Positions 1 through 53,682 of a stretch of 53,682 nt of DNA are shown in pieces. Source of the DNA: an uncultured Lentisphaerota bacterium (GTDB lineage: Bacteria; Verrucomicrobiota; Lentisphaeria; Victivallales; UBA1829); NCBI GenBank assembly GCA_900320095.1, contig ONQZ01000018.1:1-53682 (forward strand). Direction: 5' to 3'. The notes beneath the pieces are model-generated. The model made no database searches. It saw only the letters and a program-made list of their open reading frames with translations, and was not told the origin of the DNA. The position numbers were made by a program, and so were the translations under genes. Within the stretch, counting starts at the first letter, position 1. The number at the start of each line of letters is the position of its first letter.

Positions 1-623
1 TGGACGCGCCGGGCAAGCCGACCGTGCTGGTATTCCTGCATGGCGTGGGCGAACGCGGCAGCGACAACAAATCCCAGCTCCGCTACGGATTCGCCGAGAT
101 CGTTTCCTATATCCTCGCCCATAAGAATACCAAGGTCGTCCTGCTCGCGCCGCAATGCCCCGCGAGCGAGGGCTGGGGCAACAACGTCCAGCGCGGCGGC
201 GACGGCATCATCCGTCCGGAAAGCGTGTTCGCCAACCTGCCGAAGCTGGTTCATGCGAAGATGAAGGAATTCGACGCCGATCCCGCGCGCATCTATGTGA
301 CCGGGTTCTCCATGGGCGGACACGGCACGATCGAGCTCGCGGGCCGCAATCCCGACCTCTTCGCCGGCTGTGTGGCGATCTGCTGCGGAGGCACCCGCGA
401 GGAGGCGGAGCGCCTGAAGGACATGCCGGTCGCGCTGTATCAGGGCGACTACGACGAGACGGTCCGCACCGAGCTCACGCGCGACTTCTTCAAGTTCCTG
501 CAGGAGGCGGGCAACACGCAGTGCAGCTACCGCGAATACCCGCTGATCGCGCACAACGCCTGGGACATCTGCTACAACGACTACACCACGCTCGACTGGC
601 TCTTCGCCCAAAGAAAGAAATGA
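1..623 (+). CDS. alpha/beta hydrolase (esterase/peptidase-like), 5'-truncated
   Basis: The reading frame is open from the first bases of the window, so the start codon lies upstream; what is seen is the C-terminal 207 or so residues. A beta strand running into HGVGERG gives the oxyanion-hole region of the alpha/beta hydrolase fold. GFSMGGHG, near window base 305, is the GxSxG nucleophile elbow. A later GDYDE supplies the likely acidic residue and AHNAW the catalytic histidine. The layout matches the PHB-depolymerase/carboxylesterase-like or prolyl-oligopeptidase-like serine hydrolases often secreted by polysaccharide degraders. The missing N-terminus prevents checking for a signal peptide. 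It converges on the symporter gene and shares the terminator between them. Substrate is unknown. Confidence 0.8.
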   Translation, partial: DAPGKPTVLVFLHGVGERGSDNKSQLRYGFAEIVSYILAHKNTKVVLLAPQCPASEGWGNNVQRGGDGIIRPESVFANLPKLVHAKMKEFDADPARIYVTGFSMGGHGTIELAGRNPDLFAGCVAICCGGTREEAERLKDMPVALYQGDYDETVRTELTRDFFKFLQEAGNTQCSYREYPLIAHNAWDICYNDYTTLDWLFAQRKK

Positions 624-664
624 GCTGAGATTCCCATTCTGATTCTAAAATTCTAAAACACACG

Positions 665-701
665 CTCCCGCCCGGACCAACAATCCCGGCGGGAGTTTTT
701 T
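665..701 (+). terminator. Rho-independent terminator after the hydrolase gene
   Basis: CTCCCGCC at 665-672 pairs with GGCGGGAG at 688-695 around a 15-nt loop and is followed at once by six T. It lies 42 bases after the hydrolase stop and just before the end of the convergent symporter gene. Confidence 0.85.
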
Positions 702-719
702 GATTACGGGGAAAATGGA

Positions 720-2189
720 TTAGTCTTCGTATGCGTAGATGTCGACGTAGGCGACGGCGTCGTCGTACAGTTTCAAGACGTCTTCGGACGGGGTGCCGGC
801 GAGTTTGGAGGCGACGAACGCGGCGACGGCTCCGGCGGCGAATCCGGGCAGGATCTCGTAGATGCCGGTCTGTTTCAGGAAGACGAGCCAGCAGATGTCG
901 ACCGCCGCGCCGACCACGATGCCGGCGACCGCACCCGCGAAATTGAACTTGCGCCAGAAGAGCGACAGGAGGATGGCGGGACCGAACGCCGCGCCGAAGA
1001 GTCCCCAGGCGTTTTCTACGAGCCCCATGATGGAACCGGAGTTCGGATTCGCGGCGATCACGAGCGCGACGACGGCGACCGCGAGCACGACGAGACGCCC
1101 GACCCACATGAGTTCGCGGTCGGACGCGCGGTTCCTGCGGACGATCGGCTTGTAGACGTCGCTGGCGAGCGAGGACGAGGCGGAAAGCAGCTGGCTGTCG
1201 GCGGTGCTCATGGAGGCCGCCAGCACGGCGGAAAGCAGGACGCCGGAAAACAAAGCGGGGAAGAGACTGCGGACCATCTGAACGAAGACCAGTTCGTTTT
1301 TCTCCATATCGTCATCTATGCCGAAGTTCAGGCGCCCGACGATGCCGATCAGCACCGCGAAGATCAGGATCAGAAGCGTCCAGATGATGCCGATCCAGGC
1401 GGACACCTTCAGTGTCTTCTGCGACTTGATCGACATGAACCGGATGATGATGTGCGGCATCCCGAAGTAGCCCAGCCCCCACGCCAGCCCGGACACGATG
1501 TCGTGCCAGTCCGCGGCGGGATTCCAGTAGGGGTCGGAAGCTTCGATGGCCTCGCCGAGGAAGTCCATCATGAGGAAAGCGAACACCGGAGCGAGGAGCA
1601 TCGCGCCGAGGATGAGCAGCCCCTGGAAGAAGTCGGTCCAGCACACGGCGGAGAACCCGCCCATGAACGTATACCCCACGATGATGAACACGGCGAGATA
1701 CATCGCCGTCATCGGGTCCATGCCGATGACCTTGTGGAACAGCGTGCCGCACGCCTTGATGCTGGACGCCGCGTAGACCGTGTACGCCAGCAGGAAGACG
1801 ACCGCGCAGATCACCTGCAGCGCCTTCGATTTCGCCAGGAACCGGTTCGAGAGGTATTGCGGGATCGTGATCGCGTCGCCGGACACGATGGAGAACCTCC
1901 TCAGGCGCGGCGCTTCGATCAGCCAGCTCGCCGTATAGCCCGCCACAAGCCCGACCGGGATCCAGATCTTGCCGAGCCCGAACGCATAGACCGAGGTCGG
2001 AAGCCCCATCAGCACCCATGCGCTCATGTCCGACGCGCCCGCGGACAGCGCCCCGACCCACGCGCCCATCTTGCGGTCGCCCAGGAAGAACGTCTTTTCA
2101 CCGCCCTTGCGGTCCTTGATAAAGAAATAGACTCCGATTCCAAGCATGCAGAGCAGGTAGAGGATGAAAACGATGACTTCAGGGTTCAT
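720..2189 (-). CDS. putP: sodium/proline symporter (SSS family)
   Basis: 489 residues, the usual length for PutP. About 13 hydrophobic segments run through the protein, starting with a membrane helix at residues 5-24. The stretch GGFSAVCWTDFFQG matches the conserved GG...TD..QG signature of the sodium:solute symporter family, and the SADSQLL-like region near residue 330 matches the sodium-site helix. Na+-coupled uptake of proline is the best family match, but close SSS members carry other amino acids or organic acids. Its 5' end lies only 48 bases from the end of the low-GC restriction endonuclease gene and I see no promoter in that gap, so the insertion of that module may have changed its expression. 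Confidence 0.88.
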   Translation of the reverse strand: MNPEVIVFILYLLCMLGIGVYFFIKDRKGGEKTFFLGDRKMGAWVGALSAGASDMSAWVLMGLPTSVYAFGLGKIWIPVGLVAGYTASWLIEAPRLRRFSIVSGDAITIPQYLSNRFLAKSKALQVICAVVFLLAYTVYAASSIKACGTLFHKVIGMDPMTAMYLAVFIIVGYTFMGGFSAVCWTDFFQGLLILGAMLLAPVFAFLMMDFLGEAIEASDPYWNPAADWHDIVSGLAWGLGYFGMPHIIIRFMSIKSQKTLKVSAWIGIIWTLLILIFAVLIGIVGRLNFGIDDDMEKNELVFVQMVRSLFPALFSGVLLSAVLAASMSTADSQLLSASSSLASDVYKPIVRRNRASDRELMWVGRLVVLAVAVVALVIAANPNSGSIMGLVENAWGLFGAAFGPAILLSLFWRKFNFAGAVAGIVVGAAVDICWLVFLKQTGIYEILPGFAAGAVAAFVASKLAGTPSEDVLKLYDDAVAYVDIYAYED

Positions 2190-2237
2190 AGGGCTGGTAT
2201 CCGGTCAATGTGGGGTGATATGACGTTTGGGGCGGGG

Positions 2238-3155
2238 TTATCGAGGGCCAAGGAATTTGTTTCCGTTTAGGTGAATCATATGATCGGGAATGTCCGCAAT
2301 CCAGACCTCCGTTTCCCAAGCCAACTGATTCGAATACTTTCTGTAAGATTCGAAATTGAGGAATGCGGTTACAAAAATCTTTCCTGCCGTAACATCCTTT
2401 GTCATTTCTGAAATCTCAAGTATTCGCTTGGGATCCATCGGACCGACGGATGTGACAGCCTCAATGAAATAGAGCCAGTTCTTGTCTTCCCGATAAAGCA
2501 CTACGTCCGGCATTTTGTCGTGAAGGGTAATATCAATCCCAAGTTCTTCCAGTTTTTTGATATCCTTCACCAAATCCTTTTTCGTTGTATCTCCGACATA
2601 AAGACAGATTGAACCAGGTGCAAAGCGAGAAGCGAATTGCTCAATGATAGCTTTTTGCAATTCATTATGTTTCCCGGCGGAGAAGGTGTAGTCCCGGTTG
2701 TTAATCTTAACCGGAACCAACAATATTTGCCTTTTTGAAGTGTATGTGTCTTTTAATTGCTGATGATGTTCCAAAAACCATTTTACAGCGCTTTTTTGTT
2801 TTTTCCCACCCAAACATTGAATTGCCGATAATGCTTCTGTTGTCAATCTGTAACGGTAATTCGGACTATTTGTTGCCACCCCGTTATCTTCAATGAGGGC
2901 GGCATTGCGAAAATGATGCATTGCCTGCTTTCGAAATGTCTCCCGACTGTTTTCCGCATAGGTTATGCCATAATTCTTTTTGGCAAAAGCAATGATGTCG
3001 TGAATGCGAATCCAATTGTTTGTTGCTTCCTTCCATGGCATCCTTTTTGTAATACCTGCCATTGCCAGCAGAGAAAGGCAACAGATGTCTGTTTGTTGTC
3101 TCCTGGGCATTCCTATTTCTTCAAGGAATGCTCTGGTTCTGTCGATTTTATTCAT
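2238..3155 (-). CDS. BsuBI/PstI-type restriction endonuclease
   Basis: 305 residues. The C-terminal half carries the family signature: PDVVLYREDKNWLYFIEAVT followed by VGPMDPKR, which supplies the acidic and glutamate residues of a PD-(D/E)xK-like active site. The N-terminal half is a probable DNA-recognition region with helical character. Family members are type II enzymes cutting CTGCAG; specificity here is inferred from family only. The gene starts inside the last codons of the methyltransferase gene (8-base overlap), the usual M-then-R order, so the two are probably co-translated. Base composition is clearly more AT-rich than in the flanking genes, a sign of horizontal transfer. Confidence 0.88.
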   Translation of the reverse strand: MNKIDRTRAFLEEIGMPRRQQTDICCLSLLAMAGITKRMPWKEATNNWIRIHDIIAFAKKNYGITYAENSRETFRKQAMHHFRNAALIEDNGVATNSPNYRYRLTTEALSAIQCLGGKKQKSAVKWFLEHHQQLKDTYTSKRQILLVPVKINNRDYTFSAGKHNELQKAIIEQFASRFAPGSICLYVGDTTKKDLVKDIKKLEELGIDITLHDKMPDVVLYREDKNWLYFIEAVTSVGPMDPKRILEISEMTKDVTAGKIFVTAFLNFESYRKYSNQLAWETEVWIADIPDHMIHLNGNKFLGPR

Positions 3156-4656
3156 ATGCCATTTCCATTACGATATTGTCACATGCCTGAGTTGTCAGGT
3201 CTCCGGAGGCTATTATTTTTTCGCCAATTTGTTTGATAATCCTGACAGGAGGAACAGGGATGCTGTTTACTTCTGTACTGTTTACCTGGGTACTGCCGTT
3301 CAGAACGCGGTAATACCGATCAAACAAGGTGGAGTTCAGCAATGCATAAATCCCGTATGCTGTCGGTTTGTCCATGTCGGATCCGTCTGTAGGTTCAACA
3401 TAGTTAATCTTGTTTTGCGTTCCGATAAAAGTGTACTCCGGAAAATCATCCGCAAGATATATTCCACACTGAAGTCGGCGATGTTCCTCTTTTGCTGTGA
3501 ATCTCTTGCAGAAAACATAGTTTTTATTCCTTTGAATTAATCCCGGCTTTTTGTCGACAATCCAATCATAATCCTTGCCGGACGGGTCATGGTGAACCCT
3601 GCCATTACGGATGTGCTGACTATAAAACAACGGGACAATGTGTTCTCCCGGTCCTTTTCTAAGTTCATCCCATTGACGGAAGTCTACTACAATTCCTGTT
3701 CTCATCCGCAGACCTTCCTCTGGCAAGGTTTTCTCATAAAAATGAATCTTGTTGATAACGTCCATTTCTTCACTGCATGTCGGCAGAAAGACATAAAAAT
3801 CTTTTCCCGATACAACAGAGGAATAAGGAACGCTTATTGCTGAAACATTGTCGAAATCGCTATTGTTCCGGCTGGATGTGACAAAAACGGATTTTGGTGT
3901 TTCGGAAGTCTTTCTGACTTTAATAATCATCGTTTCCTGAAGAACTTCCTCATCTTTGAAAACTGTGTCCCGACTCAGGAACAAATGGATATGCATCAGT
4001 TTTCCGTCTGTCAGCAGGTATTTCCTGAAACGTTGGAAATAAAGACCTGATGTCCAGCTTCGCGGGATAATGTAAACCATTTCGCTTCCCGGTCTCAAAT
4101 TGAACAGAGACATTGAGGCAAAGAGAAAATACAAATTGGGGGCGCCATGAACTACCGTTGGCATTGCAAGAGCATCCGCTTCATCCCTCAAAATACGTAG
4201 ATATGGCGGGTTGGAAATAATCAGATCATATTTATGTGCGGAAGAATCTGCAAGCAGAGTTCCTTCAAAATCATGCTGTTGAGTCAGAATGTAGTTGTCT
4301 GTGATAAGGTCATAATCTACAGGGATGTCTGACATCTGTTTGATAATGGCAAGATTGTCTCTCAAAAGAGGTTGTATTTCAGGATCTGTTTCATAACAGG
4401 TCAAATGAATTGATTTGACCGCATGCGTTTCATTCAGCCTTTCTATGATTGCCGCGGAAAGAATACCGCTGCCTGTTCCGGGATCAAGAATGCTGACATG
4501 CTCCGGCAAAAGAGTCAAATCGAATAACTCCGCCATAAACTTTGCCGTCTCCATTGACGTGAAGAACTGCCCCTTCTTTTTGCGTTTGTTTTTAGGCATT
4601 CCGTCAATGAAGAGTTTTGTTTTATTCGCGATAATGGCTAATAAAGCACAATTCAT
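3148..4656 (-). CDS. adenine-specific DNA methyltransferase of a BsuBI/PstI-type R-M system
   Basis: 502 residues from ATG at 4656. A GTG 12 bases upstream keeps the same frame, but GGAG sits six bases before the ATG, so the ATG is preferred. The order of motifs is that of gamma-class N6-adenine methyltransferases: GQFFT (motif X) near residue 29, LDPGTGSG (motif I, AdoMet binding), and SNPPYL (motif IV, catalytic NPPY). The long C-terminal part is the presumed target-recognition domain. It protects host DNA against the endonuclease encoded immediately downstream. Like that gene it is AT-rich compared with the window; the composition shift covers both genes and stops near 4770. Confidence 0.88.
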   Translation of the reverse strand: MNCALLAIIANKTKLFIDGMPKNKRKKKGQFFTSMETAKFMAELFDLTLLPEHVSILDPGTGSGILSAAIIERLNETHAVKSIHLTCYETDPEIQPLLRDNLAIIKQMSDIPVDYDLITDNYILTQQHDFEGTLLADSSAHKYDLIISNPPYLRILRDEADALAMPTVVHGAPNLYFLFASMSLFNLRPGSEMVYIIPRSWTSGLYFQRFRKYLLTDGKLMHIHLFLSRDTVFKDEEVLQETMIIKVRKTSETPKSVFVTSSRNNSDFDNVSAISVPYSSVVSGKDFYVFLPTCSEEMDVINKIHFYEKTLPEEGLRMRTGIVVDFRQWDELRKGPGEHIVPLFYSQHIRNGRVHHDPSGKDYDWIVDKKPGLIQRNKNYVFCKRFTAKEEHRRLQCGIYLADDFPEYTFIGTQNKINYVEPTDGSDMDKPTAYGIYALLNSTLFDRYYRVLNGSTQVNSTEVNSIPVPPVRIIKQIGEKIIASGDLTTQACDNIVMEMAYE

Positions 4657-4792
4657 TTTCTTCTCCACTATGCATCATCTCTGTTTTTGAATAAACAGTT
4701 TTTTCCCTCTATAAGCAGTCGATAATAGTTTGGAAAGAAATCATAGCGTATCTTATGGACAGATTAATGTAACGCGGAAACGGCGGGGATTC

Positions 4793-4831
4793 AAGCCGGA
4801 AAGAGCATTTTGTCGGATATTTTTCCGGCTT
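4793..4831. repeat. perfect 10-bp inverted repeat and neighbouring hairpin downstream of the Bax1 gene
   Basis: AAGCCGGAAA at 4793-4802 is the exact reverse complement of TTTCCGGCTT at 4822-4831. A second palindrome, GCCGGAGTCTCCGGC, lies at 4875-4889. Both are in the 243-base gap between the R-M genes and the Bax1 gene. They may act in transcript ending, but neither has a clean T-tract. I see no gene in this gap. Confidence 0.5.
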
Positions 4832-4899
4832 TCCGTTCGGAGTCTCTCACGATGAGCTCGACGCCGACTGTATAGCCGGAGTCTCCGGCGGAAGACGGT

Positions 4900-6117
4900 T
4901 CAGGCGAGGGAGTCCAGCAGCTTCGAGACTTTCTCCACGCCGGGGAAATCCCGGAACAGGAATCCGTGAGACTGGAAATAGCCGCTCGCCTCAAGGCGTT
5001 CCTTCAGAACGCCATCTTTTTTCAGCAGGGAACGGTCCACACCGAGCAGGAGATTGCGTTCGGGGTGCGCCTCGCACCATGCCAGTCGCTGTTCAAGCTG
5101 GTGCGCGTGCCAGAGGTGGAACAGCTCCATCGGGTATTCGCGGCCGGATGCGTCGCGGAACACGAAATCGGGGAACAGGAGCGCCTGTCCGCCGAGCGGG
5201 ATCCAGCCGGGCATGTCGTCGAGCGTCCAGCCGGTCCGCGAGGTGCGGAAATAGTCGGCGAACATGCGGATTTCCTCCGGCTGGTAGGCGACGAAGTTGG
5301 CGTAATGGCTTACGAGGCCGCTGGATTCGTCGAGCTTGAGCTTGCGCGGATGCTCTTTCCACATGACCTCGGCGGCGATGCTCCATTGGGGGAGCTGGCA
5401 GACGGCGGGGAAGAACGACGCGATCTGGAGGCCGTATTTCGCGCTGTGTTCCAGCACGCTCGCGGGGCCGTCGAACGTGAGGCGGATCGCGTCCTTGCCG
5501 GTCATTTCGGCGGTGAAGAGCAACCGGAAGAACTTCATGTAGCGGAAGAGGCGGCGCAGGAAGGCGGGTTCCGACTTCGCCGGGATCGTTACGGTCAGCT
5601 TCGAGGCGAAGAGCAGCAGCGACTGCACCAGCGAGACGTTGTAGCGTTCCGGCACCTCGCGCACCAGCATCTTTTTCATCGGCAGGAGGCGTTCGCACTC
5701 CGGCAGGTCGCAGTAGATTCCCTGCGCAAACGTTTCGGCGGCGGACGGGACCGAGGCGAACACGGCGGCCTTGACGTCGTCCAGCGATTCGGGCGCGCCG
5801 CCCGAACGCAGCAGCGCGGCGGTCCCGCGGAAGAGTTCGACGCGGGCGGCGGGGTAGTCGCAGTCGGCGGGCAGCGAGAATTCGGCGCGGTCGCGGACGG
5901 TCTTGTGCAGGCCCTCCGCGAGCTTCTTGTCGCGGAACGCTGCGGCGAGCGCGGCGGCGGATTCGTCGAGTTCGGCGGCGGTCGCCCCGGCGCCTTCGCC
6001 GTAGAGCAGGATCAGCGCCTCGGCGTAACGCAGGATCTCCGGGTCGTCCGTGCGGACGAACTGCGGCTTCACGGTGTCGCCGGAGAGGCGGGCGCGGATG
6101 AGGTCCTTCGTGAGCAT
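4900..6117 (-). CDS. Bax1-like nuclease (DUF790 family), partner of XPB helicase
   Basis: 405 residues, starting with MLTKDLIRARL. The start is fixed by a TGATG junction in which the helicase stop codon shares one base with this ATG. The protein has the DUF790 layout: an N-terminal region beginning with the typical 'ML..dl' opening, a middle alpha-helical part, and a C-terminal nuclease-like domain where FPDFVFRDASG, then YPMELFHLW, then LLGVDRSLLKK provide the PD...E pattern of PD-(D/E)xK nucleases. The lysine usually expected right after the glutamate is not obvious. In archaea Bax1 binds XPB and cuts DNA during unwinding. Coupling to the XPB gene here supports the same complex. Role in repair or defence is open. 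Confidence 0.8.
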   Translation of the reverse strand: MLTKDLIRARLSGDTVKPQFVRTDDPEILRYAEALILLYGEGAGATAAELDESAAALAAAFRDKKLAEGLHKTVRDRAEFSLPADCDYPAARVELFRGTAALLRSGGAPESLDDVKAAVFASVPSAAETFAQGIYCDLPECERLLPMKKMLVREVPERYNVSLVQSLLLFASKLTVTIPAKSEPAFLRRLFRYMKFFRLLFTAEMTGKDAIRLTFDGPASVLEHSAKYGLQIASFFPAVCQLPQWSIAAEVMWKEHPRKLKLDESSGLVSHYANFVAYQPEEIRMFADYFRTSRTGWTLDDMPGWIPLGGQALLFPDFVFRDASGREYPMELFHLWHAHQLEQRLAWCEAHPERNLLLGVDRSLLKKDGVLKERLEASGYFQSHGFLFRDFPGVEKVSKLLDSLA

Positions 6118-7502
6118 CAGTAGCGCCTCCGGGAATACGCGCTGTTCTGGCGGCGGCGGTCGCTCACGTTCATCTCGCTGGTGCCGTCGCTCACGAGTTC
6201 GTAGAGCACGGCCTCCTTGCCCTCGGCGCGGCGCAGGATGCGTCCGAGGCGCTGGACGTGTTCGCGCGTGCAGCCGCTGCCGGAGACCACGATGCCGATG
6301 TTCGCCTCGGGGACGTCCACGCCCTCGTTCAGCACCTTGCTCGTGACCAGAACCGGGTATTCGCCCTGCCGGAACCGTTCGAGGAAGTCCTTGCGTTCCG
6401 CCGCCTTCGTCTTGTGGGTCAGCACGGGCAGGCAGAGCGTTTCGCCGATGCGGTACGCCGTGTCGTTGTCCGCCGTGAACACGATCGTGCGCGCGGACGG
6501 ATTTTCGCGAATGATGCGCCAGACCTCGCGGAGCTTCGCCGAGCCGCAGCGTGCGATGGCGCGTTGCCGCAGATACGCCTGGTACGCCTCGCGTCCGCCG
6601 GGACGCCGGGCGCACAGCGCGATGAAGTCGCTCCAGGCGGAATTGTCCTGGAACCGGATGTTGTTGGCGCGCAGAAACGCCACGTATTTTGTGTGGGCGG
6701 CGTTGTATTCGGCGGTCTCCTCCGGGGTGAGGCCGAGGCGGAGCCGGACGGTGCGGTAAGGCGACAGCACGCCGCCTTCGAGTTCGTTGATCTCGGTCCG
6801 GTACACGGGCTGTCCGATCAAGTCGCACATAACGGGGAACGTGTCACCGGTGTCCGGCGTGGCGGAGAGCCCCAGACGGTACGGCGCGAGGCAGAGCGAG
6901 GCGGAGAGACGGTTCACCTCGCCGGGCAGATGGTGGCATTCGTCATAGATCGCCAGCCCGAATTTATTGCCGATCTGCGGCATGCGGAGCACGGCGGAAT
7001 CGTAGGTGCTGACCGTGATCTGCCGGACGTCGCTGCTGCCGCCGCCGAGCATGCCGACCGGCACCTCGAAGGCACGTTCGAGTTGGGACGCCCACTGGTG
7101 CAGCAGGTCGATCGTCGGGACCACGACCAGCGTGGAACGCCGGACGGCGGCGATCGCCAGGAACGCGAGGAAGGTCTTGCCGGAGCCCGTCGGCATGGCG
7201 ACGATGCCGCGGCACTTGGCGGCGAGCCAGGCGGACAGCGCGGCGCTCTGGTGTGGCATCGGCTTGAACTTCGTGCGGAGCGGCGCGCCGAACACGGTAT
7301 AGTCTCGGGCGCGGTCGTCGGGCTGGATCCCGCCCGCGTACAGTCGTCGCATGATCGCCTCGTAGCGGCAGGCTTCCGCTCGCCATGCCCCGATGCGAGG
7401 ATCGTCGGTCACGAGGTCGATGACGAGCGCCGCCGCTTCGGGGGAACCCTCCAGCACGATTGTACCCTCGTCGAACCGCAGGAGACAGCCGGTATCCTTC
7501 AT
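6117..7502 (-). CDS. XPB-type DNA helicase (superfamily 2)
   Basis: 461 residues. The start at 7502 has GGAGG seven bases upstream. Helicase motifs appear in order: Walker A PTGSGKT at residues 104-110, motif Ia VVVPT near 126, DECH box at 187-190, motif III SAT at 213-215, and QRLGRILR (motif VI) near the C-terminus. A long spacer between the two RecA-like domains fits the XPB thumb region. It is shorter than eukaryotic XPB and like the archaeal/bacterial forms. The adjacent, overlapping DUF790 gene is the known partner, so the pair likely unwinds and cuts damaged or foreign DNA. I find no promoter clearly in the 146 bases upstream; transcription from tyrS is possible. Confidence 0.86.
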   Translation of the reverse strand: MKDTGCLLRFDEGTIVLEGSPEAAALVIDLVTDDPRIGAWRAEACRYEAIMRRLYAGGIQPDDRARDYTVFGAPLRTKFKPMPHQSAALSAWLAAKCRGIVAMPTGSGKTFLAFLAIAAVRRSTLVVVPTIDLLHQWASQLERAFEVPVGMLGGGSSDVRQITVSTYDSAVLRMPQIGNKFGLAIYDECHHLPGEVNRLSASLCLAPYRLGLSATPDTGDTFPVMCDLIGQPVYRTEINELEGGVLSPYRTVRLRLGLTPEETAEYNAAHTKYVAFLRANNIRFQDNSAWSDFIALCARRPGGREAYQAYLRQRAIARCGSAKLREVWRIIRENPSARTIVFTADNDTAYRIGETLCLPVLTHKTKAAERKDFLERFRQGEYPVLVTSKVLNEGVDVPEANIGIVVSGSGCTREHVQRLGRILRRAEGKEAVLYELVSDGTSEMNVSDRRRQNSAYSRRRY

Positions 7503-7648
7503 GCCGCGGCCTCCGTTTGAGCAGAAATGAGGCAGTTCGCGGACAAAAAGAGAGGACCGCATACGGCGTTCCGCACGTCCGTCGCCGGATGTCTGAACAC
7601 GGTCATGAAGCGGTCCTTTCTTCTGAGAAAACGGATGGGATTTGGGGA

Positions 7649-8935
7649 TTACCCGATGACCACCCGCTTGAGGTTTTTCTTGCCGGCCTTCAGGATCAGG
7701 GCGCCATCGGTGAAGTCGGCGGCCGTGACCACGCGGTCGATCGTGGCGACGCGTTCGTCGCCGCAGTAGGCTCCGCCGCCCTGAATCAGACGGCGCGCTT
7801 CGCTGTTCGTCTTGCAGAGGCCCGCCTGCACGAGGAGCGTGATGATGTTGATGCCCTCGGCGGGGAGTTCGAGGTTGAACGTCGGGAGGTCGGCGGCGGC
7901 GACGCGGCGGACGGCGGCGAGGTCGATCTTCGCGATCTCGCTGGAGGTCGGGATCGCGCCTGCCTCGTCGGCGAATCCGAATTTGGTGCCGGCGGCGCAG
8001 AAGACCTTTTCCGCCTCGGCCTTGCCGTGCGCGAGCGCGGTCGCCTCGTAGGCGAGGATCTCCTTGGCACGGTTGATGTTGCCGCCGGGGGCGCAGAGAC
8101 GCTTGATTTCGTCGACCGGAAGCGCGGTGAACCCGAGCATGAGCTTCTCGACCTGCGAGTCGTCGGTGTTGCGCCAGAACTGGTAGTAGTCGAACGTGCT
8201 GTAGCGTTCGGCATCGAGCCAGACGGCGTGGCCATTGGACTTGCCGAACTTGTTGCCGTCCTTGTCCATGAGGAGCGGCATCGTGAGGCCGTAGACGGCA
8301 TTCTGTTCGAGGCGGCGGACCAGTTCGGTGCCGCAGGTGATGTTGCCCCACTGGTCCTGTCCGCCGAGCTGGAGGCGGCAGCCGTGGGTGCGGTAGAGGT
8401 GCAGGAAGTCGTAGCCCTGCAGGATCATGTAGTTGAACTCGAGAAACGAGACGCCGACCTCGGAGTTGAGGCGCATCTGCACGGATTCGGCCTGAAGCAT
8501 GCGGTTCACGCTGAACTTGGAGCCGATGTCGCGCAGGAAGTCGAGATACAGCATGCCCGCGAACCAGTCGGCGTTGTTCGTGAAGATCGCGTTGTCCACG
8601 GAGATGAACCGCTGGAGCTGGGACTTCAGGCACTCCACGTTGTGCGCCACTTCCTCCTTCGACAGGATCGGACGCGCCGTGGACTTGCCGGACGGGTCGC
8701 CCACGAGCGCGGTCGCGCCGCCGACGAGCACGATCGGGGTGTGGCCGCATTTCTGCATGATGCGCATCGCCATGACGGGGAGCAGGTGTCCCACGTGGAG
8801 GCTGCTGCCGGTCGGGTCGAATCCGACGTAGAAACGGACTTTTTCCTTGCCGAGAAGTTCGCGCACCTCGTCTTCGGCGGTGCACTGGTAAATGAAGCCG
8901 CGTTCCCGCAGCACATCAAAAGCGTTCTGTTCCAT
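7649..8935 (-). CDS. tyrS: tyrosyl-tRNA synthetase
   Basis: 428 residues, normal bacterial TyrRS length. Class I signatures are clear: HVGH at residues 47-50 (HIGH motif) and KFGKS at 229-233 (KMSKS motif). The tyrosine pocket shows in QLGGQDQWGNI around 190-198. The last 60 or so residues, with INIITLLVQAGLCKTNSEARRLI (written here only as the S4-like region), form the RNA-binding S4 domain. It charges tRNA-Tyr in the cytoplasm. A strong promoter-like sequence sits just upstream at 8969-8997. Confidence 0.97.
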   Translation of the reverse strand: MEQNAFDVLRERGFIYQCTAEDEVRELLGKEKVRFYVGFDPTGSSLHVGHLLPVMAMRIMQKCGHTPIVLVGGATALVGDPSGKSTARPILSKEEVAHNVECLKSQLQRFISVDNAIFTNNADWFAGMLYLDFLRDIGSKFSVNRMLQAESVQMRLNSEVGVSFLEFNYMILQGYDFLHLYRTHGCRLQLGGQDQWGNITCGTELVRRLEQNAVYGLTMPLLMDKDGNKFGKSNGHAVWLDAERYSTFDYYQFWRNTDDSQVEKLMLGFTALPVDEIKRLCAPGGNINRAKEILAYEATALAHGKAEAEKVFCAAGTKFGFADEAGAIPTSSEIAKIDLAAVRRVAAADLPTFNLELPAEGINIITLLVQAGLCKTNSEARRLIQGGGAYCGDERVATIDRVVTAADFTDGALILKAGKKNLKRVVIG

Positions 8936-8968
8936 AGTTGTTCCTTTCCGAAATGGATATATCTATTT

Positions 8969-8997
8969 AATATAGCACGGATTCCGTCTTTCTGCAA
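8969..8997 (-). promoter_or_regulatory. sigma-70-type promoter for tyrS
   Basis: On the minus strand TTGCAG, 17 bases, TATATT. The expected start point is about 8962, giving a leader of about 25 bases before the tyrS ATG. Confidence 0.65.
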
Positions 8998-9021
8998 TCC
9001 GATTCCGGCGTTTTCCGGGCA

Positions 9022-9789
9022 TTATTCCGGCAGAATCACCGGACGGCCGCCGCAATCGAAGCGACGGAACGGGCAGCCGTAGACGGGCCGGAGAGTTTCG
9101 GGCGTGAGGACGTCCGGGGGATCGCCTGCAGCGGCGATGCGCCCTTCGTGCAGGAGCATCACGTACCCGGCGCAGTCGAGCGCGAGCTGGAGGTCGTGCG
9201 TGACGACCAGGATGCCGACCTCGGGCGCGAGGCGGCGGAGCAGGGACACGATCTTCCGCGTAACGGCGGGGTCGGCGGCGGACGTCGGTTCGTCGAGCAG
9301 AAGCAACCCCGGCGACCGTACCAGCGCCGCCGCCGTGAAAACGCGCTGGCGTTCCCCGCCGGACAGCGTGCCGCACAGGCGTCCGCTCAATTCAGTCAGG
9401 TCCAGCAGTTCGAGCGCGCGTTCGAGGCGGGTGGACTGTTCCGGCGAGAGCGCGCCGGAGAGACGCGACACGCCGGTCAGCCCCATCGCGACAGTCTCCC
9501 GGACGGTGTAGTCGGTGAGCGGGACGGCGACGTGCTGCTGGACGACCGCCAGACGGCGGACGCGTTCCGCGGGGGACCATTCGGCGACCGGGCGTCCGTC
9601 GAGCGTGACGCTGCCGGAATCCGGGGTCAGGTAGCCGGAGAGAAGCCGCACGAGCGTCGACTTGCCGGAGCCGTTTCGTCCGAGCAGCGCGGCGATCCGG
9701 CCCGGCGCGATCTCGAGGGAAACGCCGTTCAGGAGCGGTCCGCGCGCCCCGGGATGCGTGTAGACGAGTTGTTCCGCGGTCAACTTCAT
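9022..9789 (-). CDS. ABC transporter ATPase of FecE/BtuD type (B12 or iron-chelate import)
   Basis: 255 residues. Walker A GRNGSGKST near residue 37, signature LSGGERQRV near 142, and Walker B LLLLDEP near 161 are all intact, followed by the H-loop in VTHDL. It should energise the membrane permease encoded just upstream, whose stop codon it overlaps by four bases (ATGA). The substrate is not readable from the ATPase. Location behind metH and the metF fusion favours cobalamin (BtuD role); siderophore or haem are alternatives. Confidence 0.88.
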   Translation of the reverse strand: MKLTAEQLVYTHPGARGPLLNGVSLEIAPGRIAALLGRNGSGKSTLVRLLSGYLTPDSGSVTLDGRPVAEWSPAERVRRLAVVQQHVAVPLTDYTVRETVAMGLTGVSRLSGALSPEQSTRLERALELLDLTELSGRLCGTLSGGERQRVFTAAALVRSPGLLLLDEPTSAADPAVTRKIVSLLRRLAPEVGILVVTHDLQLALDCAGYVMLLHEGRIAAAGDPPDVLTPETLRPVYGCPFRRFDCGGRPVILPE

Positions 9790-10735
9790 GATCCTGCACG
9801 GCTCCTGTTCAAAAGCCAGAGGAAGACCGGACAGCCGACCGCCGCCGTGACCATGCCGACCGGGAGCTCGCGGACCGGCGAAATCACGCGCCCGAGGATG
9901 TCCGCGAGCATCAGGAAGACCGCTCCGGCGAGCGCGGCGGGGATCAGTATCTTCCGGTGGGAACCGCCGTGCAGACGGCGCACGATGTGCGGCAGAAGCC
10001 GATGATCCCGGCCATGGACACCGTGACCGCCGCCAGAAGCGAGGCGAGCGCGAGCAGGACGACCGTCATCACCCGGGCGTTCACGCCGTGGTTCCAGGCG
10101 TATTCCGGGCCGAACGTGAGCAGGTCGACGTCGCCCGCGCGGAACAGCAGAAAGATTGTGGCGGCGGCGAGCAGGACGGCGGCGGGTGCGAGCTGGCGCG
10201 CGGGGTCCACGTTCTGCACGCTCCCGAGCATCCACCACACCACGCCCGCCATGTCGCGCGAATGCGAAAACGTGATGAGCACCATGAGCAGGCTTGATGC
10301 GAGCGTGCCGATCATCACGCCGCCGAGCAGAAGCTCCTCCGCCGTGCGCCTGCGGACCGCCGCGAAGACCAGCAGATTCGCCGTCACCGCGCCCAGCAGG
10401 GCGAAGAGCGGCACGGACATGAACCCCCACGCGCTGAAGCCGAGCAGGATCGCGCCCGCCGCGCCGAGGCCCGCGCCCCCGGACACGCCCAGCAGGTAGG
10501 GTTCCGCGAGGGAATTGCGGAGCACCGCCTGAAAGACCAGCCCGGAGACGGCAAGCGAAGCGCCGACCACGGCAGCCGCGGCGGTCCGGACGATGCGGAG
10601 TTCCACGATGGGGTTCAGCGCGCCGTCCTGAATGAACTCGGACAGCGGGATATGGGCGGCGCCGAACAGCACGCCGCAGACAGCGGCGGCAAGCGCGGCG
10701 GCGAGGTAGATCAGGATGATGCGCGCGGTCTTCAT
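9786..10735 (-). pseudogene. FecCD/BtuC-family permease, interrupted by a frameshift
   Basis: Translation from ATG 10735 gives a normal polytopic FecCD permease (AEPYLLGVSGGAGLG and many hydrophobic segments) up to AGIIGF. It then leaves frame and stops at 9944. The rest, PHIVRRLHGG...ELPVGMVTAAVG...FLWLL, continues in another frame down to 9786. In the family GF is followed by VGLIVPHIVRR; here VGLIV is lost except for two bases, a net loss of about 13 bases at 9993-9995. Both halves keep conserved sequence, so this is a recent lesion or an assembly error. The start overlaps the binding-protein stop (ATGA). As read, no complete permease could be made. Confidence 0.82.
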
Positions 10736-11592
10736 GGCTGGGCGGCCCCGGAAGATTCTTTGCCGGCAAACATCGTTTCGAGGTCGGTTTTCAGGTCCGC
10801 GATGCCGTCGAAGATGCGCGGCCCCGGGCGGAGCAGCGCGGAGTCGTCGCGCGGGATCAGTACGCGTCCCTCGCGGATCGCGCGGATGCCGCTCCACGAC
10901 GGATTCGATTTCCAGTCCTTGCCGTGCGCGAACCAGACGATCACGTCCGGGTCCTCCTTCAGCACGAATTCGAGCGAGATGGACGGGTAGCCCTTCTCCG
11001 ATTTCACGATATTTTCCAGCCCGGCGAGACGCCCGACGGCGTCCGGGAGGGAATCCGCGCCCGCGGTGAGGAGCGGACTGTCCCAGATCACATAGAGTGC
11101 GCGGAGCGGCTTTTTTTCGGATGCTTTGAGTTTCGCCTCGAATCCCGCGATGCGTGCATCGGTGCGTTTCAGCTCGGATTCCGCCTCGCGCGGACAGTCA
11201 AGCAGTTTGCCCATGAGGGCGACCCATGCGCGGTAGTCGTCGAACCCGTCGCACGGGTGCAGTTCGACGGCGATCCCGGCCTGGCGCAGCGCGTCGGCGT
11301 CCTTCGGGTTCACGAATTCGTTGGAGACGACCAGCGCGGGCTTCATGGCGAGGATGCGTTCGAGTTCGGGCTCGGCGAAATTGCCTGCCGCCGGGAGCGA
11401 CTTCACGCTTTCCGGCCAGTCGCACGCGGTGCTCCGCGCGACCAGCTTCCGTTCCTGCCCCAGATGGCAGACCAGTTCGGTCAGCGCGGGCGAGAGCGAG
11501 ACCACGCCGCCCGGCGCGGATTTGCGTTCGTCCGAACACGCGGCGAGGCACAGGATGCAGACAAGCAGAAGCAGGCTGAACAGACGGCGCAT
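10732..11592 (-). CDS. periplasmic binding lipoprotein, BtuF/FecB type (helical-backbone fold)
   Basis: 286 residues. The N-terminus has a signal peptide with lipobox LAAC (Cys19), so it is a lipid-anchored binding protein. GGVVSLSPALTELVCHLG is the start of the class III binding-protein fold, and NFAEPELERILAMKPALVV and KEDPDVIVWF are typical of the two lobes. GGAGG-type ribosome site (GGAGG, seven bases) supports the start. It delivers ligand to the permease and ATPase encoded next. Position 30 bases behind a homocysteine methyltransferase/MTHFR gene and near metH points to cobalamin; the BtuF-like length fits, but an iron chelate cannot be excluded. Confidence 0.85.
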   Translation of the reverse strand: MRRLFSLLLLVCILCLAACSDERKSAPGGVVSLSPALTELVCHLGQERKLVARSTACDWPESVKSLPAAGNFAEPELERILAMKPALVVSNEFVNPKDADALRQAGIAVELHPCDGFDDYRAWVALMGKLLDCPREAESELKRTDARIAGFEAKLKASEKKPLRALYVIWDSPLLTAGADSLPDAVGRLAGLENIVKSEKGYPSISLEFVLKEDPDVIVWFAHGKDWKSNPSWSGIRAIREGRVLIPRDDSALLRPGPRIFDGIADLKTDLETMFAGKESSGAAQP

Positions 11593-11622
11593 GGCTGACC
11601 CTCCGCGTTATCCAAGTTCAAA

Positions 11623-13455
11623 TCACGGCTTCATCACGGCGATCGCCGTCTGGACGTTGCCGAACGGCGCGCTCACGTGGATGCCGCGGACGGCGGACCG
11701 GATGGCGTCGACGGCCTCGCGGGCGATGGCGATGCCCTCAAGGCGCTGTTCCTCGCGCGTTTCCGGGCGCGCCATGCGTGCCATCACGGAATCGGGGACG
11801 ACCACGCCCGGCACCTCGTTCTTCATGAACTCGGCGTTGCGGAGGCTGGCGAGCGGCCAGATGCCGGCGATCACCGGGACGGAGCCGTCGGCGAGCTCGG
11901 GGACGGCTTCGATGAAGCGCAGGAGCGGGGCGGTGTCGAAGACCGGCTGGGTCACGACCGCCTCGGCTCCGGCGTCGATCTTCTCGCGGATGCGGCGGAG
12001 TTCGCGCTCCATGTCGATGGCGTTCGGGTCCGCGCCGACGAGGCAGAACGCGGCGGTCTGCTTGCCGATGGACTTGCCGCCGAAATCGACGCCCCGGTTC
12101 AGCGCGGCCTGCACCTTCACGGCGGCGATGGAGTCGAGGTCGAACACGCCGGACGCGAACGGATAGTCGCCGAGCTTCGGCGGGTCGCCGGTGATGAACA
12201 GGATGTTGTGGATGCCCATGGCGGCGCAACCGAGCAGGTCCGCCTGGATGCCGATCACGTTCTTGTCGCGGCAGCAGCAGTGCAGGACGGTCTCGATGCC
12301 GACTTCCTGCTGGATCTTGATGGCGGTCACGATGGTGGAGACGCGGGAACTGGCGCGCGGACCGTCCGGGATGTTGATGACGTCGAATCCTGCCTCGGCG
12401 CAGACTCTCGCTTTTGCGATGGTGGTGTCGAGCAGATAGCCCTGCGGCGGCACGATCTCGACCGCGTTCACCCACTTGCCGGAGGCGAGCTTCGCGGCGA
12501 AGGAGCTTTTTTCGGCGGCGGGAACGGGGTCCAGGAGCGGGACGGACGGCGCGGCAGGCGCGACCTCGACCGCGTGGGCGTGCTTTGCGAGCGGACTCAC
12601 GCTGCGCGCCATGTCGGCGATGTGCTCGGGCGAGGTGCCGCAGCAGCCGCCGATGCCGCGCACGCCGAGCTGGGCGTAGCGCATGGCGTAGGTGGTGAAA
12701 TACTCCGGGCTGCACATGTAGAGCATGCGGTTGTCCACGCTGCGCGGACTGCCAGCGTTGGGCTGGGCGATCACGGGGAACCTTTTGTCGATCAGCGGCA
12801 GGGCGGTTTCGAGCGCGCGGAGCATCGCGCCGGGTCCGCTGCAGCAGTTGAGGCCGAACGCGACCGGCGAAACCGGGGCCGCATTGATGCGTTCCAGGAT
12901 GGCGGAAACAGGTTCGCCCTTGGCGGTCCGGGCTTCTTCGTCCAGCGCGAAGCTGAGCACGAACGGCACGCCGTCCGCGGAAGACGCCGCCGCCTTCAGC
13001 GCGAGGTCAAGGTCGGCGAGGCTGGCGAGCGTCTCGAACATCAGAAAATCGGGCGCGGCCTTCGCAAGCACGGAGACCTGTTCGGAGAGGATCGTGAGCG
13101 GATCGAGGAACGCCGGGAGTTCGCCGACGGGGCCGACGGACGCGGCGACCATGGCGTTGTCGCCCGCCACCTCGCGCGCGAGCTTGACGGCTGCCTCGTT
13201 GATTGCGGCGGTCTGTTCGGCGAGGCCGAATTTCATGAGCTTGGCGCGGTTCGCGCCGTAGGAATTGGTCGTGAGAACTTCCGCGCCGGCGTCGAGGTAC
13301 GCCGTGTGGATGGCGCGGATCACGTCGGGCCGGGCGAGGCAGAGGTTTTCGAACGAGATGTTGACGAAGAAATTCCGCCTGTATATTTCGGTGCCCATCG
13401 CGCCGTCGAAGATCACGATGCGGTCATGCAGGGCATTTTGAAGAGTCTGTGACAT
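11623..13455 (-). CDS. bifunctional homocysteine S-methyltransferase / 5,10-methylenetetrahydrofolate reductase (YitJ-like)
   Basis: 610 residues in two domains. Residues 1-290 are a homocysteine methyltransferase domain: DGAMGTE near 17 and zinc ligands Cys204 (GLNCC) and Cys271-Cys272 (GGCCG). Residues about 325-610 are an MTHFR barrel (VEIVPPQG, HCCCRDKN, LFITGDPPKLGDYPFASGV), which uses FAD to make 5-methyltetrahydrofolate. The same fusion is known in Bacillus YitJ. It lies 77 bases behind metH, so one domain supplies the methyl donor MetH needs, while the N-terminal domain repeats the first domain of MetH. Confidence 0.93.
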   Translation of the reverse strand: MSQTLQNALHDRIVIFDGAMGTEIYRRNFFVNISFENLCLARPDVIRAIHTAYLDAGAEVLTTNSYGANRAKLMKFGLAEQTAAINEAAVKLAREVAGDNAMVAASVGPVGELPAFLDPLTILSEQVSVLAKAAPDFLMFETLASLADLDLALKAAASSADGVPFVLSFALDEEARTAKGEPVSAILERINAAPVSPVAFGLNCCSGPGAMLRALETALPLIDKRFPVIAQPNAGSPRSVDNRMLYMCSPEYFTTYAMRYAQLGVRGIGGCCGTSPEHIADMARSVSPLAKHAHAVEVAPAAPSVPLLDPVPAAEKSSFAAKLASGKWVNAVEIVPPQGYLLDTTIAKARVCAEAGFDVINIPDGPRASSRVSTIVTAIKIQQEVGIETVLHCCCRDKNVIGIQADLLGCAAMGIHNILFITGDPPKLGDYPFASGVFDLDSIAAVKVQAALNRGVDFGGKSIGKQTAAFCLVGADPNAIDMERELRRIREKIDAGAEAVVTQPVFDTAPLLRFIEAVPELADGSVPVIAGIWPLASLRNAEFMKNEVPGVVVPDSVMARMARPETREEQRLEGIAIAREAVDAIRSAVRGIHVSAPFGNVQTAIAVMKP

Positions 13456-13532
13456 GGGGTGGTTCCGCTGGTTTGATTGAGGTTCGCGTTCTTTCAGCTT
13501 ATTAATATGCCGTCTTTTTTTTATTTTTCAAG

Positions 13533-17135
<3,603 letters not shown>

Positions 17136-17171
17136 GCGCCTCCGTTGAGTTCAGTATTTCGTTGTGTCAAA

Positions 17172-17205
17172 CCCCGCGGGGGAGTTAAGCTGGACGCAGC
17201 CGTCC
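17172..17205 (-). promoter_or_regulatory. short structured leader of metH
   Basis: Between the upstream terminator and metH only about 75 bases are free. They hold two short hairpins: GGACG at 17192-17196 with CGTCC at 17201-17205, and the palindrome CCCCGCGGGG at 17172-17181. This is too short for a cobalamin riboswitch and I cannot match it to a SAM or SAH riboswitch. I see no convincing -35/-10 pair here. Confidence 0.3.
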
Positions 17206-17210
17206 GCCGG

Positions 17211-17248
17211 TAAAAACAAAACGCCGGAAGCTCCGCGGGCCTCCGGCG
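17211..17248 (-). terminator. Rho-independent terminator after the PEGA-like lipoprotein gene
   Basis: On the minus strand CGCCGGAG at 17241-17248 pairs with CTTCCGGCG at 17222-17230 and is followed by TTTTGTTTTT. It ends the lipoprotein transcript before metH. Confidence 0.8.
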
Positions 17249-17292
17249 GAAGAGAACACGTTTGCGTTCTACGGAAAGGAACGCGATGCGGC

Positions 17293-17904
17293 TCACTCTT
17301 TCGACTCGATCGAAATCTCGTCCGGGTCCGCGGGAGCGTTCTTGTCAAGCGGTTCCTGACTGACCACGGATACGCCGTTTTTGTCCACGGAACGGATATC
17401 GGAAGTCCTCGCGTTCGCGTCCGTGACGGGGATCGCAGGCTGGTCGAGCATCTGGTCGTTGAGTTCACGCGCGACTTCCTGACGTTTGCGCTGGGTGGCT
17501 TCCTGTTCGATGGCGGATTCTTCGGGATCCGGGAGCGGCTGGAGGTTAATCACAATATTGCTCTCGGTGAACCGCCATGCGCCGTTGGTGAGGAGTCCGG
17601 CAGCGGGCAGGATGAAAATGCTGCCGAGCGCGTCGAGCCTGCCGGTGGAGCTGAGTTCGCTGTCCACGGCATAGTAGGCGGTACGGTAGCCCGGCTTGTA
17701 CGCCGTGATGAGGAGCGCGTCCCTGGTCGGCACCTCAATGTACATGGGCGAAAGCATGTGGTATTCCACACCGTTCGCGATCACGGAGGCGTCGCTCGGG
17801 GTGACCGTGACGGAAACGAGCTGTTCGCCGCGGGCAAGGAAGGAGCAACCGGAGGTGAATGCAAGGACGAATGCGGCGAACACAGCGAGAAGCGTATATT
17901 TCAT
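17293..17904 (-). CDS. lipoprotein with PEGA-like domain
   Basis: 203 residues from ATG 17904, which has AAAGGA 11 bases upstream; in-frame codons further upstream lie in the promoter and are rejected. The signal peptide ends in a lipobox TSGC (Cys20). Residues 30-80, SVTVTPSDASVIANGVEYH...ITAYKPGYRTAYY, look like a PEGA surface domain. A short hydrophobic stretch FILPAAGLLTNGAW follows near 95-110, and the last 80 residues are charged and probably unstructured. No enzymatic motif is seen. It has its own promoter and terminator, so it is a single-gene unit. Function unknown; cell-envelope location is inferred from the lipobox. Confidence 0.75.
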   Translation of the reverse strand: MKYTLLAVFAAFVLAFTSGCSFLARGEQLVSVTVTPSDASVIANGVEYHMLSPMYIEVPTRDALLITAYKPGYRTAYYAVDSELSSTGRLDALGSIFILPAAGLLTNGAWRFTESNIVINLQPLPDPEESAIEQEATQRKRQEVARELNDQMLDQPAIPVTDANARTSDIRSVDKNGVSVVSQEPLDKNAPADPDEISIESKE

Positions 17905-17946
17905 TTTGTGAAGTCCTTTCAGAATAAGGCAATACGTTTTGTATAA

Positions 17947-17974
17947 AATATAGCGTGGAAACAAATGAATGCAA
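17947..17974 (-). promoter_or_regulatory. promoter for the PEGA-like lipoprotein gene
   Basis: Minus strand TTGCAT, 16 bases, TATATT, about 43 bases upstream of the lipoprotein start. Confidence 0.6.
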
Positions 17975-18077
17975 GCTGGAAATAACTGTTTTCTTGAAAA
18001 AAAACGGTTTTCCGCGAGAATTGAATGCCCATCTTTCAAAAAACAGCCCTTTTCATGCTTTTTTCCGGGAAACATGC

Positions 18078-18107
18078 TTGACAAATGTCATGGCGGGGTT
18101 ACATTAT
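18078..18107 (+). promoter_or_regulatory. promoter of the U32-like/glycosyltransferase operon
   Basis: A perfect TTGACA at 18078-18083 is followed 16 bases later by TACATT (or 18 bases later by CATTAT). Transcription would start near 18113, about 29 bases before the first ATG. The region 17975-18141 is AT-rich. Confidence 0.6.
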
Positions 18108-18141
18108 GAAATGAAATGAATACGATACATTCGCCATACCC

Positions 18142-19341
18142 ATGCGCTTTGATACGGATAATATTATCAATATGAGCTCAGAACAAATCGCCAGAACAAA
18201 ATTCGCCGTCGGGCATTACCTGACGGACAAACCGGACGATCCGCTGTCCTTCGCCGAACTGGCGAAGCGGTTCGCACCCAGGCTCCGTGAAGTCTATTTC
18301 CCGTGGCCCGGCCTCTCGAACGCCCGCGCCAAGGTCTACGACAAGCCGGACGACGAAGAACGCATCGTCGCCGACCTGAAATACTGCCGCGAACACGGCA
18401 TGAAGCTGGACATCCTGGCAAACGCCACGTGCTACGGAGAGAAGGCGTTCACGGAGGAACAGCGGCTTCAGGTCGTCTCGATCATCAGGCACATGGACGA
18501 ACTCGGGCTGTATCCCGAGATCATCACGACCACGTCGCCCTACATCGCGAAGGTCTTCAAGCTGAATTTCCCCGACATCGAGATCCGGGCGTCCGTCAAC
18601 ATGCGCCTGCGGAACACGCTCGCGCTGGAATACCTCGCGCCGCTATACGATTCCTACTACATCTGCCGCGACGTCCAGCGCGACCTGCCGACGTTCCATA
18701 AGATGGCCGCCTGGTGCAGGGACCACGGCAAAAAACTGTGCATGCTGGCGAACAGCGGCTGCGTGCGGAACTGCCCGTGGCAGGTCTTCCACGAAACCCT
18801 TCTTTCGCACAGGTTCACGGATACTATCCCCGAAATGGGCGCGCAGAACCTCGAACTGCTCTGCAACCGGATATTCTCCCAGAAAAAAACATATTCGGAT
18901 TTCCTGCGCTGCAGCTGGATCCGGCCGGAGGATGTCCACGTGTTCGAACCGGAGCTTGAGACGATCAAACTCTCGACCCGCGAGGCGAAATACCCCCACG
19001 AAATCGTGGAAGCGTATGTGAACGGCTCGTACGACGGGAATCTGCTGCGGCTGATGGATCCGTACCACGCCTTCGGATTCCGTCCGAACCGGATCGACAA
19101 TAAGTCGTTCCCCGCGGACTGGGTGACCAGCGGCATCGCGGGCAAATGCGCGGAAAACTGCATGCATTGCGGCAAGTGCGAGGAAATCCTGAAGCAGGTC
19201 ACGAAGTTCGACCTTGACACGACCGCCCGGATCGACGGTTTTTCCTTCGTCGAGAATTTCTACCTGCTTGCGCCGAAGAAAAAAGAGAACAGGGCCGGCA
19301 ATCTGAACTATATTGACCCGATAGGGGGAAAACATTCATGA
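18142..19341 (+). CDS. U32-like cysteine-rich protein, copy 1 of 3
   Basis: 399 residues. The strand/helix rhythm and motifs resemble the U32 'peptidase' barrel: LANATCYGE (Cys97), EITTTSPYIA-type strand, IRASVNMR near 148, and RDVQRDLPT near 176. Cys207 and Cys211 (SGCVRNCPW) and a C-terminal C-x3-C-x2-C-x2-C set (Cys336, 340, 343, 346) look like iron-sulfur ligands. SWIRPED and KLSTR near 258-280 are shared by all three copies. U32 relatives such as UbiU/UbiV, RlhA and TrhP carry Fe-S clusters and perform oxygen-independent hydroxylation; that role here is inference. No ribosome site is clear before either 18142 or the in-frame ATG at 18172. Its stop overlaps copy 2 by ATGA. Confidence 0.7.
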   Translation: MRFDTDNIINMSSEQIARTKFAVGHYLTDKPDDPLSFAELAKRFAPRLREVYFPWPGLSNARAKVYDKPDDEERIVADLKYCREHGMKLDILANATCYGEKAFTEEQRLQVVSIIRHMDELGLYPEIITTTSPYIAKVFKLNFPDIEIRASVNMRLRNTLALEYLAPLYDSYYICRDVQRDLPTFHKMAAWCRDHGKKLCMLANSGCVRNCPWQVFHETLLSHRFTDTIPEMGAQNLELLCNRIFSQKKTYSDFLRCSWIRPEDVHVFEPELETIKLSTREAKYPHEIVEAYVNGSYDGNLLRLMDPYHAFGFRPNRIDNKSFPADWVTSGIAGKCAENCMHCGKCEEILKQVTKFDLDTTARIDGFSFVENFYLLAPKKKENRAGNLNYIDPIGGKHS

Positions 19342-20510
19342 GCAAAATCGTTTACCAGTTGAACACCGATCCGCTTCTGTCGCCCCGGTTTTCCCAGGTC
19401 GTGCCGGTGACGAGCCTGCAGAACTCCAAACGGAAATTCGCCTTCGGCTTCTACTTCGAAAAACGGGCGGGACTCACTTTCCGCCAGCTCGCGGAAAAAT
19501 ATGCGCTGTATCTTCAGGAAGTCTATTTCCCCTGGCCCGGCCTGCTGTCCGCGCGCGAAATCTCCGGCGATCCCGCTCCGCTCCGGAAACGCGTCATCGA
19601 CGACATGAGGTTCTGCCGGTCGAAAGGCCTGAAGCTGGACCTGCTGGTCAACGCGACCTGCTACGGCGACAAGGCCGTTACCGCGGCGCAGAGGGAAGAC
19701 TTTTATGCGAACCTGAACGAGATGGAAAAGGCCGGCATCCTGCCGGAGATCATCACCACCACGTCGCCGTACATCGCGGTCATCGCGAAAAAGCTTCACC
19801 CGAATATCGACTGCAGGGCGTCCGTGAATATGCGTCTGAACTCGACGATCGCCATGGAGTACGTGGCGGACGAGTTCGACTCGTACTACATCTGCCGCGA
19901 TCTTCAGCGCGATCTGCCGACCGTGAAGATGTTCGCGGAATGGGGCAAAAAGAACGGCAAAAAGATCTGCATGCTGGCGAACAGCGGCTGTCTGCGTCTC
20001 TGTCCCTGGCAGACGTTCCACGAGACGCTGCTCGCGCACGATTTTCCGCACATTTTCAATGAGATGAAAGCGCTCGACCTGCCGCCGACCCTGTGCGTCG
20101 GAATCGTTCAGTCCAAGCAGTACGAGGAGATCCTCCGCGCATCCTGGATCCGCCCGGAAGACCTTCACCAGTACGAGCCGTACGTCTCCGTCTTCAAGCT
20201 CTCCACGCGCGAAGCCGACCGTCCCGACCTGATCCTGAAGGCGTATACGTCCGGTACGCATGACGGCGACCTGCTCAGGATACTCGATCCCGGTTTTTCC
20301 TTCTTCGTCCGCCCGTACATCTTCGACAACAAAGCGTTCCCGAAGGAGTGGAGCGAAGGAAAGATCGCCGGAAATTGTGCCAGCAACTGCACGCACTGCG
20401 GAAAATGCGCCGAGGTCCTGAAGCTTATCTACAAACGCGACCCGGAACTGCCGGACGTCAGCAACTATTCCCTGGCGCCCTCGAAACCGCTCGTCATTCC
20501 CGGCTGCTGA
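19338..20510 (+). CDS. U32-like cysteine-rich protein, copy 2 of 3
   Basis: 390 residues, starting within the stop of copy 1 (ATGA), with AGGGGG upstream as ribosome site. It has the same blueprint: VYFPWPG near 57, LVNATCYGD, IRASVNMR-like DCRASVNMR, RDLQRDLPT, NSGCLRLCPWQTFHETL, SWIRPEDLHQYE, KLSTREA, and the C-terminal cysteine set CASNCTHCGKC. All seven cysteines of copy 1 are kept. An extra 25-residue N-terminal lead (MSKIVYQLNTDP...) is not shared. The close overlap implies equal production with copy 1, and perhaps a complex of paralogues as in UbiU-UbiV. Substrate unknown. Confidence 0.7.
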   Translation: MSKIVYQLNTDPLLSPRFSQVVPVTSLQNSKRKFAFGFYFEKRAGLTFRQLAEKYALYLQEVYFPWPGLLSAREISGDPAPLRKRVIDDMRFCRSKGLKLDLLVNATCYGDKAVTAAQREDFYANLNEMEKAGILPEIITTTSPYIAVIAKKLHPNIDCRASVNMRLNSTIAMEYVADEFDSYYICRDLQRDLPTVKMFAEWGKKNGKKICMLANSGCLRLCPWQTFHETLLAHDFPHIFNEMKALDLPPTLCVGIVQSKQYEEILRASWIRPEDLHQYEPYVSVFKLSTREADRPDLILKAYTSGTHDGDLLRILDPGFSFFVRPYIFDNKAFPKEWSEGKIAGNCASNCTHCGKCAEVLKLIYKRDPELPDVSNYSLAPSKPLVIPGC

Positions 20511-20545
20511 TACTTCCCCCTTTCCCCCGTTCAAGGATCCCCCCC

Positions 20546-21643
20546 ATGAAGAACGAACAGAGCAAGCCCGTCAAAAAGAAATTCGCAGTCGGCCATTTCT
20601 ACAACAACGACAAATGCGTGTTTCAGGATGTCGCCGGACGTTATCTGGATCACATTCAGGAGATATTCTTCTCCTGGCCGGGGCTGAAAAACGCCCGGAA
20701 AATGACGGGCGACCCGGAAGCGCTGAAAGACCTGATCGCTGCCGATATGCGCTGGGCGCGTTCCAAGGGGCTTTCCCTCGACCTGCTCATCAACGCCATG
20801 TGCTACGGCGACGAGGCGTTCACGCCGGAGCAGCACGCCCGCGTGATCGGGGCGCTCGCGGACATGGACCGCAGGGGCATCCTGCCGGAGACCGTCACGG
20901 TCATCTCGCCGTATCTGGCGCAGATCATCAAACGCGAATTCCCGACGATCGACATCCGGGCGTCCGTGAACGCGCGCGTTGACAGCATCATCGGCATGGA
21001 ATACATGGCGCCGATGTTCGATTCCTACTACATCAGCCGCGATCTCCAGCGCGACCTGCCCACGCTCCGGGCGTTCCGCAAATGGACCCGCGACCACGGC
21101 AAGAAGCTGTGCATGCTCGTGAACGGAAGCTGCCTGCGGAACTGCCCGTTCCATTTCTTCCACGAGACGCTGAACTCGCACGGGCTGGACCGGACCATTG
21201 CGGAAACGAAGCGCACGGGCATCCAGCCGTCGCGCTGCATCAACATGTACATGAAGAAGCAGTACGAGGAGATCCTGCGTTCGTCCTGGATCCGCCCCGA
21301 AGACCTGCATTTCTACGAGGACGAGGTCGACGTGGTCAAGCTCTCGACCCGTACGGTCCCCGATCCCGAACGCATCATCCGCGCCTACTGCGAACGCAGC
21401 TACGACGGCAATCTGCTGCGCCTGCTCGACCCGGTCTACACGTTCTTCTTCCGGCCGTACATCCTCGACAACAAACGGTTCCCGGCGGACTGGGCAGAGA
21501 GCGGCATCGGCGGCAAATGCGCCACCGGCTGCACGCACTGCGGACGCTGCACGGAAGTGCTGTCCAAGGTCCTGGTCGTCGATCCGGAGTTCGGAAAGGC
21601 GAAAGCCGCGGATTATCATTTCTCCCCGAGGATGAAGATATGA
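20546..21643 (+). CDS. U32-like cysteine-rich protein, copy 3 of 3
   Basis: 365 residues from ATG 20546 with AAGGA upstream; the open frame extends further upstream but without family similarity. It lies 35 bases after copy 2. Shared features: FSWPGL, LINAMCYGDEAF, IDIRASVNARV, SRDLQRDLPT, NGSCLRNCPF, SWIRPEDLHFYE, KLSTRT, and CATGCTHCGRC. The seven cysteines are again conserved, though two local motifs differ (NA-MC for NATC, GSC for SGC), suggesting a distinct substrate or role. Its stop overlaps the first glycosyltransferase gene by ATGA, which ties this family to glycan assembly. Confidence 0.7.
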   Translation: MKNEQSKPVKKKFAVGHFYNNDKCVFQDVAGRYLDHIQEIFFSWPGLKNARKMTGDPEALKDLIAADMRWARSKGLSLDLLINAMCYGDEAFTPEQHARVIGALADMDRRGILPETVTVISPYLAQIIKREFPTIDIRASVNARVDSIIGMEYMAPMFDSYYISRDLQRDLPTLRAFRKWTRDHGKKLCMLVNGSCLRNCPFHFFHETLNSHGLDRTIAETKRTGIQPSRCINMYMKKQYEEILRSSWIRPEDLHFYEDEVDVVKLSTRTVPDPERIIRAYCERSYDGNLLRLLDPVYTFFFRPYILDNKRFPADWAESGIGGKCATGCTHCGRCTEVLSKVLVVDPEFGKAKAADYHFSPRMKI

Positions 21644-22719
21644 ACGGAGACGTAATCCTTATGACGCGGCATCCTTTATTTACCGTTGTTTTATCCGGTT
21701 ACCAGACGGAGCCGTATCTGCAAAAGGCGCTTGACTCCATTGCGAACCAGACGTTCCGCGATTTCGAAGTCATCTGCTATGTTGAGGATTGTACAGACCG
21801 TTCCCTGGAAATGTGTCAGGCGATGGCGGAACGCGATCCCCGGTTCATAGTCGCGACCGGACCGAAAAGCGGCGCTGTGGCGACCACGCGCAATTACGGC
21901 ATCGACCATGCGTCCGGGCAGTATCTGGCCGTGATCGACGGCGACGACTGGCTGGTCCCGGATATGCTCGAAAAACTTGCCGGCAAGCTCGAACAAACCG
22001 GCGAAGTCGATGTGCTGACCTTTGCCGCGGTATCCACGGAAAAAGAAAATGTGGATTGGGATCATGTGAAACGCTTTTCCAATTTCAGACAGTCCGATGA
22101 AGCGGACGTTTTTTCCGGACTGGATGCCGTCCGGCGCTCGGGGCGAAACGGAGGTGCGATCCAGAATTTTACCTGGCTGAGCATCTACCGCGTCGCGTTT
22201 CTCCGGGAACACCGCCTCTATCAGTCGGACGGTCTGCTGATGGAGGATTACGAATGGAATCCGCGCGTGTGGTTTTTCGCAAAAAGGGTCGCCTATCTGG
22301 ATCAGGTTCTCTATGTTTACCGGCGCAGGCCGGGGTCCCTGACGACGGAAACATCTCCGCGCATTGTGCTGGATCTGGCGCGGCAGTTCCGTTCTCTGGC
22401 GGATTTTGCTGAAGGTCGCGATATTCCCGGCGATGTCTTTTCCATCTGGAGCAACCAGTGGATATCCGTCCTTTTCTGGTTCATGTTCCATCCGGTGACG
22501 TCCAGAAAGATCTCAGGCGGCGACCGGAATAAGGCGCTGAACGTGATCCTGTCCGGCGACGGTACAAAACAGTTCAGACGGATCCTGTCGCACGCTTCCC
22601 GCCCGAAACGCCTTGCCGGTCCGTTGATCCGGCTTGCAGCAAAAGGCTTCCAGCTTCCCGCAAAGGCATATTTCCGCAGTCTTTATTATCCCATGATCGA
22701 ACGGAGAGGAAAAAAATGA
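21640..22719 (+). CDS. glycosyltransferase family 2
   Basis: 359 residues. The start overlaps the preceding stop (ATGA) and has GAGGA upstream. The GT-A fold opens with FTVVLSGYQTEPYLQKALDSI and FRDFEVICYVEDCTD, and the metal/nucleotide-binding motif is VIDGDDW near residue 104. MEDYEWNPRVW near 205 provides the likely catalytic acidic residues. It should transfer a sugar from a nucleotide donor during lipopolysaccharide, capsule or glycoprotein assembly at the inner face of the membrane. There is no membrane anchor that I can see. Donor and acceptor are unknown. Confidence 0.85.
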   Translation: MNGDVILMTRHPLFTVVLSGYQTEPYLQKALDSIANQTFRDFEVICYVEDCTDRSLEMCQAMAERDPRFIVATGPKSGAVATTRNYGIDHASGQYLAVIDGDDWLVPDMLEKLAGKLEQTGEVDVLTFAAVSTEKENVDWDHVKRFSNFRQSDEADVFSGLDAVRRSGRNGGAIQNFTWLSIYRVAFLREHRLYQSDGLLMEDYEWNPRVWFFAKRVAYLDQVLYVYRRRPGSLTTETSPRIVLDLARQFRSLADFAEGRDIPGDVFSIWSNQWISVLFWFMFHPVTSRKISGGDRNKALNVILSGDGTKQFRRILSHASRPKRLAGPLIRLAAKGFQLPAKAYFRSLYYPMIERRGKK

Positions 22720-23930
22720 ACGCCTCCCCGTCCGCACAGGTCTCCGGGAAAAAGGTCCTCATCTATTACTACAAATTCGCCTCAAAGCTGGGCGGAAGCG
22801 ATTACCTGCCGCTGCTTCTTGTCGCGGAACTCCAGCGGAGAGGATGCGAAATCACTTTGGCTCTGGACTGGGAATCCGACCTGAAACATGCCGCGGACCT
22901 TTACCATGTGGATCTGGATGCGGAAAAAGTCCATGTCCTGACCATCAAACCCCAAAACAGTCTGATGAAGAAACTGGATTCGATTCTGCCGTTCTACAGA
23001 GTCCGCCAGCTGAAGAGAATGGTGAAACACGCCGACGTCTGTATTTCCACGGCGAACATGATCGACTTCGGGAAACCCGCCTATCATGTGGTTTATATGC
23101 TGCGGCTGTTCGGCGACAACGCGTTCAACGATTTCTGTCAGCACAGACCGCCGCTGTCCGGTTTCCCGCGCCTCAAACGCAGCATCCGTACTCTGCTCGC
23201 CGAATCCATCCTGCGTCCGCTCCTCGGGGTGCGTTCGACACGGAAGATCCTTGCCGACCGGCGGGAACACATCTATGTCCCGTCCCGATACGTCGCCGAC
23301 ACCATGCGCGCGTTCTTCGGACCGTTCAACTGCACCGTCTTTTACCCGCCCACGTCCTTCGATATCCCTCCGTTGGATGTGGAACGCGACCCGATGCGCG
23401 TCATCTATCTGGGGCGCATTCAGCGGGAAAAATGCATCCTGGAGATCGTTGGCATTGTGGAACGCGCCCGGACGCTTTCCGGCCGGAACATCCAGCTGCA
23501 TCTTGCAGGCCCGCTGACGCCGGGGGACTATACGGAGAACCTGAAACGGATTGTCGCGGAAAAACCGTGGATTCAGCTGGCCGGACCCGTCTACGGACAG
23601 GAAAAAGCCGCTTTCCTGCTCGGCGGGACATACGCCATCCACGCGGAACGCGACGAGGCGTTCGGCATCTCCATTACGGAATACCTGAAAGCAGGATGCA
23701 TTCCCATCGTCCCGGACGAAGGCGGCACGCCGGAGGTCATCGACGATCCCGCCCTGACATACCACACCGACGAAGACGCCGCCCGGATTCTGGTTCATCT
23801 CCTGAACGATGAAGCGTTCCGCCGGGAACAGCTCGACCTTTGCAAAAAACGAGCCGAAGAGTTTTCCTTTGAACGTTATCTGGAAACTCAGCACAGGATT
23901 CTTGACGGCATCCTGGGAAAGCAGGCGTAA
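22716..23930 (+). CDS. glycosyltransferase family 4
   Basis: 404 residues, starting in the stop of the GT2 gene (ATGA). It is a GT-B enzyme: N-terminal KVLIYYYKFASKLGGSD glycine-rich acceptor loop, and a C-terminal donor domain with VIYLGRIQREKC near 228 and the E-x7-E motif in EAFGISITEYLKAG near 325, followed by IPIVPDEGGTPEVI. Such enzymes use NDP-sugars and keep the anomeric configuration. The central AYHVVYMLRLFGDN segment is not standard and may set acceptor choice. Last gene of the overlapped operon. Confidence 0.87.
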   Translation: MNASPSAQVSGKKVLIYYYKFASKLGGSDYLPLLLVAELQRRGCEITLALDWESDLKHAADLYHVDLDAEKVHVLTIKPQNSLMKKLDSILPFYRVRQLKRMVKHADVCISTANMIDFGKPAYHVVYMLRLFGDNAFNDFCQHRPPLSGFPRLKRSIRTLLAESILRPLLGVRSTRKILADRREHIYVPSRYVADTMRAFFGPFNCTVFYPPTSFDIPPLDVERDPMRVIYLGRIQREKCILEIVGIVERARTLSGRNIQLHLAGPLTPGDYTENLKRIVAEKPWIQLAGPVYGQEKAAFLLGGTYAIHAERDEAFGISITEYLKAGCIPIVPDEGGTPEVIDDPALTYHTDEDAARILVHLLNDEAFRREQLDLCKKRAEEFSFERYLETQHRILDGILGKQA

Positions 23931-23963
23931 CACCGTTCTTTTCGCCTTATAAAACAATCGCGC

Positions 23964-23992
23964 TTGAAAAATGGGAAGGTGTGGTGTATATT
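23964..23992 (+). promoter_or_regulatory. promoter for the second GT2 gene
   Basis: TTGAAA at 23964-23969, 17 bases, TATATT at 23987-23992, placing the start near 24000 and the ATG at 24033. The 24033 gene can therefore be expressed apart from the upstream operon. Confidence 0.65.
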
Positions 23993-24032
23993 TTTTTCTG
24001 TCAAATATTTAACATGGTAGTCTTTTTGAGAG

Positions 24033-25154
24033 ATGAAACCGTTTTTCTCGTTTGCCGTCCCATGCTGCGACGTTGAGCCGTACATTGAGGAATGCCTCCA
24101 GTCCATCCTGAACCAGTCGTTTCAGGACTGGGAGTGTATTCTCGGCATCGAAACCTCGAAAGACCGGACCGAGGAGATCATCCGGAAAATGACGGCCGGC
24201 GATCCCCGGTTCAGGATCTTCACCGGTCCCCGCTCCGGGTCATGTTCCGTTCCCAGAAATACCGGGATCGACATGGCGAAGGGCGAATACATCATCTTCC
24301 TCGACGGCGACGACACCATCGCGGATGGCTGTCTCGAACGTCTCCACGAAAAGATATGCGCGAATCCCGGAGCCGATCTCTATCCGTGCGCGATCGTCGT
24401 TAACGATGAGATCGCCGGCAAAAACGAGCTCCGGGATAACTACGGGGCGGATGCTCCTGCGGAGATGAACGGCATTGAGTCGGCTCTTTACCTGGACCGC
24501 CGTCTGCACGGAAGTTTCTGCCCGATGCTTCAGCTGACCGTCCACCGCCGCGAATTCCTGGTGGAATATGGCTTGAAATGCATTCCCGGACTGCGCCATC
24601 AGGACAGCGAGTTCTCGCCGCGGGCGCTCTATTTCGCCAAACGTGTCGTCCCGCTTCACGAGCCGTTCTATCTCTACCGCATCCGCCCGAATTCCGTCCA
24701 GACCAAGGCAAAAGGCGCAGACTATTTCATGAAGGATTGGGCGATCATCACGAAGTCCCTGCTGGCATTCTATGGAAAAGTCTCGCGGGAAGACGGGTTC
24801 GATGCGCACGTGGTTCCAGGCTGGATTCACCAGTGGTTTTCTCGTATGAATTACATGTGGTTTTCCCCGAAAGCACAAAGAAATATCTCCCGTGAAAAAC
24901 GGGTGGAATGGCTGAAGTTCATTTTTGAAGACGGCTTCGATTCCTACAATCGCATGATGAAATACGGTACCATTTCGCAGCGGATCGTCGCGTTCCATGT
25001 TCGGATGTTCGTCAAATGCCCGGCTCTGAGATGGTATGCCGAACTCTTCTTCCGTTTCTATTTCAACCTTGCGGAGCGGAAACGCCCGGAACAAACCGAA
25101 CAGCTCTGCACCTCGATTCCTCCTCAAAACGGTTCTGCCGCTCAGAATCCCTGA
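24033..25154 (+). CDS. glycosyltransferase family 2
   Basis: 373 residues. FSFAVPCCDVEPYIEECLQSI is the GT-A nucleotide-binding start and FLDGDDT near 90 is the DxD-type motif; GLRHQDSEF near 185 gives later acidic residues. The general plan and order of motifs resemble the 21640 glycosyltransferase, so the two may be distant duplicates. It has its own promoter, 102 bases after the GT4 stop, and its end is closed by a strong bidirectional terminator. Probable role: one sugar transfer in the same surface glycan; specificity cannot be read. Confidence 0.85.
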   Translation: MKPFFSFAVPCCDVEPYIEECLQSILNQSFQDWECILGIETSKDRTEEIIRKMTAGDPRFRIFTGPRSGSCSVPRNTGIDMAKGEYIIFLDGDDTIADGCLERLHEKICANPGADLYPCAIVVNDEIAGKNELRDNYGADAPAEMNGIESALYLDRRLHGSFCPMLQLTVHRREFLVEYGLKCIPGLRHQDSEFSPRALYFAKRVVPLHEPFYLYRIRPNSVQTKAKGADYFMKDWAIITKSLLAFYGKVSREDGFDAHVVPGWIHQWFSRMNYMWFSPKAQRNISREKRVEWLKFIFEDGFDSYNRMMKYGTISQRIVAFHVRMFVKCPALRWYAELFFRFYFNLAERKRPEQTEQLCTSIPPQNGSAAQNP

Positions 25155-25207
25155 CACGTCGGTCTGCACTGCCTCCTGTGAGGCGACTGAAAACTGGAAA
25201 TAAAAAA

Positions 25208-25250
25208 CGTCCGCTTCCGAACGGGGTGTCCCGAGGAAGCGGACGAACTT
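25208..25250. terminator. bidirectional terminator between convergent units
   Basis: CGTCCGCTTCC (25208-25218) pairs perfectly with GGAAGCGGACG (25235-25245). T-rich sequence follows on the plus strand (AACTTTTT) and six A precede it, giving a T-tract on the minus strand. It can end both the GT2 and the GH97 transcripts. Confidence 0.9.
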
Positions 25251-25297
25251 TTTCTGCTGAGATCGGCAGGCTGAAATTCAGCTTGTCTGTTCGGCTC

Positions 25298-27334
25298 TTA
25301 CTTCTTGATGAAGCGGAAGGAGAAACCGCCGCGGCCGATCATGCGGACGGTGATGACGTCGCCGGCTTTGGCGGTGCCTTCGGCGATGTCCCAGGCGCGC
25401 GGATCGTCGGGCTTCACGTCGCCGTTGATGAAGTAATTGGAATCGACATCCTTGCCGTCCGCGATCTTGCGGAAGGAATAGGTGTCGCCCGCCTTGCCGG
25501 GGACGGTGAACTTGACTTCGCGCGTCTCGTTCTTGCCGTTGATGCCGCCGACGTACCAGGTGTCGCCTTTGCGGCGGCCGAGGATCACGAAGTCGGCGGG
25601 TTCGCCGCCGAGGTACTTCGTGTCGTCCCAGGTGGTCGGGAGCCCGGCGATGAAGTCCTTCACCTTTTCGGGGAGAGCGCGGAACGCGGACGGGCGGTCG
25701 GCCATGTGCTGGCAGGCGGATTCGAAGACGACCGGGAGCGCGAGTTCATGCGCGTGGGAGGTGAGGTGCTTGTGCTGGGAGTTGGTAAATGCGGTGGGGG
25801 TGTAGTCCATCGGGCCGACGACGTTGCGCGTGAAGGGCAGCGTGGTGTTGTGTTCGGCGGCCGGTTCGGTCATCATCGGGTGGTTGTTGTACTGTTCCGC
25901 GCCCCAGACGCACTCCATGGACATGAGGTTGGGGTAGGTGCGGGACCAGCCGCGCGGGAGCGTGGAGCCGTGGAAGTTGACCATGATCTTGTGCGGCGCG
26001 GCGTCCTTCAGGATGTCGACGTAGTACTGCATCATGCTCTGCTTGTCGCTCTCGAAGAAGTCGATCTTCACGCCCTTGACGGTCTTTTCGGTAAGCCAGG
26101 CGAATTCCTTTTCGCGGGATTCATGGGTGTTGAAACGGTCGCGCGGGCCGCCGCCGACGTAGTTGTGCTTTCCGCCGGAGTTGTACCACAGCCACACGCC
26201 GACGCCTTTCTCCTTGGCGAGCTTGAGCGCGTCGTCGATGTTGCCGCCGTTGCCCATCACGTCCCATTCCCAGTCGATCAGGACGTTCGGCCACTTCATT
26301 TCGGAGGCGAGCAGGATGTAGTCCTTCACGATCTGGTAGTCCTTGCTGCCGTGGTTGTATGCCCAGTAGACCCAGGACGCCACGCCGGGGGTGATCCAGG
26401 AGACGTCCGGCACCGCGCATTCGGGCGCGAGGTCGTCGATGAGCGTGGATTCCACGATGTCGGCGAGCGTGCCGATCACGACGCAGCGCCACGGGGATTT
26501 CCACGGGAGCGTGGTCGTCGGGTTGACCGCGCCCTGGTTCGCGCCTTCGCCGGGATCCGGATAATGCGTGGTGAAGCTCACGCCCTTGTCGTCGACGGAG
26601 GACACCAGGTAAGTGCCGCAGTAGGTGCCGTCAAACCACGTTTCGGAGAGGAGTCCCCACGTGGACTTGTCGGCGGAGTTGAAGAGCAGGGGATAGTTCC
26701 AGTTCCGGTTGGCGCCGCCACGTCCGCCGCGTCCGCCCGGACCGCGCTGACCGCCCTGGCCGCCCTGCGGACCGCCGCGGAGCTGGTCCGCCGTATAGGC
26801 GATGTAGCGGTCTTCATAGCTGGTCACGCGGCGCTGCATGCGGAATCCGTCGGTCAGCGGGAACACGAACGACGTGGATTCGCCCTGGAATTCGACGTCG
26901 CCGGAGCCGCCGACGCTGTAGCGGAACGCGAAGGAATCGCTGCCCGCGCGCACGATCACGCCGATCTGGTTCGCGCCTTCGCCGAAGACGAGCGTCTTTT
27001 CGTTCATCCGGACGGTGCGTTCGGAGCGCTTGCCGTTCACCGCCGTGTACTTCTCGGTCACGAGCGCGACGCTGCTGCCGGACGGGATCTGCCCCGCGAG
27101 CTTCAGCTGCGAGAAATCGTACTCAGCCTTGTTCGACTTCAGGCCGAGGCGGACCTGGAAGACTTCCGACGCGTTGCGTTCCACGCGGAGCACGTTGCCT
27201 TCGTCGAGGTACACGCGGATCGTCTTGTCCGCGTCCGGCGAAGTCAGAAAGGGATCGGCGGCGGAGCAAAGTCCGGCGGCGATGAAGACCGCGGCGCAGG
27301 AGAGGGCCGCTTTCATGGAGAGAGAGAACTTCAT
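25298..27334 (-). CDS. glycoside hydrolase family 97 (alpha-glucosidase/alpha-galactosidase type)
   Basis: 678 residues with a signal peptide (residues 1-25, cut near CSAA), so exported. The N-terminal beta-sandwich covers about 30-300, followed by the barrel: PNVLIDWEWD, GVWLWYNSGG, KGVKIDFFESDKQ and VNFHGSTLPRGWSRTYPNLMSME, hallmarks of GH97. The aspartate of KIDF and the glutamate of SME are candidate catalytic residues. A Gly/Arg/Gln-rich insert at 186-211 (GGPQGGQGGQRGPGG...) is not part of the fold. It cleaves alpha-linked glucose or galactose; GH97 holds both inverting and retaining enzymes and I cannot assign which. Own promoter and terminator; no SusCD pair is nearby. Confidence 0.92.
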   Translation of the reverse strand: MKFSLSMKAALSCAAVFIAAGLCSAADPFLTSPDADKTIRVYLDEGNVLRVERNASEVFQVRLGLKSNKAEYDFSQLKLAGQIPSGSSVALVTEKYTAVNGKRSERTVRMNEKTLVFGEGANQIGVIVRAGSDSFAFRYSVGGSGDVEFQGESTSFVFPLTDGFRMQRRVTSYEDRYIAYTADQLRGGPQGGQGGQRGPGGRGGRGGANRNWNYPLLFNSADKSTWGLLSETWFDGTYCGTYLVSSVDDKGVSFTTHYPDPGEGANQGAVNPTTTLPWKSPWRCVVIGTLADIVESTLIDDLAPECAVPDVSWITPGVASWVYWAYNHGSKDYQIVKDYILLASEMKWPNVLIDWEWDVMGNGGNIDDALKLAKEKGVGVWLWYNSGGKHNYVGGGPRDRFNTHESREKEFAWLTEKTVKGVKIDFFESDKQSMMQYYVDILKDAAPHKIMVNFHGSTLPRGWSRTYPNLMSMECVWGAEQYNNHPMMTEPAAEHNTTLPFTRNVVGPMDYTPTAFTNSQHKHLTSHAHELALPVVFESACQHMADRPSAFRALPEKVKDFIAGLPTTWDDTKYLGGEPADFVILGRRKGDTWYVGGINGKNETREVKFTVPGKAGDTYSFRKIADGKDVDSNYFINGDVKPDDPRAWDIAEGTAKAGDVITVRMIGRGGFSFRFIKK

Positions 27335-27392
27335 GGTCTGGTTTCCTATGGATGAAGGTTAAAAGTCAGGACGAAGATTCCGTTTCACTCTA

Positions 27393-27420
27393 AACATAGC
27401 ACAACATGACGGTTTTTCAA
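27393..27420 (-). promoter_or_regulatory. promoter for the GH97 gene
   Basis: Minus strand TTGAAA (27415-27420), 16 bases, TATGTT (27393-27398), leaving a leader of about 50 bases. The rest of the 237-base gap to the pseudopilin-like gene shows nothing else. Confidence 0.5.
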
Positions 27421-27571
27421 CAGGATAAAACGCCTTTTCAACGTTATTTTTACGTTAAAAACGCGCGACACCGTCAGATTGAAACAATAAGCCATGGAAA
27501 CGATCCGGCAACTGACTTGCCCGGTTCGGACGAAGTGTGGTTCCGGTCTCCTTGGTGGTGTTTGATTCGGA

Positions 27572-28138
27572 TCAGAAACTGTAATCCGTGTAGGTCTTTT
27601 CGTAGCAGTAATCCCGGAACATCGGATCGTAGATCCATGGCTTAGAATCGCTTCCACTGGCGATGCCGACGGAACCCTCGCCGCGGACGTACCATCCGGT
27701 ATAAACACTGTGGTTATCGACGCCGTCGCAGGCGACGGGGGACAACGCGGAGCTGCTGCCCTTGAGACCGTCGCACCAGTTGTAGGAAACATGGCCCGGA
27801 AGGCTTTGGCCCATTTTCGCGGCTTTGATGCGTTTGTTGCCGGGGCAGAGATAGGACTCCGGGAAGCACAGCAGGTCCGCTTCGCGGAGGAGTTCGAGAC
27901 TTTTGCCGCTCTCGGCATCCAGCCATTTCGGCGCGCTGATTTTGGACGTGGTCGGATACCAGTCGTCATAGCTCAGGGAATACTGAAAAAAAGCCTTGCC
28001 GATCTGGGCAAGATGACTGACGCAGTCCGCCTGTATGGCTTTTCCCGACGGCCTCCCAATGTTGAGCACGGTATGCAGCGTGAATGCGAGCAGGGCGGCG
28101 GTCGCGATCGCGATGAAAAGCTCGTTTCGATTTTTCAT
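27572..28138 (-). CDS. pseudopilin-like (DUF1559/type II secretion G-like) protein
   Basis: 188 residues. A single N-terminal hydrophobic helix (residues 6-27) is followed by a soluble part with C-H-x-L-x-Q-I-G-K-A-F-x-Q-Y near 39-53 and a C-terminal W/Y-rich region (YNWCDG, DNHSVYTGWYVRGEGS, PWIYDP). This resembles the large pseudopilin-like families of Planctomycetes and Lentisphaerae. The GFTLIE prepilin cleavage motif before the helix is missing, so classical PilD processing is doubtful. AAAGGA precedes the start. No assembly genes are near. The product is probably membrane-anchored; function unknown. Confidence 0.6.
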   Translation of the reverse strand: MKNRNELFIAIATAALLAFTLHTVLNIGRPSGKAIQADCVSHLAQIGKAFFQYSLSYDDWYPTTSKISAPKWLDAESGKSLELLREADLLCFPESYLCPGNKRIKAAKMGQSLPGHVSYNWCDGLKGSSSALSPVACDGVDNHSVYTGWYVRGEGSVGIASGSDSKPWIYDPMFRDYCYEKTYTDYSF

Positions 28139-28246
28139 GAGTGCGTCCTTTCAAGGATGGCGAGGGAAAAAGATATGATGTCGTGATTCGGAAAACATCG
28201 GTCACGAACACCCTCAACGACAACGAGCGGCATTCGTTCTAACTCT

Positions 28247-28275
28247 ACTTTATCACCCGTTCCCGGAAAAGTCAA
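28247..28275 (-). promoter_or_regulatory. promoter for the pseudopilin-like gene
   Basis: Minus strand TTGACT (28270-28275), 17 bases, TAAAGT (28247-28252); leader of about 100 bases. An inverted repeat TTGAAAC-TTT-GTTTCAA at 28294-28310 lies just upstream of the -35 box and may be an operator or part of a terminator for the TIGR04076 transcript. The 240-base gap 28139-28378 holds no other feature that I see. Confidence 0.5.
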
Positions 28276-28378
28276 GTCGCATTCTTACCATGTTTGAAAC
28301 TTTGTTTCAACATTGTCGCCGTCGAATCGGGCACGGATTGCGGCGTCATCTTCCGTTTCCCGCAGGCTGTTTTCCGCG

Positions 28379-28696
28379 TCAGTAAGTCGCGTCTTCGTCC
28401 ATTGTTTCCAGCAGGAAGCTGACGGGGCGGAATCCGTCGTTGCAGGAAATCATGGCGGATTTCGGATTCTTCATCCAGCCGTCGTAGAAATTTTCGCCGC
28501 CGTGTGCGAGCGCGAGGACGAACGGGGAAACGGTGTCCCAGGCACTGTCGCAGAAGCCTTCGGGACGCGCCCAGCCGTTGCAGACGAAGATCTGGCCCAG
28601 CTTCATGCCGCAGGCGTGTTCGATCGGGTTTTCGTACTGGGCGATCAGGTCGTCGTGACGGACGATCTTCTTGACCGTGATGCGGACTTTTTTCAT
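28379..28696 (-). CDS. TIGR04076 family protein
   Basis: 105 residues, small and soluble. VRITVKKIV at the start, CGMKLGQIFVC, PEGFCDSAWDTVSPFVLALAHGG and a final SCNDGFRPVSFLLE match the TIGR04076 family of short proteins with conserved cysteines and an acidic C-terminus. Its biochemical role is unknown. It begins six bases after the aminotransferase stop codon and has only a weak ribosome site, so it is probably translated by coupling from that gene. Confidence 0.7.
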   Translation of the reverse strand: MKKVRITVKKIVRHDDLIAQYENPIEHACGMKLGQIFVCNGWARPEGFCDSAWDTVSPFVLALAHGGENFYDGWMKNPKSAMISCNDGFRPVSFLLETMDEDATY

Positions 28697-28702
28697 CCCG
28701 GC

Positions 28703-29830
28703 TTACGCCTTCACCGTGTCGGCGATGACGCCGCAGATGCGGTCGATGTCCTCGGCCTTCAGGTAGGGGTGCATCGGCAGGGCGAAGATGTCGGCGGCGC
28801 ACGCCTCGGAGACGGGCATGTCGCCCTTTTTGTAGCCAAGGTATTCGGTCGCGCCGAGCAGGTGCATCGGGATCGGGTAGTAACGCGCGGTCGGGACGTC
28901 GGCGGCCTTCAGGGCGGCCTGGATCTCGGCGAACTTCGGGGAACGCGGGCAGAACTGCGCGTAGACGGAGACGCAGCCTTCGGGGATGGTCTGGACGGAG
29001 ACGAGGTCCTTCAGCCCAGCGCGGTAACGGTCCGCGACGACCTGGCGCATTTCGACTTCGCCGGGGAAGAGTTTGAGCTTGGCGAGGAGGACGGCGGCCT
29101 GGATCGTGTCACAGCGGGCGTTCAGCCCCAGGCGGACGTTGTTGTAACGGTCCTCGGCGCTGCGGCCGTGGACGAGGATGGAGTACATCTTGTCGAAGAG
29201 GTCGTCGTCGTCCGTGAAGACCGCGCCGCCGTCGCCGTAGCAGCCGAGCGGCTTGGCGGGGAAGAAGCTCGTGCAGCCGATGGTGCCGAGCGAGGGTGCG
29301 CGTTTGCCGCTCGGGTCGACCGCGCCGAACGCCTGGCAGGCGTCCTCGATGATGGCGAGTCCGTGCGTGTCGGCGAGCGGCTTGATCGCCTTGTAGTCGG
29401 CGGTGAGGCCGAAGAGGTCGACGGGGATGACGGCCTTCGGTTTGAGCTTGCCCTCGCGTTCGACTTTCAGGATGGCTTCCTCAAGCTTCGCCGGGTCGAT
29501 GTTGTATGTGCCCTCGTCGATGTCGGCGAAGACAGGAGTCGCGCCGACGAGCGCGATCGTCTCGACCGTGGCGAAGAACGTGAACGGGGTGGTGAAGACG
29601 GCGTCGCCGGGCCCGATGCCGAGCGCCATCAGCGCCATCAGCAGGGCGTCCGTGCCGCTGGAACACGCCAGCGCGTGCTTCACTCCGGCGTATTCGGCGA
29701 GCTGTTTTTCGAGCTCCGCGATCTCGGCGCCGAGGATGTAGTGTCCGCTCTCCAGCACGCGGTCGATTCCCGCGTGGATTTCGTCTCGGATCAGGCTGTA
29801 TTGATACTTCAGGTCAATGAACGGCAGCAT
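28703..29830 (-). CDS. DegT/DnrJ/EryC1/StrS family PLP-dependent sugar aminotransferase
   Basis: 375 residues from ATG 29830, chosen because AGGAGG lies eight bases upstream; a GTG nine bases earlier would overlap that site. Fold type I PLP enzyme: CSSGTDALLMAL near 54 binds cofactor phosphate, EDACQAFGA near 162 supplies the aspartate that holds the pyridine nitrogen, and SFFPAKPLGCYGDGGA near 190 carries the Schiff-base lysine. Such enzymes aminate keto-sugars (3- or 4-keto) bound to UDP or dTDP for surface glycans. WlbE/WecE-type activity is possible. It is transcribed from its own promoter, with the TIGR04076 gene. Confidence 0.9.
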   Translation of the reverse strand: MLPFIDLKYQYSLIRDEIHAGIDRVLESGHYILGAEIAELEKQLAEYAGVKHALACSSGTDALLMALMALGIGPGDAVFTTPFTFFATVETIALVGATPVFADIDEGTYNIDPAKLEEAILKVEREGKLKPKAVIPVDLFGLTADYKAIKPLADTHGLAIIEDACQAFGAVDPSGKRAPSLGTIGCTSFFPAKPLGCYGDGGAVFTDDDDLFDKMYSILVHGRSAEDRYNNVRLGLNARCDTIQAAVLLAKLKLFPGEVEMRQVVADRYRAGLKDLVSVQTIPEGCVSVYAQFCPRSPKFAEIQAALKAADVPTARYYPIPMHLLGATEYLGYKKGDMPVSEACAADIFALPMHPYLKAEDIDRICGVIADTVKA

Positions 29831-29871
29831 AGTCGGCACCTCCTCGGGTCGGGGTTAAAAATCTTTCTAAT

Positions 29872-29900
29872 AATATACACCTTGAAGGCGCGAAAAACAA
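29872..29900 (-). promoter_or_regulatory. promoter for the DegT aminotransferase gene
   Basis: Minus strand TTGTTT (29895-29900), 17 bases, TATATT (29872-29877); start point near 29865, about 35 bases before the ATG. Confidence 0.6.
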
Positions 29901-29961
29901 GCTCCGGCGCGCGGAATCCGCGCGTGCGCGTGTAGTTTTTTTCGCGGAATGGCAAAAAGCG

Positions 29962-30378
29962 TCAGGCGTTATCGCGAATCTGGGCGAGCGTGGAACGAAT
30001 CATCAGCTCCGAACGCGTCAAATGAAGCTTCTTGGCGTAATCATCAATCCGGGCGAAGACGTCGCTTTTTCCCGTAATATTGATCCGCATGGTTCTTGCG
30101 GGCGGGTACACCGTAACGGGAACAATGCAGACGGGGGCGCCATCCTCGGGGTCGAGCTTGCTCTGAATCTCCATGATGGAGGACGGCGTCGGAAGTTTCT
30201 GCCGATGTTTTACCATGAGGGAAATCGTATCGTCGAGGAAACGGGTGCTCTGCTCGATGCAGTCTTCGAATCCTTTCCCGTAATCGGGAGCCATGTCCGG
30301 GAAATCCGGAAATTTCGCCATGAAGAAACCGTCCTCGTCCGGATAGATCGCAATCAAATACGTGATCTTCGATTCCAT
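29962..30378 (-). CDS. hicB: HicB-type antitoxin
   Basis: 138 residues. The N-terminal half, ITYLIAIYPDEDGFFMAKFPDFPDM, is the partial RNase-H-like HicB fold that binds and blocks HicA. The C-terminal 45 residues (MRINITGKSDVFARIDDYAKKL...) form a ribbon-helix-helix DNA-binding domain used for autoregulation. It follows hicA by 38 bases, the usual order. AAAGGA-like sequence sits before the ATG. Confidence 0.88.
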   Translation of the reverse strand: MESKITYLIAIYPDEDGFFMAKFPDFPDMAPDYGKGFEDCIEQSTRFLDDTISLMVKHRQKLPTPSSIMEIQSKLDPEDGAPVCIVPVTVYPPARTMRINITGKSDVFARIDDYAKKLHLTRSELMIRSTLAQIRDNA

Positions 30379-30416
30379 AAATGTAATCCTTTCCTGTTTG
30401 CCGGAAGGCTGTCCGT

Positions 30417-30599
30417 TTATTTGATCCCGGCTTGTTTCAAGATTGCCGCGGCGGTTCCTTTCGGCACTTCCGAACCGCCATGATAATGAATGACCAGCGT
30501 CTTTCCGTCCTTGGTAAAAAGACGCAGGGAGCTTTTGCCCGTCCGTTTCATCGTCCAACCGTTTTTTTCAAGAATCCTGATCAGTTCATTGAAACTCAT
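30417..30599 (-). CDS. hicA: HicA-type mRNA interferase toxin
   Basis: 60 residues, the family's usual size. ELIRILEKNGW is the first helix of the dsRBD-like fold; the active-site histidine is in VIHYHGGSEVPKGTAAAIL (His40 by position, with GG in place of the usual charged pair). The conserved GSH loop is changed to GKSSL. The toxin cuts mRNA without needing the ribosome and is held in check by the downstream HicB. AGGA lies just before the ATG. Confidence 0.87.
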   Translation of the reverse strand: MSFNELIRILEKNGWTMKRTGKSSLRLFTKDGKTLVIHYHGGSEVPKGTAAAILKQAGIK

Positions 30600-30630
30600 T
30601 TCCTGCTCCGCGTCGATTCATTTGGAGATC

Positions 30631-30659
30631 AATATACATCAAAAATGATGTATTTTCAA
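30631..30659 (-). promoter_or_regulatory. hicAB promoter with overlapping palindromic operator
   Basis: Minus strand TTGAAA (30654-30659), 17 bases, TATATT (30631-30636). An inverted repeat, ATACATCA at 30634-30641 and TGATGTAT at 30646-30653 separated by four A, covers the spacer and -10 box. It is the natural site for the HicB ribbon-helix-helix domain to repress the pair. Confidence 0.75.
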
Positions 30660-30679
30660 GAAAAAACAGGTGTTTTTTC
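30660..30679 (-). terminator. hairpin with T-run after lepB
   Basis: GAAAAAAC at 30660-30667 pairs with GTTTTTTC at 30672-30679. It lies 17 bases beyond the lepB stop and next to the hicAB -35 box. The stem is A/T-only apart from the end pairs, so strength is uncertain. Confidence 0.4.
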
Positions 30680-30695
30680 GAAAAATCTTTTGGGA

Positions 30696-31952
30696 TTACT
30701 GCAGATTCATCGCAGTGGGCTGGGTGGAGCTCGGCGGATACACGGTCGGGACCTGGAGCGGGTCCCGGCTGTCGATGCCGCCGACGCGGCGGGAGATCGG
30801 CCAGAAGACGAAGCAGGCGCGCCCGATGATGTTTTTGACGGGGAGCGGGCCCCAGTCGCGGCTGTCCAGACTGTTCGCGGTGTTGTCGCCGAGCGCGAAA
30901 CAGCAGTCGTCGGGTACGGTGAACTCCACGTTCTCCTCCAGACGCCCCATGCCGAGGTGTCCCTGGTAGCCGCCCAGCCCGGAATAGATCTTGCAGAACG
31001 CCGGGTTGAACCATTCCGCCGGGCGGAACGTGTTTTCGTTTTTCGGGCGGATGTAGAGGTGGCCGTCCTGGATGCGGAGCGTGTCGCCGGGCAGTCCGGC
31101 GAGGCGCTTGATGTAGTAGTAGCCGGTCAGGGGAGTCCCGTGCGAGGAGTACAGCCCCTCAGTGTTGAACACGAACACCTCGCCGCGTTTGAGCGGCTTG
31201 AAGTGGATGGAGAGGCGGTCGACGAAGAGATGGTCGCCGGACGACAGCCAGCCGTCGAACACGGTTTCGCCTTCCCGGTACATGCGGGAGCGCGGGTCCT
31301 CCGGCAGATAGCGGAAGATGTTGTCGCGCGGCTCGTCGCCGGGCAGCAGGAAATCCTGTCCGCCGAAGCGCAAGATGGAGCCGGTGTGGTAGAAATCGCC
31401 GGGATGCAGGAGCGACGGGATGAGCGAGAGCCACGGCCGGACGACGGGGACCGGATCGGATTCGACCGTGGCGAAATCGCGCGGAGAAACGATCTTCGCG
31501 TCGGACGCGCCGAGCGGGGTGAAGAATTTCACGAGCTTGCTCCGGTGCGGATCGGACGCCTCGCGGTCGATGTAGTGGATGCCGAACAGCGTCGGCTGCA
31601 TGCTGCTGGTGGGGATCTGGAACGGCTGGACGAACAGCGCGCGCAGTCCGAACGCCACGCCGAACGCGACGGCGAGCACGTCCAGCACGGAGCACATCCA
31701 CGCCCGGAACGATGCCCTGCCGGAATAGTCGGTGTACTCCCCGGAGACGGCCTTCAGTGCCTCGGCGCAGGCGGCGGGATCGGGATTCGCCTTCGCCTCG
31801 TCGGCGGCCTTCACGAACTCCCCGAGCCGCGCCTTCTCCTCGTCCGACAGGATGTCGTCGTCCTCCGCCAGCGTGTGGCGCACGGACGAGACGATGTCGC
31901 GGTGGAGCTTGCGGTTGGAGCGTTTCAGCCAGAGTGTCTGCAGGAAGTTCAC
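30696..31952 (-). CDS. lepB: signal peptidase I
   Basis: 418 residues, longer than most. A membrane helix lies near 88-105, followed by the catalytic serine Ser117 in IPTSSMQPT and the general-base lysine Lys282 in YYYIKRLAGLPGD. Box E, GDNTANSLDSR, is near 365. The 165 residues between serine and lysine are about three times the usual distance, so this enzyme has a large inserted region (FFTPLGASDAK...SHGTPLTG). The N-terminal 80 residues before the helix are charged and cytoplasmic. It cleaves Sec/Tat signal peptides at the outer face of the membrane. It follows lepA by seven bases, the classic lepA-lepB order. Confidence 0.93.
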   Translation of the reverse strand: MNFLQTLWLKRSNRKLHRDIVSSVRHTLAEDDDILSDEEKARLGEFVKAADEAKANPDPAACAEALKAVSGEYTDYSGRASFRAWMCSVLDVLAVAFGVAFGLRALFVQPFQIPTSSMQPTLFGIHYIDREASDPHRSKLVKFFTPLGASDAKIVSPRDFATVESDPVPVVRPWLSLIPSLLHPGDFYHTGSILRFGGQDFLLPGDEPRDNIFRYLPEDPRSRMYREGETVFDGWLSSGDHLFVDRLSIHFKPLKRGEVFVFNTEGLYSSHGTPLTGYYYIKRLAGLPGDTLRIQDGHLYIRPKNENTFRPAEWFNPAFCKIYSGLGGYQGHLGMGRLEENVEFTVPDDCCFALGDNTANSLDSRDWGPLPVKNIIGRACFVFWPISRRVGGIDSRDPLQVPTVYPPSSTQPTAMNLQ

Positions 31953-31959
31953 GGACGCC

Positions 31960-33768
31960 TCACTGTTCGTTGTTCTTCAGGACGGCGATGAACGCCTCCT
32001 GCGGGATGTTGACGCGCCCGATCTGCTTCATGCGCTTCTTGCCTTCCTTCTGTTTTTCCAGCAGTTTGCGCTTGCGCGTGATGTCGCCGCCGTAGCACTT
32101 CGCCAGCACGTTTTTCCGCAGCTGGCGGACGGTCTCGCGGGCGATGACCTTGCCGCCGACGGCCGCCTGGATGGCGATCTGGAACATCTGCGGCGGGATG
32201 ACCTCGGCGAGGCGCTCGGCGATTTCGCGGCCGCGCGCATAGGCGTGGTCGGAGTGGACGATGCTGGCGAAGGCATCGACCGGCTCGCCGTTCACGAGGA
32301 TGTCGAGCTTGACGAGCTTTTCGGTCTGCCAGCCGGCGGGTTCGTAGTCGAGGCTGCCGTAGCCGCGCGTGATGGACTTGAGGCGGTCGTGGAAGTCGAT
32401 GAGGATTTCGTGCATGGGGATGCAGGCGGTGATCATGACGTGGTTGGCGTCGATGCTCTCCGTGTTCGTGCAGATGCCGCGCTTGTTCATCACCAGGTTC
32501 ATGATGTCGCCGATGTACTCGGTGGGGGACATGATGTGGGCGTTGATGAGCGGTTCCTCGATGTGGTCGATCTCGGACGGGTCGGGCAGGTGCACCGGGT
32601 TGTCGATCTTCAGCATGTCGCCGTTGCGGAGGTACACGTGGTAGATCACGCTCGGATAGGTGGCGATGATGTCCATGTTGTACTCGCGGCGGAGGCGTTC
32701 CTGCACGATCTCCATGTGGAGGAGCCCGAGGAATCCGCAGCGGAACCCGAAGCCGAGTGCGGCGGACGTTTCGGACTGGTAGTGGAACGCCGGGTCGTTG
32801 AGCTGGAGCTTCGCCATGCTGAACTTGAGCTGTTCGTAGTCGGCGGTGTCGATGGGGTAGATGCCGCTGAAGACCATCGGCTTCACGTCCTGGAATCCGG
32901 GCAGGGGCTCGGCGCAGGGCGCGGCGGCGTCTGTGATCGTGTCGCCCATCTTCGCGTCGGCGGGCGACTTGAGGTTCGGGATGATGTAGCCGACATCTCC
33001 GGCTTCGAGTTCGGGCATGGGCTTCATCTCGGGCGTGAAGACGCCGACTTCCTTGATCTCGCTTTCGAGGCCGGTGCTGAACATTTTGAGGCGGCATCCG
33101 CGCGAGAGGCTGCCGTTGAACATGCGGACGTACGTCACCACGCCGCGGTAGGCGTCGTAGATGGAGTCGAAGATCAGCGCGGCGGTGCCGTCCTCGGCGG
33201 GCTTCTTCGGCGGCGGCACGCGCTGCACGATGGCTTCGAGGAGTTCCGGCACGCCGGTGCCGTCCTTCGCGGAGACCAGCAGGACTTCCTCGCGCGGGAT
33301 CGCCAGGATCTCTTCGAGCTGGTTGTAGCACAGCGGGAGATCGGCGGCGGCGAGGTCGATCTTGTTGATGATCGGGATGATGAAAAGGTTGTGGCGCATG
33401 GCGAGGTTCACGTTCGCGACAGTCTGCGCCTGCACGCCCTGCGTGGCGTCGAGCACGAGGATCGCGCCCTCGCAGGCGGCGAGCGAACGGCTCACTTCGT
33501 AGGAAAAATCCACGTGGCCGGGAGTGTCGATGAGGTTCAGCTCGTATTCGTTTCCGTCGGAGGCGGTGAAGAGCATGCGCACGGGATGGGACTTGATGGT
33601 GATCCCGCGTTCCTGCTCCAGGTCCATGGCGTCCAGAAGCTGGGCGTGGACGAGGTCGCGCTTTTCGACCGTGTGGGTGATCTCGAGCATGCGGTCGGCG
33701 AGCGTCGACTTCCCGTGGTCAATATGTGCGATGATGGAGAAATTGCGGATGCGGGTCAGGTCATTCAT
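31960..33768 (-). CDS. lepA: elongation factor 4 (ribosome back-translocase)
   Basis: 602 residues, standard size. The GTPase domain has AHIDHGKST (G1), DTPGH (G3) and NKID (G4). The C-terminal domain, with ITRGYGSLDYEP, ILVNGEPVDAFA and ITRKRKLLEKQKEGKKRMK, is specific to LepA and separates it from EF-G. It acts on stalled ribosomes under stress. Its start codon lies inside the end of the debranching-enzyme gene (8-base overlap), so the two are translationally coupled. lepB follows. Confidence 0.96.
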   Translation of the reverse strand: MNDLTRIRNFSIIAHIDHGKSTLADRMLEITHTVEKRDLVHAQLLDAMDLEQERGITIKSHPVRMLFTASDGNEYELNLIDTPGHVDFSYEVSRSLAACEGAILVLDATQGVQAQTVANVNLAMRHNLFIIPIINKIDLAAADLPLCYNQLEEILAIPREEVLLVSAKDGTGVPELLEAIVQRVPPPKKPAEDGTAALIFDSIYDAYRGVVTYVRMFNGSLSRGCRLKMFSTGLESEIKEVGVFTPEMKPMPELEAGDVGYIIPNLKSPADAKMGDTITDAAAPCAEPLPGFQDVKPMVFSGIYPIDTADYEQLKFSMAKLQLNDPAFHYQSETSAALGFGFRCGFLGLLHMEIVQERLRREYNMDIIATYPSVIYHVYLRNGDMLKIDNPVHLPDPSEIDHIEEPLINAHIMSPTEYIGDIMNLVMNKRGICTNTESIDANHVMITACIPMHEILIDFHDRLKSITRGYGSLDYEPAGWQTEKLVKLDILVNGEPVDAFASIVHSDHAYARGREIAERLAEVIPPQMFQIAIQAAVGGKVIARETVRQLRKNVLAKCYGGDITRKRKLLEKQKEGKKRMKQIGRVNIPQEAFIAVLKNNEQ

Positions 33769-36700
33769 GGTCTTTTCCGGTGGATTTTGAAGCGGGGTGA
33801 AGGAGTTTCCAGACGCGGTAGTATTCGGAGAGGCCCCACGCCTGGGCGTCGCAGCCGCGCGGCTTGTGGGGATAATCGCCGTCGAGGATCTCCGGCATGT
33901 GCATGATGCAGCCGTTGTCCAGCTGGACCGCCATGGAGGCGAGCAGGCTGGTCGCGGTGGCGCGTCCGAATGCGCCGTGCGTGATATAGTATGCCTCCGG
34001 GAAGAGCGGCATCTGCCAGGTCCACGCGGTGCCGTTGTGGTACGCCACCTTGCGGCAGGTGTCCTCGTTGCCGCGGTAATGCCCCTGATACGGGTGATTC
34101 GGATCGTTCAGCAGCCTGCCGTCCGCGCCGTAGACCGGGAGCGGGTATTTGACCGGGCGGTCCGCCAGGCTGCGGATGCCGCCGGGCACGAGGAGTTCGG
34201 AGGTGTTGAGGAGGATGTTCCGGCGCAGTTTTTTGTCCTCGACCAGCCCCAGCGTGATCGCGAGCAGCTGGTTCGGGCGGAGATGGTCGTCCGGCTCGGC
34301 TTTCGACGCCGGAGTGCCCGGCTTGCAGTGGAGGCAGTCGGAGAGGAATCCCTCGTCCTTCAGCGGGAAGTATTTCAGGAACGATTCCCGGACGCGTTCC
34401 GCGAGTTCGGACCAGCGTGCAGCCTTCTTTTCGGGGAGGGAATCGGCGAGGAACCGCAGGGAGGCGTACCAGAGCGCCTGAATCTCGACCGGATAGCCCT
34501 CGCGGGGCGTTCCGGCGGGGTAGTTCGTGTCCATCCAGGTGAAATGCGCCGGGCTGAAGATGAGGCCGCTTTCCGGGTCGCAGGCGATGCCGTTCGGCGT
34601 GCCCTTGACGAGTCCTTCGGCAAGCTCCACGAGCAGGTCGAGCAGCGTCCCGCGGTCCTTGACCTTCGTCTTCAGGAAATCGCGGCTGCCGAGCGCGGCG
34701 CACATGTCGCGCACGCCGATGAAGAGCCACAGCGGGGCGTCGGAGGTGTCGCGGTTGCCGGTGTCGGTCCCCGCGATCATGTTGCAGATAGTCCCGTCCT
34801 TCACGAGCGAGGCGAACTGGACCAGGATCTGCTTGACGTCCTCGTGGAACACCGGCTCGGTGATGAGGCCGCGGACGAAAATGAGCGTGTCGCGGCCCCA
34901 GTCGAGGAACCACGGATACCCCGCGATCACGGTCTTCAGATTGCCGCGCTTCACGATGAACGCCTTCAGGCTGTTCAGCATGACGGCCTGCAAATCGTCG
35001 TTCATCTGTTCATAGCACGGCTTTTCCTCCGGCACGGCCGGTATCTTCGGCTCGTCCTCGCTTGTCAGAATCTGCCCGATCAGGTGCAGCGTGTCGTTGC
35101 CGCTCAGTTCGCACTTGAAATAGCCGGGGCTGTACAGGTCGCAGTTCGGATCGAGGCCGCGTTCGGCTTCGTTCTCCTGGTAGTTCATGTAGGACCACTC
35201 GTCGGAACGGCGGAACGTGCCGACGGAGGCCGTCATGCGGAAGATGCGGTCGGAGGCGGGGCTGAACACGAATCCGCGCGGAATCTCGCTCACGGCGGCG
35301 GGGAACGCGTCCTGCGGTCCCTCGGAGGCTTTGGTGAGGCAGTGGAAATTGCGGTCCTCGAGGTCGGGGCTGATGAGCAGATGCACCGGCTCGGCGTCGG
35401 CGATCGTCTCGCCGGCTCCCGTGTAGGCGTACCGCTGGAACGACGCCCGGACGGCGTTCTTTTCCGGGATCATGAAAAGCTTGAGCATGAGGCCGACCAC
35501 GCGGGCGTTGCCGACGGGGACCTTGAACCCCCATACCGCGCCGCCGTCGGACGCGATGTGGAACCGGTCGATCATTTCGCTGGTGATCTGCTGGCGTCTG
35601 GCGCGGTAGATCATCCACAGGCGGAAGCGTCTCCACATGATGTGGCGGTCGACCGGGATGTCCGGATGCAGGTTCGCCAGCAGGATCGCGTCGTAGCGGC
35701 TGAGCAGACGTCCGGACTCGATGCAGGAATGCACGGCGGCGCCGCGTCCGTTTGCCTGAAGGAACGTTCGTCCCTTCATGAAGAATTCGTCGCGGGTGAG
35801 GGAGACGACCGCCTTGTCGACGTCGGGCGGCATCAGCATCAGCACGGCGCTGTCGCGGCGGAGCTCGTCGCCTTCGGACACGAATATGGAGACTTTCAGT
35901 TCGGTCGGCTTGTCCGGCACGGGCAGCGGCGGCACGATGGAGACGAACCGTCCGTCCGTGCAGGCGATCGAGCGCGCCGAAGCGATCACGCGGCCGTCGT
36001 CGGGACGGGAGATGAAGAAGCGGAAGCGCACGGGCGCGGCCACCAGGATCGAACGTCCCGGGGCGATGACGATCTCGCGGCGGAGGTCGGCCGGCCAGTT
36101 CCAGACCACGAAGGGGATCTCCGGACGGTCGTTGAAAAGGTCCTGCAGGAAGCCTTCGGGCGATTCGCGAAGCCGGCGCGTGAGCGCGGGGATGTCGTCG
36201 TCGGCGAGGACCGGTGTCTTGCGTTTCGCGGTCAGCGCCGTGAGCACGAGCGCGGCGGCCTGCTGGTCCTCGATGTGTTCATAGTCCAGGCGGCCTCCGT
36301 TGACGGCCTCGTCGAGCTTCGGCAGCCAATCCTGTTCGGTGCTTAGGCAGACGACCCGGCCGGGGGAAAGCGGCAGGCTCCATTTGTGACCTCGCACGGA
36401 CAGAATGTCCAAGCGGCGGCCGGAGATGAGATCGAACATTTTTTCCCGCGTGAACGTCGCATAGCTGGCATCCCATTCCGCGGTCACGGTGCGGTTGCAG
36501 TCCAGGTTCATTGCGATGACGACGAAGTGTTTCACCTCTCGGTTGGTGCGGATGATCACGACGGCATCGGGAGAACCGGAGTCGATGCAGCGGACGAACG
36601 CGCCGTTGAAAAACGCCGGATGCAGGGAGAGAATAGTGTTGAGGCGGGCGATGAAATCAATCTGGTTCGGTTCCGCGCCCCAGTTCAGCGCGCTGTCCCG

Positions 36701-38086
36701 GTGCACGTCGACCTTTTCCTTCGCGAACCACTCCACGCCGTTTGTGAACCCGAACGCGCCGCAGGAGGACGCCAGCGCGCTCAGGGCGGTGCGGAGCATC
36801 GCGTAGCGTTCGCCGGAGGCCGCCAGACGGTTGTTGTCGTGCGTCTCGGCGTAGTGGATCATGATGCCGTTCGAGCTGGATTCGTTCCAGGCATAGTTCA
36901 GGTAGCCTTCGATCTGGTCGCGGGAATAGTTCTGGAACAGCTCGGAATACGCCCAGTCCATGTTCGCGCGGTCGAGCAGCGCCTGCGTGACTTCCGGCGC
37001 GCCGCCGAGCCCTTCGAGCAGGAAGACGGTGTCCGGGAATTCGCGGCGCACCATGGCGATGATGTATTCCCATGCGGCTTCCGGGATCATGTATCCGGCG
37101 TCGCAGCGGAATCCGTCGACGCCGCGGCGGCACCAGGTCAGGAAGACGTCCGCGAGGTAGCGCCACAGGGGCGGGTTCTTGTGGTCGAGCTCGATCAGGT
37201 CACCCCAGGTGATGCCCCACGCGCCGGGCGAAACGTACGTGCCGTCATCCTGACGCACGAACCAGTCGGGATGCTCCTCCTGGAGCTTCGACGCCCAGCC
37301 GGTGTGGTTGATGGCGATGTCGAGGAAGATGCAGGCGTTTTTCCGGTGGACCGCGTCGACCAGCTCGTAGAACTGTTCCAGCGGCGACGCCTTCGTGTCG
37401 AACTCCGCCAGCGCGGGGTCGACCGCGGTGAAGTCCTGCGAGGCGTACGGGCTGCCGAAACGCCCCATGCGGGCGTAGGTCGTGGGGACCGGGTTGATCG
37501 GGAGCAGGTGGATGATGCGGCATTTGAGGCGGTCGACGATGTGGTCGAGCTCGCGGATGAGGCCGCGGAACGTCCCGCCGGGCGGGATCACGGAGTATCC
37601 GGCGCCGTCGAGCGTGTCGATGCCTTCCTGCGTCACTCCGTCCGGCAGCGCCGAGCCGGAACGCGCCTTGTTCGCGCCGAACTGGCGGACGAAGGCGCAG
37701 TAGACGGTGTTCGAGGCGCAGTAGTCGGCGGAGATCACGTTCAGGTGCAGGTTGTCGCCTTTCGCCCATGCCGTGTTGCCGTCGTCGTCCACGATGCCGC
37801 ATTTGCACTCGAAATGGCCGACTTCGGACAGCGCCAGCCGGACGCGGAACGAATACTCGTCGGTCCGCTGCATCGGGATATTGTTCCAGTCCTGCCCGAT
37901 CGGGGTCAGTCTGTGCTCGGTTTGACGGATGATCTCGTCGCGGCGGATGGCGGCGTTTCCGACGTTGGTGCAGAGGAACGCGCGTCCTGTGACGGGTTCG
38001 GAGCTGGTGAGTTCGAATTCGATGGTGTCCCCGCAGAACCGCTGAAGATGTTTTCCTGTCTCGGGGTATTGCGTCAGTTCAGGCAT
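33761..38086 (-). CDS. large bifunctional-type glycogen debranching enzyme
   Basis: 1441 residues. Residues about 1-130 form a beta-rich N-terminal domain. An alpha-amylase (GH13) barrel follows, with FLDIAINHTG near 260, GVDGFRCDAGY near 330, LLEGLGG near 360 (acid/base glutamate) and HYAETHDNN near 415. A beta-rich middle follows. The C-terminal 400 residues (GYPWFLDWGRDTLIFVRGL, GTDTGNRDTSDAPLW, GYPVEIQALWY, HNGTAWTWQMPLFPEAY) are an amylo-1,6-glucosidase (GH133-like) domain. The two activities in one chain resemble the eukaryotic AGL enzyme: 4-alpha-glucanotransferase plus 1,6-glucosidase. Cytoplasmic glycogen breakdown is likely. Overlap with lepA shows co-translation. Confidence 0.9.
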   Translation of the reverse strand: MPELTQYPETGKHLQRFCGDTIEFELTSSEPVTGRAFLCTNVGNAAIRRDEIIRQTEHRLTPIGQDWNNIPMQRTDEYSFRVRLALSEVGHFECKCGIVDDDGNTAWAKGDNLHLNVISADYCASNTVYCAFVRQFGANKARSGSALPDGVTQEGIDTLDGAGYSVIPPGGTFRGLIRELDHIVDRLKCRIIHLLPINPVPTTYARMGRFGSPYASQDFTAVDPALAEFDTKASPLEQFYELVDAVHRKNACIFLDIAINHTGWASKLQEEHPDWFVRQDDGTYVSPGAWGITWGDLIELDHKNPPLWRYLADVFLTWCRRGVDGFRCDAGYMIPEAAWEYIIAMVRREFPDTVFLLEGLGGAPEVTQALLDRANMDWAYSELFQNYSRDQIEGYLNYAWNESSSNGIMIHYAETHDNNRLAASGERYAMLRTALSALASSCGAFGFTNGVEWFAKEKVDVHRDSALNWGAEPNQIDFIARLNTILSLHPAFFNGAFVRCIDSGSPDAVVIIRTNREVKHFVVIAMNLDCNRTVTAEWDASYATFTREKMFDLISGRRLDILSVRGHKWSLPLSPGRVVCLSTEQDWLPKLDEAVNGGRLDYEHIEDQQAAALVLTALTAKRKTPVLADDDIPALTRRLRESPEGFLQDLFNDRPEIPFVVWNWPADLRREIVIAPGRSILVAAPVRFRFFISRPDDGRVIASARSIACTDGRFVSIVPPLPVPDKPTELKVSIFVSEGDELRRDSAVLMLMPPDVDKAVVSLTRDEFFMKGRTFLQANGRGAAVHSCIESGRLLSRYDAILLANLHPDIPVDRHIMWRRFRLWMIYRARRQQITSEMIDRFHIASDGGAVWGFKVPVGNARVVGLMLKLFMIPEKNAVRASFQRYAYTGAGETIADAEPVHLLISPDLEDRNFHCLTKASEGPQDAFPAAVSEIPRGFVFSPASDRIFRMTASVGTFRRSDEWSYMNYQENEAERGLDPNCDLYSPGYFKCELSGNDTLHLIGQILTSEDEPKIPAVPEEKPCYEQMNDDLQAVMLNSLKAFIVKRGNLKTVIAGYPWFLDWGRDTLIFVRGLITEPVFHEDVKQILVQFASLVKDGTICNMIAGTDTGNRDTSDAPLWLFIGVRDMCAALGSRDFLKTKVKDRGTLLDLLVELAEGLVKGTPNGIACDPESGLIFSPAHFTWMDTNYPAGTPREGYPVEIQALWYASLRFLADSLPEKKAARWSELAERVRESFLKYFPLKDEGFLSDCLHCKPGTPASKAEPDDHLRPNQLLAITLGLVEDKKLRRNILLNTSELLVPGGIRSLADRPVKYPLPVYGADGRLLNDPNHPYQGHYRGNEDTCRKVAYHNGTAWTWQMPLFPEAYYITHGAFGRATATSLLASMAVQLDNGCIMHMPEILDGDYPHKPRGCDAQAWGLSEYYRVWKLLHPASKSTGKDHE

Positions 38087-38120
38087 AATCGCGTCTTTCG
38101 TTCGCCGCCGGGCGGCGTTT

Positions 38121-38705
38121 TCATTCGATTTCGACGTCCTTCGTCTTCGGGAAGACCGTGATCTCGAACACTTCGGATTTCGTCTGGAGCGTGTTCAGTG
38201 CGATCTGGGCGCAGAGGGCGACGGTGTAGCGTGCTTTGCGTTTCGGCGGCTCGGCATGCTCCAGGAACGTCAGAGGCACGTCGATCAGGGTGCTGTTGTT
38301 CGGCTGGAGGACGAGCGCGGAGCGGCGCGGACGGGATCTCCGGACTGTTTCGCCGGGCTTCACGTCGGGCCAGGCGAGCTGCCAGTCGTCTTCCCTGATC
38401 TCGCCGGACTTGCCCGGTTCGCAGAACGCGTAGTACAGGCGGATGTTGTCGGATTCGTTCATGTACCACTCTTCCACGGAGACGACCGCGACGTCCTGGT
38501 TCTTGAGCAGGAAGGTCATGGACTGGTTCGGCACGCCGAGCGTGTAGTCGAGGCGCAGGTAGCCGTGCTCCAGCGACATCTTCGCCGTAATCTTCTGGAA
38601 ATACTTCGTCTCGTCGAATTCGTACTGCGCGCTCGGTTCGGCGGAGCATGCGCCGAGGATCAGGAGCGCCGCCAGGGCGAACAGGATTCGTGTCGTTTTC
38701 TTCAT
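38121..38705 (-). CDS. lipoprotein of unknown function
   Basis: 194 residues. Signal peptide with lipobox LGAC (Cys20). The mature part is beta-rich, with LEHGYLRLDYTLGVPNQSMTFLL near 45-67 and LQPNNSTLIDVPLTFLEH near 138; it reads as one immunoglobulin-like sandwich. No catalytic motif. A run of arginines (VRRSRPRR) near 126 is odd for an exported domain. It sits between lpxA and the debranching enzyme, 73 and 34 bases away, and is probably part of that operon. Anchoring in the envelope is inferred. Confidence 0.7.
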   Translation of the reverse strand: MKKTTRILFALAALLILGACSAEPSAQYEFDETKYFQKITAKMSLEHGYLRLDYTLGVPNQSMTFLLKNQDVAVVSVEEWYMNESDNIRLYYAFCEPGKSGEIREDDWQLAWPDVKPGETVRRSRPRRSALVLQPNNSTLIDVPLTFLEHAEPPKRKARYTVALCAQIALNTLQTKSEVFEITVFPKTKDVEIE

Positions 38706-38778
38706 ATTCCGGTCGCTTTCTCCGGTCCCGGCCGCCGGTTCGCGGGGCGGGGAAGCCGGCTGATGGTTCCGGGCTGGA

Positions 38779-39621
38779 TCAGTTGCGGGGCGCCGTTGCG
38801 CCGGATTCGAGGGCGTCGCGCACGTCGTCGTTCACGCCGGTGTATTTCGGGTTGCCGGGCATGATGCCGCGGTTCGACTGCTTGATGAAGTTCACGAAGA
38901 GCTCGACTTCGGGGCAGGGCGGGATGGTCTTTTCGATCTGCTCCAGCGCGTGGGGGCTGTTCAGTCCTTCGAAGAAGAACGTCTTGATCGCGCGGCGGAT
39001 CGCCATGCGGGTCTCCGAGCTGATGTTCGCGCGGCGCAGGCCGATCGTGTTCGGGCCGCAGATGTAGTTCGTTTCGCGGAGCATGCAGAACGGGGGGATG
39101 TCCTGTCCGATGAGGGAGGTCGGGGCGATCATCGCCAGCGCGCCGATGCGGCAGAACTGGTGAACGAGCACGAAACCGCTCATGACGGCGCCGTCGCCGA
39201 TCTGCACGTGGCCGGAGATCTGCGTGTGGTTCGCGATGGTCGCATGGTCGCCGATCACCACGTCGTGCGCCACATGCACGAACGCCATCAGCAGCACGTG
39301 GTTGCCGACGACGGTCTTCAGCTGTTCGAACGGCGGACGGTGGATCGTGACGAACTCGCGGATGACCGTGTGGTGTCCGATTTCGCAGTAGGAGACGAGG
39401 CCGCGGTAGAAACGGTGGTCCTGCGGCTCCGCGCCGACGAGGGCGTTCATGTAGATGCAGCAGTCGGAGCCGATGGTGGTATAACGGCAGATCTTGACGT
39501 GGGCGTCGATATAGCAGTTGTCGCCGATCTTCACGTTGTCTTCGATGACGGCATACGGCCCGATCTCGACGTTTTTGCCGATCTGGGCGTCGGGAGATAC
39601 GATCGCGGTGGGATGAATCAT
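38779..39621 (-). CDS. lpxA: acyl-ACP--UDP-N-acetylglucosamine O-acyltransferase
   Basis: 280 residues, slightly longer than Escherichia coli LpxA. The first 185 residues are hexapeptide repeats of a left-handed beta-helix (IGKNVEIGPYAVI, IGDNCYIDAHVKI, IGDHATIANHTQI). FVHVAHDVVIGD near 115 holds the catalytic histidine in the HVAHD motif. The helical C-terminal part (ETRMAIRRAIKTFFFEGLN) completes the fold. It adds the first acyl chain in lipid A synthesis. This supports a lipopolysaccharide-bearing outer membrane. It stands first in the run of five genes and has a clean promoter. Confidence 0.95.
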   Translation of the reverse strand: MIHPTAIVSPDAQIGKNVEIGPYAVIEDNVKIGDNCYIDAHVKICRYTTIGSDCCIYMNALVGAEPQDHRFYRGLVSYCEIGHHTVIREFVTIHRPPFEQLKTVVGNHVLLMAFVHVAHDVVIGDHATIANHTQISGHVQIGDGAVMSGFVLVHQFCRIGALAMIAPTSLIGQDIPPFCMLRETNYICGPNTIGLRRANISSETRMAIRRAIKTFFFEGLNSPHALEQIEKTIPPCPEVELFVNFIKQSNRGIMPGNPKYTGVNDDVRDALESGATAPRN

Positions 39622-39659
39622 GGCTGGTCCTTTCGGGTTCCTGAAAAAAATACTCCCAT

Positions 39660-39688
39660 AATATACCCCGCCGCGCCCCGCTTATCAA
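39660..39688 (-). promoter_or_regulatory. promoter of the lpxA-lipoprotein-debranching-enzyme-lepA-lepB run
   Basis: Minus strand TTGATA (39683-39688), 17 bases of G/C-rich spacer, TATATT (39660-39665). The start would be about 30 bases before lpxA. Confidence 0.65.
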
Positions 39689-39731
39689 GCGCGTTTCTTA
39701 TATTTAAAGCAAAAAACTTTCCCGAAGGTGC

Positions 39732-39775
39732 AAAAAAAAGGTGCGGAACAGGCAAGACTATGACTGTTCCGCGCC
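39732..39775 (-). terminator. Rho-independent terminator after argS
   Basis: GGCGCGGAACAG (39764-39775) pairs with CTGTTCCGCACC (39740-39751), with one wobble, and is followed by eight T on the minus strand. Confidence 0.88.
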
Positions 39776-39821
39776 ATTTGAAACGGGATGCCCTTTCGGA
39801 CGGGGCGTGCGCCCCGGAGTG

Positions 39822-41615
39822 TTACATGGCGTCGGGGATGCCGATCGTGAGGGCGGCGAGGCCGTCCGCGAGGATGTCGCGCACGGCGAAGCAGAGCGCC
39901 AGGCGCATCGTGCGGACCGCGGGGTCGCCAGCGTTCAGCACCTGCTTTTCGCGGTAGAAGCGGTTGAAGAGTTTCGCGAGGTCGAGCAGGTAGTTCACGA
40001 GGATGGAGCAGTCCATCTTGTCGGCGGAGGACCGGATGGCGTCTGCGTACCGCAACGCGGCCACGGCGAGCGCCTTTTCCTCCGGTGAATCGGCGAGTGA
40101 CCAGTCGACGGACGCGGGGTCGAACGCGATCCCGGCGTCATTGCATTTGCGCACGATGGAGTTGATGCGGGCGCAGACGTACTGCACGTACGGGCCGGTG
40201 TCGCCCTCGAATTTCAGCGAAGCCTGCGGATCGAACATGATCGTGGTCTTCGGGTTGAATTTCAGCAGCATGAACTTCAGCGCGCCCATGCCGATGGTCT
40301 CGCTGCGCGCTTCCAGGTCGGCGGGCGGCTCCTCGCCTTCCTTCACGCGCTCCATCGCCGCCGCCTTCGCCAGAGAGTGCATCTCGTCGAAGAGGTCGTC
40401 CGCGTCAACCACGGTCCCCTCGCGGCTCTTCATGCGGCCGGACGGCAGGTTGACCATGCCGTAGGAGAGGTGGTAGAGGCTGTCGGCCCAGGCGTAGCCG
40501 AGGCGGCCGAGGATGGTGAAGAGCATGCGGAAATGCAGGTTCTGTTCGTCGCCGACGACCCAGACCATGGTGTCCGGGTGGTGCTCCTCGTGCTTGAGGA
40601 TCGTGGTGCCGATGTCCTGCGTGATGTAGACGCTGGTGCCGTCCTTGCGGAGGAGGACCTTCTCGCCGAGCTTGCCGAGGTCGACCGTGACCGCGCCGTC
40701 CGCGCGCTTGCCGAAGATGCCCTTCGCGAGGGCGTCGGCGATGACGTCCTTGCCGAGCAGATAGGTCTGGCTTTCAAGGTAGGTCTTGTCGAAGTGCACG
40801 CCCATGCGGCGGTACGTCTCGTTGAACCCGTCGATGACCCACTTGTTCATGGTGGTCCACAGGGCGCGGACCTCGGGATCGCCGGCTTCCCACTTGCGGA
40901 GCATCTCCTGCGCCTGCCTGCCGAGCTCGGTTTCGAGGAAGAGGTCGTCGGAGGACTTGTCGGCGAGCTCGGGATGCGCTGCCTTCAGCTCCCTGACCTC
41001 GTCGGACAGCATCTGGTTGAACTTGACGTAATAATTGCCGACGTAGTGGTCGCCCTTGATCCCGGCCTGTTCCGGCGTGACGCCGTTTCCGGTGAGCTTG
41101 TACGCGAGCATGGATTTGCAGATGTGGATGCCGCGGTCGTTGATGAGGTTGACGGGCACGACCGTGTGCCCGGCGCGCGCCATCACGCTGGCGAGCGTCA
41201 TGCCGATGCAGTTGTTGCGGACGTGTCCGAGGTGCTGCGGCTTGTTCGTGTTCGGCGCGGAGAACTCGATGAGGATCTTGCGGCGGGAGCCCTCCGGGAA
41301 CGGCACGTCGGCGAGGAGCGACTTCACGTCCGAAACGGAATCGCGGAACAGCGCGGCGGGCTTGAGCGTGATGTTCACGAACGCCTTGATCTTTTCGGCG
41401 GACACCACGTCCGGGTCCTTCATCAGGAGCTCGGCGGTCTCGGCGGCCAGCGCGTCCGGCGCGCTCTTCAGCGCCTTCGCGAGGCGGAAGCAGTTCACGG
41501 TCAGGTCGCCGTTCATGCCGGCGGGACACGGCTCCCACGGGATATCGAACGAGGCATCAAGGGAACGCGAGGCGCGGAAGGAATCCGCCAGACGGGAAAG
41601 GCATTGGATTTTCAT
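39822..41615 (-). CDS. argS: arginyl-tRNA synthetase
   Basis: 597 residues. Class I signature in FSAPNTNKPQHLGHVRNN near 128, with HLGH as the HIGH motif. MKSREGTVVDADDL near 392 takes the place of KMSKS, typical of ArgRS. The N-terminal additional domain binds the tRNA elbow, and the C-terminal ALRYADAIRSS...LCFAVRDILADGL region is the DALR anticodon-binding domain. Cytoplasmic charging of tRNA-Arg. It follows the isomerase-like gene by 33 bases and shares its promoter. Confidence 0.96.
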   Translation of the reverse strand: MKIQCLSRLADSFRASRSLDASFDIPWEPCPAGMNGDLTVNCFRLAKALKSAPDALAAETAELLMKDPDVVSAEKIKAFVNITLKPAALFRDSVSDVKSLLADVPFPEGSRRKILIEFSAPNTNKPQHLGHVRNNCIGMTLASVMARAGHTVVPVNLINDRGIHICKSMLAYKLTGNGVTPEQAGIKGDHYVGNYYVKFNQMLSDEVRELKAAHPELADKSSDDLFLETELGRQAQEMLRKWEAGDPEVRALWTTMNKWVIDGFNETYRRMGVHFDKTYLESQTYLLGKDVIADALAKGIFGKRADGAVTVDLGKLGEKVLLRKDGTSVYITQDIGTTILKHEEHHPDTMVWVVGDEQNLHFRMLFTILGRLGYAWADSLYHLSYGMVNLPSGRMKSREGTVVDADDLFDEMHSLAKAAAMERVKEGEEPPADLEARSETIGMGALKFMLLKFNPKTTIMFDPQASLKFEGDTGPYVQYVCARINSIVRKCNDAGIAFDPASVDWSLADSPEEKALAVAALRYADAIRSSADKMDCSILVNYLLDLAKLFNRFYREKQVLNAGDPAVRTMRLALCFAVRDILADGLAALTIGIPDAM

Positions 41616-41648
41616 GAAGCAGAAACGAGGTTGATATGGGAAAGTGGA

Positions 41649-42650
41649 TTAATGCGTTGTGCGGATCAGCGTGACCGGGGCGCCCGGCTTCACGCGGATG
41701 ACGTATTCGCCGAGCGCGGCGGGCAGCAGGGCGGTCCTGCCGCGCGGGATGGTCGTCACCGTGCCGCGGACCTCGACGTCCACCGGGCCGCTGACGGCGG
41801 TCAGCAGGTGGAAACTGCGCGTGGCGCGGGTCGTGTCCGGCCAGTCTCCGGCGAGGCGGAGCTCGTCGCAGTGGAACTGCGGACAGCGGTTGATGATCGC
41901 GTATTTGCGGTTGCGCGCGGCGTTGTCGCTGACGCCCGTGATGCGGGCGGGTGTGCGGTCGATGAAGTCGACGCAGGCGAGTCCCTCCTCCACATGCAGG
42001 TCCTGGTCGGGATCGGGGAGTCCCCAGTCGTTCAGCAGGAAATCGGAGTTGCTGTTCTGCTGGATCTCGAGCACGAGGTTTCCGGGGTCGATGCAATGGA
42101 TGCGTCCGGCGTTGACGAAATACGCGTCTCCGCTCACGGCGTCGAAACTCTGAAGCACGCTCTCCACGTCGGACGTTTGCAGCAGCTCCAGGAAACGGTG
42201 CCGCGTGGCGGTCGGGCGGATGCCGACCATGATCTTCGAGCCGGGTTCGGCGTCCAGCACGTACCACATCTTCGTCTTCGGCTCCGCGCCGTTTCCGATC
42301 CGCCGGGCGGCGTTCTCGTCGGGATTCACCGTCAGCGGGAGACGTTCGCCGGTGTCGAGGACCTTCACCATCAGCGGGAACCGCGCGGCGCGGGTCATGT
42401 CGCCCGTCAGGTAGGACGGACCGATCATCGCGCAGAGTTCGTGGATCGTCTTGCCCGCCAGCGCGCCGTTCGAGATCACGCTCTCGACGCCCTCGCGGTC
42501 GCAGATATCCCACGCCTCGCCGTACGGTCCCTCCTCGGCGGGGAGTTCGCGGCCCAGGACGCGCGCGAGTTTGCCGCCGCCCCAGGGGGTCCGGCGGTAC
42601 ATCGGCTCAAACAGCAGCGGGTACAAATCGTCTTTGGAAAGAGTTGTCAT
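41649..42650 (-). CDS. type I mannose-6-phosphate isomerase homologue lacking zinc ligands
   Basis: 333 residues with the cupin layout of class I ManA enzymes: RTPWGGGKLARVLG at the start, FPLMVKVLD, MWYVLDAEPGSKI, and DAYFVNAGRIHCIDPGNLVLEIQQNSNSDF. In active enzymes the metal is held by Gln and His of a VQVHPDD stretch, Glu of KTECWY, and the His kept here as His185. The first three are Thr107, Asn109 and Lys127, and the arginine after DWG is Leu211. So it is probably not a zinc isomerase in the usual way, though it may bind sugar phosphate. It heads a two-gene unit with argS. Function unknown. Confidence 0.72.
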   Translation of the reverse strand: MTTLSKDDLYPLLFEPMYRRTPWGGGKLARVLGRELPAEEGPYGEAWDICDREGVESVISNGALAGKTIHELCAMIGPSYLTGDMTRAARFPLMVKVLDTGERLPLTVNPDENAARRIGNGAEPKTKMWYVLDAEPGSKIMVGIRPTATRHRFLELLQTSDVESVLQSFDAVSGDAYFVNAGRIHCIDPGNLVLEIQQNSNSDFLLNDWGLPDPDQDLHVEEGLACVDFIDRTPARITGVSDNAARNRKYAIINRCPQFHCDELRLAGDWPDTTRATRSFHLLTAVSGPVDVEVRGTVTTIPRGRTALLPAALGEYVIRVKPGAPVTLIRTTH

Positions 42651-42693
42651 CGGCAGGCCATCCGTTCACATTTTTTTAACATTTTGCCAATAC

Positions 42694-42721
42694 AATATAC
42701 TACACGAACCGGAAATAACAA
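42694..42721 (-). promoter_or_regulatory. promoter for the isomerase-like gene and argS
   Basis: Minus strand TTGTTA (42716-42721), 16 bases, TATATT (42694-42699); start about 42688. Confidence 0.6.
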
Positions 42722-42821
42722 ACCGCGAGGCGCGTTTTTTTTCAAAAAAAGCGTGCGCCGCGCCGGACGGTCCGGGCGGGAAGACCGGAAGGAGAATGTG
42801 CCGTGATTGGGGTCCGTCCGC

Positions 42822-44969
42822 TCAGGCGTGCTTCATGCGACCGAAGAGATTGCCGTATTTCTTCAGGTTCAGCGACTCGACGAACGACGCGATCTTGGTC
42901 GTGGTGGAGCACGGGTCGATGGAGGCGTCCATGCAGTCGCCTTCCAGCGCCAGCATCGGCATGCCGATCTCCTCGAGCTCTTCGCGCAGGAGCTTCGTGA
43001 ACGGGCGGTCGGCGAGACTGCACCGTCCGAATCCGTGCGTGTACAGGATGCAGCCGGTGAACTTCGCCTTGGCGGAAAGGTCCTTCACGTACTTCACGCG
43101 CAGTTTCGGGTCCAGGAATCCGGTCGTGAGGAGCTTCCGGGCGAGCGACTCGTACGGGTGCTTCGGGTCGAGCGGAGCCCAGCCGACGTAGTTGGTCTCC
43201 TCGAACACGATCGGGGCGTTGCAGACGGTCTCGATATAGTCGAGGTGCCTGGAGTCGTAGAAGGGCGGCAGGTGGAGCCAGAGCAGACGGTGCGTGTCTT
43301 CGATGGAATAGCGTTTCTCTGCCCATTCCTTCTTCTGCAGCAGTTCCTCGTAGTAGGTCTTCTGGATGTCGACGAGTTCCTGCGTGCCCCAGAGCTGGCT
43401 GAAGATGACCGCGTTGTAGACCGCCTCCGAACCGCGGATCAGCGGCGGCGAGGTCCAGCGCAGTTCGTTGCACTTGCGCGAATAGTCCGCCGCGAGGTTG
43501 GACAGCACGCAGGCCTCCTCCAGACGCGCCGGATCGAGCTTGCGCCCGAGCGCCTCCTCCATCTGCTCGACCGACTGGCGCAGACCGTCGGCGATCTGCC
43601 CGACCGCGTTGGTGTTCGCCAGGTTGATCGGCGTGTGCAGGGAGTAGAACCGGTCCTCGAATCCGTAGGTGCGCGCGAGGTCGGCGAAGATGCGCTCGCC
43701 CTGCTGGCACGGCTGGCTGGTGGAGACCGCGAAATCGGGCGTCTTCAGCGGCAGTCCCTCGAGCATGCGCAGGAAGGAGCAGGTCTGCTGGTCGAATCCC
43801 TTGCGCGCGGCGACGTCGAGCGCGGCTTTCACGCGTTTCGAGCTGCGGCCGAAGAGCGCGGCGTACGTTTCCAGCGTCAGGATGCGCGCCCCGAACGCGT
43901 TCAGGATCTCGGTCGGGAAGAAAAGGTTGCGCCAAACGGTCGGTTTGTCCTTCTCGCCGAAGAGGAACGCGCGTTTGTTGCCGACCACGCGCATGGAGAC
44001 GGATTTCTGGCGGGTGGGCTCGTACTGGACGGGATCCGGGTCGAGCTTGCCGCGCAGTTTGCTGTATTCGAGCGCGAGGACGGCGGCGCCGAGCGCGCCC
44101 ATGACGTTGTGGAATTCCGGGATGATGATCTCGCAGCCGGTGATCTCCTTCATGAAGTACGCCACGGCATGGTTCGAGGCTACGCCGCCCTGGAACAGGA
44201 TCGGATGCGAGGGATCGTGGTGCATGAGCATCTGGCCGACGCCGTTCAGGATCGTGCGCGCCTGCGCCCGGCATGCCCCTGCGAGCAGATCGCCCATCGG
44301 GATGCGGTTCTTGAACTTGTTGATGGACGTGGCGGAGAGCACGGCGCAGACGGAGCTGAACTCGGTCTTCGCGTCGTAGTTCACCTTGTCCGCCATTTCC
44401 TCGACCGGGATGCCGAGCTTGGCGGCGACGCTGTCGAGGTAGCTTCCGGTGCCTGCGGCGCACACGCCGGACATCATGGACACCCACATGCCCATCTTGT
44501 GGTTGAAGACCATGCACTTGCTGTCCTGGCCGCCGCAGTCGATGATCGCGTCCACGTTCGGATAGTAGCGTTTTGCCCCGGCGACGTGCGCGGAGACTTC
44601 GCTGACCTGGAAATCGTACGGGATGAAGCGTTTCGTGTCCTCGACGATCTGGCTGCCCGTCACGACCGTGCAGGCGATGTCCCCGGCGTGGATGCCGGTG
44701 TCAAGCGCGGCCTTCGTCATCTCGGCGGTCGTCTCGCATGTGATGTTTCCGGCGTTCAGGCCCGCCTCGGAGAAGAACGTGGCGAGGGTCTTTTTCAGGG
44801 CGCCCATGTTGCAGCGTCCGCAGGAAGTGCAGCGGCCCGTGCAGGAAAGCTGACCGGAATCCACCGGTTTCGTGCGCTGGTATGTCGTATGGACCACGCG
44901 CCCCTTGTCGGTGATGACGACGGCTTTGAATGTCGTGGATCCGATATCGATCCCGAGGTAGTATTTCAT
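42822..44969 (-). CDS. fusion of BadF/HgdC-type ATPase activator and HgdB-type (double-cubane) reductase
   Basis: 715 residues. Start at ATG 44969 so that the protein begins MKYYLGIDIGSTT as in the family; a GTG nine bases earlier keeps the frame. Residues 1-270 are an ASKHA ATPase, with IDCGGQDSK near 145 and GVCAAGTGSY near 168; CAAGTG includes the cluster cysteine of HgdC. A C-x3-C-x2-C-x2-C insert (Cys43, 47, 50, 53) in the first lobe is extra. From about 330 the chain matches 2-hydroxyacyl-CoA dehydratase D-like subunits (TSQPCQQGERIF, GRCSLADRP, ALEGDCMD). Such pairs drive ATP-powered low-potential electron transfer. The substrate is not known; strict anaerobiosis is expected. Confidence 0.82.
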   Translation of the reverse strand: MKYYLGIDIGSTTFKAVVITDKGRVVHTTYQRTKPVDSGQLSCTGRCTSCGRCNMGALKKTLATFFSEAGLNAGNITCETTAEMTKAALDTGIHAGDIACTVVTGSQIVEDTKRFIPYDFQVSEVSAHVAGAKRYYPNVDAIIDCGGQDSKCMVFNHKMGMWVSMMSGVCAAGTGSYLDSVAAKLGIPVEEMADKVNYDAKTEFSSVCAVLSATSINKFKNRIPMGDLLAGACRAQARTILNGVGQMLMHHDPSHPILFQGGVASNHAVAYFMKEITGCEIIIPEFHNVMGALGAAVLALEYSKLRGKLDPDPVQYEPTRQKSVSMRVVGNKRAFLFGEKDKPTVWRNLFFPTEILNAFGARILTLETYAALFGRSSKRVKAALDVAARKGFDQQTCSFLRMLEGLPLKTPDFAVSTSQPCQQGERIFADLARTYGFEDRFYSLHTPINLANTNAVGQIADGLRQSVEQMEEALGRKLDPARLEEACVLSNLAADYSRKCNELRWTSPPLIRGSEAVYNAVIFSQLWGTQELVDIQKTYYEELLQKKEWAEKRYSIEDTHRLLWLHLPPFYDSRHLDYIETVCNAPIVFEETNYVGWAPLDPKHPYESLARKLLTTGFLDPKLRVKYVKDLSAKAKFTGCILYTHGFGRCSLADRPFTKLLREELEEIGMPMLALEGDCMDASIDPCSTTTKIASFVESLNLKKYGNLFGRMKHA

Positions 44970-45017
44970 CAATGGCACCCAAAACAGTTTTGTGATCAGA
45001 TAAAAAAATATCTATAT

Positions 45018-45046
45018 AATATACCCCGTTTTTGTCTCTTTTCCAA
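45018..45046 (-). promoter_or_regulatory. promoter for the activator/reductase fusion gene
   Basis: Minus strand TTGGAA (45041-45046), 17 bases, TATATT (45018-45023); start point near 45010, about 40 bases before the ATG. Confidence 0.6.
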
Positions 45047-45090
45047 TCGAAAGCGAAAAATAAAAGACAATTCCGCCCCGGCACGGAAGC

Positions 45091-45127
45091 AAAAGAGAAG
45101 CCCCTGCGCCGTTTCCGGTGCAAGGGC
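45091..45127 (-). terminator. terminator after the duplicated-domain secreted protein gene
   Basis: GCCCTTGCACCG pairs with CGGCGCAGGGGC around GAAA (45100-45127), with two imperfect pairs, followed by TTCTCTTTT on the minus strand. Confidence 0.7.
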
Positions 45128-45147
45128 CATGTGTCATTCCGCTTCCG

Positions 45148-46098
45148 TTATTTGCTTTCGGGCTGCTTCTCCGGCGTGATCGTTACTGTGTAGACAGGTG
45201 AATGCCTACGGGAAGCCGGTTCGGAATCGTCGAAAAACACCTCGAATTTCCTGTCGCTGATCTTCGTCAGCTTTACGGGATTCTCTCCCTCGTTTTTCAC
45301 CATTTCGGGGTGTGCGGTCTCGATCTGGAAGGGAAGCTCGAAATTTCTTGATTCCATCCGTGTCCAGCGTCTCCCGTTTATTTTTACGCTGTCCGGATAC
45401 TGCCCTTCTTCTTTCCTGTACGTGATCGTATTTCCTTCGAAAACGAAGGCCCCGCGGCCTCTGATGATAGCCTTGATTTCGATCTTGCGTTCCTTCGTGG
45501 CGTTATCCCACTGCGCGTTGGCTTGTATGACATACGGATCCGGACCGGTCGTCATGACTTTGGGCGGGTCCTTTTTTTCCGGTGCAGGCTGATATCCCGG
45601 GATGTCGCCATGCGGAAGCTGATTTTTCATGGCGAGCTTGACATGGAACGGTTCCAGTCTGTTCCTCGGACTGTGATTCGTAATCATGAGGGAGAAACGT
45701 TTTTCCGCGGCATCCACGTAGTATGTCCGGTTCCCTACTTGTTCCAGAAGCCCCGCCTTGGCGAAATCCGGCGTATAATCGAGCTCGAACGGCTTCGTGA
45801 CGTCTTTCCAGGGGGTTCCGTTGACGGTAATGTCTTCCGGCTGGCGATAGGACATCATATTGTTGAACTGAATCGTTTTTCCTTCGAATACAAACATCCC
45901 TCCGTAAATCTTTCCTTCGAGGACGAGCGTGATCTCCTTGTTTTCGGCGGCTTCCTTCGCCTCCGCCTTCTGTGCGGAAGGTGCGTTGATCTGCGCGGGC
46001 TTTACCTCGGATTGCGCCTGCACTGTGAACAGGACGGCGGCGAGCATGACGAGGCCCAATGCCATGCCCCAAAGAGATTTGATTTTGTAGTTTTTCAT
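45148..46098 (-). CDS. exported protein with an internal duplication, function unknown
   Basis: 316 residues from ATG 46098, with AAGGAG six bases upstream. A signal peptide (residues 1-29, cut near VQAQS) is followed by a short Ala/Lys/Glu-rich linker. Then come two copies of one beta-rich unit: ITLVLEGKIYGGMFVFEGKTIQF...ITVNGTPWKDV...FELDY (about 55-150) and IEIKAIIRGRGAFVFEGNTITY...VKINGRRWTRM...FELPF (about 205-300). Each copy ends in a YTVTI-like strand. A Pro/Lys-rich linker (PAPEKKDPPK) separates them. I recognise no known domain. It has its own promoter and terminator and is a single-gene unit. Confidence 0.7.
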   Translation of the reverse strand: MKNYKIKSLWGMALGLVMLAAVLFTVQAQSEVKPAQINAPSAQKAEAKEAAENKEITLVLEGKIYGGMFVFEGKTIQFNNMMSYRQPEDITVNGTPWKDVTKPFELDYTPDFAKAGLLEQVGNRTYYVDAAEKRFSLMITNHSPRNRLEPFHVKLAMKNQLPHGDIPGYQPAPEKKDPPKVMTTGPDPYVIQANAQWDNATKERKIEIKAIIRGRGAFVFEGNTITYRKEEGQYPDSVKINGRRWTRMESRNFELPFQIETAHPEMVKNEGENPVKLTKISDRKFEVFFDDSEPASRRHSPVYTVTITPEKQPESK

Positions 46099-46141
46099 GG
46101 TTCGCTCCTTGTGTTGCCTGAGTGAGTCAAAATCATTTCCT

Positions 46142-46170
46142 AACATATGTTTAACGCACAAGACCGTCAA
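46142..46170 (-). promoter_or_regulatory. promoter for the duplicated-domain secreted protein
   Basis: Minus strand TTGACG (46165-46170), 17 bases, TATGTT (46142-46147). Confidence 0.55.
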
Positions 46171-46195
46171 ATATTGCCGGGAAAACACTTTTTTA

Positions 46196-46231
46196 AAACA
46201 AAAATCCCTCCGGACATGAATCCGAAGGGAT
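46196..46231 (-). terminator. Rho-independent terminator after prfB
   Basis: ATCCCTTCGGA pairs with TCCGGAGGGAT around a six-base loop (46204-46231), one G-T pair, followed by TTTTGTTTT on the minus strand. Confidence 0.85.
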
Positions 46232-46257
46232 CGAAAAGCACGTTGAAAATACAAGGA

Positions 46258-47349
46258 TTAATGGCGCTCGCGGAGCCAGGCTTCGACGAACTGGTCCAGG
46301 TCGCCGTCGAGCACGGCGGCGGTGTTGCCGGTCTCGACGCCGGTGCGGAGGTCCTTCACCATCTGGTACGGCTGAAGCACGTAGGAACGGATCTGGTTGC
46401 CCCAGGAGTTGTCGGTCTTCTCGCCGGAGATCTGCGCGGCCTGCTGACGGCGTTTTTCCTCTTCGAGTTCGTACAGGCGCGCCTTCAGCATCTGCATCGC
46501 CATCGCGCGGTTCTTGTGCTGGGAGCGTTCCACCTGGCAGGAGACGACCACGCCGGTCGGCAGGTGGGTGATGCGGACCGCGCTGTCGGTACGGTTCACG
46601 TACTGGCCGCCCGCGCCGGACGCGCGGTAGGTGTCGACGCGGAGGTCCTTCTCGTCGATCTCGATGTCGATCTCGTCCTCGATCTCGGGGAAGGCGTCGA
46701 CGGACGCGAACGACGTGTGGCGGCGGGCGTTGGCGTCGAACGGGGAGATGCGGACGAGTCGATGCACGCCGCGTTCGGCGCGCATGTAGCCGTAGACGAA
46801 TTCGCCGGTGACCTTCAGGACGGCGCTCTTGATGCCGGCTTCGTCGCCGGGCTGCATGTCGATGATCTCGTCCTGGAACCCTCGGCGCTCGAACCAGCGG
46901 CGGTACATGCGGAGCAGGATGCTGGCCCAGTCGCAGGACTCGGTGCCGCCCGCGCCCGCGTGGATGTACACGAAGCTGTTGCAGCGGTCGAACTTGCCGG
47001 AGAGGAAGCTCACGATCTCGAGCTTGGAAAGCCCGGCTTCGAGCTTCGCCCAGGCGTCGTCGGATTCCTCCAGGAACGACGGGTCCTCCTCGGCGAGCTC
47101 GGCGATCGCGAGGAAGTCGTCGGCTTCGCGTTTGAGCTTGTTGAAGGGCTCGACGATGTTCTTGCAGGAGGAGAGCTTCTGCACGGTCGCCTGCGCCTTT
47201 TCCTTGTCGTCCCAGAAATCGTTCTGCGCCATGGTCTTTTCGATGTCGGCGATCTGCGCCAGCGTCTCGTCCACGTGCAGGTAGTTCGACAGCTTCGACA
47301 GGCGTTCGGTCAGGTCCGCGCCGTGAGCTTTGATTTCGTCAATGGTCAT
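46258..47349 (-). CDS. prfB: peptide chain release factor 2
   Basis: 363 residues. SPFDANARR near 200 holds the SPF tripeptide that reads UGA/UAA stops, and GAGGQYVNRTDSAVR near 243 has the GGQ hydrolysis motif. The N-terminal coiled region (LAQIADIEKTMAQNDFWDDKEKAQ) is that of RF2. In many bacteria prfB needs a programmed +1 frameshift after residue 25; here the equivalent place reads YLHVD in one open frame, so no recoding is needed. It follows eda by 18 bases and ends at a good terminator. Confidence 0.95.
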   Translation of the reverse strand: MTIDEIKAHGADLTERLSKLSNYLHVDETLAQIADIEKTMAQNDFWDDKEKAQATVQKLSSCKNIVEPFNKLKREADDFLAIAELAEEDPSFLEESDDAWAKLEAGLSKLEIVSFLSGKFDRCNSFVYIHAGAGGTESCDWASILLRMYRRWFERRGFQDEIIDMQPGDEAGIKSAVLKVTGEFVYGYMRAERGVHRLVRISPFDANARRHTSFASVDAFPEIEDEIDIEIDEKDLRVDTYRASGAGGQYVNRTDSAVRITHLPTGVVVSCQVERSQHKNRAMAMQMLKARLYELEEEKRRQQAAQISGEKTDNSWGNQIRSYVLQPYQMVKDLRTGVETGNTAAVLDGDLDQFVEAWLRERH

Positions 47350-47367
47350 TCGTCGTCTCCGGAGTGA

Positions 47368-48030
47368 TTATGCCAGGCTGCGCACGAGCGCGACGGCGTC
47401 GGCGACCGCCTGTCCGATGGCGTCCCAGTTTCCGGCGCGCATGTCGGCGGTCTTGCCGAGCCAGGTGCCGCCGACGGCCGCGATCTCCGGGACCGCCAGG
47501 TATTCGGCGGCGTTCGAGCTCGTCACGCCGCCGGTGGGCATGAAGCGGACGCCGAGGTGCTTATAAGGCGCGATCAGGGATTTCAGGAACTTCACGCCGC
47601 CCGCGGCTTCCGCCGGGAAATACTTCAGGAAACGGCAGCCCAGCTCCATCGCCTGTTCCGCCTCGGACGGGGTGCACACGCCCGGCGCGAATGGGAATCC
47701 GCATTTCACGGCCTCCTTCACGACGGTCGGGTTGAAGCCCGGCGCGACGGCGAACTTCGCGCCCGCCTCGAACGCCCGGTGCAGGTCGCGCACGTTCAGC
47801 ACGGTGCCCGCGCCCAGGTAGAGGCCGGGGAACTCCTTCGCGGCCGCGCGGATCACGCTTTCGGCGGCTTCGGTGCGGAACGTGATCTCGGCCGCCGGGA
47901 GTTGTTTCTCCTGAAGGACCGAGCACATTTTGAGGCCGTCTTCGAGGTTATCGAGGACCAGGACCGGGACGATCCGGATCGCGCTCAGACGGTCAAGAGC
48001 GGCTTTGACGTTCTGCTGAAAAAGTTCCAT
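47368..48030 (-). CDS. eda: 2-keto-3-deoxy-6-phosphogluconate aldolase (KDPG/KHG aldolase)
   Basis: 220 residues, normal size. AEITFRTEAA near 47 holds the conserved glutamate (Glu48) and arginine. GCRFLKYFPAE near 131 contains the Schiff-base lysine Lys136, and GVRFMPTGGV near 160 the phosphate-binding loop. It splits KDPG to pyruvate and glyceraldehyde 3-phosphate in the Entner-Doudoroff pathway or in uronate breakdown. Placed 63 bases behind clpX and before prfB; no edd or kdgK is near, so the source of KDPG is not shown. Confidence 0.93.
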   Translation of the reverse strand: MELFQQNVKAALDRLSAIRIVPVLVLDNLEDGLKMCSVLQEKQLPAAEITFRTEAAESVIRAAAKEFPGLYLGAGTVLNVRDLHRAFEAGAKFAVAPGFNPTVVKEAVKCGFPFAPGVCTPSEAEQAMELGCRFLKYFPAEAAGGVKFLKSLIAPYKHLGVRFMPTGGVTSSNAAEYLAVPEIAAVGGTWLGKTADMRAGNWDAIGQAVADAVALVRSLA

Positions 48031-48093
48031 GGTTGTTTGCCTTTCCTGTATGTGATTTGTTCGTTGTTGCGTTTCCCGTGAGGCACGGCGCGC

Positions 48094-49428
48094 TCATTTC
48101 TTCTTCAGGACGAGCTTCGCCGGAGCGCCGTTCACGGTCTCGTCCGTGATGACGCATTCCTTCACGTCCTGGCGCGACGGCACATCGTACATCACGTCCA
48201 GCATGATGTCCTCCATGATGGAACGCAGTCCGCGTGCGCCCGTGCCCTTTTCGTAGGCTTTCTTCGCGAGTGCGGCGATGGCTTCGTCCGTGAAGGAGAG
48301 CTTCACGCCCTCCATTTCCATGAGGGTCGTGTACTGGCGCACGATCGAGTTCTTCGGCTCGGTCAGGATGCGTTTCAGCGCCTCCTCGTCGAGCGGGGTG
48401 AGCGCGGCGGTGACGGGCATGCGGCCCATGAACTCGGGGATCATGCCGAAATGCACGAAGTCCTCGGGTTCGACGGCGGACAGCGGCGATTCGAGCAGGA
48501 GTTTGTTCTCCGCCTCGGTGCGCTTGTCCTCCTCGCTGGCGTTCTCCGTGCCCTGCGTGAAGCCGAGCACGTGACGGCCCACGCGGCGCTGGACGATCTT
48601 GTCCAGGCCGACGAACGCGCCGCCGCAGATGAAGAGGATGTTCGAGGTGTCGACGTGCAGGTATTCCTGCTGGGGGTGCTTGCGGCCGCCCTTCGGCGGG
48701 ACGTTGGAGATCGTGCCTTCGAGGATCTTCAGCAGCGCCTGCTGCACGCCTTCGCCGGAGACGTCGCGCGTGATGGAGACGTTCTGGCTCTTCTTCGCGA
48801 TCTTGTCGATCTCGTCAACGTAGATGATGCCGACCTGCGCGCGGTCGAGGTCGTAGTCGGCGGCCTGCACGAGGCGCAGGATGATGTTTTCCACGTCCTC
48901 GCCCACGTACCCGGCTTCCGTCAGGGTCGTGGCGTCGGTGATGCAGAACGGCACGTCGAGCATCTTCGCGAGGGTGCGCGCGATGAGCGTCTTGCCGCTG
49001 CCGGTGGGGCCGATCAGCAGGACGTTGCTCTTGTCGAGGTCGACGTCGGAGGCGTCGTAGAGGTTTTTCGATTTCAGGCGGTTGTAGTGGTTGTGCACCG
49101 CCACGGACAGGATCTTCTTCGCCTGCTCCTGGCCGATCACATAACGGTCGAGCTCAGCCTTGATGTCGGCGGGCGTCGGCACGTTCAGATGGTCCACGAA
49201 CGACGGCAGACGGCCGGACTTCTCGGAGGAGTCTTCAAATGCTTCATCCTCGTCACCGGGCACGGACGCGGAGGGCTTCGCGCCGGGGAATCCGTTCCGG
49301 CTGAACAGCGTGTCGCAGATGGATACGCAGTTGCGGCAGATGGAAGCGCCGCTCGGGCCGGTCAGCAGGCCGCCCTTCACTTCGCTTTCCTTACGGCCGC
49401 AGAAAGAACAGCGTTCAGGTCTTTTCAT
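48094..49428 (-). CDS. clpX: ATP-dependent Clp protease ATP-binding subunit ClpX
   Basis: 444 residues. N-terminal zinc-binding domain with Cys7, Cys10, Cys31 and Cys34 recruits substrates and adaptors. The AAA+ core has GPTGSGKT (Walker A) near 135, IIYVDEIDK (Walker B) near 198, and the IGF-type loop region near VLGFTQG for docking to ClpP, although the usual IGF triad is not literal. A lengthened linker ([20 protein letters not shown]) joins the two. It unfolds proteins and feeds them into ClpP, encoded three bases upstream. Confidence 0.95.
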
Positions 49429-49431
49429 GGA

Positions 49432-50067
49432 TCAGTTCCCCTTGACTTTGAGGGCGGCGACGTCCGCGCGGGGCGGCAGGACATGGTCGACGAGGCCGTA
49501 AGCCACGGCTTCCTCGGCGGACATGAAATAGTCGCGCTCGGTGTCGCGTTCGATCTTCTTCAGCGTCTGGCCGGAATGCTTCGCGAGGATGGTGTTCAGC
49601 GCGGCCTTCGTGCGCAGGATCTCCTTCGTGTGTATCTCGATGTCCGTCGCCTGGCCTTCGGCGCCGCCGAGGACCTGATGGATCATGATGCGCGCGGACG
49701 GAAGAGCGTAGCGCTTGCCCTGCGTGCCTGCGGCGAGCAGGACGGCGGCCATGGACGCCGCCTGACCCATGCAGAACGTGCAGACGTCGCACGGGAGCGA
49801 CTGGATCGTGTCGTAGATGGCGAGGCCGGCGGTCACCACGCCGCCCGGAGAGTTGATGTACAGGGAGATGTCCTTCTTCGGGTCTTCGCTCTTCAAGAAG
49901 AGCAGTTCCGCCACAACGAGGTTCGCGATGGCGTCGTCGATGGGGTCGCCGAGCAGGATGATGCGGTCGCGGAGCAGCCGGGAATAGATGTCGTAGGAAC
50001 GTTCGCCGCTTCCGGTCTGTTCGACGACGATGGGCACGAGGGTGTTTCGGGTTCCGGTCGGTTTCAT
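49432..50067 (-). CDS. clpP: ATP-dependent Clp protease proteolytic subunit ClpP
   Basis: 211 residues from ATG 50067. GGAG lies nine bases upstream; an in-frame ATG at 50076 would abut that site and is less likely. [18 protein letters not shown] is the family opening. The catalytic triad shows as the serine in [10 protein letters not shown] near 105, the histidine in MIHQVLGG near 130, and an aspartate near 179. It forms the barrel that degrades proteins threaded by ClpX. Its gene precedes clpX by three bases, so the two are coupled. Confidence 0.95.
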
Positions 50068-50104
50068 GGTTGTCATCTCCTTGTCTTCTGTTCGATTCTC
50101 TGTC

Positions 50105-50217
50105 AAAAACGCACGGCCTTCGTGCTTCTTTCGACGCGCAAAGGCCGGTCATTCTGCTGGCGGAATGGCCAGTCTTTGATAAAAAACGCCGAGAGAAGCT
50201 GGTACTCCTCCGGCGTT
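50105..50217 (-). terminator. two tandem hairpins between tig and clpP
   Basis: The first, ACGCCGGAGGAG with CTTCTCTCGGCGT (50185-50217), is followed by six T and is a fair terminator for tig. The second, GGCCTTTGCGC with GCACGAAGGCC (50115-50146), is followed after GTGCG by TTTTT. Together they would cut or reduce readthrough into clpP-clpX. I see no clear clpP promoter, so partial readthrough or a nonstandard promoter may apply. Confidence 0.6.
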
Positions 50218-50228
50218 CTGTTCGTTTT

Positions 50229-51557
50229 TTACTTCGCGGCGGCTTTCATGCGGCGTTCCGCGAGCACACCGAGGGTCTTCTCGACGAGGAGTTCGATCTC
50301 AAGCTCGTTGAGACGGCCGGTACGCTGGAGGATTTCGGCGAGGCGGGCGGGCTCCATGCGGGTCTGCTGCGCCATGTTCTGGATGGCCTGGGCGACTTCC
50401 TGTTCGGAGAGCTTGACCTCTTCGATCTTGGCAATCTTGCGCATGATGAAGTTCTTGCGGAGCTGCTCGGTGGCTTTCTGCTTCGCCTCGTCCATGTGCT
50501 GGTCCTTCTCGGCTTCGAACTTTTCAATCGCTTCCTTGTCCTGTCCGACGGCGTACTGGAGCAGCTTGTATTCGTTGTCCGTGGCGGTCTCAAGCGACTT
50601 CTTCGGCAGGTCGAACTGCGGAGCCTTTTCGAGGATGGCGGCCTGGATGGATTCCATCGTCTTGGAACGGGTCATGATCTCGGCCTGACGGGCCGCGAGG
50701 TCGTGGTAGAACTTGCCCAGCTCTTCGGCGGACTTGAACTCCATCTTCTCGGCGAGCTTCGCCATGTCTTCGATCGGCTCGCGGCGCTGGCCGTCGTGGA
50801 CTTTCATCTTGTAGGTGACCTTCTGGCCGCGGAGGCCTTCCTCGCGCCAGTCGGCGGGGAATTCGGCGGTGAACGTGCGTTCTTCGCCGACGGTCGCGCC
50901 GGTCATGGCGGCGTTGACGCCGGGGATCATTTCCTGGCCGATCAGGTAGATCCAGGCGGAATCGTTCTTGACCGCGCGCTTCAGGGAATCGGAGGCGTCC
51001 TCGGGGAGCGCGAAATCGCTCTCGTAGGAGACGTGGAGCATGTCGCCTTCCTTGGCGGCGTCGGTGATGGGCACGAAGCTGCTGTACTGCGCCTTGGCGC
51101 GTTCGATAAGGTCTTCCTCGATCTTGGCGACGTCTTCGGAAGCCGCGACTTCGCCGAGCTCCTTGTAGTCCGGGAGCTCGAATTCGGGCGCGATCTCGAA
51201 ATCGCACTTCATCGTGAATTCCTTGCCCTCCTCGAGCGTTCCTTCCGGCTCGAGCTTGCTGTAGGAGATGATGTCGAGTTCGTCGGCCTTCTTGGAGAGC
51301 AGATCGTACGCGGCGACCTGGATCAGACGTCCGGCCTCTTCGTCGACGTAGCCTTTATAGCGTGCCTTCACCATGGCGAGCGGGGCCTTGCCGGGGCGGA
51401 ATCCGGGGATCTGCGCCTTGCGGGCGACGGCCTTCGTCGCGTTCAGGAAGAGATCGGCGGAAGCTTCCGCGGGGAGCACGAATTTTGCGTCGCGTCCGCA
51501 GACGTCGGTGTCGGTGATGGTGAGGGTGAATTGTTCTTTCCAGCTGGGATTGGACAT
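50229..51557 (-). CDS. tig: trigger factor (ribosome-bound chaperone)
   Basis: 442 residues from ATG 51557, AAGGCAA upstream; a longer open frame continues upstream over the promoter but lacks family similarity. The N-terminal ribosome-binding domain ends with AQIPGFRPGKAPLAMV near 65-80, the GFRxGKxP signature that contacts L23. A PPIase (FKBP-like) domain covers about 165-250 and the C-terminal helical arms the rest. It shields new chains leaving the ribosome and has prolyl isomerase activity. It precedes clpP-clpX, the common order. Confidence 0.94.
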   Translation of the reverse strand: MSNPSWKEQFTLTITDTDVCGRDAKFVLPAEASADLFLNATKAVARKAQIPGFRPGKAPLAMVKARYKGYVDEEAGRLIQVAAYDLLSKKADELDIISYSKLEPEGTLEEGKEFTMKCDFEIAPEFELPDYKELGEVAASEDVAKIEEDLIERAKAQYSSFVPITDAAKEGDMLHVSYESDFALPEDASDSLKRAVKNDSAWIYLIGQEMIPGVNAAMTGATVGEERTFTAEFPADWREEGLRGQKVTYKMKVHDGQRREPIEDMAKLAEKMEFKSAEELGKFYHDLAARQAEIMTRSKTMESIQAAILEKAPQFDLPKKSLETATDNEYKLLQYAVGQDKEAIEKFEAEKDQHMDEAKQKATEQLRKNFIMRKIAKIEEVKLSEQEVAQAIQNMAQQTRMEPARLAEILQRTGRLNELEIELLVEKTLGVLAERRMKAAAK

Positions 51558-51660
51558 GATTGCCTTGCCTTCGTGATTGGTTATCTGAATGTTTTGTCGG
51601 TAGCGGATTGGATCGTCTTTCCGCGGACGCACGGGCGTTCACAGAAAGATGTGAGTATGT

Positions 51661-51689
51661 AATATACACCCTTTCTTCCTGATTTTCAA
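51661..51689 (-). promoter_or_regulatory. promoter for tig
   Basis: Minus strand TTGAAA (51684-51689), 17 bases, TATATT (51661-51666); leader of about 97 bases. Confidence 0.65.
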
Positions 51690-51713
51690 TCCGCTTTCCC
51701 GGCTTTTTTCTTA

Positions 51714-52577
51714 TTATTTCGACCGCAGCCGCGCCGCGACGAACGACACCGCGAACATCGCGCACGCCAGCAGGACGATCGCCGCGCCCGCGGGCAGGTT
51801 CGCCCACGGCTGCGCCGAGATCAGCAGCCCGCCCGCGCAGCTGACGTAGCTGAAGACCAGCGACAGGAAGAACAGCTGGCGCGAATTGCGCGCGAAATTC
51901 CGCGCGGTCGCAGCCGGGACGATCAGGACCGCCGTCACAAGCAGCACGCCCACGGCGCGCACGCACAGGATCACCACCAGCGACAGCAGCGCCGCGAAGA
52001 GGTACTGGTACATGGACACCTTGATCCGGTGCACCCCGGCGATCTGCTCGTTCACGGAGATGTGGAGCATGCGGTTCCACGCGAAGAACTGGAACGCCAG
52101 AAACGCGACGAGCAGGACCGCCAGAAGCGCGATCTCGTTGTCGCCGATCGTGAGGATGTCGCCGTACAGGAACATGTTCACGCCGCGCGACGCCTCGCGG
52201 TTCCGGCTCACGATCGCGAGCCCGAACGCCACCACGGCGGAGAAGATGATGCCGATCACCGTGTCCGTGGAGAGACGGCTTCCGCGCCGCAGGTACATGA
52301 TGAGCACGCCGATCACGAGCGCCAGACCCGGCATCGTGAATTCGACCGGGAGCGAACAGATCAGCCCGAGCGCGACCCCGGCGAACGCCGAGTGTCCGAT
52401 GGCGTCGGAGAAGAACGACATGCGCGAGTTCACGACCTGCACGCCGGAGAGCGCGGCGAGCGGGGCGATAAGGAGCAGCCCGAGCATCGCGCGGCGCATG
52501 AATTCCGGCCCCATGCAGTCGAACGGGAAGAGCATGGCGGCGAGGTCGGACAGGCTCAGGATAAGTTCATTCAGCAT
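51714..52577 (-). CDS. zinc/manganese ABC transporter permease (ABC-3 family, ZnuB-like)
   Basis: 287 residues from ATG 52577, with GGAGG six bases upstream; the longer frame upstream lies in the ATPase gene. About eight membrane helices, with NSRMSFFSDAIGHSAFAGVALG near 51-72 carrying the SDAIGHSAFAG motif of the ABC-3 family that contacts the ATPase. VRAVGVLLVTAVLIVPAATA near 205 is the other diagnostic stretch. It overlaps the ATPase gene by 11 bases and forms the channel for metal ions across the inner membrane. Zinc is preferred by similarity but manganese or iron are possible. Confidence 0.9.
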   Translation of the reverse strand: MLNELILSLSDLAAMLFPFDCMGPEFMRRAMLGLLLIAPLAALSGVQVVNSRMSFFSDAIGHSAFAGVALGLICSLPVEFTMPGLALVIGVLIMYLRRGSRLSTDTVIGIIFSAVVAFGLAIVSRNREASRGVNMFLYGDILTIGDNEIALLAVLLVAFLAFQFFAWNRMLHISVNEQIAGVHRIKVSMYQYLFAALLSLVVILCVRAVGVLLVTAVLIVPAATARNFARNSRQLFFLSLVFSYVSCAGGLLISAQPWANLPAGAAIVLLACAMFAVSFVAARLRSK

Positions 52578-53496
52578 GGCCGACCTCCGTTGTTCCGTGG
52601 TCGTGAGCATGATCGTGTGCGTGGTCGTGGCCACAGGAACACGCCTGCGCGCCGTCGATATGGCAGTGGTCGTGCAGATGCAGGTGTTCGTTGCGGAGCG
52701 GGCAGTTTTCCGGGCATTCCCGTACGTCCTGGGGGATGCCGTGCAGATCGGGGAGTCCGAGGTGCAGACCGAATGTCTCGGAAAGCACCTGATGGGTCAG
52801 CGCCACGCGCGGTTCGCCCTCGCCGAACACCCTGTGGTTCAGACAGATCACATGGTCGGCGTGCGCGGTCACGGTCGCCAGGTCGTGGCTGATCATGATC
52901 TGCGTGAATCCGCGTTTTTCGCGGACACGTCGCAGCAGTTCGCAGCAGATCTGCCCGCCCTTGAAGTCGACCCCGGAAGTCGGTTCGTCCAGGATCAGGA
53001 TGTCGGGTTCCTGGAGGAGCGCCTGCGCGAGCAATACGCGCTGGATCTCGCCGCCGGAGAGCGCGCCGAATGCATGGTCGGCGAGACGGGTGCATTCCAC
53101 CTCGTCCAGATACCGCATGATGCGTTCCACGTGGCGTTTGGAGTGCCCCAGGAAGAGCGGCATGCGCTGAAGCCCGGAGAGCAGGTAGTCCATGACCGTC
53201 ATCGGGATGTCGCGGTCGAACACGAGGCGCTGCGGCACGAATCCGAACCGCGGCTTCCGTCCGGCTTGGTCCAGCCCGGGGAACAGCACCTTGCCGGTGT
53301 GTTTGATCTGACCGAGGATCGCGAGCGTAAGCGTGGTCTTGCCCGCGCCGTTCGGTCCGACGATGGCGGTGAACTTGCCGCGCGGGACATGCGCGCACAC
53401 GTCGTCCAGGATGCGGTTTTCGCCGAGCGTCAGGCCGACATGCTCGAACCGGACCGCGTCGGCGGGGGCTGCTGCTGTTTCCGCAGGGATGGTCAT
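52567..53496 (-). CDS. zinc/manganese ABC transporter ATPase with His-rich C-terminal tail
   Basis: 309 residues, about 50-60 more than usual. Walker A GPNGAGKTT near 46, signature LSGGEIQRV near 148, Walker B LILDEPTSG near 170 and H-loop MISHDL near 205 are complete. The extra tail (from about 262) holds CPENCP, then HLHLHDHCHIDG, CSCGH and a HDHAHDHAHDH run, about 12 histidines and several cysteines in 45 residues. This suggests metal sensing or storage at the cytoplasmic face. It overlaps the binding protein by four bases and the permease by 11. Confidence 0.9.
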   Translation of the reverse strand: MTIPAETAAAPADAVRFEHVGLTLGENRILDDVCAHVPRGKFTAIVGPNGAGKTTLTLAILGQIKHTGKVLFPGLDQAGRKPRFGFVPQRLVFDRDIPMTVMDYLLSGLQRMPLFLGHSKRHVERIMRYLDEVECTRLADHAFGALSGGEIQRVLLAQALLQEPDILILDEPTSGVDFKGGQICCELLRRVREKRGFTQIMISHDLATVTAHADHVICLNHRVFGEGEPRVALTHQVLSETFGLHLGLPDLHGIPQDVRECPENCPLRNEHLHLHDHCHIDGAQACSCGHDHAHDHAHDHGTTEVGHAE

Positions 53497-53682
53497 TCCG
53501 CCAGTGCCTTCTTCATGATCTCGAGGTTGCGGTTCATCACGTCGAAATAGTATCCGGCGGGCGGGTCGGCGGGGCCGGACGCCACGGGATCGATCTTCAC
53601 GACGGCGGCTCCGGTCTCTTTTCCGATGAGCTTGGCAAGTTCGTCCGGGTACTGTGGCTCGGTGAAGATGACCTTCACGCCG
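53493..53682 (-). CDS. metal ABC transporter substrate-binding protein (ZnuA-like), C-terminal part
   Basis: Only the last 62 residues are in the window; the frame remains open to the window edge. VKVIFTEPQYPDELAKLIGKETGAAVVKIDPVA matches the C-terminal lobe of cluster 9 (ZnuA/TroA) binding proteins, where the FTEPQ glutamate/glutamine region lies by the metal site and VxxIDP follows. It ends with MKKALAE and overlaps the ATPase gene by four bases, making the order binding protein, ATPase, permease on the minus strand. Confidence 0.82.
   Translation of the reverse strand, partial: GVKVIFTEPQYPDELAKLIGKETGAAVVKIDPVASGPADPPAGYYFDVMNRNLEIMKKALAE

Follow-up and report, generated by a model that had tools for sequence, protein, structure and literature searches.

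The window, by which we mean the whole stretch of DNA that was analyzed (53,682 nucleotides), carries on its forward strand a block of six genes, as called by our own script rather than by a standard gene finder. The block is headed by an operon promoter (18078–18105, plus strand) consisting of TTGACA (18078–18083), a 16-base spacer, and TACATT (18100–18105), followed by three tandem genes for predicted U32-fold proteins, FeS1 (18172–19341), FeS2 (19338–20510), and FeS3 (20546–21643). The ATG at 18172 is a likelier FeS1 start than the frame start at 18142, since it aligns with the start in most relatives. Behind the trio lie the genes for a predicted family-2 glycosyltransferase, GT2a (21640–22719; PF00535, E 1.1e-24), a predicted group-1/family-4 glycosyltransferase, GT4 (22716–23930; PF00534, E 3.4e-11), and another predicted family-2 enzyme, GT2b (24033–25154; PF00535, E 1e-26), whose top score against solved chains was with GalT1 (5HEA, E 2.2e-14). 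ATGA overlaps join FeS1 to FeS2, FeS3 to GT2a, and GT2a to GT4, with a 35-base gap between FeS2 and FeS3. The reading frames confirmed these joins, the gap, the TTGACA promoter, and the adjoining second GT2 gene, all of which a preliminary description of the DNA had listed, and the Pfam matches bore out its assignment of the neighbors as glycosyltransferases.

Two genes on the minus strand flank the block. On the left, divergent from the operon and outside the block, is a gene for a 203-residue protein that by eye appears to be a putative lipoprotein (17293–17904); a Pfam search with its longer, 263-residue frame gave nothing above cut-off. On the right is a GH97 glycoside hydrolase gene (25298–27334; PF10566, E 3e-66). 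The block shares with surface polysaccharide loci the presence of glycosyltransferase genes within one operon (GT2a and GT4 overlap, and GT2b follows 102 bases further on), and no flippase, polymerase, or export gene was found among the genes called between 17293 and 27334 (the trio, the three glycosyltransferase genes, the 203-residue gene, and GH97).

FeS1, FeS2, and FeS3 are 46–52% identical to one another, and none of them scored above cut-off against Pfam or NCBIfam. A protein search returned 1991 homologues at E ≤ 1e-3; among the 120 matches listed, none had a precomputed Pfam domain, and the nine that were named comprised eight "hypothetical protein" entries and one "ferredoxin." A sample of 288 genomes from the phylum contained 72 with a family member, sought at E ≤ 1e-3, and an FeS gene was present in all but one (G106) of the 13 genomes of the window's genus. 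In an alignment of 74 members, C108, C218, C222, and C253 were kept in 73–74 sequences and C347, C351, C354, and C357 in 70–73, giving a CXnCX3CX30C spacing and a second, C-terminal CX3CX2CX2C tetrad. All eight conserved Cys residues are present in FeS1 (codons at 18430, 18760, 18772, and 18862 for the first tetrad; 19147, 19159, 19168, and 19177 for the second), FeS2 (19659, 19989, 20001, and 20094; 20376, 20388, 20397, and 20406), and FeS3 (20801, 21131, 21143, and 21236; 21518, 21530, 21539, and 21548). A further position, C211, which would yield CX6C, is Cys in 57 of the 74. In a quick tree with SH-aLRT support only, FeS1, FeS2, and FeS3 formed separate clades that crossed species, suggesting that the duplications are older than these species. 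At L071 (9322–11609), the gene immediately downstream of a family member resembles, by eye, a canonical U32 gene.

The trio had been described as U32-like. The predicted fold is the TIM barrel of the solved U32 member 5D88, with a modest Foldseek TM-score (0.45 by query length and 0.68 by target); a sequence profile reached 5D88 at only E 0.41, whereas profile–profile comparison showed similarity to U32 over 231 columns. An HMM search with Pfam PF01136 found 4 of the 74 family members at E ≤ 0.01 (best 9.5e-6), while the window's three proteins had no match at E ≤ 1. The likeness therefore stands on the predicted fold, the profile–profile match, and these few members, although it is not visible to Pfam in the window's own proteins, and the trio almost certainly has the U32 fold. 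As for the iron–sulfur role also claimed earlier, the conserved Cys tetrads support it, and the three proteins very probably bind clusters, as predicted from their sequences. PMC6747719 gives CX6CX15CX3/4C, the UbiV motif CXnCX12CX3C, and the UbiU motif CX6CX16CX38C as U32 motifs, and one cluster has been shown in each of UbiU and UbiV (PMC6747719). Neither the CX6CX15CX3/4C motif of characterized U32 hydroxylases nor the UbiV motif is present in the family, in which the first conserved set is C108, C218, C222, and C253.

Two other functions associated with U32 proteins were weighed here. The title of 5D88 calls it a U32 peptidase, and the trio might be peptidases as this old name says; we consider this barely credible, since the conserved tetrads fit cluster binding and the substrates of the biochemically characterized U32 oxidases that a 2024 review covers are quinone precursors and RNA (PMC11574389). 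The common predicted fold would also allow the trio to modify RNA, as RlhA and TrhP do. This too is improbable: one canonical U32 gene (741 residues, L096) already exists in the same genome, the trio proteins extend little beyond the barrel itself, and two to five copies with high divergence are ill-suited to a conserved RNA target.

Gene order was compared across 11 close loci (the window, L004–L012, and L043), the relatives' records being mostly rumen Lentisphaeria/Victivallales or rumen bins. In all nine close relatives L004–L012, FeS1 precedes FeS2 behind a recognizable promoter copy, with an 87-residue FeS fragment between the two in L009. The 10 aligned upstream regions (window and L004–L012) have TACATTA without exception and TTGACA in nine, with TTGAAA in L011. 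The number of FeS copies per locus ranges from two to five. Glycosyltransferase genes lie downstream of the FeS genes in 7 of the 11 loci (window, L004, L005, L007, L008, L009, and L012), those of L009 being two short GT2a pieces only, and are absent from the other four (L006, L010, L011, and L043), each with two to five FeS genes. The same gene order in relatives, proposed as a check at the outset, was thus recovered for FeS1, FeS2, and the promoter but not for the glycosyltransferases in these four loci. In L010 (7599–13601), five tandem FeS genes (three FeS1-like and two FeS2-like) without a glycosyltransferase gene face an MscS channel gene.

The order FeS–GT2a–GT4–GT2b is shared by the window and L008 and recurs at another site in L004 and L005. 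This second chromosomal site holds the FeS–glycosyltransferase block of L004, L005, and L012, where the window's flanking genes were not found; its left flank in L005 comprises a sensor kinase and an SNF2 helicase, identified by Pfam in L005 only, with the L004 and L012 genes matching in length and order. The FeS3/GT2a overlap is peculiar to the window, the two genes being separated by 35 bases in L005 and 44 bases in L008. In L007, a Stealth protein gene (PF11380, E 1.3e-41) sits between two glycosyltransferase genes; the Stealth family acts in capsule sugar-phosphate transfer. L012 has a divergent GT4 (48% identical), and further GT4 genes of the genus (46–50% identity) lie on other contigs of G120, G288, G290, and G291.

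Synonymous divergence (dS) was calculated by the Nei–Gojobori method with Jukes–Cantor correction, which saturates above about 1 and could be raised by weaker codon bias. In comparisons with four relatives, median dS was 0.17–0.23 for the remaining window genes, while FeS1 and FeS2 had 0.67–0.85 and the orthologous glycosyltransferase genes 0.93–2.19, about 3–11 times the median of the surrounding genes; FeS3, at 0.29–0.39, was little raised. Genes without a match and one G290 row (52567, 34% identity) were left out of this comparison, the rows for GT2b in G292 and FeS3 in G120 are paralogue matches, and GT2b of L007 has a value of 1.35. In G167, five of the six block genes exceeded all 29 other genes compared; its FeS2 row is cut by the fragment edge, and the whole gene gives 0.77. 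The GH97 flank had a dS of only 0.09–0.19 against L006, L007, and L008. Divergence well above the flanks, another feature of surface polysaccharide loci, was therefore seen against the four relatives except for FeS3, and was weaker against L011, the most distant relative, where FeS1 and FeS2 (0.84 and 0.83) stood less than twofold above the flanks (0.46–0.48). Outside the block, the 203-residue gene at 17293–17904 had the highest dS in all four relatives (0.42–0.54). Judged from sequence, the block is a single operon that encodes eight conserved Cys residues in each of the three FeS proteins and is more diverged than its surroundings. It resembles loci replaced by recombination through conserved flanks, from which we infer that it may be exchanged between strains.

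FeS1 and FeS2 diverge just as much in G290 and G120, which lack the glycosyltransferase genes, indicating that their divergence is independent of these genes and that FeS1 and FeS2 are part of what varies. This high divergence, the four loci without glycosyltransferases, and flanks that differ between species would agree with the FeS and glycosyltransferase genes merely sharing a variable, recombining locus, the FeS function being unrelated to glycans. However, the ATGA coupling of FeS3 to GT2a in the window, the single-promoter architecture, and the recurrence of one gene order at two sites make such a coincidence unlikely.

The wider family was surveyed in 40 fetched loci and L013, in 38 of which, besides L044, gene calling found an FeS gene. 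An RdhA/QueG-like gene lay within three genes in 18 of these 38 loci, 12 of the 18 also having an IclR gene (these loci also supplied the members from which both profiles were made). Among the 32 genes that immediately precede FeS on its strand, 10 matched the IclR helix-turn-helix. The partner (E ≤ 1e-10) occurred in 54 of the 72 genomes with FeS versus 16 of the 216 others, a count uncorrected for shared ancestry, and no fewer than 48 of 90 FeS places had it within 5 kb. Its profile matched PceA, the tetrachloroethene reductive dehalogenase (E 2e-17), and QueG (E 4e-6), while the partner P0121 did not reach the NCBIfam cut-offs (RDH, 49.5 of 160.35 bits; QueG, 31.2 of 200). Some genomes have many paralogues of the partner family. 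At L069 (9774–19291), FeS, IclR, and RdhA/QueG-like genes have three further RdhA/QueG-like genes nearby. Further neighbors were mixed and included housekeeping genes as well as GH106, DUF4838, and LacI/AraC regulators. In other classes of the phylum, a nearby partner was lacking from 9 of the 11 loci.

Glycosyltransferases were not recurrent neighbors in this wider sample. Outside L004–L012, PF00535 was found in at most one protein in each of two neighbor sets, one comprising 66 proteins out of 104 and the other 91 out of 106; 25 families were listed for each, so that a single glycosyltransferase could be hidden. Excluded from both were the partner, the IclR proteins, short frames, L059 (a near-duplicate), and, by no fixed rule, a small number of others. 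The second set takes in L043 and L062, which belong to the genus of the window, as well as L013, a locus from a different phylum. One gene of L068 resembles GT4 by eye. The glycan role suggested earlier thus draws on glycosyltransferase neighbors among close relatives but finds no echo across the family: the association is seen only in the window's genus and its near kin, where it seems to belong to a variable locus for an envelope glycan. By sequence match, the most widespread association of the family is instead with a corrinoid-type reductase, in partly catabolic settings.

These neighbors raise the possibility that the family works as a redox partner with the RdhA/QueG-like protein when unusual sugars or glycosides are broken down anaerobically, so that in the window's genus its role would still be catabolic or detoxifying and the glycosyltransferases mere neighbors. 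The co-occurrence counts, the frequent IclR genes, the nearby GH106 and DUF4838 genes, and the PceA and QueG matches all speak for it, as do GH28 and GH71 in L080. In that locus (3–19782), FeS and three RdhA/QueG-like genes cluster with these two genes and a glycyl-radical enzyme, together with a radical SAM protein resembling a glycyl-radical activase and a weak SSF-transporter match. However, the window's own genome (about 93% complete) gave no partner match at E ≤ 1e-3, and of six genomes drawn from the genus, a partner at E ≤ 1e-10 was missing from three and only weak (about 1e-15) in the other three. The mixed neighbors outside the genus, the trio's own promoter and overlaps with glycosyltransferase genes, and the joint occurrence of FeS and glycosyltransferase genes at two sites also argue against breakdown, which we regard as possible but rather doubtful here.

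Our preferred reading, still tentative and short of an even chance, is that the trio are U32-fold enzymes that alter a variable surface glycan precursor by O2-independent oxidation. Each protein would be a U32 barrel with two iron–sulfur clusters at the predicted sites and, by analogy with UbiU/UbiV, RlhA, and TrhP, would oxidize, most probably hydroxylate, the glycan or its lipid carrier without O2. The donor might be prephenate, which is reported to supply the oxygen when ubiquinone is made anaerobically (PMC11574389); a chorismate mutase gene is present, suggesting that prephenate should be available. The neighboring predicted glycosyltransferases would then assemble the surface glycan from the altered precursor, and the block may pass between strains. 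The hydroxylase-like predicted fold, the eight Cys residues, and the diverged block with glycosyltransferases point to such anaerobic alteration of a surface sugar. Since much of the wider family is coupled to the RdhA/QueG-like protein and not to glycosyltransferases, a general anaerobic redox module was probably the ancestor of the trio and was recruited to the envelope glycan and multiplied in the window's genus. Whether this amounts to a new two-cluster U32 branch that oxidizes sugars without O2, diversified with glycosyltransferases here and paired with a corrinoid reductase in sister lineages, is a more speculative proposition, to which we give limited credence; if true, oxygen-atom chemistry joins surface-glycan variation in a rumen genus. 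A large branch (1991 homologues) without a family name has a second Cys tetrad and, in most carriers, an RdhA/QueG-like partner, rumen bacteria hold a strongly diverged, glycosyltransferase-linked form of it, and the trio offers concrete proteins for testing whether anaerobic oxygen transfer extends to carbohydrates.

Compared with known U32 proteins (5D88, Mk0906; UbiU/UbiV, RlhA, and TrhP), the trio has in common the predicted barrel, a Cys set after strand 7, and profile similarity, but differs in its CXnCX3CX30C spacing, its extra C-terminal tetrad, and its lack of a Pfam U32 match. The partner resembles the corrinoid reductases RdhA and QueG in that its profile matches PceA and QueG over the Fe–S region, whereas its scores fall well short of the RDH and QueG cut-offs, its corrinoid type being assigned by sequence match. 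Exchanged capsule/O-antigen-type polysaccharide loci are a known locus type, and the block shares with them glycosyltransferases, conserved flanks around a high-dS block, a divergent GT4 (L012), and a Stealth gene (L007); it differs from them in having no flippase, polymerase, or export gene and in a constant core of predicted Fe–S barrel enzymes.
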